Below are positions 1 through 64,000 of a stretch of 64,000 nucleotides of DNA, piece by piece; within the stretch, counting starts at the first letter, position 1, and every line of letters starts with the position of its first letter. Made by a program: the position numbers and the translations under genes. Under the pieces are notes generated by a model that was not told the DNA's origin, made no database searches, and saw only the letters and a list, made by a program, of their open reading frames with translations. Source of the stretch: Loxodes magnus (taxonomy: Eukaryota > Ciliophora > Karyorelictea > Loxodida > Loxodidae); the NCBI GenBank assembly GCA_946699065.1, contig CAMPDV010002116.1, forward strand, positions 35,219 through 99,218, written 5' to 3'.

Positions 1-663
1 CCTTATAACTTATCCACCTTATCAATCAAGAAGTTGAGATTGAATCTAGTTAAAAACTAAAACATATTAATAAACTTAATAATATACCATGTAAAATACA
101 TTAAGCAAAAGCTTTAATAGGTGCTAGTTATTAGCATTATGTATATTCTCACATATAATAATAGAAAGGAAAAATAAATAGAAATATACAAATATTAAAT
201 TAAACTCAAATAACTTAAAGCTTATACATACTTGTTTATCAATTCATCTCTATTATATCATCATTTAAATTATATAATTAAGCATTTATATAACTAAAGC
301 TAATACAACCTACTAAAATTATTTGAGGTATCTTAATAAACTAAATTTTAAGTATGAAGATATTAATATCTATATTAATGTAGCATTTATATATTAGTTT
401 ATAATAAAGATATAAAATAAAAACACAGATAATTAGTTGATAATGCTAAAAGAAATACTTTATACTTTTTATGAACCAATATTTAGATTATACATAATAA
501 GCTTATAAATAAAGCTATTACTGCTAAAGATTGGTTATTTATTACATCTATAAAATAATAATAAAATTATTAAATTTAAATTATTCAGTCTTTTGATCAA
601 ACATACTATTACTAGTATCTTCCTTTTAATTTTAATTATAAATTTTCTTCCGATTATCGTAAT
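1..663. other. AT-rich stretch, no gene recognised
   Basis: Very AT-rich sequence left of the last codon of the Kelch-like gene that reads leftwards into it. I see no motif-bearing reading frame, RNA gene or repeat signature here. Confidence 0.4.
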
Positions 664-2921
664 TCATCTATGTTATTTTTCTTCTTTTTAAACTACTTCT
701 CTATTAACTTACTAGGTAATCCTGTAGAGTTTATAGATTGAGTCTATTCTCTTAATAATACTAGCTTTCTTTAAAATTTATAATTTATCCTTTGAAAGAA
801 TTTTATTCCAAGTAGATCATATTTTTTATTTTTTTAGAATCTTAATTTTTATCTTTCTACAAAATTAATATATTCTCCTATGTTTCTCATTATGCCAAAC
901 TCCTATCTTAAAATTGCAGAAACAGAGATAATAGGAGTTATTTTCTGACTCTTTTATGTCACTAAATTTTCATTTAATATTAAATTTATTTTAGTGTTTA
1001 GATTTGTACTAAACTAAATTACTTGTATACTGAGATCCATATATAAAACTAACAGTACTCAGCAAATGATAACCTGTATCTCCTTTATATTTCTTATGAT
1101 TTGGAACATTTATTTTTAAACTGAAGTTATAGCTATTAATTTTAAAATAGTAGGATCTTAGCCTCTTTATATTTTTAGTTATTAGCGTTAATTTTGATGT
1201 TATTGCTAGAGAGTTCGTTAGGTATTAAGGAAGTGGAAGAAACGTTAAATTCTATTGAATTATTATAGGAGTTTTCCTAGGCTAAAGTAATTAAAATGGA
1301 AGATTATCCTCTTATCTCACATTTTCTACAAATAATCAGACGAAGTAATTTTTATTTCTCATTAACAAGTATATTTTCTCACTTACTATAGAGGTAACAC
1401 TTTAAAAACCTTATATTTGATAGCCGATATCTTAATGATACTCAGTAAATTACTATTATGAATCATGAGTTTGTTTAACATAAATCTTAGTAAGACTTAA
1501 ATCTTGCTATGATGAAGAAATCTCCTTTAATTATAGGATAAGTTTCTCTCATTACAAAAAGGGGAATAAGAGCTTTATTCTCAGCAACGTTATTGATAAA
1601 AAAGCAAATTAAATTATTAAAAATTAAGACTAAAACCTAGTATCACAAAAATAACAGTGAAAAGACCTCCCTATTGGAGTTTTCATTAGCATATTAAACT
1701 AGCCTGATTGATGGCAATGCCTTGCTTTATATAAATAATATATTTTTAGATTTTTATAAAGCTTTTATAGGTAAAGGATTAAGCTGATAATTGCCAATAT
1801 AATAATAACGATAGATATACCTATTCAAAAATCATATAACAAAATTTCATCTCAATAATTTTAATACGCCTATTGTTAGACCGTGTAAGGATTTTACTCA
1901 TTAAATTTTTAAGTGTAATTTTTAGATTCTATTGGAACAGACAAATAAATTAGGAAATACTTTGCAAAATGCAGCTACCTTAGTTGTTAAAATATCCATA
2001 AGAACAAGGTGAGCTTTGTTTAAAAGAAGCAGCTCTTAGGTTGGTTATTCCATTCCTTTAGGACAAGTCTGACAATAATAATTTTGATTTGAAAATATTC
2101 CTTGAGGGTATGGTTCGCCTTTTCCTTTTTTATTTTTAAAAGTCCCTAAACGCAAAACCAACCAAATAAGTTATTATTTTAGTCACTTTTTTTAGGAATA
2201 TCATAGATTCAAATTTCATTTTCAACTCTTTTATCTATGCTATATCATCCTCTTGAATATACTCCTCCAAACATTAAATAATTCTCTTATTATAAGAAAC
2301 TACGAGACCAAAAACTTTAGATAGCCAATTATTTCCTTCTTTCTTAATGATTTCAATATTTTTTCTGTTTTTATAGATAATAAATGAAAGATCGTAAACC
2401 GGTCTCTTTCCTCATACTTCCCTCCATAATAAGCAAAATATTCTTCCATAGCTCCATAAATTGACTTAGATCTTCTGAAATATTCTACACTGATCTAAAG
2501 CTTTTATTTTCTATATTAGAAACATAGATAATTGTATTATCGATATCTTGATTATCTTAACCTAGCTTTATATATATTTATTTAAATATATATTTAGAAT
2601 GCAATTTTAATCTTTTCGTATTAACTTTTATCTAAACTTAAATAGTTAATTAATTAGTTCCAATATTTAAAGCATCATATATCTAACTTCAGGAGATTCT
2701 CCGCTAAATATTATTTTTTCTTATTCTTTTATTTAGCTTGAAGTTTCCATAGTCATTTTATACTGCATACTCTATCATGCCACCAAAATTTTTATGCTTT
2801 TTTCTTCAAAAACTAAGAACTAACACAACACCTTAACTTAGCTATATTTCGAAAATCGTAGCTAGAAATTATAATTTCAATAATTAATATCAAAACTTCA
2901 AAACTCTACTTTTCTTGCCAT
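664..2921 (-). CDS. Kelch-repeat protein, broken or multi-intron
   Basis: Read with TAA/TAG as Gln on the minus strand, this stretch shows Kelch-type glycine-glycine turns: NFGG near 2776-2790, YYGG near 2420-2435 and MFGG near 2241-2275. A long coherent C-terminal frame follows (YGSQYTSN, FCNFKIGVWHN) and ends KQHR then TGA at 664-666. Kelch repeats fold into a beta-propeller that usually binds proteins. The glycine pairs lie in more than one frame, so either several tiny introns are present or the gene is decayed. The start at the ATG at 2921 is a guess (MARKVEF). It lies downstream of the left receptor copy on the same strand, whereas the equivalent position beyond the right receptor holds a different, unrecognised gene. 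Confidence 0.42.
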
Positions 2922-3291
2922 TGATATTATAAAATATACACACTAATATTGGGATTTTAGGAAAAGTTCTTCATTTAGAAAAATTGTAATGATTAGAGTA
3001 GAAATAAAAGAATAAAATGAAAGCTTAAATTATAACTAGGGAGTTAAGAAAACTTTTAAATTAAGTACTAATAACTACTAACTTGATTGTCTACTAGAAA
3101 TGTTTCAATACTTTAAATCAATTTAATAAAACAGCTTTAGATGCTTGATTCAAGGGATAAAAGCTTATTATCAAATTATTATTTTCAAATTTCCTTTTAT
3201 TAGGGTTCTTGGATAATAAGAAAGAGAATGAGATGGAATGTTTATATATCTTAGGAATTAAAATATAAGTCTAGTAAGTTAAGAATATCTA

Positions 3292-6200
3292 TCATAGTAA
3301 ATTATGCTTTACTTTAAACTCTGGGGCTTGTATCATACTATCATGCTTACAACTTTCGTCTTTTGTTTCTTCGTTATTCACTTTTGATCTTTTCCTGATT
3401 ATGAAAATCTAATCTTCTTAGCTTTCTATCTTTAGTTCTGAAGAACTTCCTCCTGTTACAGCATCGGAATTAAATTATTACTTCAGGTTCTCCAAACGTA
3501 ACTCTAAAGTTAAAATTTACTAAAACTTTCAGAAGACTACATGGAGATTACATTCTAGCTCTATGATATGCTTTTCAAGGTATCCAGTATTTTTTATGTA
3601 GTTTTAATTTTACTTATTACTTATTGCTAGTCTTCAAAACTTAATGCTGAAAACTACTCTTCTTAGCATATATCTTGCTTCCTAAATAAATAATTAGGAT
3701 CATCTAATTGCATTTCAGTTTAAATCATTAGAGTCTTCATTTTATACTATTACTGCTATATATGACTCTAAAGATCTTAGTATTTAGATCTAAACTAAAA
3801 AAATCATCTAAGTATATGAGAATTGTTCTTCTGGTAAACGTGAATAAAGGTTATCTCTTTGCTGAAGAAAAACCAAGAGGTGGATAAAATTATAACGATA
3901 CCTGATAGAAATAGAACTATAATAATTAGCTTATTCTCTATATCAATGAACTCATCTAAACATCTTATGAAACCTAAGTATGAATTTAGGTAAAATAAGC
4001 CTGTTCAAATGCTATTTAGCTTTTTATAAGCGATAGGTTTTTTTGAATGGGTATAGATTGAAAAAAGAAGGATAAATAGGAAGTAGATTACTGATTAGGC
4101 TGATTTATCTATGTCGATTTTGTTGATAAGGACAATATGAAATCCGAACACGATTAGCCATACAAAGTAGTGCTGCTTAAGTCTAATTCTTTAGATACTT
4201 CCTTATAAATCTTACCAAAAAGGAGCAAAATGAATTGCTGTAGGAATATAGAAAAAGATTCCAATTCAGGAAAATATAAATAGAAGTAGGTGCTTATCCT
4301 ATCAGCATGAGATATGGCAATCTCTTACCCAGAAAGATTCTTTAAAGCTTAGAACATCATTCTTATTAGCGTCATATGCTTCTACACAGAAAAAGGAATC
4401 AATAAGATTGTACATTATGGGCATTAATAAAATTTAGTTGATAGCAGGACCTAAATAAAAGCTTAAAATTCCAACGAATCTAATTATCATTCACTTAGAA
4501 AACTCTCATTTTAGATAGATGGCTATTAAGAATAAAATTCATATGCCTGTTATTATTACTATAATTCCTTAAGTCAAATATTCTAGATCTTTATCAAGAT
4601 TTAGTAATTTTATAAGATCGAGCAAAATGAAATCCTTTGCGACTTTATATTTTTATCCGTAGAATTTTAAGTTCGGTCCTAAAAAGAATAGCTATAACTA
4701 TAGTGTCAGAAGGTATACAATTTGGAAAAAATCAAACATAGTACCTCAGGTATTGTAGTCTAAATATTCAAATTCGGCATTTTTTCAGATTCTGCAAGAT
4801 AGTTTTCCTAAGATTAGTACACTTAGGGCTAAAAAACCGATAATTGAATACTTAACTATTAATCCTTTCTTGAAATCTTTCCTATCTCTTTCTTTAAATG
4901 GACATTTAAGTTCCCAGTGATCTAAATAATCATTAGTTGTTCCATCACCTCACATTATAGGTTTATAATATTCTCATACAACGTCGCAGTTCACACAATA
5001 TCTTCCAATAGGCTCTATAACTCACTATTTAGTGCTATTTTTTCTATAATTATATATTTGTTATGGAATGTTACTTCTATCATTAGTACCTTACTTAATT
5101 CTTATTAATCCAGTTGTCCCTATTGCTTGTACTTTTCTCATATAATCTGTTATAATTCCGAATTTTCCTAAATTCTCTCCATCTAATATAACAGCATCTA
5201 TAGCCGTAGCTGCTAGAAGAACAATATCAAATTCAAATTAATTTTATTTCAGAACTTCCTTTCCTGATCATACCTCTATCTCCTGTTTAATTTGTTATCC
5301 CATTTCTCCAACTCATACATTTGAATAATACTAAAATGAGCCTTTCAGTACTTCTTATATTTTAAATTAATTAGGATTTGAGCCATTGCCAAACACTATT
5401 TACTCATTCAGTCACAGAAGTCCAATTATTTCCATATCTCCTGCTCTAACTCCTAAGTCATACAAATACTCTGATATTATTTAAGTATCAGTCTCATATG
5501 TGAATATAAAGAGAACTCTTGATTTGAGATAGCATTCTTTAATTGCAGGCTATCATTCTTTAAAATTCTCTTTCGTAACTACTTCTGGAAGTATTTAGTT
5601 TATGTTGGCTATATTAATTCCGTATCTTTGAGCTCCTTGCACGAAACTTTCCATTAGTCCAATTCCTCATGCATGATTTCCATATACCATACCTACGTCT
5701 TTTCATCCTTCGTTGAATGAAGTTTATGCCAGCATTCATGCAATAAAATCATCAGTCATTGTTGATCTTATATAATTAGGAAATTATGATATACTAGAGA
5801 GCTATGAAGCTTTGTTTGCTCCAGAAGCTGTTTGAATCTAAAAATTTTGACTTTTGAAAAAGTTTAATTGCTTAAGCGCATTTCCACTTGATATAGGCAA
5901 GAAGTAAATAAGTCCAAAATCATTTTTCTTATTCACCCATTCTTTGTATACATAGTCGTAGTTAAATACTGTAGCCCCTGCTTTAATCACTAGAACCTCT
6001 AAATCGTAATTTTTTAGAATATTCTATTGTTTATTGATTCAATCTACTGCATAGAGTCTACCTAAGAAATAATTATCCATTCACTAAATCCAAGATCCAT
6101 CTGGGTTTTACCAATCTAAGTTCATGCTGATAGGAATCTTTACTTTTTCATTCTTAGGAATATCTGTTGTATTCCCAGGTCAAATTATATCCTTCTCTTG

Positions 6201-7178
6201 GACAAACCTAGTTTAATCTAAAAATCCAACATCCACTAAATTATCTCCCTATACATTTAATACTCTAAATCAAACTTCTATAAGCTCTTAGCCTTAATCT
6301 AAGATATTTTATAAGCTCTTTTATAATACCTTAGTATCTCTTAAGTTCATTTCTTCTTATGAGATAATTATCTTAGACAAGGCTATCTCAACACAATAAA
6401 GTTAGAATTCAAGCTCTGTGACTGTATTTTTGTCCCTGAAACTAAATCCAATAGAGCCTTCTATATTATTTGGAGTAGACCAAAACAACCTTGAGTTCCT
6501 AAATGAAAAGAGTAGAGCGAATCCTTTCCTGAAAATTTGCTTCTTGATAATCTGATCTAGATAAAACTAAAATTTATTCTCAAAAGCTAAATAGTAAAAC
6601 TTAGACCCTGCTATTTCGGTTGCTATGCTAAACTAACTAAAAAAATTGGATTGGTTCTGATTTAGGCTCTAAACTCCAAAGAATTGAACCTGGAACTATT
6701 AAGCGACTAATTTTACCTCGTTTATTTAATTCAAGCCTGAAACGAAGGAAAGTTTATTCCACCCTCAGCGGCTTATAAAAGTAAGCATACAGTTAGCGAT
6801 TTATCTTTCGCTTGGCAAGATAAAAAAAGTGAAGCTTCCAAATTCTTGCTGATTATTTTCCTCAATCACAAAATGAACTATCTCAAGCTGCTCACAATAA
6901 AGGCTAATAAAAAGAGTGAACTGTTACTAAAGCGTTATATCTATTATAAGACTCACTCCTTACTCTTTCAAACTAAGCACTTCCATTTCAATCTCTCTCA
7001 TCTTTGTAATTTTCTCAAAGATAACCCAATTAAAAGGAATGCCAAATTTATCAGCAAGCATAGTTCGTAAAGATACAGAATAAAGTTAAGCTTCTAGGTT
7101 ATAATCGCTAGAAATAATAGCTACCTTAGATAAGAAGGTACTAAGTAAATTAATAAATACTAACATCAAACCTAACAT
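3292..7178 (-). CDS. ANF-type receptor, multi-pass membrane, left copy
   Basis: Paralogue of the gene at 52535-56421, with the same length (3887 nt including a 17-nt intron at 3504-3520, giving 1289 codons plus TGA). The N terminus MLGLMLVFINLLSTFLSK looks like a signal peptide. It is followed by an extracellular region resembling type 1 periplasmic-binding/ANF receptor domains, then about nine hydrophobic segments and a cytoplasmic tail. Tryptophans are encoded by TGA at positions shared with the right copy. The gene looks intact despite clear divergence between the copies, which suggests that both are under selection. The ATG chosen is the one directly preceding the signal-peptide-like segment and is conserved in both arms. 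Confidence 0.8.
3504..3520 (-). other. 17-nt spliceosomal intron
   Basis: GT...AG segment (GTAAAGTTAAAATTTAG-like on the minus strand, with its exact counterpart at 56193-56209). Removing it joins two otherwise incompatible reading frames in both receptor copies and makes the whole CDS divisible by three. Confidence 0.75.
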
Positions 7179-8299
7179 TTATTAACTTTTTATAATTAAG
7201 CTTAACTAATTTTATATAAATGAGCCAAGTAAAAAGTTTAATGATAATTGTTTATTTTATTTTTTATAATATATGAATGAAATCAAGCTTCAAAATGCTC
7301 ATATATGAGTTTTTACTTAGCAATGCTTAGAAGAGGTATATGAAAAGCTATATAAGTAGGTATATTATATGAAGCTCATTTAACTTAAAATCAAATGAAT
7401 AGCTTATATATGATACTGTAAACTTTTTGAAATTAAGACTTTTATTTTAAAAGCTTCCCTATTTTACGATATAAAGCTTGTCTGTTAGAATTAATTTTAC
7501 TCTTCAGTGTTCTTTTCATATATCAAGTTGATAATCTTGCATAAATAATATTTCAAAAAATCTCCAAATCTATGAATTTTAAATTAAATTATGTTTAGAG
7601 AACAAGAGTTCGAATATTAAAAGCCAAAATAATGGAAAAATATCACTATAATAGTTATTAGATTAATATTTTCCCTTGTTATGCATTAGCTATCCTCATA
7701 AATATATTTCTCTTCCTATTTATATATTAACATTATTGCAAGTTCTTTAGTACTTAAATAAGTTATACCTTATTAATTCATAATTGAATTAAATGATACC
7801 TCTAAAATAAAATCTAAGTGTAGATATACTTATTGTGTTTCTTAATGTATTAAAGCTTTAATACCTAAACTGAAAGTTTAAATACTATTTGTCTATTTTT
7901 AGTTAGCTTTATTAAGAGGATTTACAAATTTGTAGACTTTTGATATACCTTTTCTAAATTCCTAGTTCTATAATTATTCTATTATCCTCCTACTAAAAAT
8001 TAATGAGACTTAATTGAGTTCGAAATAATAAAAGTAAGTTAGCCAGATATTTAATTATATTTAGGTTTTCTAAGTTAATAGTAAATTGATTTACCTTATA
8101 TTAAATAGATATAAGTTTAAGGGAGTTGAAAGTTACCTTTATTTTTTCTTATTTAAATTAATATTAAATATATAATGTTAAGTAACTACTTATTTCATAA
8201 TATATCATTTTAAATGCATAAGGTATTAAACATTTTATGTATTCATTCTACTCATTTTGCTTGGAACTGCTAAGACTGTTATAATTAATTCATAAGTGT
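7179..8299. other. Divergent intergenic region, left arm
   Basis: AT-rich region upstream of the left receptor start. It aligns only weakly with 51541-52534 in the right arm. No confident coding frame was recognised. It should contain the receptor promoter, but I cannot point to an element. Confidence 0.35.
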
Positions 8300-8800
8300 T
8301 TCTATATAATCTTTATATAGCTATAATTCTCTTTCTTATACCATAAATGTACCAGCAAAATTATGAAAAGGGTATATATCTTTAAAATCATCGTCAGTCT
8401 TAATAACTTTCTTCAGTTTTATTATTATAAATCATTTTCTCTTCAACTTTTATATCATTCTTATATACTTTCAATCTATTTCCTTTTATTGCTTAATAGA
8501 AGTTACTTAAGAGAATTAATTTTTGAATAAACACAAAATGAAAAGTTTTGCTTTATGAATTTTCTCAACTAAGAAAAAAGCTGTCAGATTAAATATTCTT
8601 AGCATTTCTTTAACTTCAAATCTTATTTCTGAGGATAATAAAATGTGTTTTAGGCATCATTGCTAGACTAATGCAAGTTCTGTTTTATTCAATTAAACTT
8701 GAAAATTTATTTTCTTAACTTATCTCTAGAATTTAAATTAGTTTAAATAAGTTCTTTCTAAGTTATTTTTACTAGGATGTAAAGCTCTACTTAAGCTAAA
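8300..8800 (-). CDS. Conserved hypothetical protein, left copy
   Basis: A minus-strand frame (MMPKTHFIILRNKI... FYQAIKGNRL) aligns residue by residue with the plus-strand frame near 51040-51300 (FIRNKI... FYQAQKGNHI). Conservation of the same frame in two diverged arms is the main evidence that it is coding. It lies between the RING-Kelch gene and the receptor in both arms. I do not recognise the family, and the boundaries are uncertain. Confidence 0.3.
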
Positions 8801-8881
8801 ATTATAAAATTTAAAGTTTTTAACTTAATTTTCCTTTTATTATTAATAATTCTTTACTTTAATTACGCATCGATGTATTTA

Positions 8882-10539
8882 TCAACTGCTTTATAACTTT
8901 ATCTAGTAACAACTAAATAAAAATTTCAGTTGATTGCTTTCATTTTTAAAGTATTAAAATTAAAAGATTTAAGAAGGGTAAATTTAGCTTTTATATGATA
9001 TAAATGAAGAAATTTATATAAAGCTATTGCTCATCTTTTCTCTATTGTTTTTATGGTTTCGCTCTTAAGATTGAGCGTTAATTTTCATCATTAATAGCTA
9101 ACTTTTAAATATTTGATTGTGTTCATCTAAAAATATGTTATATCATCTTTCCTTCTAAGTTATGATATACATCTACATACTTCTGTTATTTCTAGTTTTT
9201 TATAATTTGATATTTACTCTTTTATACTCATTTTTTGAATATCCTTAGTTATCTATAAAATCTCCTAAAACTATTAAAGGAGCTATTATTCCTGCAGGCA
9301 AACAAAGCCTTTAAGGAAGTAGAAAACCACATTTTGGCCAGATATCTTCTTAGATATTTGTTTCAATATTTACTTTTAATTTTTCCCTTAAGGAGTTTTA
9401 TTCTCCAATTATTCTAACTATTGCTTCTTATTTATCAATGTATAAACTTAGACTTCATATTAATATAAGTAAGTTAGAGCAAAACTTTAGCTTCTCCAAA
9501 CTTTCTACTGCTTGAAAATAGAAAAGTTAGCTAGCACAACCATCAATAAGAAGCTTTCCTTTTGCTGCAGTGAACCCTAAATACTTCTTTCCAACATTCA
9601 TAATCCTTAATTGTTAAAAGTTTCATCAAAATTAATTTATCAAGCTGTCTTTAGCACCTTTAAAAAAATGAACTCAAGCAGCTAAATATAACTTATTATT
9701 ATAATAAACACTCCAAAATCTTATGGGATAATCTATTAAAGTTCCATAGTATCATAACTATTATTATTAATATTAAAAAAATGTAAAGTCTATGATTTCT
9801 CTTAAAAGAAGGAATTCAGTTTTATATCTAAACGGAAATTTGCTTTTCAGCTTTTTTTGCTACTTAATTTAATAATTTCTTTTAATTCTAGATACTTTTT
9901 AATTATTTCCCTATATTTGAGAATAAAGCTTTCGATCAAACTGCTTAAGCCATTCAAGTTAAATTACTTTCTAGCTATTTAAATCTTTGCATTTCTAATT
10001 TCTCTTTTCTTATATACCCTTAAATTGATCGCTGTTAAAGCTTCTTTCAATATCCTCTAATTTAAACTATAAGTAAGAATTTCCTATTTTTGAGACTCAA
10101 TTTTTTAAATACTCAATTCTTGATTCTAAATCGTTGAGTACTCTGTCAAGCTCACCTAAGTTACCCTAACTTTTAGCGAATATTTTAGAGTTTAAAAATG
10201 TTTTGTCTTCTCTAAAGAGTCTAATTTTCTGCTAAATGACATCCCTTTTGAGACTCTTTATTTATTCATACTACTCCTGATAATCTAATAAATGTACTTA
10301 TATTCCCTTCATGTTTCCCTAATTATCTATCATCTAAATTAGCTTTTAATTTCAATTAAATCTGTAGGATTTTCGAAAGTTTTATTTCTACACTCAAGAA
10401 AAACATTTTACTTAGTCTATTAGAACTGAATATATAGACATTAATAGCAAGCTTAATGTTTAAAAGGTAGAATAAGAGGTAAGTTAGCTGAGTTAGCAAA
10501 AGCTTTTTAGCATAACTTGCAAGCTTCAATTTACTATAT
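8882..10539 (-). pseudogene. Degenerate RING/coiled-coil/Kelch gene, left copy
   Basis: Counterpart of the gene at 49041-50727, with multiple lesions. The codon matching its ATG is ATA at about 10539. Two zinc-binding cysteines of the RING are phenylalanine (LPFKHQAC for LPCKHQAC, NVFLEC for NVCPEC). A single-base loss just after the RING shifts the frame. The Kelch turn LLIIGGTD has become LLIDGCAS. The coiled-coil segment (LGELDRVLNDLESRIEYLKN) is still readable, and in one place this copy keeps a frame that the right copy loses. The counterpart TGA is at 8882-8884. The accumulated hits point to loss of E3 ligase function in this arm. Confidence 0.7.
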
Positions 10540-10764
10540 ATGACCTTTAAGCTTATTTATATAAATAGACTTCTCTTTTAACTTTATCTTTACCTTTCTT
10601 TGTACTCCTTCTTTTTCCACTCTTCTAAATACTTAAAATCTTAAAATCTTACTATCAACACTAGCTTGCATTAAGTAAAGCGAGCATATGATTTCATGAC
10701 TATACAAAGTTACGATCTTTTATATTTTTCAGTCTTATTAGTTGGAAGTTTAGAGTAATAAGAA
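10540..10764. promoter_or_regulatory. Short divergent intergenic region
   Basis: About 220 bp separating the starts of two divergently transcribed Kelch genes, mirrored at about 48880-49040 in the right arm. Its position makes it the likely shared promoter. No specific element can be named. Confidence 0.35.
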
Positions 10765-13324
10765 ATGCATTTACTGAAGAAAGAGGAAAATTAGATTTGT
10801 TGATGTATGTTAAAGCTAATATCTGATATTGGGGATGTAAAAATGAATGAAAAAGGTAACTCTGATTGAAGAAAAATTTAAAGAAAATTCTATTTCTTTG
10901 AAGCGAAAAATTCCCTAAATGATATAAAAAAGGAAATAAGCAAATAAATAAAGAATCTAAGAGATAGAAAGGACATTTAATACATGCCTTGCACAAAACT
11001 ACATAATTTACTGAAGCAAAGAATAATCTCTTTTTAAGCTAGAAATCAGAAAATATTTAGTGAAATGAATAGAAACTAAGTTTCAAAAAATGAAGTCAAA
11101 AGACAGCAAAATGACAGGAGAGCAGGGTTTAAAAAATTTAATAAGATTTGCTTATATTGGAAGACCTTTGAGTTAAAAGAAAGGCATAATATCCAAATAT
11201 TAAATTTGGAAAAACGAGATGATTTAAACAAATGAACAATTTATAAGGAAATATTTAAAGAGAAATAGTAAATATCTAAATAAATTCCAGCTATAAAACT
11301 GAAGATTAAAAGTGAAGACATTGTTAGCATAAATAATAGAATATATATTAGATATATAAAAGTAATAAAGCTAATTAAAGCTGAAAATAAGAAATTATAA
11401 CTAAAGAAGATCATAAAAGAAAAAAGAATAGAAAGATAATTAAGAATCTAAAATAATTAAAAGTGAGAACTAAAGATCTTTATTAATTATAATACACATC
11501 AATTATATATTTTTTACATTAATAGTTAGAAAAAGCTTAACAGTCAAGTGTAAGGATTTTATATCCTTTAATAGATGAATGCAATATTTTTTCCAATAAA
11601 TAAATTTTTTAAGTCAAGTAGATTGGATTTAAACTTTTGGAAGAAAGTACAAAATTGTTTAAAGAATTAGAATATAGCAAATATTTAATAGCTTTATTTA
11701 AATGAAAATTTATTTTCCTTTAATGAAAGTTTAAGATATTGAGGAGTATAATTAGTATTTAACTTTTATAAGCAACCGAAAATTAAGCTTATCTAAAATA
11801 AAAAATGCTTATTATGATTTTAAGGTTTTAAATTAAGTAGCTTAAAATGGAAGTTATAATCAAATTTATTCTAATTGAATAAATAATTACTAACAATTAT
11901 TTTTCTAAGGGTCGAAAAAAACTTTCAAAATGGTAAAATGAAACTAAAATTAAGCAAAAAACTAAAAGTAGGGATAGAAATAAATTAGCGTAGGCTTAGA
12001 ATATGTTTTAGTTTTGATTGAAAGCTTCTTAGTTAACATCCTAAAATTAAATTAAAAAAGAAAAATTTAAATAAAGAAGTGAGAAAAGAAGAATGTAGGT
12101 ATTGTTCATATCTTATTGCTTTCCTTTAACAATAAATTAACTTTACTAAAGGATTTATAGAAATGACTGAGGTAAACTTAAGTATATAAATTGAAATAAG
12201 AAACTAAGCTTTGAAGAGTTTATTGCTATATAAATAAAAAAATATTAAATGGATTTTATAAAATAAAGCCAAATATTAAAATTGTTTTCCTTAGGAAAAT
12301 CTTAAAAGCTTAAAATAGAAATAAAGGAAATCAAATTTTTTCTAAGTTTGGTATTGGAGTTACTAAATATGAAGTATGCTCTAACTTAGTTTCCTCTAGA
12401 AATTATAAGATTATTAGTGCAGTTTGATAAGACTCTGATAGAATTAGGCTTTATCAGGTAAATACAGATTTATTTGAAGAAGACTGAGTAGAAATAGAAG
12501 ATACTGATAGTGTTTTTACATAAATAGAATAATTTAAAGAGGAAAACTTAGCAATCTCAGGAGGAAAAAAATTAAATTAGAGCAGATTTACTATTAATTC
12601 CTAAAAGGGAAAGATACTAAAACTACAAATGTAGTACTAAAGGTATTTTCATAAGACTAATTTAAAAAAAAACTTAATTTTTATTGTTTCAGGAACAAAG
12701 TTCTAAAACTCTTTTGAAGAAAATGTAGTAGAATGCGAAGTTTTTAGTATGAAGAATGAATAATTTAGAGTGATTAAGTAGATATAAACTCCAGTTCAGA
12801 TTTTTGGATGCGATTAGGTAAATTAAATGTTGCATGTATTTGGAGGGTTCAACTTAAAGAAAGAAGAATATTAGAAATTAATTTAGATTTATGATGTGAT
12901 GACCAATGAGTGATTAGAGAGCTCAAATTACCTGACATAAAAGGCATCTACTTCTGCAATTTGGATTCCATGCATATTGTCATTTCTCATTTGAGGAAAT
13001 TGCAGCGATATTGAAACCTAAATTTTCGATCTGAAACAAATTAAAATCCAAGGATAAAAAATGAAGGAAGACTTAGCTACAATTAACCAGTACTAAGTGG
13101 ATAGCATGTATATTAGTATGTAAGAGAAAGCTATTTATTCATATATGATCTGAAAAGTGAAAAATGGAGAAAAGTTTGTGAATATTGAAAATTAAATGAG
13201 AACTAATAATAAAATAAATATAATAACTTTATTTAAATTTTTGATTTACTCAAATTATTTATATCCAGAAATAAAAACAATGAAAGGTAATTCTCTTATT
13301 TATCTTAGTTCTAATAAATTTTGA
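10765..13324 (+). CDS. Coiled-coil/Kelch protein, left copy
   Basis: The plus strand reads a long charged coiled-coil region (NSLNDIKKEISKQIKNL, ELKERHNIQILNLEKRDD) and then a Kelch-propeller C terminus. The clearest turns are LAISGGKK, IFIVSGTKF and LHVFGGFNLKKEEYQ followed by IYDVMTNEWLESSNY. The last part ends at TGA 13322-13324. Between about 11800 and 12300 the best frame changes, so unspliced tiny introns or frame breaks are present. The frame runs straight through 11556-11690, the place where the right arm is interrupted by the ubiquitin-ligase segment. The start at 10765 (MHLLKKEEN) is tentative. The role is probably protein binding; the partner is unknown. Confidence 0.55.
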
Positions 13325-13459
13325 CTTTATTTAAGAATAATTAAATTTAATAGTTTAAACAATCTAATTTTACTCTAATTACATTATTTTCCTTTGATAT
13401 TTCATATCTAACACTTTATACTTATAATATACATTTTTTATAAAATGATATTTTAAATT

Positions 13460-14326
13460 ATTATAAATAACTATTATTATTATTATTTTAACTAAATGTA
13501 AAATTAAAGTTTGCATATCCTGGGTTTTCGACCAGGTTTCTGCTGACAAGTTTTTTTTCCGTGGTTGTTCTCCACGACCTTTTTTTAAAGTGGACGGCTA
13601 CCACGAAGGATTCTCTTAATTTCTTGTTCATAGTTTTTATTTATATATGCCTTACTCAGTAATACAAAGTTTGTTTAAGTTTCTTCAGGTCCTTTATTCT
13701 TCATTGTACTTGAGTTATCTTCATTTCTTACAATGTCTTAGTAAATGATACCAAGATTAGCAGTACCAACAATTTTTATATCATTTTTTAATTTCTATTT
13801 TTAAAAAACTTTTTTCTCCAGCATCTCAATTCTTTTGTTTATGTTTGTATCATTTTTTTCTTAATTTCACTTTTCTTAATGTTGTATTTTGTTCTAATCT
13901 TCTTCTATGATCATTCTTTGTGATTAATTGAAGTTAGTTTACGACATTTCATAAAGCTAATTTTCTGTTACTACTGAGTTTTTAATCAGTTAACTTTTGA
14001 GAATTAGCAATTCGTTATTTTAGTCTTCTATGTAATTCATTAACACCCGGATTTTTTCTCCTTGATTAAAAAATATCTCTTCATTTTTTGCAATTTTTTC
14101 TTTCATTTTTTCGATTTCGCTTTGGAGTAAATTGTTATTTTTGGTTTCAGGATTTTATTGCTCATTCAAACCAACCATTACTTTTCCCTCTGAAGACGAG
14201 CTAGATTCTCTATCCTGTCTTTGCTTTTTTAGCTCCTTGTTCGTCACTTGTTTTCTTATTTTTCTTTGTTATTTCTTAGAAAGACGAATGTTCTTCTCAA
14301 TTTTTTTTAATTATAAATAACTATTA
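13460..14326 (-). mobile_element. 833-bp retroposon-like insertion with 17-bp duplication
   Basis: Present only in the left arm. The right arm has one uninterrupted copy of the target at about 43790-43812. The insert 13477-14309 is flanked by a perfect 17-bp repeat ATTATAAATAACTATTA (13460-13476 and 14310-14326). Read on the minus strand its 3' end carries a short TAA-repeat tail after two small hairpins (GTCGTGG.../CCACGG and CCTGG...CCAGG). A long target-site duplication plus a simple 3' tail is the mark of target-primed retroposition. One open frame covers almost the whole insert and is annotated separately. Confidence 0.8.
13580..14301 (-). CDS. Coiled-coil ORF1-like protein of the insertion
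   Basis: About 240 codons in one frame with TAA/TAG as Gln. There is a basic N terminus (KKQQRKIRKQVTNKEL), a serine-rich linker, a long coiled coil (LLQSEIEKMKEKIAKNEE) and a C-terminal part beginning NDIKIVGTANLG. A segment resembling FVLLSKAYINKNYEQEI follows, then a basic tail. The order coiled coil then a small alpha/beta segment recalls LINE-1 ORF1p (Transposase_22: coiled coil, RRM, CTD), but the resemblance is weak. No initiator ATG is evident, so the copy may be 5' truncated, and no TGA stop is reached before the element ends. No reverse transcriptase is encoded. Confidence 0.5.
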
Positions 14327-15189
14327 CTAGGTACTTACATTTAGTAAGCCTAGCTTTTAATTTAAATTATTAATATATGCTAAACAATTCTAATTAAAGG
14401 TATTTAAATATCTTTATTAATTTTAACTAAACTATTAAATAAGCTATATAACTATAACTAAATTATAGGATATATTATTATATTTTGCTTTATTTTCTCA
14501 AATAATTTTATTAAGTTTTAAGATTATTAGTAATCAAAGAAAGTTTACTTTATATAAGACTGATTAAATAAATCTTTATAATGTTAAGAATAAAAATGTT
14601 TGGCTACTTAAGCAAATAAATCTATTTTAGATTTTATCTTTCTTTAGAATTTTAAACTTTATTTTTTTAATTTTTGCTTAGCAAATTTAAACTTTTTTAT
14701 CATAATTAGCTATTAAAATATAAGCTTTAGTATAATTTATTAGATCTTTCTTAAATTTAGATTCTATTGCTTTTAATTTTATATTCTAGAAGCAAAAGAT
14801 TAAATTAAAAAATGATTAAGACTTTGACAGATGTAACTTACATTGTTTTTAACTTCTAAATTTAATTTCTATTTTATGTATAAATCTTTCTTCTTTCTTC
14901 TTTCTTTAATTTCTATCTTTTTCATAAAATAAAGGTTTATAACAATTAGTACAATTTTGATAAACATAATAATAGTAAAAGGAACAACAAAAATAAAAGA
15001 TATGAAACTAGTAATTTTCTATATAATAAGTTATTGATTTAGCTTTAAGTTGCTTTAGTATAATTTAAAAATATCAAATTTTACTAAGTAAACACAATAA
15101 AATTTTATTTATTTATTTGATTTTTATTTAGGAGTCTTAAATTATTGGATTAAAATAGAGTTAGAGATCTTTTAGATTTAAAGGAAATC
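14327..15189. other. Intergenic region between convergent genes
   Basis: AT-rich spacer between the 3' end of the Kelch gene and the 3' end of the kinase/MORN gene, mirrored at 42932-43790. No gene recognised. Confidence 0.45.
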
Positions 15190-18100
15190 TCATTTTAGAT
15201 CAAAGTAAAACTTTAGAATTTTTTTGTTTTTCTCAAACCAAAATTCCATTATAGTCTTACTTAAAACTTGTAGAGGATTATTTGTTTCTAAAGTGAAAAT
15301 TGGTCCTCCAAGAGGGGTTCAGTATTCCAATTTTACTAAAATTTGATTATTCAATGATAGTACCTGATATTTTTTTATTTCAAAAGGAAATTCGTTCAAA
15401 CTTTCGAAATTCAACTCAAATTTTTCAGTTTATTATCTCCATCCCTAATAATAATAATTTTCTAATTCATTATGAGGAAAGTTTATCTTAATTCCAGTGT
15501 GATATTTTCAGAAATTGTACATATTAGTAAAATTTTATTATAGCAACAGTTGATTATCACTTGCTATTTAAGTTTCATCATTTTTTCTCTTAAGATTTTA
15601 CTTTAATTCTTCAATTTACTACCTTTAATTTCTTTATAAATTGGGATTTTGCATGACTATATCAAACTTAACTTTCTGCTGTTCGAAATTTGATAGTCAT
15701 TCAGGTATTTTCTACTCATATTTGTTATAATATTCAGTACTTCACTGTTCTTATAGTTTAAGCTCTTAATAAGAATCAAAAGTTTATAAGAAGATACTGT
15801 TTCAGTTAAACCTAAATAGAATTACTTAAACTTGCTTTTCTTTTTGGTAAGTTTACTCTTTTTATATTAGGCTTCAAATATTATTTTAGTCAAGTGGTAT
15901 TAAGATATTTCTTTCTGAGCTATATATGTAAAGAACCATATTGATGAGCCAAAGAATTGCAAATAACAAAAGTATTTCATATGATTTCTAATGCGGTTCA
16001 GAGCTTTAAAATTTGCTTTCATTTTATTTATCATTATTTTTCTCTCTTACTTAGCTTTATTTCTGATTTTATTATTATTTTTCCTGTTTTTAATCTACTT
16101 GCTTATCTTTTTACTCTTGCTCTTCTTTTTTTTCTTCTTCTCTTTCAGGATCTTCTCTTTTCCTTTCTTCAGCCTAACTTGGAGGTTGGTCTTACTAAAT
16201 TAGTTATTTTTAATCTAAGTTTTTAGCGTCTTTTTCTACTTAAATTTGAATAAATTTATCTTTTTTAATTTGTATTCTTCCATGATAAAATCTTCCTTCA
16301 TAATATCCCTTTTTTAAATGATACATTCTTCCATTTCCATGAGCATTATAAAACTAATCTATCTATCCTATATAAACTAAATCTTTTTCTATCTCTACTT
16401 ATTAAACAAAACGCTTAGAATCCTTTATAGCAATATTTGTATTCAAACGATTCGTATGATTAAATATTAATTGAGTTAAGTTGTCATTTTCAAAAGTCAT
16501 TTCAGGAATTTCGATATCTGAAATTAAGTCTTATGATTAAATATTTTACTTTTTTTCCGTTAATAACTATTCATCATATAGCTTATTATATTTAAAAATC
16601 GCATTTTATCTTACAATTTAATTTTCTAAATCAATATAAGTTCCTTTTCCATGCATCATGGATTTATCAAATTCTCCTTCGTAATAATAGTTTTTTTTCA
16701 ATATTCTTCCATATCCTTTAAAGTTGTTATTCTTATCTATTTAGCCTACATAAGTTTTGCTTTTGTCACTTTTTTATTCTTAAAATTTTAAATTAGGATC
16801 TTAACATAAATTAATATCTTGCTAATATTATTAGATAAGACCAAAGTTAAACTTAAAGGGATGATTTGCTTCTTATAGTGCCAATAAAGGAACTTATTCG
16901 ATCAAATCTTAGCTCTATTATTTTTGATTGACCTTTTTTTATTTTTTTTGTATCTCTTATTACCTTTTATTTTGATAAAAGTCATTAATTTCGTTCTATT
17001 TTTTTAAGTCTCATTCGTGTGTGGTAATTTTATTTGTAGATTTTGAATATTAACTATTTTCCTATGTTTAGTTTTAACTACTCTACTGATTTTACGATTA
17101 AACGGATGAAGTTTACAATAATCCTCATGAATTGTTCTGGATTTAAGATTCTATATCACTCTCACTTTCTTCACAAAATTCTACTTAATTTTCTTGTTAA
17201 ACTTCTAACTAAAATAATTCTTTTCTTTCTAATTATTTTTACTCTAAAGCTTGCTTAATTTCTATGAAATCATATCTATCTTCTTCTTCTCATTGAAGTA
17301 AATGAAAAATAGTCCAATGTAAATTTTTACATTTTTGATCCTATAGATTATAATGTTAAATCTATTATCCTATTAAATCAAATAATTCTTTGCTTGTTTT
17401 ACTTTTTTAGTTTAGTTTTAAATTTTTAGCTCTCTAAAGTGTTGACAATTCAAGTAAAGTTATTCCTAACGAGAAAGCATCAGATTTATAAGGATCTATT
17501 TACGTATTCAAAACAATCTAAGGAGATTGATATCCTTCTGTGTAAATGCTCTTTTATTGAAATTAAAGATTAAGTTAAGGATCTGAAAAATCTAAATCTC
17601 CTATTTTTAGCCTTCAATTAGAATCTACAAAAATATTATTAGGTTTTATATCTTGATGGCAAATATTCTAACTTTAGAGAAACTCGAATCCTTCTATAAG
17701 AAACTACGTAAATCTTCAAATTTCATCTAAGGTAAAATAATTATTTAATTCCTTTTATCTTTTTATCAGTTTCTTAAGATCTGAATCACAATATTCCATT
17801 TCTATTCAATTTGTTAAAGCTTCTTCCTTCAAATTTCAGTCATAAACTTGACAGAAATATTCTTGATACTATTCTTTATGCTACTATAACAGTAGAAGCA
17901 ATTATTTTAATTAGGTTTATTACTACTCTGTTCTTATGAATTTTACTACTCTTCTTTATGATTCTATATTGCAAGCTTCTACTACTTTTACAGTTTTTCC
18001 TTCATCTTCAAAAATAGTACCTTTCAGCTCTAATTGAGGAACTAAATACTACAGATTTCATGTATCAAAATAATTTTAATTCTCATCAAATTAATGGAAA

Positions 18101-18804
18101 CGAACTTAAAACTTATCCACCATAAATACTTAAGCAGAAGAATCTTAATCTCTGTGATAAGCATAAAACTAAGCAATAACTTATTTCCATTTATGCTAAT
18201 TTTCCTCTAAAATGTCTTCTAATCTTTATGATTTCTGATAACTAACAGAAGAATCGTAAGAATATATTACTAAGGTTTACTATTTTAAACGAATTCAGTG
18301 AAGAACTTTATAATTGTCATCTAAAAAAATGAGGTATTTGATATTCTTTTGTATATTGTCTAAAGCTTATTTTATTTCTTACCAAAACTACTCTGTTTAG
18401 TCACTTTCAAGTAATAGTTTTATATTACTCTTATCTAATTAACTTTGCATATTAAGTTGTGAAAGTATTATCATCAATCTTTAAAACTCCTATGAATCTT
18501 AGTAAATAATTTAGAAAATTAGTTAAAGAGGGTCGAAGTTTTCTAATTCTTAAATGAATTATCCTTTTTTTATTTAATCTTTCAAAATCTCTTTACACTT
18601 ATCTATAACTTCTTTCTTAGAAACCTTTAGAAAACTTACTAAATCTTCTTCTTTTTTAAATTATTTTAATACCATAAAGAAAGAAGGACTCCAATCTTCT
18701 TCATTCTAATTTTAGCCTGTGTAATAAGGTTAATTTTATCAAATATCAAAAATAATCTCATTTTCATTATTTTAGTTTGACTCACTTATCTAAGCCATTT
18801 TCAT
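15190..18804 (-). CDS. Protein kinase with MORN-like repeats and TM segment, left copy
   Basis: Mirror of the gene at 39317-42931 with identical length (3615 nt, 1204 codons plus TGA at 15190-15192) and only scattered substitutions, one of them changing LDY to LDF after the metal-binding aspartate. See the right-arm entry for domains. The start is the upstream ATG of MKMAQISES. Near identity across the gene and its flanks suggests a recent duplication or ongoing gene conversion between the arms. Confidence 0.8.
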
Positions 18805-20056
18805 TTTTAATTAAGATAACTCTCTTAAGTCAAAAAATGGATCATTAAAAAAGAACTTTTTAAATTAAAAAAATGTTAAAAAGAAAAATAAGCAAAGAAT
18901 GCTTGGATTTTCAAACTAACTATACAGACTATTAGAGGAATTCCTACATTAAAAGATATATCAAATAATAAGAAATTATAGATTAAATTTAGTAAAATTG
19001 TGCTAAGTAAGAATCAAAATCAAAAGCTAATTAAAAATAAATCTTATTATATTTTAAACCTAATAAGAACCAGATTAACAGCTATTAAAAAATATTTAGT
19101 ATACTTATAAAACATCCAGCTATATTAAGTCAATCAGAGAATTTATATATAAGACAAAAGATATAAAGATAAAAAAGTAAAACACAATTATTCGATTCTG
19201 AGGAAAGAAGAAGATCTTTAAATATAATAATTAAAATAAAGAAAATCAAACAAAATTAGTGGGAAAGAGATTGAGATACACTTCAAAAATAAAATATTTC
19301 GTTTTATGAATTAAAATAAATAAATTTATCCAAAAGTATTACATTTGTTGGAAAAGTCATTTAACTAAGTAATTGAATCAATTTTTTATTTCAAAGTTCA
19401 AATAAACAAAGAATGGCAGCAGCAAGAATTTAGAAAATCTGATTATAACTCTAACCTTAGCTAGTTTCTAGTTGGTTAAAACATTTTGAAGAGAAAGTGT
19501 CTGAAAGATTATCCGACCTTGATAGGGCTTGAAGTCTATGAATATGGAGCATGATCTTATTATTCTTGGTCTTTTGTTTGCAGAAAATGATAAAAGAATA
19601 TTCTATAATGTTCAATAAGAGATCAATTAGATTTCAGCTATTCTCAAAATTTCTTTTTAAAGTAATTTAAAAGTTTAAAAATTCTATTCTAATTTTTATA
19701 AACCAATATTTAATCTTATTTTCTCAATTAGATAAACTTTAAAGAGATTTGACTTATTTTTTTAATGTTTATAACCTCTACTTTAGCCCCAATAGTTTAT
19801 AAACATAATTAAAATTAAAATTAATTATACATTAAGAAAGTAAGAGCATTTTTATCTTATAATTTTATAATAAAAAAGTTTATAATAAAGGAAGTTATTT
19901 TAGTTATATAATTGACATTACATTAATGAATCAAATATTTAAGAGATTATTTATTTAAAATTAGACCTGTAAATTATCTTTACTAAATTGCTCATAAAGT
20001 TAATTTTTTATAGATAATCTATATGATAAATTATTTTACTTAATGAAATAAATATG
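18805..20056. other. Intergenic region, inner arm
   Basis: AT-rich, mirrored at about 38061-39316. A short frame beginning at ATG 19412 (MAAARIQKIW) has no recognisable domain, and its start codon is not conserved in the other arm, where a 12-base block differs. I do not call a gene. Confidence 0.4.
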
Positions 20057-22165
20057 GTTATAGAGCGCGTAGCACCTCGTTAGCACGCAGCTCTTTCAAT
20101 ATTAATATTTGATAATAAAAAAATATTCTCATACTTCTTGTTAAAATTCTATTCGTCAACCGAGTCAGATTCTCCAAATGGGAAATCTGTTTATTTCAAA
20201 TTATTTTCAAATCTTTAATCAAATGCTCCAGTCTTCTTGATAATATAAAAATAAGAATTAGTAGTTAAATCATTAGCAAACCCGTAAACCAAACTTTCAT
20301 ACTGTTAGAACCCTCGAAAAAGTTAGGTTTTTTTCTTCTGAGCTCTTTCATCTTTCCTCGTGGTGGTTTCTAGTGCAAAATTACTCTCAATACAGTATGC
20401 ACTGAATCAGACTACCTACTAATACTCCCTACCACTACCTACATCCATATTTTTTATCAAAACAGCACATTAATTTATGCTTATTTGAGAAATATGAATA
20501 AAAATAAAATAGTTAATATCTAAATAAAAGATAATACAATAACAGATAAATAATAAAAAATTAAATAAATATATAAATAATTATTTTAATTTAATAGTAA
20601 TTAATAGCTTAAAAATACATTTCTATCTTATAAAATATATTAAAATTACATTTTATTTGATAAAATTAAATTTTTTAATTAAAATGAATAAATCATTTTA
20701 TTAGAAAACTGTAAAAGAAATAAAAAATTAAATAAAATGTAGCAAAACGATAAAATAATTAATTTATAGAAAGCTGATTTTTTGAAGTTAGTCTATTTTT
20801 AGCATGCTTAAAAGTAGAAAAATTTAATTTCTCATAAAAAATGTAAATGAGTGAAATTTGCTATGCTAAACTGTATGAAATTTTATTATAAAATATTTAT
20901 TTTTCAAGTATAATGAGATGCAAAAATAAGATAAAAAAATAAAGCTACTTAAAAATAATGGAAAAAGAAATATATAATATTGATATTTCAGAACTAATTA
21001 AAAAAATAACAAAATATATATAAAATTATAATAATTATTTACTTTCATTAAATCAAATAAATATTAAATATCTAACATTAATGATTATATTCTCATGACA
21101 TAACATTTTAAATTATAAAAAAAAGAATAAGGAATGTCTAAAAAATTTTAATCATAAGATATTAATTTTTTATCGTGTAAATTAATTTAAAATTTTGTCC
21201 TAATAATTAAATGCAATTATTCTTAAAGATAACTAAAAAGCCAATTATGAATATTTAAAAATAAAAAATTAATTATTATCATTTTAAGAAAGAAATAAAA
21301 ATTAAAAATCATTAAATATTTCATTTTTCCCTTCATAATTCTCTTAATTTTAGTATCATAACAAAGATAAAATCAAATGACAATAATTTAGATATTCGAT
21401 AAAAATTCAAGTCAAGAAATGCTTAAAAACTTCCTAAATCTCCTTTTTAATATGCAACCTCCTCTTTATTAGGTTTTTACTAATTTCCATCCAACATTTA
21501 AGATTCATTCATAGTAAGATGCATAATCTTCTATATCAGCAACCATTATTGTCATATAATAATGCTTTGATTTTTCTAAAATGTTTATATTTTTCCTTTA
21601 GCAGATCTAGTAAATTTTACAATTCTTAACATATATTTACTCTGTAATAGTTATAATTTTATTTTTAAGAGATTTTTAAACTCTAGAATCTTTTTATTTA
21701 ATTTATGAATTTTCAGAATCATTTTATTGTTTTTTTTTCACTTTTATATTCATTTTTATTATAAAAAAAGTAAAATAAATAATGTTAGTCGGGAGTATTA
21801 ATAGGTAATTTGCTATAGTGTAAACTGAATTGAGAGTAATTTCGCACTAGAAATCTCCACAGAGAAGAATGTACAACCTCAGAAGAAACAAACCTTACTT
21901 TTTCGACGGCTCTCGCTAGCAGCATGAAAGTTTGGCTGATAAGCTTGCTTATGACTTAATTACTAATTCTTATTTTGATTTTATCAAGAAGATTGTAGCA
22001 TTTGGTTCAAGATTTTAGAATAATTTTAAACATGCAGATTCCTCATTTGGAGAAGCTGAAGTGACTCAGTTGATGAATGGAATTTTAACAATAGATATGA
22101 GAAGATTTTTGTAATATTAAATATTTATATTGAAAGAGCTACACACCAACGAGAAGCTGCTTTGC
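20057..22165 (+). mobile_element. 2.1-kb element with ~380-bp terminal inverted repeats
   Basis: The left end (20057 to about 20445) matches the reverse complement of the right end (about 21785-22165) at roughly 75-80 percent by eye. Both ends carry a GC-richer terminal motif of about 35 bp (AGAGCGCGTAGCAC ... GCACGCAGCTCTTT), itself an imperfect palindrome. The ~1.3 kb interior is extremely AT-rich with no recognised gene. The same element lies in the other arm at about 35985-38065. Both terminal repeats retain the same coding-like segment, so the repeats contain a captured or ancestral gene fragment. The class is unknown. It resembles fold-back or Tlr-like germline elements of ciliates only in general plan. 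Confidence 0.65.
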
Positions 22166-22243
22166 TTTGACTAACTATTGGGACCTGGAATGAAATTATC
22201 TTCGATATTGGCCGATATCCCCCGTAAATCTGACTTGGTATGA
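21869..22243 (+). CDS. 124-codon ORF spanning element end, function unknown
   Basis: Starts MYNLRRNKPYFFDGSRQQ and ends at TGA 22241-22243 after ADIPRKSDLV. The central part (SYFDFIKKIVAFGSRF, VTQLMNGILTIDMRRF) recurs, diverged but in the same frame, in the opposite terminal repeat of the element (LTTNSYFYIIKKTGAF on the minus strand near 20300). The ORF crosses the outer edge of the terminal repeat. The copy in the right arm has an 8-bp deletion that breaks the frame. I do not recognise the family. Confidence 0.4.
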
Positions 22244-22329
22244 CAAGTGAGAACCGCTTTGTACTCCTAAGAGACGCAACCTGCCATAATACATTTTCAA
22301 GATGTATTTTTTATAGCATCATTGAACAG

Positions 22330-24342
22330 TTAAAATTCCAGTTAGCTTAATAATACTAGAGTCGCATTTATAAATTTTTATTATATTTAATGCATAGACA
22401 AAATTAATCTTTTTACTAAATGATGAAATCTTAATTTAAATTTCTATACTTTTTATAATTTTATTTAATTAAGAATTATAAAATTATAAAACATATTAGA
22501 TTAACAAAAATGCTTTTATATCATTTTTTATTTATGCTTAATATTCTGTCTTTAAAGCTAAAGTAAGATATTAAAAATTTATTTCATTTAAATTAAAAAT
22601 ATCTCTATTTTATTTAAAACAAAAAAGTAAAAATAGGAAATAGTAAGAAATTTCGAAACACCACTAAGAGGTATGAATATTTAAGTAAATAAGATTAATT
22701 ATTTAGTTAACAGATATAGATAAAAGGTAGAAAATATTAATGAAAAATTACAAATTATATATCATAAAATTATAATAAATAAAAAAGATCATTAGCTAAT
22801 TGGCAAGCTTTAATTTAAATTTCTATCTATTTTAATATTTTCGAAATAGCTTAATAATTATTATAGCTTTGATTAAATCATTATAAAATTTTTAATTATA
22901 AGACATTATTTTACTAATTATCAACTAATTACTTATAAAACTAACAATATTTGTTCTACTATATTTTTTATAATATTAATATTTGCTTTAAAATAATCAG
23001 TAAATATACTTAATAATCATAATTAATTAATTTAAAAAAAATTAATTAAAAATTTCCTTTTTTATTAAGTAAAAAAGGATGAAAATTTAAAGAAATTAAA
23101 ATATAAAAAATTCTTAATTTTTCACATTTAATCATAATAGAATATTTCACTATAATAAAAATTTAATTATTTTAAATTATTATTTAAACATAAAAAATCA
23201 CAATAGATATTTTGTTTAACAATTTCTCTTTTTTAGTTATAAACTAATTTTATCTCTTAAATATACTTTTTATTATAATTAGTATTGTAATTTTTAGGTA
23301 GTTTATTTTAATTATTGTCTATTTAACTAATATCTCATTATGCAATTGTTTTAAAGTGTTCTTTCTGAATTTTTTATTAAAAATTATCTTTAATTTTTTA
23401 TACAATTTTTTGCTAATTTCTTAATATTTTTTGCCTAATAATCCTCAAAGGCTTTTAAATTAATGGAGTTACTTAAGTTTTTCCATCAAAGCAATTTTTT
23501 ATTAAAAAGACTTTATTTGAGCAAATAATTTTTTTATAGAGATTATAAGTTTTTAAATAAGCGTCTTAACTTTTAACTGCTTGACTAAAAAGAAGTCATT
23601 TCAAATTTATATACCAAGATTCATTAAATATCGAATTCGATGTTTAGGATAAGCCTTAAAATAAAATTTCTACGATTAAGCAATTTAATTAGTTTTTTTC
23701 TTTTTAATACTGGAAAATTAGCTATTGAAATTATATTTTATCCGTATTCCGCTTTAGAAAAAAAAATTCCGTAAATAGTTTAATTATTTTATAGAAAAAT
23801 GCTTCATATAAAACAATATTTTGCATTAGCTATCTAATATTCATATACTTCTGTTAACCAATGTAGCTTGCTAATTTATTTGCTTCATATCTGATTTCCT
23901 AATTAACTAGAAAGTTTTTTTAATTAATTGGCATTTCATTAAAATTTAAATTAATTTTCTTTTCATTAGTTTTTCATTAATTATTTACTTTTTTTTAGTT
24001 GTTTTAACAATTAATTTTATCCCTTTAAAATTTTTGACTACTGTTCTTAATGATTTTATTATTTCCCCCAATTCCTAGATAATTTCAATTAAGTTATCTC
24101 CAAAATATCAAACATAAATTATTTTAGATAATTATGTAACTAAATCTATTCTTTTTTTCTTTAGTATATCTTACTATGGTGTAGTATTAAATTTTGCGCT
24201 TGTAGACCTATGATTTCTTTCTTGTAAATCCCTATTGCTATATTACTCTATTCATTTATTATTTATCAATAATAAATCTTGCTTCTTTTAATATGGAGGC
24301 GAGCTAGTGCCTTGAAAGACTTAGCAAGGAATATCTTTTGTA
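22330..24342. other. AT-rich loop region, nothing recognised
   Basis: Contains the inner end of the left inverted-repeat arm (about 22785) and then unique AT-rich DNA. No coding frame, RNA or repeat structure could be supported. Confidence 0.4.
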
Positions 24343-25890
24343 ATGAAAAAAATTGATAAAATATATAATTCATTTCAAAGAAAGCATACTAAGCACTAGG
24401 ATCTACATTTAACTAGTCATAATATATAAGATCTAAATTGAATACCATTCAAGTATATTTTGGCTTTAAGATTCTATAAATTGTTTACAAAATAAGAAGG
24501 GAAAGTATTTATTATCTATAATTAACTATAGATATACATTTATAAAAAAAGTTGGAAAGAAGGATTTTAGAACTTTGACGACTTAAAAAATATGACTGTA
24601 TACTATAATATTTAATTGGATAACTAGGAATATAATTGCAGTTTAGAATCATTTACTAAGCATACAAAAATGTAAATTTAGCTAAAATTTTATAAAAATG
24701 CAATCTAAAGATTTTATAGAATGTCTACTGATAAAATAAGTACTGAATAAATTCAAAATTAGTTTCAGTAATTAGTTATACTTGATTAATTAAATCATAA
24801 AGAAGATAAATTATAAATATATATAAACTCAGAATCCAATCATTCAATTTCCAAAAAGATCGTTAAAACCTCATTACCCTTTTGATGGTCCTTTTTGCAG
24901 GTGTAGAGATTATAACACTTTCGACATATTATGGAATGTAATTACTACTGAGACATAAGGAAATGATTATATTATAAGATTGGAAATTTCGAAATAAAGT
25001 GTTTGATTCTCTATGATCTAATTTATATAAATATGTTTGCTAGCAATCAAGCAGTATAGATAGATTAACAAATCAAAATATTTCATAGATAAGTAATTGA
25101 TCAAAGAATGGAGCTATTTAAAATAGAAAAGAATAAATAATCAGAAAATTTTTAGATAAGAAATGCTAATAAAGAGGAAGTGATTCAATAAAACTTATAA
25201 ACTTAAAAGTCTGCATTTGAAAGAAATTTTGACATTTAAAGATGTCCAAAATATTTTTAGTTTTTATTTAAATTAATATCCATATAAAGCAAAAGAAATA
25301 AAGGGCCTCTAGCATTCTAAAAGGTAGTTTAAGTCTTTAAAGGTAATTGAAAGTAAAACTTGCAAGCTTTAATAAATAGTTTTAGCATCAATTAATTATT
25401 TTTCAGACAGATTTTATATTTAGATTAATAATCGCTTAAATAGTTCAAAATTAATGAGATATTAAAAATCTGAATTCAAACTGAGCATAATAAACAATAT
25501 ATCGTTCAAATGTATAACCATAAAATTATAAAATTATAAGTTCCTTAAATAAAATTAAAAGTTCATTTCAAAGTCAGAACCCATTGAAAGCCTATATATG
25601 TTAGAGACATTTCATTTTTTGAATTAAAAGTTTTTTCTACTATATATAATCTCTAAAACAGCAGAGTTTAAATCAACAAAATGGAAATATAATTTTTATA
25701 AAAAAAAGAAATATTAATTACTATAATGTTAAAAAAATTTGCAATAGAACTGTAATTAAAAAAATCTATAAAATAATTTATTAATAATATAATTTAAAAT
25801 TCTTTGAGACATGATAAAGTAAAAAGATTTATACTACTTTTATTTTCAATTTTAATAGGGCGAAAAAAATATTAAAAGGCTAAATATTGA
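24343..25890 (+). CDS. Hypothetical protein, 515 codons
   Basis: Read with TAA/TAG as Gln and TGA as Trp, one frame is continuous from MKKIDKIYNSF to a TGA at 25888-25890. Its composition is balanced in acidic and basic residues, unlike the other two frames (examples: WKEGFQNFDDLKNMTVYYN, RNANKEEVIQQNLQTQKSAF, LKQFKINEILKIW). It contains at least seven TGA-coded tryptophans, one pair giving LPFWWSF. No domain is recognised. The last ~60 codons look less protein-like, so the true end may be nearer 25690. It lies alone in the spacer between the inverted-repeat arms. Confidence 0.5.
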
Positions 25891-26299
25891 AAAAAATATA
25901 TGAATAATATGCTATTCTTATAAATTTAAACTAAAATTTTTAGTAATATAAAGATTAAAAAAATTAATTTTAAAATTTTGTTTTTAGTTATTATGAAAAT
26001 AAGCGAATTAAAAAATATAAAAATGTTTAATATCATAAAATTTATTATTTTTATTTACGAATTATTTTAATTTCTAATTTCCAAGATTCTATTGAAAAAT
26101 TAAAATAAAAGTAATTGATTTTCAATCATTTCAACGTAAATCGAAAAATTAATTATTATGAATATAAGTTTATTTTTTATTTTTTATTTTTTTAAATTAG
26201 AAATCTGAAATTTTTAATTTTTGTCTATGTATTCTATTTTTATTTATCAACATTTTTATCTTTATAAAGTTTTACTTTTTATATTTTTAGATCATTTAT

Positions 26300-27480
26300 T
26301 AATAGAAAAAATAATGAATGATAGTGATTCCACCTTTAATAGGTTCACCATTGTATTAAAATTTAATTGCTTTTCTAAATCTTTAATTTCCAGTGCTTAT
26401 TTGTATCGCTTTCCTGAAAGAAATATCTACTTGTTCTGATTTAACTCATTTTTATAATTGGAACATTAGCTCAGTCAATTTTACTACCTACCATTTATTC
26501 GTTTCTTCTTTTTTGCTAATACTATGTCACATAAAATTTCCCTCTTTCTAAAAAAATCTTTTTGTATAAAGTTCCATTTGAAGCTCAATAAAAATTACTG
26601 GAAATATTATCATACTTCTAAGTTTTCTTATTCTTATTTTAGTTTAAAATATCAGCATTACTTTTTTCTCCTAAATTTTTTTTCAGGTTAATCTTTAGGT
26701 TCTACATATTTATGTTCGTTCTTCGACATATTTTAAAGAATTTAGGTTTCCGTCAACTCTACAAATTAATTGAAATTTGCTTTTAATTACTTGCTTCTCA
26801 TATTTGCTGAATATCTATTTCATATTTTAATCTTAGGTATTAGAAACCAGGTTTTAATTTTTCCTTTGAGACGTATCTTAACAGTTTATGATTTCCTTTT
26901 TTTATATTTTTGAGTTCTTTAAATATAACTTGTCAATTTTATACTGACTGAGATGAATCCTTATAAAAAGAGACTTTTTGCAATAAATTTTGCATTTTCT
27001 ATATATTTTTTTAATATTTTGGTTTGAGATTATAGAGTGAAATCAAATTTCATATCTAACTAATTAATATTTAATTCATTTTTTTGTATTTAGCTCAAGA
27101 TTTCTCTATCTTTATACTTTAACCATTTCTAGAAAGTTACTTCTAGCGAAAAAATATCTGTTTTTAACTAATCTTCTTTTTCCTACCTTCTAGGTTAAGG
27201 AAATTGTTAGTATTCATGAAAAATATTTTCTCTGATTTGAGCTAAATATTTGGATTTGCAAAATCAAGAACTCCTATTTTTAATCTTATTTTAGAATTAA
27301 AAAAGTATTGTGTAGTCTTATATCTTGATGATAAATTCCAATATTTTATAAAAAGGAAAACTTTTTATTAAAAATAGAGATCATTAATACACTTCTTTAA
27401 AAGCAAAATGCTTACTCTCTCATTCAAGTGTTGGAGTAATTGGCATTGAAGTCAAGGTCTCAGAGTTCCCTTGTCTTCAC
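26300..27480 (-). pseudogene. Decayed kinase/MORN paralogue
   Basis: Fragments in shifting minus-strand frames match the kinase/MORN genes of the arms. FAFKEVYQWSLFLIKSF aligns with FTLDEIWRFTQFLIEGF. YHQDIRLHNTF aligns with CHQDIKPNNIF. LKIGVLDFANPNIQ aligns with LKIGDLDYSDPQLN. FNGEPIKGG-like residues near 26320 may be a MORN remnant. At least two frame changes occur within 200 bp. This is a third, older copy of the gene family, lying in the spacer. Confidence 0.55.
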
Positions 27481-28490
27481 TTGTCCATAATATGAGCAGA
27501 ATTTGGAAAATATTTAAAGATATTACTGTGACCAAATACAATCAAATATATTTTTTATATAGAAGAATTTAAAAAGACTGTGCTATTTAATAAAATATTT
27601 GGAAATTTCTCAAATCCTTCTAACTCTTGTCTTTGAAAAAAATTTCAAGAATTAAAAAAAAAGTAATTTATTCAGATCTTAAAATTATGAAAAGAAGAAA
27701 ATGCGATCCAATGAAGAAAATATAAATCAAGATAGTGTGTATCAAGAGTTATAAGAACAGAAGTAGTGGATTAAGTGATACAGTAGAAAAATTACAAGAA
27801 AAAGTAATAAAAATTTCAACTTTCCAAGATTTTCTGTGAAGACTTAAATTCTTTGATTTGTGGCAAACCAAATAAAGGCGATGCCACATTAGTATATAAT
27901 GTTATTCTATATTATATAAATTTCTTCTTTCTTTTAGAGAATTAACATTTATATAAATTCATTTTCAGCCTTAGTTACATATTATTAAATATACCAAGCG
28001 GGAAATAAAACTCACTTAAATTAAATAATAATGATAAATTGATAATATTCGAGATATTTCAACATTTTTCCCATCGAATATAGAAATATCAAATGATTAA
28101 AAAAAGTTTAGAGATTTTTGCAATCTGGACTCTTTACTTATGTATTTTTCTTGGAAATATCATTCTCTTTGTTAATTATGTTAGATTTTCATCCTATAAA
28201 TTTTTTCTGCTAAATTACTGTATATTTTCTTTCTCATTTTCAATATTTTTAGTTAAATTTAGGAATTTTTGATAGTTTTATAAAAATATTCTTGTATATT
28301 GTAAAAATAACTATTCATTCTTCTTGACTCGTCCTCTTAGCATTCGGTTTTTCGATTTGTATCATATCCTCACTTAAACCTTGAAATCCTGCTTGATTTT
28401 ATAATCTTGTTGCCTTTCAACAAGTTGCTTTGATAGTTATCTTGCTTCTTTGTTTTTGTTCGTAATTTAAACATACTCCAGATGGGATTT
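27481..28490. other. Spacer, no confident gene
   Basis: AT-rich. A plus-strand frame from 27690 (MKRRKCDPMKKI, then SDTVEKLQEKV) is open but has no domain and no supporting duplicate. I do not call it a gene. Confidence 0.35.
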
Positions 28491-29836
28491 AGGTCTGGCT
28501 AGCTAGTAGGATAGAATGAATCAGATAATTTCCAAATAATTTAGATAGATATTTCTAATTGTCTCAGAAGCTTAAAGCTTTTAGATCTAAAATTAATACT
28601 TTAATAACTTTATATCTTTTTAGATATTTTAAGCCTATATTTCTAATGACAATAGAAGGATCCTTATAAATAAGAATTTAGAGGTTAAACACTTAAAAAC
28701 ACCTTCTAATGGTCTTTTAAGTGGGTAAGAGTAAATAAACGAAAAAGTAATAATTAAGTTCATATTAAGGAACAAAGAACTTTAAAAGAATACGAGTGCT
28801 ACCAAAACCCTTATAAGCAAAATATATTCATATAGTAAAAATTTAGGCTTTAAGTCAAGTCACTAATATAAATATATAATATTAGTTAAAATCTTAGATA
28901 TGTGCTTTATAGGTATTTATTTATATAAGCTGTGAGATATAAGGATATAGATAATATTTTATTTAGTTTGAGTTGCAAATTAAAGATTAAAGGATAGAAG
29001 GAATTAGTAGATAAAGAAAAATACGTACTTAGTATTAAAATAAGCCAGGTTTTTGGTCCCAAACTTAGCAAAAATTTTGATTAAAAGTAAATAAAGAAGG
29101 TTAGAGTCTGCTTAGGTTTAAAAAAATATTAAATAACCTATTAAGGTTAAGAGAGAGTTAAACGTATAAAAGGTCTATATAAATTAAAAGTTACTAAGTT
29201 ATATAATGAAAGAGTAAAATGAAAATAAATAAAATAAACATTTTAAATAAGCAAGTTATTATTTAATTTTAAGCCTGAGTAAAGAATTACCCTGAGCTTA
29301 TTAAATGCTATTATAATTTTAAATTCTGAGAAGTTCTTTTTATAACTTTTTATTAGATATATAAAATGGCTTCTAAGAAATAACAGAACTTTGAACAAAA
29401 CATTTAAACAGGAAAATTCTCTAAAAAATAAAAAAGTGAAATAATTACAATGAGTGAAAGTGAGAAATATGATTGATATGACGAACATTAACCACTTGGA
29501 AATACATAATTATAAAAACTTCCGACACAAACTCAAATAGAAATATTATCTAAGTCATTAAAATAGTTTATGTTTAAAAATAGATACCTCACTAATAAAG
29601 TAGAAAAATTAGAAAAACTAATAACTTCTTTACTTGAGAAACAATATTAATAATCATAAGAAATAGAAGACAAACTGGAACAAAGAATTCTTTAAATTTA
29701 ATAATAAATTCAGGTAACGCCATTTTCGATTTAACAGAATTAATCAGATCCTATGGAAATAGAAAATGAAGCCTCAAATTAAAATAAACAGTAAATGTTT
29801 ATTTAAAATAAGTAGTAAATTTAAATTAAGTAAGTG

Positions 29837-30689
29837 TTACAGGAATAATAGTAATAATATACTAAATTAAAGTGTTCGTATCTCCAGGGATTTTAAACCC
29901 CTTCAATACATACCTCCAGAGTTCGTTCCTTGAGGTTTAAAATAAAAGTTTGGGACTCCCAGTTTTTTTGGAGTTCTGGCACTCCCTTGAAAAAGCCTCC
30001 TTCTAAATATTCTTCCATCCTTGTCTACATAAATTCTTGAAAGTTCTCTCCAAATCTCTTCACTGTTTCTTCTCTGTTTATCCAAATATATCTTGCATCT
30101 CTTGTATGTGTGGAATCTTGATTTGCACAGGTAGCACAGCTTGACAATTCTTCTGGGAGGAGTTATCTCTAAGGGTTTTGTGTATTCTAGTTCCATTTTA
30201 TTTTCAGCTAAGATTTAAGGTTAAATTCTTTTTTCTCCCAAAAGTTTCACTTCGATTTCCTGTTTCATTAATCTTTCTTCATTGTTTTAACTTTTCTATA
30301 GTAATTTTTAGTTTTCTTTCTTTAATATTTAAACTTCTTCTTATAGGTTACGGATAGATTTCATAAGTTATTCTATTATTAGCTATTCATCATTTTTCTA
30401 TTTCTACATTATTTTTTAATTACCACTTTTCATGTAGTTGCTTGATCGTGGCTATGGGAGTAAAAAGTCTCGCTTGATTTAGTCAGCTTCTGTTGATTTA
30501 ATTTCTTATTCAATTTAAGATTATTTTTCTAAATTTGGGGGTTAAAGAGCCTAAGAAAATTATTATGTTATTAAAGAAGACGTGGTAAGAGAAGAATTAG
30601 AAGTCTCTGATTTTTTTTCCTTTTTCTATGGAGCTGGAAAAAAACCCTTCTTGAGACCTTCTGCCATTTTTTATTACAGGAATAATAGT
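29837..30689 (-). mobile_element. Nested ~820-bp Gag/ORF1-like element with 16-bp duplication
   Basis: A perfect 16-bp target-site duplication TTACAGGAATAATAGT occurs at 29837-29852 and 30674-30689. The element, read on the minus strand, has a 7-nt leader ATAAAAA before its ATG, one complete ORF and a ~50-nt 3' tail. The tail sequence (GGAGATACGAACACTTTAATTTA) resembles that of the left-arm insertion (GGATATGCAAACTTTAATTTTA). The exact duplication and intact ORF mark it as the youngest copy here. Confidence 0.85.
29903..30667 (-). CDS. Gag/ORF1-like protein: coiled coil plus CCHC zinc knuckle
   Basis: 254 codons from MAEGLKKGFFPAPQ to GTNSGGMY and TGA (29903-29905), with no internal TGA. Residues ~15-60 are Ser/Thr rich. 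Residues ~85-165 form a coiled coil (LIIEQLMKSIRNLQEEVQ). A zinc knuckle CYLCKSRFHTYKRC (C-x2-C-x4-H-x4-C) follows near residue 178, then a conserved C-terminal domain (EEIWRELSRIYVDKDGRI). This is the architecture of Gag or LINE ORF1 nucleic-acid chaperones. No polymerase or integrase is present, so the element probably depends on a partner enzyme encoded elsewhere, comparable in plan to mammalian HAL1. Its ATG and TGA lie only a few bases from the element ends. Confidence 0.8.
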
Positions 30690-31233
30690 TTAAAAGAAGA
30701 ATAAAATGCTACGTGTGCAATAAATAACACCAATGAAAATACTGCTACTAACTAAGCGAAATTTAAAGAAAGAATAAATAAGATATTTTTAGAAAACTAT
30801 TTAGGATATATCCAACATAAAGCGGAAAAATGTATAGAAAAAATTCTTTAATTCAAATCTTAATCCTTGGATAAATAATTAGGAACGCTAAGTGCAAGAC
30901 CAAAACTATTCAGAATATTAAAGGATGGTGCACTAATGAAATGCTACACCGCCTAACTAAGCCTAGTAGGAATTCAAGACAAACTAATAGAGACAAGCTG
31001 ATAGAATAGGTCAGATGGCTGACTACTAAGGCTTTAGCAAAGCTTTTTAACTTTTTAACTTTTTTTATATCAAAAGTCAACTAAAATATTAAGATAAAGA
31101 GAGCGCTATAATTATTATTTAATTCATTTTTATCTATTAGTAGCTTCTTTAAACAGTGAACTTAAAAGAGGGAGTAATAATTATAATCCTGAGTATTTTA
31201 TTTTATAAATAATAATAAATAAATAAATTTTAT

Positions 31234-31722
31234 TATAGAGCGCGTAGCACTCTCGTTGGTGCGCAGCTCTTTAAAAAAAAATGTTTCATACTGACAAGAA
31301 TGTTTGTTACTGATAAAATTATCAGATACTGATAAATCTTGTTCAATACTGATATAATTATTCAGTGCTGATAAAAATGTTCAATACTGATATAATTTTA
31401 GAATACTCGTAATCTTTAATACTTGCTGGAGGTCCAAGGACATGGCAGGATTGTGTCTCATTGCATCACCAAAGCAGAGGACGACATGTGTCAATTATGG
31501 GTACTTAAATTCCCCACCTCTGATGAAACTCGCAATATTATTTCTTTTTCGTCCCAGAATTAAAGCTAAACTAAGCCAGTGCCGAAGGTCTAAGAATCTT
31601 ATGTCTCGAGGTCAAGCCAAAGCAGAGGAAGACATAAAGTCGATTATGGGTACTTAACTTCCCCAACCTCTGATGAAGATGACCTTGCTGTTCACCTTCG
31701 AACAACTATGGCGGTTTTAAAA
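31234..31722 (+). mobile_element. ~490-bp small element with shared terminal hairpin motif
   Basis: Absent from the right direct-repeat copy (junction at about 58970). It begins with the ~35-bp motif AGAGCGCGTAGCAC...GCGCAGCTCTTT, also found at the ends of the 2.1-kb element. A cluster of ACTGATA-type repeats follows (31300-31400). An ATGGCAGG start shared with 35870 opens a frame at 31442. An imperfect duplication of ~65 bp occurs, with copies about 31469-31535 and 31618-31680 (CAAAGCAGAGGA...TCTGATGAA). It is probably a non-autonomous relative of the 2.1-kb element. The frame from 31442 (MAGLCLIASPKQR) has no recognised domain. Confidence 0.5.
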
Positions 31723-31734
31723 AATAATATTTAT

Positions 31735-32082
31735 AATAAAATAAGCGAAAAAAAATCTCACTTAAAAAATAAGAATCTACATTTTTATTTTGCTTCAAAT
31801 CAACCAGAAATTTAATCTCTTGCATTTTGTTTCTTCCCTTCAAAGATAAAAATAAAGAGAATATTTCTCCTTTCATTCATTTATTTATTTTTTAACACTG
31901 ATATTGATAGAAAAAAATTATCGATAAAACTTTGTTAAAAGAACTCAATTAAATGGCAAAACTAAGGCATATCCACATATTTAAAGTTGACTTAGTTCTT
32001 TCACTAAAAATATATTAAAGTTTAGCTTATTGATTATTATTAATCAACTTATCTATATAAGAGACTGATAAATAAGTATAAA
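31735..32082. other. Downstream region of kinase-Kelch gene
   Basis: AT-rich 3' flank, nearly identical to 58970-59308 in the right direct repeat. No gene recognised. Confidence 0.4.
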
Positions 32083-34141
32083 TCATTTTTTTAACTATAA
32101 AGATAAAATAAAATTTAAGATTGAGATACTTTAATGAAAGTCTATAAAAATATTGCTTTGAGGATATCACTCGAATGCAATTACCTCGGTTTCTATGTTA
32201 AATAGATCTTTTAAAATCCTATTAGTTTATCTGATCTCTTAAAGATAGCTCTATTATTCCGGATTTAGACAAATTAGATCCTCTTTTCTCCATTAGAAGG
32301 TATCTAATTCTAAACTGAATAAATTAAATCCATCGTATACTAAAGCTTTTTTTTTGTTTCCTATATCTTGTATTACTGGATTTTAGTTGCAAGTTCATCC
32401 TTCATATAATTTTCCGACTTCTTTAAAAGGTTCATTTTCGAAATTGTTAATATTTTCAACCTAAAACTCATAAGTAGCATCTAAGAAAGGCCCAAAGAAG
32501 TAAGCTTTGCTTTTGAATTCGAATAAACTTATTGCTGAGGCATTAGGTAACATACATCCTAAGTATTTCCATGATTATAATACGATATCAAAGACTTGTA
32601 TAAATAAATTTCCAACCAAGCTTTCTGTAATTCCACCAAGAACGTAAATGCTATCTTCTCGCATAAAACATCCGAAATTCTTGACCGCCGTTGGAATATC
32701 TTCTATTTCTACAATTTGTTTTCTGAAAAGTTGTAAGTCTCGCATTTTTATTGATCTGTTTACTAGTCTATATTTCCAGAGATAATGTATAAGATATTTT
32801 ATTACTTATCCAGAACCATTCCATGGTTGTTTCTGGGGTATTTTATTTAAGTTTCAAACTTTATTTAAAAGCCATTTGTATCTAAAATTTAAAGATTTCT
32901 TTCACAATTGCTATCTTTACCTCCAGATATGTAAAAAAAATTATTCCCTGCATTATAAACAGAACTGAACTCATCAATTTTGATTTGAGGAATATCTTTT
33001 GTTTGCTCATTTAATGTAATGCTATCAGTAGTTATAAAATTATTTAGATTTTTTATAAAGCAAACAGTACCAAAATTTTCATTGCTTTACAAGTTACTAG
33101 TAGCATTTTATGCTGTTTTATTATTTGTAGCTTAAGATTTAGAACTAATTTGGTAAGATTCAGATGGATAAACTTTACATTCTTCTTTATTTAGTGGCTT
33201 ATATTATTTTTTCAATTATAAAATTTCTTTTACAAAGTCATTACTTGAAATTCGTTGTTAAGAATCATAAATAAAGCACTTTTCTAGTAACTCTTTTAAA
33301 TCTAAGTGATTTTTAATTTCATCATTAAATTCTGGATGTTTTTTTTTCCTGGACTACTTTTTTTTTCAATATCAGATTTATTTTGACCAAACCATAAACC
33401 ATTCTCGGTAAAGATTTCAACAGCAACACATGCTAAAGCTCAAACATCAGATTCTTGGTTGAATTTATGATTGAAGCATTCTGGTGCTCACCATTAGAAT
33501 GTACCTCTTCCTACTGTACTGAAATTGGTTTAAGTATCAGTAGCAAGTCCAAAATCACAAATAGCAGGTTTGTATTTATCATCTAATAGAATATTAAGAG
33601 ATTTAATATCTCTATGCATAATCTAATATTAATGTATAGCTTTTATACTTTATCCAATTCTGCTGATAAGTTGAAGCTTATGGTAAAATTTTAATGCTTC
33701 ATTTTCATTTTAGAAAAGCCTTTTTTCCTTAATAATTTAGTGTAAACTTCCTCTTTCATAGTATTTTGTTATATAACATAAAACTAAATCATCTTTATCC
33801 GAAAGATCGGTCGATATACCTTATAGTGAAAAAACATATTTATGATGTATCATTAACAAGCTTCAACATTCTTTTCAGAAATCATTTATTTGCTACTACG
33901 TTTAGATCGATTTTTTACTCATAATTTTAAGAGCTAGTTCTTGGTTATTATATATTATTTTGTATACAATTGCTTATCCTCCCCTTCCTATTATTTTAAG
34001 TTTATTTAATCCTTTTTAATTTAGAACTAAATCTTAATAATTTAGAATTCATATCTCTCTTGAGGTTTCACATGATTTTTCATGAACTAAAGCTAAAACA
34101 TCTTCAATGCTATGATTTTTAGTTTACATAACTTCAACCAT
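32083..34141 (-). CDS. TKL-like kinase fused to Kelch repeats, inner copy
   Basis: Starts MVEVMQTKNHSIEDVL. Kinase landmarks in order are glycine loop IIGRGGQAIVYK, lysine LALKIM, catalytic loop HRDIKSLNILLD, CDFGLA and WWAPE, with tryptophan coded by TGA. The HRDxKSxNIL motif is typical of TKL kinases. After a Ser/Asn linker come Kelch blades (YISGGKDSNCERN, YIISGNID, SIYVLGGITESL, AYFFGPF). Two single-base losses in A-runs (near 33355 and near 32715) break the frame; adding them back would make the length 687 codons. They may be real lesions or assembly errors. Stop TGA at 32083 is preferred over another in-frame TGA at 32167. Kinase plus Kelch suggests a cytosolic signalling scaffold. Confidence 0.7.
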
Positions 34142-34540
34142 TTATAAATTATAGTTAAAAAATTAAAAAATATATTTATTTTATTTAATTACCAAGCTTC
34201 TTCATTTCTATTTATAACAACCTTACAGCCATATAAAACCATTTGTAGTCTTTAAAGAAAATTAAATTAAATACTATTTTAAAACTCTGGTATTACTGCT
34301 AATAAATAGATAGTTCCTAACTTTATAGACCTCTTTTTTTATATTTTTGGTAATTATTTTTTTAAATATAGCCAGATTAGATTTAAGTTGTTGTGCATAA
34401 TAATTAAATATAAGGTTAGATACGAGTAGCCATATTAGCTCTCACATTAATTATGATCATAATATTTTGCTGGTATAGTAATAGACATTTTTTAACCTGT
34501 CTTTAAACTAACTAATGAAAATAGCATAATAATCTTAATT
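34142..34540. other. Upstream region of inner kinase-Kelch gene
   Basis: AT-rich, mirrored in direct orientation at 61370-61760. It includes the presumed promoter. The homology to the right copy ends at about 34540, where the Gag-like element begins. Confidence 0.4.
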
Positions 34541-34544
34541 TAAA

Positions 34545-35351
34545 TTAAAAATTTTATGGATAATGGAATATTTCCTTAATAGGTCCATAACCCCCTGTAT
34601 TACCTTTTACAAGGTCTCGTACTCGCCGGTGTCTCCACCCAAGTTCACTTCCGAGCTTTCCGAATGGTCTTGGAGTTATCTTTTTTCTTCAAAGCTAACC
34701 ATCCGAGGAAGGATAAAAATTTGTAAGTTCTTTCCAAATATTTTTTCTTATTTACCAATTCCTCCTACACTTTTTTCATAAGTGGAATAAACTGCCGTAT
34801 ATATAACATTTTTTCTTGAAAAATTTTTCTGTCGTCATAGGTTATTCTTCTATTATCATTGGATCATTATTTCTTTTTAGGTCTTATTCCTCTAATTTTC
34901 CTAGTCTCTTTTTTATGTCCGTTATTTATTAAAATGCGTTTTCATACTTTAAGAATTCTGTTCCCATTTATTCATCAATTCTTACTATATCGCATTCTAT
35001 TTCTTAATATCTGTTGTTAATGTCCTCTTTTGTCACAAATTCATTATGCGGTCTCTCGCCCTCGACATGATCTTATAAGTCTTATTGTAAACTCATGACG
35101 TAATGTTCGAGGTTCTCTACCTTATCAATGTAATCAAAAATGATTTAAACAAGAGACTTTTTATCTTAGTTCATAAGTTGTTCGAAGGTGTAACTTTTTT
35201 TTGAAATCTTGGAAGGAAATTATTTTTCTTCTGAGATTTTACAATATTATTTATTTTTTGTCTTTGTTGGAGTTTGTTAGAGCTGGAAAGTTTGATCTAA
35301 GGAGCTACGAGAAGCCTTTTAGTCGAGAAAGCCTTTGTTCCATTCCGCCAT
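34545..35351 (-). mobile_element. Gag/ORF1-like element at the inverted-repeat junction, 3' truncated
   Basis: The ORF starts MAEWNKGFLDQKASRSSLDQ at 35351. It has a coiled coil (FDYIDKVENLEHYVMSLQQD), a degenerate knuckle CYIYGSLFHLWKKC (second Cys replaced by Tyr) and the family C-terminal domain IWKELTNFYPSSDGQLW...TPRPFGKLG. It reaches GNTGGYGP but meets no TGA before joining the direct-repeat block, so the 3' end is lost. Its 5' end abuts the first base of the right inverted-repeat arm, and its 3' end abuts the left direct-repeat block. It therefore sits exactly on the rearrangement junction. Confidence 0.72.
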
Positions 35352-35866
35352 CTTTTTTATTTATTATAATTTTATGATATATAATTTGTAATTTTTCATT
35401 AGTATTTTCTACCTTTTATCTATATCTGTTAACTAAATAATTAATCTTATTTACTTAAATATTCATACCTCTTAGTGGTGTTTCGAAATTTCTTACTATT
35501 TCCTATTTTTACTTTTTTGTTTTAAATAAAATAGAGATATTTTTAATTTAAATGAAATAAATTTTTAATATCTTACTTTAGCTTTAAAGACAGAATATTA
35601 AGCATAAATAAAAAGTAATATAAAAGCATTTTTGTTAATCTAATATGTTTTATAATTTTATAATTCTTAATTAAATAAAATTATAAAAAGTGTAGAAATT
35701 TAAATTAAGATTTCATCATTTAGTAAAAAGATTAATTTTGTCTATGCATTAAATATAATAAAAATTTATAAATGCGACCCTAGTATTATTAAGCTAACTG
35801 GAATTTTAACTGTTTAATGATGCTATAAAAAATACATCTTAAAAAAGGAGTCATGGCAGGTTGCAT
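35352..35866. other. Inner end of right arm, no gene recognised
   Basis: AT-rich sequence identical in large part to 22330-22785. No coding frame supported. Confidence 0.4.
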
Positions 35867-35897
35867 CTCTTAGGAGTACAAAAGCGGTTCTCACTTG

Positions 35898-36264
35898 TCA
35901 TGCCAAGTCAGATTTACGAGGGATATCGGTCAATATCGAAGATCATTCCATTCCAGGTTCCAATAGTTAGTCAAAGCAAAGCAGCTTCTCGTTGGTGTGT
36001 AGCTCTTTCAATATAAATATTTAATATTACAAAAATCTTCTCATATCTATTGTTAAAATTCCATTCATCAACTGAGTCACTTCAGTTTCTCCAAATGAGG
36101 AATCTGCTTGTTTAAAATTATTCTCAAATCTTGAACCAAATGCTACAATCTTCTTGATAAAATCAAAATAAGAATTAATAATTAAGTAATAAGCAAGCTT
36201 ATCAGCCAAACTTTCATGTTCCTAGCGAGGAAAAGTAAGGTTTGTTTCTTCTGAAGTTGTACAT
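35898..36264 (-). pseudogene. Frame-broken copy of the 124-codon ORF
   Basis: Counterpart of 21869-22243 with an 8-bp deletion after the KPYF segment, so the ATG and the body (ADKLAYYLIINSYFDFIKK) are in different frames. TGA at 35898. It overlaps the end of the 2.1-kb element of this arm. Confidence 0.5.
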
Positions 36265-38065
36265 TCTTCTCCGTGGAGGTATCTAGTGCGAAATTACTCT
36301 CAATTCAGTTTACACTATAGCAAATTACCTATTAAAACTCCCGAATAACATTATTTATTTTACTTTTTTTATAATAAAAATGAATATAAAAGTGAAAAAA
36401 ACAATAAAATGATTCTGAAAATTCATAAATTAAATAAAAAGATTCTGGAGTTTAAAAATCTCTTAAAAATAAAATTATAACTACTACAGAGAAAATATAT
36501 GTAAGAATTGTAAAATTCACTTGATCTGCTAAATAATAAAATATGAATATTTTAGAAAAATCAAAGCAGGATTATATGGCAATAATGATTGCTGATATAG
36601 AAGATTATACATCTTACTATGAATCTTAAATGTTGGATGGCAAATTATTAAACATCTAATAAAGAGGAGGCTACATATTAAAAGTGAAATTTAGCAAGTT
36701 TTTTAGCATTTCTTGATTTGAATTTTTATCAAATATCTAAATTATTGTCATTTGATTTTATCTTTGTTATGACACTAAAATTAAGAGAATTCTGAAGGGA
36801 AAAATGAAATATTTAATGATTTTTAATTTTTATTTCTTTCTTAAAATCATAATAATTAATTTTTTATTTTTAAATATTCATAATTGGCTTTTTAGTTATC
36901 TTTAGGAATAATTGCATTTAATTATTAGGACAAATTTTTAATTAATTTACACGATAAAAATTAATATCTCATGATTAAAATTTTTTAGACATTCCTTATT
37001 CTTTTTTTTATAATTTTAAATGTTATGTCATGAGAATATAATCATTAATGTTAGATATTTAATATTTATTTGATTTAATGAAAGTAAATAATTATTATAA
37101 TTTTATATATATTTTGTTATTTTTTAATTAGTTCTGAAATATCAATATTATATATTTATTTTTCCATTATTTTTAAGTAGCTTTATTTTTTTATCTTATT
37201 TTTGCATCTCATCATACTTGAAAAATAAATATTTTATAATAAAATTTCATACAATTTAGCATACCAAATTTCACTTATTTACATTTTTTATGAGAAAATA
37301 AATTTTTCTACTTTTAAGCATGCTAAAAATAGACTAACTTCAAAAAATCAGCTTTCTATAAATTAATTATTTTATCGTTTTGCTACATTTTATTTAATTT
37401 TTTATTTCTTTTACAGTTTTCTAATAAAATGATTTATTCATTTAATTAAAAAATTTTAGTTTATCAAATAAATTGTAATTTTAATATATTTTAAAAGATA
37501 GAAATGTATTTTTAAGCTATTAATTACTATTAAATTAAAATAATTATTTATATATTTATTTAATTTTTTATTATTTATCTGTTATTGTATTATCTTTTAT
37601 TTAGATATTAACTATTTTATTTTTATTCATATTTCTCAAATAAGAAATTAATGTGTTGTTTTGATAAAAAATATGGATGTAGGTAATGGTTGGGAGTATT
37701 AGTAGGTAGTCTGATACAGTGCATACTGCATTGAGAGTAATTTTGCACTAGAAACCACCACGAGGAAAGATGAAAGAGCTCAGAAGAAAAAAACCTAACT
37801 TTTTCGAGGGTTCTAACAGTATGAAAGTTTGGCTTACAGATTTGCTAATGATTTAATTACTAATTATTATTTTGATCTTATAAAGAAGACTTGAACATTT
37901 AATTAAAGATTTGAAAATAATTTGAAATAAACAAATTTCCCATTTGGAGAATCTGACTCATTTAACGAATAGAATTTTAACAAGAAGTATGAGAATACTT
38001 TTTTATTATCAAATATTAACATTGAAAGAGCTGCGTGCTAACGAGGGGCTACGCGCTCTATAACC
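35985..38065 (-). mobile_element. 2.1-kb terminal-inverted-repeat element, right-arm copy
   Basis: Mirror of 20057-22165. The terminal motif at the outer end reads GCTACGCGCTCTATAACC near 38050. The interior is AT-rich. The two copies differ by small indels (about 20 bp in total length). They arose by arm duplication rather than by two separate insertions, since the flanks match. Confidence 0.65.
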
Positions 38066-39316
38066 ATATTTATTTCATTAAGTAAAATAATTTATCATAT
38101 AGATTATCTATAAAAAATTAACTTTATGAGCAATTTAGTAAAGATAATTTACAGGTCTAATTTTAAATAAATAATCTCTTAAATATTTGATTCATTAATG
38201 TAATGTCAATTATATAACTAAAATAACTTCCTTTATTATAAACTTTTTTATTATAAAATTATAAGATAAAAATGCTCTTACTTTCTTAATGTATAATTAA
38301 TTTTAATTTTAATTATGTTTATAAACTATTGGGGCTAAAGTAGAGGTTATAAACATTAAAAAAATAAGTCAAATCTCTTTAAAGTTTATCTAATTGAGAA
38401 AATAAGATTAAATATTGGTTTATAAAAATTAGAATAGAATTTTTAAACTTTTAAATTACTTTAAAAAGAAATTTTGAGAACAGCTGAAATCTAATTGATC
38501 TCTTATTGAACATTATAGAATATTCTTTTATCATTTTCTGCAAACAAAAGACCAAGAATAATAAGATCATGCTCCATATTCATAGACTTCAAGCCCTATC
38601 AAGGTCGGATAATCTTTCAGACACTTTCTCTTCAAAATGTTTTAACCAACTAGAAACTAGCTAAGGTTAGAGTTATAATCAGATTTTCTAAATTCTTACC
38701 CCTACTTTTCTTTGTTTATTTGAACTTTGAAATAAAAAATTTATTTAATTACTTAGTTAAATGACTTTTCCAACAAATGTAATACTTTTGGATAAATTTA
38801 TTTATTTTAATTCATAAAATGAAATATTTTATTTTTGAAGTGTATCTCAATCTCTTTCCCACTAATTTTGTTTGATTTTCTTTATTTTAATTATTATATT
38901 TAAACATCTTCTTCTTTCCTCAGAATCGAATAATTGTGTTTTACTTTTTTATCTTTATATCTTTTGTCTTATATATAAATTCTCTGATTGACTTAATATA
39001 GCTGGATGTTTTATAAGTATACTAAATATTTTTTAATAGCTGTTAATCTGGTTCTTATTAGGTTTAAAATATAATAAGATTTATTTTTAATTAGCTTTTG
39101 ATTTTGATTCTTACTTAGCACAATTTTACTAAATTTAATCTATAATTTCTTATTATTTGATATATCTTTTAATGTAGGAATTCCTCTAATAGTCTGTATA
39201 GTTAGTTTGAAAATCCAAGCATTCTTTGCTTATTTTTCTTTTTAACATTTTTTTAATTTAAAAAGTTCTTTTTTAATGATCCATTTTTTGACTTAAGAGA
39301 GTTATCTTAATTAAAA
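38066..39316. other. Intergenic region, inner right arm
   Basis: AT-rich, mirrors 18805-20056. It contains the presumed promoter of the kinase/MORN gene. A 12-base block near 38696-38708 differs from the left arm in otherwise near-identical sequence. Confidence 0.4.
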
Positions 39317-42300
39317 ATGAAAATGGCTTAGATAAGTGAGTCAAACTAAAATAATGAAAATGAGATTATTTTTGATATTTGATAAAATTAACCTTATTAC
39401 ACAGGCTAAAATTAGAATGAAGAAGATTGGAGTCCTTCTTTCTTTATGGTATTAAAATAATTTAAAAAAGAAGAAGATTTAGTAAGTTTTCTAAAGGTTT
39501 CTAAGAAAGAAGTTATAGATAAGTGTAAAGAGATTTTGAAAGATTAAATAAAAAAAGGATAATTCATTTAAGAATTAGAAAACTTCGACCCTCTTTAACT
39601 AATTTTCTAAATTATTTACTAAGATTCATAGGAGTTTTAAAGATTGATGATAATACTTTCACAACTTAATATGCAAAGTTAATTAGATAAGAGTAATATA
39701 AAACTATTACTTGAAAGTGACTAAACAGAGTAGTTTTGGTAAGAAATAAAATAAGCTTTAGACAATATACAAAAGAATATCAAATACCTCATTTTTTTAG
39801 ATGACAATTATAAAGTTCTTCACTGAATTCGTTTAAAATAGTAAACCTTAGTAATATATTCTTACGATTCTTCTGTTAGTTATCAGAAATCATAAAGATT
39901 AGAAGACATTTTAGAGGAAAATTAGCATAAATGGAAATAAGTTATTGCTTAGTTTTATGCTTATCACAGAGATTAAGATTCTTCTGCTTAAGTATTTATG
40001 GTGGATAAGTTTTAAGTTCGTTTCCATTAATTTGATGAGAATTAAAATTATTTTGATACATGAAATCTGTAGTATTTAGTTCCTCAATTAGAGCTGAAAG
40101 GTACTATTTTTGAAGATGAAGGAAAAACTGTAAAAGTAGTAGAAGCTTGCAATATAGAATCATAAAGAAGAGTAGTAAAATTCATAAGAACAGAGTAGTA
40201 ATAAACCTAATTAAAATAATTGCTTCTACTGTTATAGTAGCATAAAGAATAGTATCAAGAATATTTCTGTCAAGTTTATGACTGAAATTTGAAGGAAGAA
40301 GCTTTAACAAATTGAATAGAAATGGAATATTGTGATTCAGATCTTAAGAAACTGATAAAAAGATAAAAGGAATTAAATAATTATTTTACCTTAGATGAAA
40401 TTTGAAGATTTACGTAGTTTCTTATAGAAGGATTCGAGTTTCTCTAAAGTTAGAATATTTGCCATCAAGATATAAAACCTAATAATATTTTTGTAGATTC
40501 TAATTGAAGGCTAAAAATAGGAGATTTAGATTATTCAGATCCTTAACTTAATCTTTAATTTCAATAAAAGAGCATTTACACAGAAGGATATCAATCTCCT
40601 TAGATTGTTTTGAATACGTAAATAGATCCTTATAAATCTGATGCCTTCTCGTTAGGAATAACTTTACTTGAATTGTCAACACTATAGAGAGCTAAAAATT
40701 TAAAACTAAACTAAAAAAGTAAAACAAGCAAAGAATTATTTGATTTAATAGGATAATAGATTTAACATTATAATCTATAGGATCAAAAATGTAAAAATTT
40801 ACATTGGACTATTTTTCATTTACTTCAATGAGAAGAAGAAGATAGATATGATTTCATAGAAATTAAGCAAGCTTTAGAGTAAAAATAATTAGAAAGAAAA
40901 GAATTATTTTAGTTAGAAGTTTAACAAGAAAATTAAGTAGAATTTTGTGAAGAAAGTGAGAGTGATATAGAATCTTAAACCCAGAACAATTCATGAGGAT
41001 TATTGTAAACTTCATCCGTTTAATCGTAAAATCAGTAGAGTAGTTAAAACTAAACATAGGAAAATAGTTAATATTCAAAATCTACAAATAAAATTACCAC
41101 ACACGAATGAGACTTAAAAAAATAGAACGAAATTAATGACTTTTATCAAAATAAAAGGTAATAAGAGATACAAAAAAAATTAAAAAAGGTCAATCAAAAA
41201 TAATAGAGCTAAGATTTGATCGAATAAGTTCCTTTATTGGCACTATAAGAAGCAAATCATCCCTTTAAGTTTAACTTTGGTCTTATCTAATAATATTAGC
41301 AAGATATTAATTTATGTTAAGATCCTAATTTAAAATTTTAAGAATAAAAAAGTGACAAAAGCAAAACTTATGTAGGCTAAATAGATAAGAATAACAACTT
41401 TAAAGGATATGGAAGAATATTGAAAAAAAACTATTATTACGAAGGAGAATTTGATAAATCCATGATGCATGGAAAAGGAACTTATATTGATTTAGGAAAT
41501 TAAATTGTAAGATAAAATGCGATTTTTAAATATAATAAGCTATATGATGAATAGTTATTAACGGAAAAAAAGTAAAATATTTAATCATAAGACTTAATTT
41601 CAGATATCGAAATTCCTGAAATGACTTTTGAAAATGACAACTTAACTCAATTAATATTTAATCATACGAATCGTTTGAATACAAATATTGCTATAAAGGA
41701 TTCTAAGCGTTTTGTTTAATAAGTAGAGATAGAAAAAGATTTAGTTTATATAGGATAGATAGATTAGTTTTATAATGCTCATGGAAATGGAAGAATGTAT
41801 CATTTAAAAAAGGGATATTATGAAGGAAGATTTTATCATGGAAGAATACAAATTAAAAAAGATAAATTTATTCAAATTTAAGTAGAAAAAGACGCTAAAA
41901 ACTTAGATTAAAAATAACTAATTTAGTAAGACCAACCTCCAAGTTAGGCTGAAGAAAGGAAAAGAGAAGATCCTGAAAGAGAAGAAGAAAAAAAAGAAGA
42001 GCAAGAGTAAAAAGATAAGCAAGTAGATTAAAAACAGGAAAAATAATAATAAAATCAGAAATAAAGCTAAGTAAGAGAGAAAAATAATGATAAATAAAAT
42101 GAAAGCAAATTTTAAAGCTCTGAACCGCATTAGAAATCATATGAAATACTTTTGTTATTTGCAATTCTTTGGCTCATCAATATGGTTCTTTACATATATA
42201 GCTCAGAAAGAAATATCTTAATACCAGTTGACTAAAATAATATTTGAAGCCTAATATAAAAAGAATAAACTTACCAAAAAGAAAAGCAAGTTTAAGTAAT

Positions 42301-42931
42301 TCTATTTAGGTTTAACTGAAACAGTATCTTCTTATAAACTTTTGATTCTTATTAAGAGCTTAAACTATAAGAACAGTGAAGTACTGAATATTATAACAAA
42401 TATGAGTAGAAAATACCTGAATGACTATCAAATTTCGAACAGCAGAAAGTTAAGTTTGATATAGTCATGCAAAATCCCAATTTATAAAGAAATTAAAGGC
42501 AGTAAATTGAAGAATTAAAGTAAAATCTTAAGAAAAAAAATGATGAAACTTAAATAGCAAGTGATAATCAACTGTTGCTATAATAAAATTTTACTAATAT
42601 GTACAATTTCTGAAAATAGCACACTGGAATTAAGATAAACTTTCCTCATAATGAATTAGAAAATTATTATTATTAGGGATGGAGATAATAAACTGAAAAA
42701 TTTGAGTTGAATTTCGAAAGTTTGAACGAATTTCCTTTTGAAATAAAAAAATATCAGGTACTATCATTGAATAATCAAATTTTAGTAAAATTGGAATACT
42801 GAACCCCTCTTGGAGGACCAATTTTCACTTTAGAAACAAATAATCCTCTACAAGTTTTAAGTAAGACTATAATGGAATTTTGGCTTGAGAAAAACAAAAA
42901 AATTCTAAAGTTTTACTTTGATCTAAAATGA
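39317..42931 (+). CDS. Protein kinase with MORN-like repeats and TM segment, right copy
   Basis: A single uninterrupted frame of 1204 codons. An N-terminal region is followed by a kinase domain: lysine in RRVVKFIRTE near residue 284, catalytic loop NICHQDIKPNNIFVD near 380 and metal site LKIGDLDYSD near 398. The usual HRD and DFG are therefore HQD and DLD, keeping Asp, Lys, Asn and Asp but losing Arg and Gly; activity is possible but atypical. MORN-like repeats follow (FKGYGRILKKNYYYEGEF near 690, HGNGRMYHLKKGYYEGRF near 825). Next are a Glu/Lys/Gln-rich stretch, one membrane segment (ILLLFAILWLINMVLYIY, about 942-960) and a C-terminal domain with YWTPLGGP. The stop is taken as TGA 42929-42931 after FDLK; the frame stays open beyond it, so the end is an estimate. 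Confidence 0.82.
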
Positions 42932-43945
42932 GATTTCCTTTAAATCTAAAAGATCTCTAACTCTATTTTAATCCAATAATTTAAGACTCCTAAATAAAAA
43001 TCAAATAAATAAATAAAATTTTATTGTGTTTACTTAGTAAAATTTGATATTTTTAAATTATACTAAAGCAACTTAAAGCTAAATCAATAACTTATTATAT
43101 AGAAAATTACTAGTTTCATATCTTTTATTTTTGTTGTTCCTTTTACTATTATTATGTTTATCAAAATTGTACTAATTGTTATAAACCTTTATTTTATGAA
43201 AAAGATAGAAATTAAAGAAAGAAGAAAGAAGAAAGATTTATACATAAAATAGAAATTAAATTTAGAAGTTAAAAACAATGTAAGTTACATCTGTCAAAGT
43301 CTTAATCATTTTTTAATTTAATCTTTTGCTTCTAGAATATAAAATTAAAAGCAATAGAATCTAAATTTAAGAAAGATCTAATAAATTATACTAAAGCTTA
43401 TATTTTAATAGCTAATTATGATAAAAAAGTTTAAATTTGCTAAGCAAAAATTAAAAAAATAAAGTTTAAAATTCTAAAGAAAGATAAAATCTAAAATAGA
43501 TTTATTTGCTTAAGTAGCCAAACATTTTTATTCTTAACACTATAAAGATTTATTTAATCAGTCTTATATAAAGTAAACTTTCTTTGATTACTAATAATCT
43601 TAAAACTTAATAAGATTATTTGAGAAAATATAGCAAAATATAATAATATATCCTATAATTTAGTTATAGTTATATAGCTTATTTAATAGTTTAGTTAAAA
43701 TGAATAAAGATATTTAAATACCTTTAATTAGAATTGTTTAGCATATATTAATAATTTAAATTAAAAACTAGGCTTACTAAATGTAAGTACCTAGTAATAG
43801 CTATTTATAATAATTTCAAATATCATTTTATAAAAAATGTATATTATAAGTAAAAGTGTTAGATATGAAATATCAAAGGAGAATAATGTAATTAGAGTAA
43901 AATTAGATTGCTTAAACTATTAAATTTAATTATTCTTAAATAAAG
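42932..43945. other. Intergenic region between convergent genes, right arm
   Basis: AT-rich spacer without a recognised gene. It holds the empty target site (about 43790-43812) of the insertion found in the left arm. Confidence 0.45.
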
Positions 43946-45590
43946 TCAAAATTTATTAGAACTAAGATAAATAAGAGAATTACCTTTCATTGTTTTTATT
44001 TCTGGATATAAATAATTTGAGTAAATCAAAAATTTAAATAGAGTTATTATATTTATTTTATTATTAGTTCTCATTTAATTTTCAATATTCGCAAACTTTT
44101 CTCCATTTTTCACTTTTCAGATCATATATGAATAAATAGCTTTTTCTTACATACTAATATACATGCTATCCACTTAGTACTGGTTAATTGTAGCTAAGTC
44201 TTCCTTCATTTTTTTACCCTTGGATTTTAATTTATTTCAGATCGAAATTTAGGTTTCGATATTGCTGCAATTTCCTCAAATGAGAAATGATGGTATGCAT
44301 GTAATCCAAATTGCAGAAGTAGATGCCTTTTATGTCAGGTAATTTGAGCTCTCAAATCACTCATTGGTCATCACATCATAAATCTAAATTAATTTCTAAT
44401 ATTCTTCTTTCTTTAAGTTGAACCCTCCAAATGCATGCAATATTTAATTTACCTAATCGCATCCAAAAATCTGAACTGGAGTTTATATCTACTTAATAAT
44501 TCTAAATTATTCATTCTTCATACTAAAAACTTCGCATTCTACTACATTTTCTTCAAAAGAGTTCTAGAACTTTGTTCCTGAAACAATAAAAATTAAGTTT
44601 TTTTTTAAATTAGTCTTATGAAAATACCTTTAGTATTACATTTGCAATTTTAGTATCTTTCCCTTTTAGGAATGAATAGTAAATCTGCTCTAATTTAATT
44701 TTTTTCCTCCTGAGATTGCTAAGTTTTCCTCTTTAAATTATTCTATTTATGTAAAAACACTATCAGTCTCTTCTATTTCTACTCAGTCTTCTTCAAATAA
44801 ATCTGTATTTACCTGATAAAGCCTAATTCTATCAGAGTCTTATCAAACTGTACTAATAATCTTATAATTTCTAGAGGAAACTAAGTTAGAGCATACTTCA
44901 TATTTAGTAACTCCAATACCAAATTTAGAAAAAATTTGATTTCTTTTATTTCTATTTTAAGCTTTTAAGATTTTCCTAAGGAAAACAATTTTTAAAATAT
45001 TAGGCTTTATTTTATAAAATCCATTTAATATTTTTTATTTATATAGCAATAAACTCTTCAAAGCTTAATTTCTTATTTCAATTTATATAATTAAGTTTAC
45101 CTCAGTCATTTCTATAAATCCTTTAGTAAACTTAATTTATTGTTAAAGGAAAGCAATAAGATATGAACAATACCTACATTCTTCTTTTCTCACTTCTTTA
45201 TTTAAATTTTTCTTTTTTAATTTAATTTTAGGATGTTAACTAAGAAGCTTTAAATCAAAACTAAAACATATTCTAAGCCTACGCTAATTTATTTCTATCC
45301 CTACTTTTAGTTTTTTGCTTAATTTTAGTTTCATTTTCCCATTTTGAAAGTTTTTTTCGACCCTTAGAAAAATAATTTTTAGAAGTTACATATTTAATTA
45401 GAATTACCTTAGATTTTTGCTTCTTTTTTTACTTGAGAAGTTAAAACCTAAAAATATAAAATAGCATCTGATTTTTTATTTTAGATAAGCTTAATTTTCT
45501 GTTGCTTATAAAAGTTAAATACTAATTATACTCTTCAATATCTTAAACTTTCATTAAAGGAAAATTAATTTTCATTTAAATGCAATAGCA
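43946..45590 (-). CDS. Kelch C-terminal half, right copy
   Basis: Nearly identical to 11700-13324 on the opposite strand. It carries the Kelch turns AISGGKK, IFIVSGTKF and HVFGGFNL and ends at TGA 43946-43948. Upstream it joins coding-like sequence (LHLNENQFSFNESLRYW) that aligns with the left gene. The N-terminal coiled-coil half lies beyond the RBR segment at about 48065-48870. The gene is therefore split here unless the segment between is spliced or removed. An in-frame ATG at 45834 (MLINQNSNFSSYS) offers an alternative start inside the extra segment. Confidence 0.5.
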
Positions 45591-46113
45591 AGTTTTTTGC
45601 TTCCTGCAAATTATCAAAAAAATAAAGTTTATAAGCATTTCTCATACCACCCAACTAAGCTCCTTGTATTGGAAGCAAACTACTCCTTAGACATTTTAAC
45701 CTTTTAACTAGGTTCTAACTCAAAAAATAGAGAATATCTATAGCTATCTAACTAAAAGCTTAGAGAGTTTTTTGAACTAGTAAGCTTTTTTACCTAGAAT
45801 AGCTTGAAAAATTACTATTTTAGTTAATAAGCATGATTGCTTAAGTTCCACAACTTACAATATTTAATTTAATAAAACAGCTTCTTAATAAATTTTAGAA
45901 TGGTGAAATAAAAACGATTAAAGAGCTTTTACTGTCAGTTCTATTGCAAAATTTAGAGTTTATCTAGAAATTTATTGTTGCTATCTAATTTAATGAGATT
46001 TGTATTTATAAACGTTTAGCGAGCTATCTAATAGAGCTAAGATATGATATATTTTAACTTGTATTTTAATAGTTAAAAAGTAAATTTGATTCAATTTCAT
46101 AAAAGTTTCAATC

Positions 46114-47568
46114 TCAAGAAAATAAGCGATGACAACACTAGTTCCATCTTGTAACACAGATAAAGCAGAACTTGAAATCTCCTTAGCATTTTGGACTTCA
46201 GCATGTAACTCTATTTGTGCTTTAAGTTCTCTCAACTTAAGCTTAGCAATTAGGACACTCTCTTCAATTATTTTTTATATCAGGTCCACTACACCTATAA
46301 AAATAGAAAATTCTTACTATTCCATTTTTTTTATTCTGTTTCCATTTTTTCTTTTTACGTCTTTACAAATTATTTTTATTCTTCTTCAAACTGCTTACAA
46401 GTTCTTTTTAGATGTGGCATTTTTTTACACTTAGGACAGAAATCATTTTCGCACTTTAGGCAAAATATTGCTTTAGCATTTATATCTGCAGAATAAGCTT
46501 CGTTACAACTAGCTTTAGGACATCTGACGATGGCTTCTCCTTTGAAACTATTAGCTTGCTATTATATCATAAAATTATATTTTAGCATCAGATCTTAATC
46601 TTAGTTCAACAAAATCTTTAATTAATTTTGCTTAATTTATTTACCACAGTCTGTGCAAGGACACATAAAGATCAAATTAGCATTATTATTTGATATTTAT
46701 TGATTTAGTTTTGATAATATGCATTTCTTACAGAAATGGTGACCACATAGTTCTAAACTGACTAATTAATCGCAACTAAACTCTTAATTACAAACTGCAT
46801 ATTTTATATAATAAACTGGCTAATCTGGACATTCTTAGTCCACTTGGGGAAGTTCGGTGATCTAATACATCATTTTAAATCTTTCAACTCCAAAGGCACT
46901 TAAAAAGATATTTAAAGGGATACTTTTATTACAGATACATTTCATATAATCTATTTTAGTTATACTTCCTGTATAGTTATCCATAAATTTATTTACTAAG
47001 CACACCTTGCATCATTAATGGCTGCACGGAGTTTTAATTTCATACTTTTATTATAAGCATCAATTGCAATTTTAGTCTTCTTCTTTATTTTAGGTATTTA
47101 TTTGATTTATAGGCTATTATGATGTAAATGGTGGAACTTAAATATTTACTTGTGACTGACTAATATGTTGATTTGTATTTAAATCTCTGTCCTTTTACTA
47201 TAAAGTTTAAAGATTCTAATTTTATTAATTAACATTTTATCCTTGAAGCTATTAGCTTTAGTTGTGCTATTAATTAACTGCTTAATTGCTTTTCTACTAA
47301 TTTAACTATTGGTTAACTGTATTTGACTACTATTACTCTGGCGCATTTGTATTCTAAACTGTTTACTAAGTTACTAAATTTCCTTATTAAGTTTATTAAG
47401 AAGCTTAATCCTAGTTTTATTAAAGTCCTTACTGCTGCCCCTCTTGATTTATTTTATTTTTCTATTCTTCAACAGTTTGCTACTTCTATGTTTTTTCTCC
47501 TTGACTTTACTAAGCTTAGCCTTATTAATTTAGACCTGTTCTTTTTTCTTAGCTCGAAAGCATCCCAT
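46114..47568 (-). CDS. RBR-type E3 ubiquitin ligase with extra N-terminal RING
   Basis: 467 codons after removing two GT-AG introns of 20 nt (47486-47505) and 31 nt (46336-46366); the spliced length is divisible by three. The N terminus MGCFRAKKK fits an N-myristoylation site with a following Cys. A ~130-residue Gln/Asn-rich stretch precedes a RING-like CNWC...CSHQWCKVC...CIC (about 161-200). RING1 follows (CNQEFSCDQLVSLELCGHHFC..C...CPCTDC), then IBR (RCPKASCNEAYSADI...CLKCENDFCPKC) and RING2 (ECPNCQAQVERTQSTNRVTC..KC...FCFIC), ending RLFS-TGA. RBR ligases pass ubiquitin through a RING2 cysteine; the Cys in RVTCWSPKC is the likely site. The gene is present only in this arm. The domain order and spliced frame are convincing; membrane attachment is inference. 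Confidence 0.85.
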
Positions 47569-48064
47569 TTTTTAATTGAGTTATTTAGCTACTTTGAAAT
47601 AAATAATTTGGAACACTTCTTTCTTTCTATATTTTGCTAATTTTCTTTGATTAAATTGGTAAGTTTTAAAGTATCTTAACTAAGGAATATGATTAGAGAA
47701 GGTTAAATAGATTTCTAATTATAGACTTATGCTGTAATCATAATAACAAAGCATTAGTGAGAGATTATTTGATATGATAAGGAATGGAGTTATAAGATTG
47801 GAGAGTGAGTTGAGCGTTCTTAAGTAACTAGCTGAATTTTATGCTTAAAGTTTCTCATATAATTTAGCTTATAGATATAGTGAAATGACTGTAAGATTTG
47901 AAGGATAGAGTTAACTAAATAAGATATTTATTTCTCTTTTTAAATCAAAGTGTAATGTCTAATTTGATGATAAACTAAGCTTAATTAATACCTCATTTCA
48001 AAGCTTATAAATATAGTCAAAAGGCTTGTCGGACTTTAATTTATGAATATCCATAAATTTATTT
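47569..48064. other. Flank of the RBR gene inside the extra segment
   Basis: Right-arm-specific sequence upstream of the RBR start. It includes the likely promoter. No other gene recognised. Confidence 0.35.
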
Positions 48065-48880
48065 TTGGACAAAGCCTTACACTTGACTATGAAGCTTTTT
48101 CTAACTATTATAGTAAATGTATGTAAGTGATGTGTATTATAAGTAATAAGATTCTTTAGTTAGCACATTTAATTCTATTAGATTCTTAAATTATCTTTCT
48201 AGCTAGTTTTCTTTTATGCTTTTCTTTAAAGATAATTTCTTAGTTGTAGCTTCATTCAACTTTAATTACTTTTATATATCTAATTCATAATCTTAAGTTT
48301 ATGCTAGCAATGTCTTCACTTTTAACTTCTGTTTTATAACTGGAGTTTAGATATATTAACTATTTCTCTTTAATTGGCTGAATAAATTTTCGCATTTTTA
48401 AATCATCTCATTTTTCCTATACTTTTCATTGTAATCCTTTCTTTTTAACCAAAAGGTCTTTCAATAAGGAGTAAATCGTACTAAGTATTTTTAAGCCTCA
48501 CTCTCCGACGATTTACTGTCTTCTAACTTCATCTTTTGTAACTTCAATTTTTAGACAATTAATTAAGCTATTTTTGGTTTTTAGCCTAAAGAGAGATTCT
48601 TTGGTTGTATAAGATTTGCAATTGAATGCAAGGCATGTATCAAGCACCTCCTCTATCTTTCACTTTATTTATTTGGTTCTTTTCTTTTGAAGTAATTGAT
48701 TATATTTTTACTCCTAAGAAATAGAAATTTTTTAATCTTCCTCTTCAATCTGAGTTACCTTATTTAATTCCTTATATCAGAATGTCTTTAAAATAAATAA
48801 AAAATCTAATCTTTCTCTGGTTCCAAATAAATAATCTTTTATTACTATAAAACTCCAACTTATAAGACTGGTAAGGTATA
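48065..48880 (-). pseudogene. N-terminal coiled-coil half of the split Kelch gene
   Basis: Aligns with 10765-11556 of the left arm. Matching segments are GNSDWR, YMPC, YWKTF, KIKSEDI/KVKTLLA and SQKKLHSQVQGF. At least one frame change occurs between the YMPC and YWKTF segments. Homology to the left gene stops at about 48065, where the RBR segment begins. Alone it would encode only a coiled-coil fragment. Confidence 0.5.
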
Positions 48881-49040
48881 GATAATAGCTTAAAATAGGT
48901 TCCATCATATACTCACTTTACTCAATAAAAGTTAGTTAGGTAATAAGATATTTAGAAGAGTGGAAAAAGAAGAAGTATAAAGAGAGGTAAAATTAAAGTT
49001 AAAAGGGAAGTTTATTTATATAAATAAGCTTAAAAGCAAT

Positions 49041-50727
49041 ATGCAGTAAATTTAATATTGCAAGTTATGCTAAAAAGCTTTTGATACCTCTGTTAATTCA
49101 CCTCTTATTCTACCTTGTAAACATTAAGCTTGCTAGTAATGTCTATATCTACAGTTCTAATAGACTTAGTAAAATGTTTGTCCTGAGTGTAGTAATAGAA
49201 CATTCATAAACCCAACCAGATTTAATAGAAATGAAAAGCTAATATAGATGATAGAGAATTAAGGGAGAGTAAAGTAGAGACTATATGCATATTTATTAGA
49301 TTACTAGAAGCAGTAGGATTAAATAAAGAGTCTTAAAAGAGATATCATTTAGCAGAAAAGTACCATTTTTAGAGAGCTCAAAAAGTTTTTAAACTCTAAA
49401 ATATTTGCTTTAAGTAAGGATAACTTAGGTGAGCTTGACAGAGTCCTCAGCGATTTAGAATCAAGAATTGAGTATTTAAAAAATTTAGTCTCAATCCTAG
49501 GGAAATCTTACTTATAAATAGTAACTTTAGGACATTGAAAGAAGCTTTAACCACAATCAATTTAAGGCTTTATAAGAAAAGGAAAACCTATAAATGCAAA
49601 GATTTAAATAGCTAGAAAGTAACTTAACTGAATGGCTTAATTAGTTTGATCAAAAGCTTAATTCTCAAATCTAGGGTAATAATTAAGAAGCTCAAAGCGT
49701 TAAAAGCAATGAAAAACCTGTTTAAACAGAGTAACAAAAACAGTCTGAAATGCAAATTTCCATTTAGCCATAAAACTGAATTCATTTCTTTTAGGAGAAA
49801 TCATAAACTTTACATTTGTTTAATATTGATAATAACAGCTATAGTACTATGGAAATATAATAGAGTATTCCATAAAGCTGTGGGAGTACTTATTATAATA
49901 ATAAGTTCTATTTAGCTGGTGGAGTTTACCTTTTTACTATATAAAAGGCAGTTTGATAAATTAATCTTGATGGATCTTGTGAATAGTTAAGTGATATGAA
50001 TGTTGGAAGGAAGTTTTTAGGATTTACTGCAGTAAAAGGAAAGCTCCTTATTATTGGTGGTACTGACTAGCTTTCCTATTTTAAAACAGTAGAAAGTTTG
50101 GAATTAACGAAAGGAAGTAAATGAAAATTTTGCTCTAACTTACCTATAACAATATCCAATCTAAGTTTGTAGGCTGATAAATAAGAAATAAATGTTTGAC
50201 TAATTGGAGGATAAACTTGACTTGGGAAAAATTCAAATTAAGTATTAAAATATAACATCTAAGCAGTCACTTGGTCAACATGCGATTTCCTACTTCCTGA
50301 AAATCTTAGTTAATCTGCAGCAACAATAGACCCTTTAATAGTTCTAGGAGGGTATTTAGAAAGCACGGAATAATCAAAAAAGGGATATAAAAGAGAAAAT
50401 AATAACTGAAAATAATTTGAAATACCAGAAGCATGTAGAAGCATATCATAACTTAGAAGGAAAGATGATATAGCATATGTCTGGATGTCCACAATCAAAG
50501 ATTTTAAAGTTAGCTCTTTAGTGATGAAAATTAACACTCAAAGCTTATAGAGCGAAATAATAAAATAATAGAGAAACAATGAGCAATAGCTATATTTATT
50601 TTTCATTTCATCATATAAAAATTAAATTTACCCTTCTAAAATCTTTTAATTTTAGCACCATAAAAGGAAATAATCAACTGAAACTTTAATATAGATTATT
50701 ACTAGAAAAAATTAATAAGTAAGTTGA
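49041..50727 (+). CDS. RING/coiled-coil/Kelch protein (probable E3 ligase), right copy
   Basis: The N terminus MQQIQYCKLC opens a complete C3HC4 RING: C7, C10, C26, H28, C31, C34, C47 and C50 (CKLC, PCKHQACQQC, CPEC). A coiled coil follows (LGELDRVLSDLESRIEYLKN, ALQEKENLQMQRFKQLESNL), then Kelch blades (FYLAGGVYLF, KLLIIGGTDQLSYF, VWLIGGQTW, LIVLGGYLEST). It ends at TGA 50725-50727. One extra base near 49480-49520 relative to the left arm shifts the frame between the coiled-coil parts; a 13-nt GT-AG segment there is an alternative explanation. RING plus Kelch suggests that the propeller picks the substrate for ubiquitination. This is the better-preserved copy, since the left one has lost its start and two zinc ligands. 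Confidence 0.75.
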
Positions 50728-51540
50728 TCGAAATAGTATGAAGTAAAATGATGCTAAGCTTTAGTAATGAGTTTCTAAAAATATAAGGAAAATTGGGTTA
50801 TAAATTTAAGCTTTATAACCTAAACAAAAATAGAACTGTGCGATTCAGATAAAAATAGCTTAGATAGGACTTGTTTAATTAAAGTAAAATTTTGATAATA
50901 AGTGTTAAGAAAAGATTAAAGAATTCCATATAGGCATTATAAGAGTTGCGTCTACTGGTGAAAGAGGGAAGATGAAAATTTAAGTTAATTAAAGTAATTA
51001 TTTTTAAACTTGATACGATGCAGAGGGAGAAATTATACTCAAGTTGATAGATTATAGAATATATACTAATCAAGCAATTGTGCTTAAAGCCTGCGATATT
51101 TTCATCAGAAATAAGATTTTAAGGTAAAGTCATGACAAGAAAATTGAATCTGGCGGCTTTTCTCTAAATCCTTATTAAAGCTGAGAAAAAGGCATCATGC
51201 AAAATTTATCTTTTTGCTATTATTCAAAATTTCTCTTAAGAAGTTTCTATTAAGCATAAAAAGGAAATCATATTTAGCATCTAGAAAGAATGATATAAAG
51301 GAAGAAGAGAAGATGAATCATAATACAAAGCTGAAGAAAATTGTAAAGACTTTCGTATGAAAATAAAATAAGCTCTTTTTATGATTTTGCTGGAAAGAGA
51401 GATAACTTTAATTATATGATTTAGCAGATTTAAGCAAAATGAGTAACAGGAATCCTGAAAATTTGAATATCTTATACAGTTTAAAGGACATAATATAAAA
51501 AAATAATTACTTAGACATTCTATTCATATGCTATTAAATC
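50728..51540 (+). CDS. Conserved hypothetical protein, right copy
   Basis: The best frame reads KIKEFHIGIIRVASTGERG, YDAEGEIILKLIDYRIYTNQ and CDIFIRNKILRQSHDKKIE. The part from EIILKL onwards aligns with the left-arm frame at 8300-8700. It lies between the RING-Kelch gene and the receptor. An ATG at about 50750 (MMLSFSNEFLKI) is in another frame, so the start is unresolved. Family not recognised. Confidence 0.4.
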
Positions 51541-52534
51541 AAAATTAAAACAAGGATAAGCAAAGATAAATTTCAACTTACTTAACTTATATCTATTTAT
51601 TAGAACTAAATCAATATAATATTAACAATAATACCTAAATATATCAGCGTGCAAGTATATAACTTTATCAATAATTTTAATACATTTGAGCCACTTCAAC
51701 TTTGATAGAATAATAAATAAAGTAATTATCAACTAAGAGTTGAAAAGTAGCTAAACAAAAGCCTATGATTATAATCCTCTTAATAAAGCCTAATGAAAAT
51801 AGATAATTAATGTTTAAATATGCAGTTTAGATATTATAGGTAATAGCTTAGTACATTAAGAAATACATTAAGTATATCTATAATTAGATTTTTTATGCAT
51901 GCGTCATTTAATTAAACTACTTAATAATAAGGTAAAACCATAAGCTATTAAAGGACTTTCTTTTATTCTGAAAATAGATTAAACGGGGGAAATAAGTATT
52001 TTTGTGAGGATGGTTAGTGTACCACAAGCGAAAAGAGTCGTCTTATAATATTTTTGAAATGCTTCTCCATTATTTTAGCTTGAAATAAACGATTTTAAGT
52101 TATCTAAACCTAATTTCAATTTAGCTCAATAGCTAGAATATTTTTGAAAATTATTTGCATAATTTAATCAAAGCGATAATTAAAAAAGTGTTTTTAGAGT
52201 AAATTTAATCCTTAAACGATAAGCTTTATATCGCAAAACAGAAATAGAATAAGAGCCTTAGATTTAGAAGTAATTAGTACCTTACAGAACTATTCCTAGC
52301 TTCTAAGTTTAATAAACCTCATTTAAATACCTACATATCTAGCTTTTATCATACATATTCTAAAATAGCTCTAGCATTGAATCATATGAAAGCTTGAGTA
52401 CACTAATGAATTATAAAAAGTAAAGCAAATAGAATGATATATTGCATATAATTAAATAGACTTAGTAATTATAATTAAGCTTCTTTGACTCATTTATATA
52501 AAATAGTAAAATTTAATTAGAAAAAAGTTAATAA
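51541..52534 (+). other. Possible coding sequence or receptor upstream region
   Basis: One plus-strand frame has protein-like stretches (KGLSFILKIDQTGEISIFV, LEINDFKLSKPNFNLAQQ), but there is no clear counterpart in the left arm and no domain. The last few hundred bases should contain the receptor promoter. Confidence 0.3.
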
Positions 52535-55500
52535 ATGCTAGGTTTAATATTAATACTGTTTAGTCTACACAGTACCTTCTTATCTAAGGTAGCTATTATT
52601 TCTAGCGATTATAACCTAGAAGCTTAACTTTATTCTGTATCTTTACGAACTATGCTTGCTGATAAATTTGGCATTCCTTTTAATTGGGTTATCTTTGAGA
52701 AAATTACAAAGATGAGAGAGATTGAAATGGAAGTGCTTAGTTCGAAAGAGTAAGGAGTGAGTCTTATAATAGATATAACGCTTTAGTAGCAGTTCACTCT
52801 TTTTATTAGCCTTTATTGTGAGCAGCTTGAGATAGTTCATTTTGTTATTGAGGAAAATAATCAGCAAGAATTTGGAAATTTCACTTATTTTATCCTGCCA
52901 AGCGAAAGATAAATTGCTAACTGTATGCTTACTTTTATAAACCGCTGAGAGTGGAATAAACTTTCCTTCGTTTCAGGCTTGAATTAAATAAACGAGGTAA
53001 AATTAATCGCTTAATAGTTCCAGGTTCAATTCTTTGGAGTTTAGAGCCTAAATCAGAACCAATCCAACTTTTTTAGTTAGTTTAGTATAGCAACTGAAAA
53101 AGCAGGGTCTAAGTTTTACTATTTAGCTTTTGAGGATAAATTTTAGTTTTATCTAGATCAGATTATCAAGAAGCAAATTTTCAGGAAAGGATTCGCTCTA
53201 CTCTTTTCATTTAGGAACTCAAGGTTGTTTTGGTCTACTCCAAATAATATAGAAGGTTCTATTGGATTTAGTTTCAGAAACAAAATTATAGTCACAGAGC
53301 TTGAGTACTAACTTTATTGTGTTGAGATAGCCTTGTCTAAGATAATTATCTCATAAGAAGAAATGAACTTAAGAGATACTAAGGTATTATAAAAGAGTCT
53401 ATAAAATATCTTAGATTAAGGTTAAGAGCTTGTAGAAGTTTGATTTAGAGTATTGAATGTATAGGGAGATGATTTAGTGGATATTGGATTTTTAGATTAG
53501 ACTAGGTTTGTCCAAGAGAAGGACATAATTTGACCTGGGAATACAACAGATATCCCTAAGAATGAAAAAATAAAGATTCCTATCAGCATGAACTTAGATT
53601 GGTAAAACCCAGATGGATCTTGGATTTAGTGAATGGATAATTATTACTTAGGTAGACTCTATGCAGTAGATTGAATCAATAAACAATAGAATATTCTAAA
53701 AAATTACGATTTAGAGGTTTAGGAGATAAAAGCAGGGGCTACAGTATTTAACTACGACTATGTATACAAAGAATGAGCGAATAAGAAAAATAATTTTGGA
53801 CTTATTTACTTCTTGCCTATATCAAGTGGAAATGCGCTTAAGCAATTAAACTTTTTCAAAAGTCAAAATTTTTCGATTCAAACGGCTTCTGGAGCAAACA
53901 AAGCTTCATAGCTTTCTAGTATATCACAATTTCCTAATTATATAAGATCAACAATGCCTGATGATTTTATTGCATGAATGCTGGCATAAACTTCATTCAA
54001 CGAAGGATGAAAAGACGTAGGTATGGTATATGGAAATCATGCATGAGGAATTGGACTAATGGAAAGTTTCACGCAAGGAGATCAAAGATATGGAATTAAT
54101 ATAGCCAACATAAACTAAATACTTCCAGAAGTAGTTACGAAAGAGAATTTTAAAGAATGATAGCCTGCAATAAAAGAATGCTATCTCAAATCAAGAGTTC
54201 TCTTTATATTCACATATGAGACTGATACTTAAATAATATCAGAGTATTTGTATGACTTAGGAGTTAGAGCAGGAGATATGGAAATAATTGGACTTCTGTG
54301 ACTGAATGAGTAAATAGTGTTTGGCAATGGCTCAAATCCTAATTAATTTAAAATATAAGAAGTACTGAAAGGCTCATTTTAGTACTATTCAAATGTATGA
54401 GTTGGAGAAATGGGATAACAAATTAAACAGGAGATAGAGGTATGATCAGGAAAGGAAGTTCTGAAATAAAATTCATTTGAATTTGATATTGTTCTTCTAG
54501 CAGCTACGGCTATAGATGCTGTTATATTAGATGGAGAGAATTTAGGAAAATTCGGAATTATAACAGATTATATGAGAAAAGTACAAGCAATAGGGACAAC
54601 TGGATTAATAAGAATTAAGTAAGGTACTAATGATAGAAGTAACATTCCATAACAAATATATAATTATAGAAAAAATAGCACTAAATAGTGAGTTATAGAG
54701 CCTATTGGAAGATATTGTGTGAACTGCGACGTTGTATGAGAATATTATAAACCTATAATGTGAGGTGATGGAACAACTAATGATTATTTAGATCACTGGG
54801 AACTTAAATGTCCATTTAAAGAAAGAGATAGGAAAGATTTCAAGAAAGGATTAATAGTTAAGTATTCAATTATCGGTTTTTTAGCTCTAAGTGTATTAAT
54901 CTTAGGAAAGGTATCTTGCAGAGTCTGAAAAAATGCCGAATTTGAATATTTAGACTACAATACCTGAGGTACTATGTTTGATTTTTTCCAAATTATGTAC
55001 CTGCTGACGCTATAGTTATAGTTATTCTTTTTGGGACCAAAATTAAAAATCTACACATAAGAATATAACATCACAAAGGACTTAGTATTGCTCGATCTTA
55101 TAAAATTTCTAAAACTTGATAAAGATCTTGAATATTTGACCTAAGGTATTATAGTAATAATAACAGGCATATGAATTTTATTTTTGATAGCCATCTATCT
55201 AAGATGAGAGTTTTCTAAGAGAATGATAATTAGATTCATTGGAACTTTGAGCTTTTATTTAAGTCCTGCTATTAACTAAATTTTATTAATACCCATAATG
55301 TACAATCTTATTGATTCCTTTTTCTGTGTAGAAGCATATGACGTTAATAAGAATGATGATCTAAGCTTTAAAGAATCATTCTGGGTAAGAGATTGCCATA
55401 TCTTATGCTGATAGGATAAGTACCTACTTCTATTTATATTTTCCTGAATTGGAATTATTTTCTATATTCCTACAGCAATTCATTTTGCTCCTTTTTGGTA

Positions 55501-56421
55501 AGATTTATAAGGAAGTATCTAAAGAATTAGACTTAAGCAAAGCTACTTTGTATGGCTAATTGTGTTCGGAGTTAATATTGTTCTTATCAACAAAATTGAC
55601 ATAGATAAATCAGCTTAATCAGTAATATACTTTCTAGCTTTCCTTCTGTTTTCACTTTACACCCTTTTGAAAAAACCTATCGCTTATAAAAAGCTAAATA
55701 GCATTTGAACAGGCTTATTTTACCTAAATTCATGGTTAGGTTTCATAAGATGTTTAGATGAGTTCATTGATATAGAGAATAAGCTAATTATTATAGTTCT
55801 ATTTCTATCAGGTATCGTTATAATTTTATCCACCTCTTGGTTTTTCTTCAGCAAAGAGATAACCTTTATTCACGTTTACCAAAAGAACAATTCTCATATA
55901 GTCAGATGGGCTTTTTAATACAGACCTAAAAACTAGGACCTTTAGATCCACATATAACAATAGAAGCATAAAATGAAGACTCTTATGATATAAACTGAAT
56001 GCTAGCTAGATGACCCTGATTACTTATTTAGGAAGTAAGATATATGTCAAGTGGATTAGTTTTCAGCATTAAGCTTTGAAGATTAACAATAAGTTATTCG
56101 TAAAACTAAATCTACATAAAAAATACTGGACACTTCGAAAAGCTTCTCATAGAGCTAGCATGTAATATTAAAGTCAACCTCTGAAAACTTCAGTAAATTT
56201 TAACTTTAGAGTTACCTTAAGAGAACTTAAAGGAATAGCTAAGTTCTGATAATGCAATAGAAAATAGTTCTTAAGAGCTGAAGATAGACAATTAAGATTC
56301 TCAGATGTACATATTTAAGAAAATAGTAAGAGTTGCTATTGAAGAAACGAAGGATGTAAGTTATAAGCAAGAAAGTGAAATAAAAATAACAGAGTTTAAG
56401 GTTAAGTAAAGCCTTTTATGA
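52535..56421 (+). CDS. ANF-type receptor, multi-pass membrane, right copy
   Basis: 1289 codons after removing a 17-nt intron (56193-56209); TGA stop 56419-56421. The signal peptide MLGLILILFSLHSTFLSK is followed by VAIISSDYNLEAQL. The extracellular part has type 1 periplasmic-binding/ANF-receptor features. The clearest is at residues ~440-620: LPISSGNALKQLNFF, FPNYIRSTMPDDFIAWML, VGMVYGNHAWGIGLMESF and LGVRAGDMEIIGLLWL. A Cys/Trp-containing link (RYCVNCDVVWEYY, HWELKCPF) precedes about nine hydrophobic segments between ~773 and 1105. A Ser/Glu/Lys-rich cytoplasmic tail follows. The plan resembles class C GPCR or receptor-cyclase sensors, but no cyclase or kinase domain follows. TGA-coded Trp occurs at many structural positions. 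Confidence 0.83.
56193..56209 (+). other. 17-nt spliceosomal intron
   Basis: GTAAATTTTAACTTTAG. Removal joins SENF to KLPQENLKEQ and makes the receptor CDS 1290 codons. It is conserved in position and length in the left copy (3504-3520). Confidence 0.78.
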
Positions 56422-56531
56422 TAAGCATTTCTAACATACTAGACTTATATTTTAATACCTAAGAACTATATACATTCCATTTCTTTTACTTTATTTTAAA
56501 GCAGTAGCCATAAATCTATTAAAAGGGAAAG

Positions 56532-57955
56532 ATGAAAATAATATTTTGATAATAAGCTTTAATACCTTTAAATAAGTATCTAATGCTGTTTTATTCAAGT
56601 GAATTAAAATACTTAAGCTTGGATACTTTCTAGATACTAGTTAATAACTTCTTTCTTAGTAGGAAAATAAGACAATTTATTCTATATAAATCTAATCTCT
56701 GTTGAATAAAACTTCTTAGGGCTTTGATAATCATTAACAGCTGATTTAGACCTTATGTAATTAAAAAAGGAAGTCTATCATCGTATACAAGGAAGCTTAT
56801 AAGTCTATAACTAGATTGAAAATACTTTTTCTGAGTAACTTACTCTAAAACTGCTTTTAGTAGCCTATCAATTAAATTAAAGCCATTAGATAATATTTAA
56901 GATCTAAATATATGAGTAGGCCTACAAGGAATTTCTAAGTAGTCTTTAATAATTCTTAACTTTCAGCTAATAATAAATAAGTATACATGTCATTAGGTAT
57001 AAATAGGAATTAAATACAGCCATTTAGATTGATTATTAGCATGTATAAGTATAGAATTATAAATGCAGCAACTATAAGGCTAATGAAGGTTTATCGAGTA
57101 AGGACATTTTGAGCTTCTGTTTAATTAATAAAATAGATTTAGATGCAAATCTGAAAACACCAGTTTTGCTTTCTTTGGTATATAGGTTGTTTTATAACGT
57201 GAAGCAGGAATAAGAGTAGAAGATCCTATAAATTAAGATTTACTTGGCATCAAAAATAATTAATAGAGTAGCAGTTGCTTTTTTAGTCTCAAAGTTTAAA
57301 AGTATATTCGATCCATTATAACTACTAAATAGAAAAAGGGTTAAAAATTAAGCATGATAAAAGCTATTTAAGAGAATAGAATTTAAGAAACTTCTTAAAA
57401 TTTAAAGGAACTTCAAATTACAAATTTTCAAAAAAGCATGAGATTTAATAGTAACTAGAAAATGAATAAATCTGATCAAAGTCTTATTTTAAAGGCATTA
57501 AAGCATAAAAATAATTAACCATATCAAAAATTAAATCTCTTTAGCATTAGACTCAATAAGAATATTTATTAGTATGAGCTAGCTTATTAGATGTGGTCTA
57601 TATAGGGTTATATATTATTGAAGCTAGAGAAAATATTTAAAGACTTGTCTCTTTTATTATAAGATTAAAGGGAATGCATGAAAGGGATTAAGTAGATATT
57701 GGTTATGCTTAGAAGCACTCTTGCGTATCTTTTGCCAGCTATTTAGTTTAATTAGCAAAGGAGCAGTATCCATAATGTTGTCTTATAATAAATAGTTACA
57801 TAACAATATCTTAGCATCTAGTGTGCATACACTAGTTTTTTCCTTTTGTTAGTTTATAGAAAATAGATAATAATAAGTCATTTTAAAGCTTAGTTATTAA
57901 TACTTTTTTAGTTTTCCTAAAAAGTATAAAAAGAATAAAAGTTAAAGGGATTTTT
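56532..57955 (+). CDS. Multi-intron gene of unknown function
   Basis: Begins MKIIFWQQALIPLNKYLML about 110 bp after the receptor. Three GT-AG gaps link coherent frames: 20 nt (56640-56659), 17 nt (56757-56773) and probably 31 nt (57302-57332). The product then reads QENKTIYSIQIQSLLNKTSQ, YHRIQGSLQVYNQIENTF, NEGLSSKDILSFCLINKIDL, NQKMNKSDQSLILKALKHKN and LRSTLAYLLPAIQFNQQRS. It is basic and helix-rich, with no domain that I recognise. The frame enters the direct-repeat block at 57963 without a TGA, so the 3' end may have been cut off by the rearrangement. The left arm shares only the first ~100 bp, where the ATG is replaced by TTG. Confidence 0.52.
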
Positions 57956-57962
57956 TCTATCT

Positions 57963-60900
57963 TGGCTAGCTAGTAGGATAGAATGAATCAGATAATTTCC
58001 AAATAATTTAGATAGATATTTCTAATTGTCTCAGAAGCTTAAAGCTTTTATATCTAAAATTAATACTTTAATAACTTTATATCTTTTTAGATATTTTAAG
58101 CCTATATTTCTAATGACAATAGAAGGATCCTTATAAATAAGAATTTAGAGGTTAAACACTTAAAAACACCTTCTAATGGTCTTTTAAGTGGGAAAGAGTA
58201 AATAAATGAGGAAAAGTTATAATTAAGTTCATATTAAGGAACATAGAACTTTAATAGAATACGAGTGCTACAAAACCCTTATAAGCAAAATATATTCATA
58301 AAGTAAAAATTTAGGCTTTAAGTCGAGTCACTAATATAAACATATAATATTAGTTAAAATCTTAGATATGAGCTTTATAGTATTTATTTATATAAGCTGT
58401 GAGATATAAGGATATAGAAAATATTTTATTTAGTTTGAGTTGCAAATTAAAGATTAAAGGATAGAAGGAATTAGTATATAAAGAAAAATACGCACTTAGT
58501 ATTAAAATAAACCAGGTTTTTGGTCCCAAACTTAGCAACAATTTTGATTAAAAGTAAATAAAGAAGGTTAGAGTCTGCTTAGGTTTAAAAAAGTATTAAA
58601 TAACCTATTAAGGTTAAGAGAGAGTTAAACGTATAAAAGGTCTATATAAATTAAAAGTTACTAAGTTATATAATGAAAGAGTAAAATGAAAATAACTAAA
58701 ATAAACATTTAAATAAGCAAGTTATTATTTAATTTTAAGACAGAATAAAGAATTATCCTGAACTTATTCAATACTATTATAACTTTAAATTCTGAGAAGT
58801 TATTTTTACAACTTTTTATTATATCGAAAGTCAGCGAAAATATTAAGATAAAGAGCACACTATAATTACTATTTAATTCATTTTTATCTATTAGTAGCTT
58901 CTTTAAACAGTGAACTTAAAAGAGGGAGTGATAATTATAATTATAATCCTTATTAATTTATTTTATAATAAAATAAGCGAAAAAAATCTCACTTAAAAAA
59001 TAAGAATCTACATTTTTATTTTGCTTCAAATCAACCAGAAATTTAGTCTCTTGCATTTTCTTTCTTCCTTTCAAAGGTAAAAAATAAAGAGAATATATCT
59101 CCTTTAATTGATTTATTTTTTAACACTGATATTGATAGAAAAATTATTTATAAAACTTTGTTAAAATAACTCAATTAAATGGCAAAACTAAGGCATGTCC
59201 ACACATTTAAAGTTGACTTAGTTCTTTCTCTAAAAGTATGTTAAAGTTTAGCTTATTGATTATTATTAATCAACTTATCTATATAAGAGACTGATAAATA
59301 AGTATAAATCATTTTTTTAACTATAAAGATAAAATAAAATTTAAGATTGAGATACTTTAATGAAAGTTTATAAAAGTATTGCTTTGAGGATATCATTCGA
59401 ATGCAACTACCTCGGTTTTTATGTCAAATAGGTCTTCTAAAATCCTTTTAGTTTATCTGATCTCTTAAAGATAGCTCTCTTATTCCGGATTTGGACAAAT
59501 TAGATCCTCTTTTCTCCATTAGAAGGTATCTAATTCTAAACTGAATAAATTAAATCCATCGTATACTAAAGCTTTTTTTTTTGTTTCCTATATCTTGTAT
59601 TACTGGACTTTAGTTGCAAGTTCATCCTTCATATAATTTTCCGACTTCTTTAAAAGGTTCATTTTCGAAATTGTTAATATTTTCAACCTAAAACTCATAA
59701 GTAGCATCTAAGAGGAGGCCCAAAGAAGTAAACTTTGCTTTTGAATTCGAATAAACTTATTGCTGAGGCATTAGGTAACATACGTCCTAAGCATTTCCAT
59801 GATTATAATACGATATCAAAGACTTGTATAAATAAAATTTCCAGCCAAGCTTTCTGTAATTCCACCAAGAACGTAAATGCTATCTTCTCGCATAAAACAT
59901 CCGAAATTCTTGACCGCAATTGGAATATCTTCTATTTCTACAATTTGTTTTTCTGAAAAGTTGTAAGTCTCGCATTTTTATTGATCTGTCTACTAGTCTA
60001 TATTTCCAGAGATAATGTATAAGATATTTTATTACTTATCCAGAACCATTCCATGGTTGTTTCTGGGGTATTTTATTTAAGTTTCAAACTTTATTTAAAA
60101 GTCATTTGTATCTAAAATTTAAAGATTTCTTTCACAATTGCTATCTTTACCTCCAGATATGTAAAAAATATTATTCCCTGCATTATAAACAGAACTGAAC
60201 TCATCAATTTTGATTTGAGGAATATCTTTTGTTTGCTCATTTAATGTAATACTATCAGTAGTTATAAAATTATTTAGATTTTTTATAAAGCAAACAGTGC
60301 CAAAATTTTCATTGGTCTTCATTTTACTAGTATAATTTGTACTTGGTTGACTTTATTAAGTTTGAGGTCCAGTCTTAACCTCGTTTGGAATGGACCGAAA
60401 TGGCTAATCTTCTTTACTTTCTTCGATTTTATAAATGTTTTCTATTTTTTTAATTTCTTTTACAAAATCTTTACTAGATATTCGTTGCTTATATTCATAA
60501 ACAAAGCACTTTTCCAACAGTTCTTTTAATTCTGTACATTATTCTATTTGACCATTAAATGCGGTATGCTATCTTTAATCGACTACAAGGGATTAAACAT
60601 CTAGTTTACTCAATTTGGGCCATAGAAAAGTTTCTGTAATAATTTCAACTACAACACATGCTAATGCTCAAATATCAGATTCTTTATAGAATTTATGATT
60701 AAAGCATTCTGGTGCTCACCATTAAAAAGTACCTCTGCCTTAAGTACTGTAACTGATATTAGTACAAATAGCAATTCCAAAATCACAAATAGCAGGTTTA
60801 AAGTAATCATTTATCACAATATTGAGAGATTTAATATCTCTATGTATAATCTATTATTTATGTATCTCTTCTATTCCCTATCCAATCCTTCTGATAAGTT

Positions 60901-61760
60901 TAAGCTTACGATAAAATTTAATATTATTGGGCATTCCTTTAAACAGCTATCCATCCTTAATAACATCGAATAAGCTTCCTCTTTCGAATAATTTCGTAAT
61001 TGTACATAAAATAAACTCATCTTAATCCTTTAAATCAGTAACTATGCCTTAAAGGGATAAAACATATTTGTGATGTATTCTTAATAAACTTCAGCATTCC
61101 TTATAGAAATCTTTTATTTAGTCTAAAGTTTATTAATTCTTCGTCCCTATTATTTTAAGAGCTCACTCTTTATTATCATATATTAGTTTATATACTGTTC
61201 CTCCTCCTCCTCCACCTAGTTTTTTAAGCTTATTAAATTCCCTATTACTCGGAAATAATTTTTCATAATCTAGAATTCATATTTCTCTCTAGGTTTGATA
61301 TGACTTTTCTTGAACTAAATCTAAAACATCCTTAATCATAGGATTTTTAATCTGAATATCCTCGACCATTTATAAATTATAATTAAAAAATAAGTTTATT
61401 TTATTTAAAAGCAAAGCTTCTTCATTTCTATTTATAGCAACCTTACAGCCATATAAACCATCTATAGTCTTTTAAAGAAAACAAAGCTAAATTCTACTTT
61501 AACTATTTGATATCACTACTAATATATATAATTCCTACCTCTATAGACCTCCTTTTTTGTATTTTAGGTAATTATTTTTTTAAATATAGCCAGATTAAAT
61601 TTAAGTTGTTGTGTATAATAATAAAATTTAAGGTTAGATACGAGTAGCCATATTAGCTCTCATATTAATTTATGATCATAATATTTTGCTAGTATAGTAA
61701 TAGACATTTATTATCTTCGCCTTTAAACTAACTAATGAAAATAGCATAATAATCTTAATT
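57963..61760 (+). repeat. Direct repeat block, right copy (uninterrupted)
   Basis: Direct-orientation copy of 28491-34540 without the mobile insertions. The stretch 57963-58820 matches 28491-29340. The stretch 58820-58970 matches 31060-31210. The stretch 58970-60310 matches 31735-33090 almost perfectly. From 60310 to 61700 the kinase half is clearly diverged. 57963-59308 holds no recognised gene. Confidence 0.85.
59309..61369 (-). CDS. TKL-like kinase fused to Kelch repeats, outer copy
   Basis: Starts MVEDIQIKNPMIKDVLD. The glycine loop has expanded to LGGGGGGTVYK. Lysine WALKII, catalytic loop HRDIKSLNIVIN, CDFGIA and WWAPE follow, then the Kelch part beginning YISGGKDSNCERN. It keeps the frame through SEKQIVEIEDIP, where the inner copy has lost a base. 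It carries three single-base insertions further on (near 59840, 59713 and 59580) that leave part of the propeller out of frame; the total returns to frame, and a TGA lies at 59309. The kinase half differs markedly from the inner copy while the Kelch half is nearly identical. Probably a recent gene-conversion product; its functional state is uncertain. Confidence 0.65.
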
Positions 61761-62691
61761 TAGCTTTATTTATTTGATAGATCTTTTTAGTATTGAAGTA
61801 AAGCTTTTTAATTTTTCATAGGTAGAATTATTATAATAGAAACTTAGATTTTGATATACTTGTTTAGGGATATTTTGAAATAATTTATTTTTATTTCCTT
61901 TTTGTAATTTTTTGAAATGGTAGTGATAATATAAAAGAAAGTGTTAATTGACTAGTAAAGCAGGGTTAGAATTTTATTAGTTTTGGTTGTTTGTTGTTTT
62001 ATTTTAAAGAGTTTTAAGAAATAGCCTATTAATTTGATTTTTTGAGTATACCATTATAAGATTAAATGATACTTGAGATTTAGAAATGGATTAAATCTTT
62101 ATTCATTAGATTTAACTTTGCTCGTCTAATTTTGAATGCATATTTGTTCTTTCCCTTTAATTATTGATAGATATTGAGAACACTAAAGCCATAATATAAA
62201 TAGGCTCTTGATAAGAGTGATAGATACATACTTTGACTAATATAAATCCAATTAAAGTGACGCTAAGGTGCTAATAAATATTTGGCTATTGTAGTTAAAT
62301 AGTTTTCTAATCCTTTTGTTGTTTCTTATTACACTTAAATCTAAGCTAATGACTAACTAAAATGCATATATTTATATTAATCTTATATAAGAGCAACAAG
62401 CTTAATATCGCATTTTCCTTTAAGACTAATCAACTATTTTTCTTCCTTAGTTCATAAGTTTCCTCTATTTAAGCCCTTTTATTAACCTTCTTATAAACAT
62501 TATAAAATGTAAATCAGACTAGAAATTTCATAAAATACAGGCTATGATTAAGATAAAGATAGTTATTCAAAGATAAAGCTGAGTATCTGGTAGGAAATAA
62601 AGTAGATTACCTTTAATAAGATAGTAGTAATAAAGGGATATAAGGAAATATAAGGAAATTATATAATTAAAGAAGTTATTTTATTTAAGAT
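61370..62691. other. Intergenic region between divergent kinase-Kelch genes
   Basis: AT-rich. The first ~390 bp belong to the direct-repeat block. From about 61760 it is unique. Presumed promoters for both flanking genes; no specific element seen. Confidence 0.4.
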
Positions 62692-64000
62692 ATGGAAGAC
62701 TATTAAATTAGCCAACTTGAAAAGAAATTTAGATCTTTCCAAATTCTTTAAGTTGATGATATATTTTAACTGATAAATGAGTAAAGAAAGATATCTAATA
62801 AGGATATTTTACTCTTAGACTATAATGAGTTAATTCCAGATAATGCTACTATTAATTAATTAGAAGTATTAGGGAAAGGAGGATAAGCACAAGTCTATAG
62901 AGTTTAATATAATGGATAAGATTGAGCTCTTAAAGTTATGACATAGATAAATGGATGAAGCAAAAATTAATTAGTTAAAAGCTTTTATAAAGAATGCGCT
63001 GCAATGTTATAAGTGAATCATAAGAGAGTACTGAATCTCTAAGGATTAGTATATGATATAAAAGATGAAAACAATTTAATTTTATGCACTTTAACTTAAA
63101 ACTATAAAAAGGGAAACTTAAAGTAAATTATCCAAAAAAAGGAACTCTTTAGAGATGTTTAGAAAGAATAAAAGCTATTTAGAAAAATTAAGCTTCTGTA
63201 TTAGATTAGTTAAGGAATCAAAGCTATACATGATATGAAGTTAATTCATAGAGATGTCAAGTCACTTAATATATTGCTAGATGAAAATGATGAGCCTATA
63301 GTAGCTGACCTCGGGTTTGTGTGTGAATTTGAAAAATTATGAAGTTCATAAATGAGAGGAACTAGGTACTGATTTGCTCCTGAGTGTTTCAGTTCTAAAT
63401 TTTATTATAAATCTGATATCTGGGCCTTAGCTTGCGTAGGAGTGGAGATATTTACAGAGAAAGATTTATGGAATGTGCAAAAAGACTAAGATCTAAGATC
63501 TCTGATATGCGATTAAAGAAAAATACCAGACTTCAACGAGGAAATCGAAGAATGCTAAGAACTAAAGCAAATTTTATTAAAAGCTTTTTCTTATGAAGTC
63601 AGTAAGAGATGTGATATCTATCAATTTACTGATTTGCTTAAATAACTAAAACAAAAACTTAAACCTCAAGAACAACAGCAAACTTATTTTTGATCTCCTA
63701 GATTTTTTGATCAAAATGAATAAAATAAAGTTATCTAGCAAAATTTACTATTTATCAAAGATCAAAATACATTACTAGTGTGAAAAGGAAATACCTTCTT
63801 AGAATAAAAAATAAGAAACTCCTAGATAAAAATGGATGAGTTGAGCTCTATCTACTATATGTATCACCAGAAATGCATATATATCTCCGGAGGAGCTAGT
63901 GAACTATATTCCAGGAATTTTTAGAAAATTAACTTGGAAAATATGCAAGAAGAGCTTAATGATAAAATGCTCTATCCTAGAAACAGTCATGGAATAGTGG
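62692..64000 (+). CDS. TKL-like kinase fused to Kelch repeats, third paralogue (partial)
   Basis: A clean open frame of 436 codons that runs off the window. It starts MEDYQISQLEKKF. Kinase landmarks are VLGKGGQAQVYRV, DWALKVM (Trp from TGA), LIHRDVKSLNILLDE, VADLGFV (DLG for DFG) and MRGTRYWFAPE (Trp from TGA), with SDIWALACVG after it. A Gln-rich linker leads to Kelch-like CIYISGGASELYSRN and LYPRNSHGIV, matching FYISGGKDSNCERN and KYPRNNHGMV in the two copies to the left. This is the best-preserved member of the family here. The family identity is clear; substrates are unknown. Confidence 0.82.

Follow-up and report, generated by a model that had tools for sequence, protein, structure and literature searches.

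Nested zinc-knuckle elements of Loxodes magnus are very likely ORF1-only non-LTR retroposons that depend on a LINE enzyme

A short element, here called N, and the element A into which it has inserted, together with the elements C, D and E by their likeness to these two, are very likely non-LTR retroposons that encode just a presumed RNA-binding protein of ORF1/Gag type and would move with a LINE enzyme supplied in trans. We analysed N in a 64,000-nucleotide stretch of Loxodes magnus DNA (the window) and across the 705,730,643-base assembly. For N, dispersal, target site duplications of 13-21 bp, empty sites, (ATT)n junctions, a selected protein, a paired hairpin tail and 5' homology to a LINE are all observed. 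The term 'ORF1-only retroposon', used in the initial annotation of this DNA, suits these dispersed, unlinked copies with individual duplications and no reverse transcriptase.

In the window, N interrupts the coding region of A on the opposite strand (Table 1). The direct repeat TTACAGGAATAATAGT of 16 bp, located at 29837-29852 and 30674-30689 and 100% identical in its two copies, encloses an insert of 821 bp with a 254-aa frame (30667..29903), in agreement with the perfect duplication and the ~820-bp element with a single zinc-knuckle gene that were noted at the outset. The N protein consists of a basic N-terminus, a middle part that is coiled-coil-like by eye, a zinc-knuckle-spaced motif and a W-x-x-L...IY...G..(F/Y)RR motif. 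As also described initially, the insertion point lies just upstream of the knuckle of A, a C-x2-C-x3-H-x4-C motif at 30707-30745. Across N, base 29852 of A joins 30690-30691 and the frame resumes at 30692; the earlier claim of a host frame resuming past the duplication is thus correct for this continuation, but the frame contains one in-frame TGA in each half and is therefore open only with TGA read as Trp. The leader of the window copy, from the duplication to the ATG, measures 6 nt (4 nt if the duplication is extended across one mismatch), close to the ~7 nt first proposed for these elements, a value that does not extend to the 27 loci measured, where leaders range from 4 to 30 nt with a median of 10 nt. 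Among the inverted repeats of the region, the 25 longest listed include no terminal ones of N, and the 64-kb window contains no reverse transcriptase match.

The reading frames follow the karyorelict, Loxodes-type nuclear code, with TAA and TAG read as Gln and TGA as Trp inside genes. In the EEIWREL motif, the N3 subfamily has TGA at the position of the Trp of N1, and most of 150 scored reverse transcriptase matches contain 6-9 in-frame TGA codons. With ciliate code 6 alone, A and the LINEs would contain TGA stops, and TGA was therefore read as Trp.

Insertion is demonstrated by empty sites in duplicates and in other A copies, two such sites for N and a single one for each of A, B and C. The A copies at two other loci (L087 and L065) are uninterrupted across the N site and represent the state before insertion, without N. 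A direct duplicate within the window (57963-61762) matches both flanks of A and lacks A, the two flanks overlapping there by 22 bases around the imperfect duplication AACTTTTTATTAGATAT; it lacks B as well, which marks B as another insertion. Given these pre-insertion sites, the arrangement of N within A exceeds chance. Element C, which is flanked by a ~20-bp duplication, is missing from the inverted arm of a larger duplication (43792-43811).

Table 1 Features of the nested elements and their relatives in the window
Feature	Position	Strand	Remarks
Element N (N1 subfamily)	29853..30673	-	821 bp, inside A; limits from the 16-bp duplication and seven identical full-length copies elsewhere
N protein	29903..30667	-	254 aa and TGA stop
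N zinc-knuckle-spaced motif CYLCKSRFHTYKRC	30095..30136	-	C-x2-C-x4-H-x4-C
3' tail of N	29853..29902	-	hairpin directly past the stop, then ACACTTTAATTTAGTATATT(ATT)n
Left-hand copy of the N target site duplication	29837..29852	+	
Right-hand copy of the N target site duplication	30674..30689	+	single copy in A elements without N
Host element A, split by N	about 29361..31056	+	ATG 29366; 3' end (AACTTTTT)n; empty site 58803-58824; A copies in L087, L065
A protein, N-terminal part	29366..29851	+	162 aa
A protein, C-terminal part	30692..31054	+	knuckle CYVCNKQHQWKYC; frame end provisional
Left-hand copy of the A target site duplication AACTTTTTATTAGATAT	29344..29360	+	imperfect, placed by eye
Right-hand copy of the A target site duplication	31057..31070	+	imperfect, placed by eye
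Empty site for A	58803..58824	+	in direct segmental duplicate
Element C	13480..14309	-	diverged family, same architecture; start codon ATT, frame broken in window copy
Element D	34543..35351	-	diverged relative, one copy read; ATG 35351; second knuckle Cys lost
Element B	31216..31729	-	514-bp SINE-like repeat, no gene assigned; empty at 58962-58976

Copies of N are numerous and nearly identical. The best 40 of 4285 candidates of a DNA search, the window included, are all 99-100% identical over almost the entire element, and seven of seven further loci are identical to N across 821 bp with different flanks. At the protein level, the best 149 of 9460 candidates all begin at residue 1 or 6, extend to residue 254 and contain no inner TGA; the protein has 254 aa in subfamily N1 and 256 aa in N2 (eight loci read). 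The genome-wide count of copies, proposed in the initial annotation, gave exact matches to a 5' 23-mer in 546 places, to an N1/N2 tail 22-mer in 349 and to a tail core 23-mer in 464, with 0 for each control. Places without a listed partner were then read, and all of them belong to the N family (16/16 for the tail, 10/10 for the 5' end and 13/13 for the tail core), with 86-100% identity to the nearest N subfamily among these 39. Eight of the ten 5' places are a third subfamily, N3, whose tail differs from that of N1/N2; the comparison of 546 with 349 as a measure of truncation is confounded by this other tail and was dropped. The 5' end is reached in 27 of 29 tail-chosen places (L062 and L073 with inner changes), and the 5'-truncated copies among the 29 start at position 374 (L065) and at about position 110 (L116).

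The junctions of these copies carry a non-LTR signature, with variable-length duplications at dispersed copies, a simple-repeat 3' end and, in the window copy, neither LTRs nor terminal inverted repeats. A duplication score of at least 12 was reached in 27 of 30 rows versus 16 of 870 mismatched pairings. Recounted with one copy per locus, the duplications, whose extraction had been suggested from the outset, measure 13-21 bp in 26 of 27 usable loci out of 32 tried; L062, L065, L067, L068 and L073 were excluded from this recount, and three duplicate rows were set aside. By eye, the duplications tend to start with a TTAA- or TAAT-like sequence. Most 3' junctions consist of (ATT)n of variable length, present at one end only. 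In N2-type copies at six loci (L054, L056-L058, L074 and L076), (AAAT)n- or AAATT-like repeats replace ATT, as if two enzymes or start modes had copied one family. In L065 (with L092), an apparent chimera has the tail repeat of A fused to a 5'-truncated N that starts at position 374. No duplication was seen at this joint, and the outer flanks share just a 10-base AT run, which is suggestive of a template switch between the RNAs of A and N in one reverse transcription.

A scan with the LINE endonuclease-reverse transcriptase and a second reverse transcriptase matched one of 55 N loci, L006, and there N has inserted into an older reverse transcriptase. N lacks a polymerase, as first stated, and encodes ORF1 without ORF2, as a HAL1-type half-LINE does. 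The same scan matched 1 of 12 C loci (L040, past the tail of C) and none in L060, the locus of E. Neither syntenic copies devoid of duplications nor a reading frame within a larger host gene was found, since the copies are unlinked, have individual duplications and, in the window and in 54 of the 55 N loci, lie apart from any reverse transcriptase.

The elements are united by their proteins. N, D, A, C, E and L041e, a degraded copy in L041, have in common a C-terminal block in which a knuckle-spaced motif is followed by W-x-x-L, IY and G-x-(F/Y/W)-(R/K)-(R/K); for D, E (in L060) and L041e, one copy each was read. Of the ten block pairs that N, D, A, C and L041e form, eight exceed all 2000 shuffles, and the weaker pairs D-C and A-C are reached by 1 and 25 of 2000 shuffles, respectively. 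BLASTP connects N to E (E 1e-5) and to D (E 1e-9). Outside this block, the elements align poorly, and D, L041e and the C copy at L029 have lost knuckle cysteines. Pfam gave no match above curated cut-offs for these proteins, including no zinc-knuckle domain; PDB sequences contain no relative below E 0.25, and no relative was found among viral contigs.

The tails are likewise related in part. Those of N1, N3 and E are mutually related, as is the tail of C to that of N1 (0/1000 shuffles each); the pairs C-N3 (25/1000) and C-E (60/1000) are weak, and the tail of A matches none of the others. The tails of N1, N2, N3 and C fold into a common two-tier shape, consisting of a 3-4-pair outer stem, small internal loops and an inner hairpin. 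Between N2 and N3, each of the four outer pairs has changed, yet pairing is kept. Fold stability beats shuffles for N3 (0/200) and C (3/200) and is at shuffle level for the other tails, those of N1, N2, E and A (z -0.4 to -0.7; reached by 45 to 64 of 200).

An RVT_1 search for the LINEs of the same genome scored the best 150 of 3403 candidates. The commonest LINE consists of an ORF1-like frame that includes a CCHC knuckle of its own, followed by endonuclease and reverse transcriptase domains, and ends in a hairpin with ATTT-type repeats; inspection by eye of the ends of two full copies revealed no duplication. The first ~100 nt of N are homologous to the 5' end of this LINE (score 66, 0/500 shuffles in both L048 and L050, the two LINE copies on which the shared 5' end rests), and so are those of E, with scores of 85 and 68 (0/500 shuffles). 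The 5' ends of D and E are weakly alike (8/500 shuffles), and the same comparison found no likeness for A. An upstream stretch of the L041 type (L051) is without the exact shared 5' motif; a fourth stretch (L049), with other, older repeats and a truncated LINE copy, was dropped. A second reverse transcriptase clade (LINE2, the P0006 clade) ends in (TTTAA)n and includes dozens of places with identical score, suggesting a recent burst.

The homologous 5' ends would be expected if N were an internally deleted LINE, a true half-LINE like HAL1 that has lost ORF2 and retained ORF1, an origin that we consider unlikely. In its favour, the N-terminus of E is similar to what the first LINE codons in L048 encode, the knuckle block of N scores 47 against the LINE ORF1 knuckle, above the best of 2000 shuffles (45), and the whole N protein is weakly similar to LINE ORF1 (BLASTP E 7e-4). 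Yet the frame of LINE ORF1 exceeds that of N in size, with about 560 codons before the endonuclease in the stretch that was read, and lacks the W..L..IY..G motif past its knuckle; the blocks of the other four elements score against the LINE knuckle within the shuffle range (118 to 529 of 2000), and the tails of N and LINE differ. Because the body of the N protein is only weakly like LINE ORF1, despite ~100 nt of 5' sharing, a simple half-LINE origin is not established. HAL1 elements lack a reverse transcriptase and end in a poly(A) tail; they were reportedly described by Bao and Jurka in 2010 as 'half-L1' elements of mammals. N and HAL1 are alike in having an ORF1-type gene without reverse transcriptase and probably in depending on the enzyme of another element, but HAL1 derives directly from L1, whereas for the body of the N protein such descent from the LINE ORF1 examined is not clear, and the 3' end of N is a hairpin with (ATT)n instead of poly(A). 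According to two papers that cite this description (PMC4859970, PMC4161310), HAL1 elements contain ORF1 coding sequence and are likely mobilised in trans by LINEs. The HAL1-like logic suggested in the initial annotation thus fits in its ORF1-only gene and probable dependence in trans, but the protein is only weakly like that of the LINE.

No LINE with the tail of N was found, the 39 of 39 places read, out of several hundred counted, being N copies; the search for a full-length, reverse transcriptase-bearing element with this tail, advised at the start, thus came back negative. The 3' ends of the L009, L041 and L042 types and of LINE2 differ from that of N, and an older LINE copy (L044) showed no clear tail. 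The sole hint comes from the L041 LINE, which matches the tail of N over a 12-mer that has one mismatch (CACTTTAAT-AA common to both); its score of 26 is reached by 0/1000 shuffles with N1 and 5/1000 with N3. Element B ends in the tail of the commonest LINE over its last ~73 nt, and this LINE therefore very probably moves other RNAs in trans. Because of the 5' end shared with the L009 type and this apparent activity on B, the L009/L041 group is the likeliest donor of the enzyme for N, a candidate to which we give about an even chance. Two LINE 3' ends (L009 and L041) are followed, within about 150 bases, by the start of an A-like gene. B also contains internal 19-bp and ~60-bp repeats, with further copies in L034, L060 and, in part, L002.

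The mobility of B, a 514-bp repeat with a LINE tail, also means that a protein is dispensable in principle in this genome, and N could move purely as a SINE-like RNA with an irrelevant protein. We regard this as improbable. The comparison of N2 with N3 over 255 codons gives dS 0.756, dN 0.249 and dN/dS 0.33, with 75.5 synonymous changes observed and about 42 expected from site numbers alone; N1 and N2, separated by just 15 changes, give a ratio of 0.35 and differ by a 6-nt indel that keeps the frame. These substitution patterns show purifying selection on the N protein, and one domain is conserved across elements that are otherwise poorly alignable. SINEs with a LINE tail are short, dispersed and mobilised in trans. 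N resembles them in the first two respects and probably in the third, and B belongs to this kind, but SINEs are non-coding, whereas N has a conserved gene of 254-256 aa and shares no tail with any LINE read.

The remaining alternatives carry little weight. A single short gene without polymerase could suggest that the copies stem from an ordinary zinc-knuckle gene of the host, as processed retrogenes or as duplicates, but this is very improbable, being contradicted by hundreds of copies with both ends fixed, by a fixed tail other than poly(A) and by insertions within other repeats. Least credible of all, despite the ciliate genome and the shortness of the element, is a non-autonomous DNA transposon or an internal eliminated sequence (IES), at odds with the variable duplications, the absence of terminal inverted repeats among the 25 longest listed, the (ATT)n restricted to one end and, for an IES, the presence of N in an assembly inferred to be macronuclear. 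According to a section heading of the Loxodes genome paper (PMC11441545), classical IESs were not detected.

For ORF1-only retroposons using a LINE enzyme in trans, the reading that we prefer, a plausible cycle can be outlined. N would be transcribed from an internal promoter in its first ~100 nt, and its protein may bind its own RNA with a cis preference and help to bring this RNA to a LINE endonuclease/reverse transcriptase supplied in trans. The LINE enzyme would nick a TTAA-like site and copy N RNA from the hairpin tail; we infer such target-primed reverse transcription from the junctions and from the A-N chimera in L065. Slippage during this copying could yield (ATT)n.

A more far-reaching version is possible, and we offer it tentatively. 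The elements may form a self-standing retroposon class, made of anciently diverged families in one ciliate, with a selected RNA-packaging protein (coiled coil, knuckle and W..L..IY..G domain) matched to a two-tier 3' hairpin and with a foreign LINE enzyme, and would not be recent deletion products of a LINE. In that case, the LINE may even have acquired its 5' end from these elements.

HeT-A encodes a Gag-like zinc-knuckle protein and has no reverse transcriptase of its own. N follows the same Gag-only logic, but it is dispersed, with duplications, inside other sequences. HeT-A sits in arrays at the chromosome ends of Drosophila telomeres (PMC10088271). N was not found in telomeric arrays; its sites include ones inside A, inside a LINE and at position 1607458 of a 1,785,343-base contig (C12). 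By analogy, N appears to work like HAL1 or HeT-A, and we claim membership in neither. The L. magnus LINEs presented in the genome paper (PMC11441545) are autonomous and 5-6 kb long, whereas N is short and without reverse transcriptase; the commonest LINE found here has both enzymatic domains and the 5' end that it shares with N.

Elements of this kind were not found described for Loxodes in a full-text literature search combining Loxodes and retrotransposon, and the genome paper (PMC11441545) does not mention nonautonomous, SINE or zinc in its main text. A search for ciliate non-LTR elements with a zinc-knuckle ORF1 returned no paper on ciliate elements, judged by title, and none was found with ORF1-only wording. 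In LINEs, the action of ORF1 on its own RNA is hard to separate from the recruitment of a foreign reverse transcriptase, as both genes are on one RNA. N seems to be a natural split of LINE genes, in which near-identical, evidently recent elements have the ORF1-type gene alone and under selection, and the question of cis action versus reverse transcriptase recruitment becomes testable in a LINE-rich ciliate genome that is already described. Such elements may also account for part of the L. magnus repeats reported as unclassified.

The assembly also shows further structural features. Reverse transcriptase matches recur every 2,532 bases in one contig (G000:C5131) and at the start of another (G000:C20), reflecting either a tandem array of LINE fragments or an assembly effect. 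The window also contains an inverted duplication of ~20 kb (3109-22789 versus 35350-56611), with parts 77 to 98% identical and C in a single arm. D lies at the junction of two unrelated duplicated blocks, with no duplication of its own seen, and may have participated in the rearrangement.
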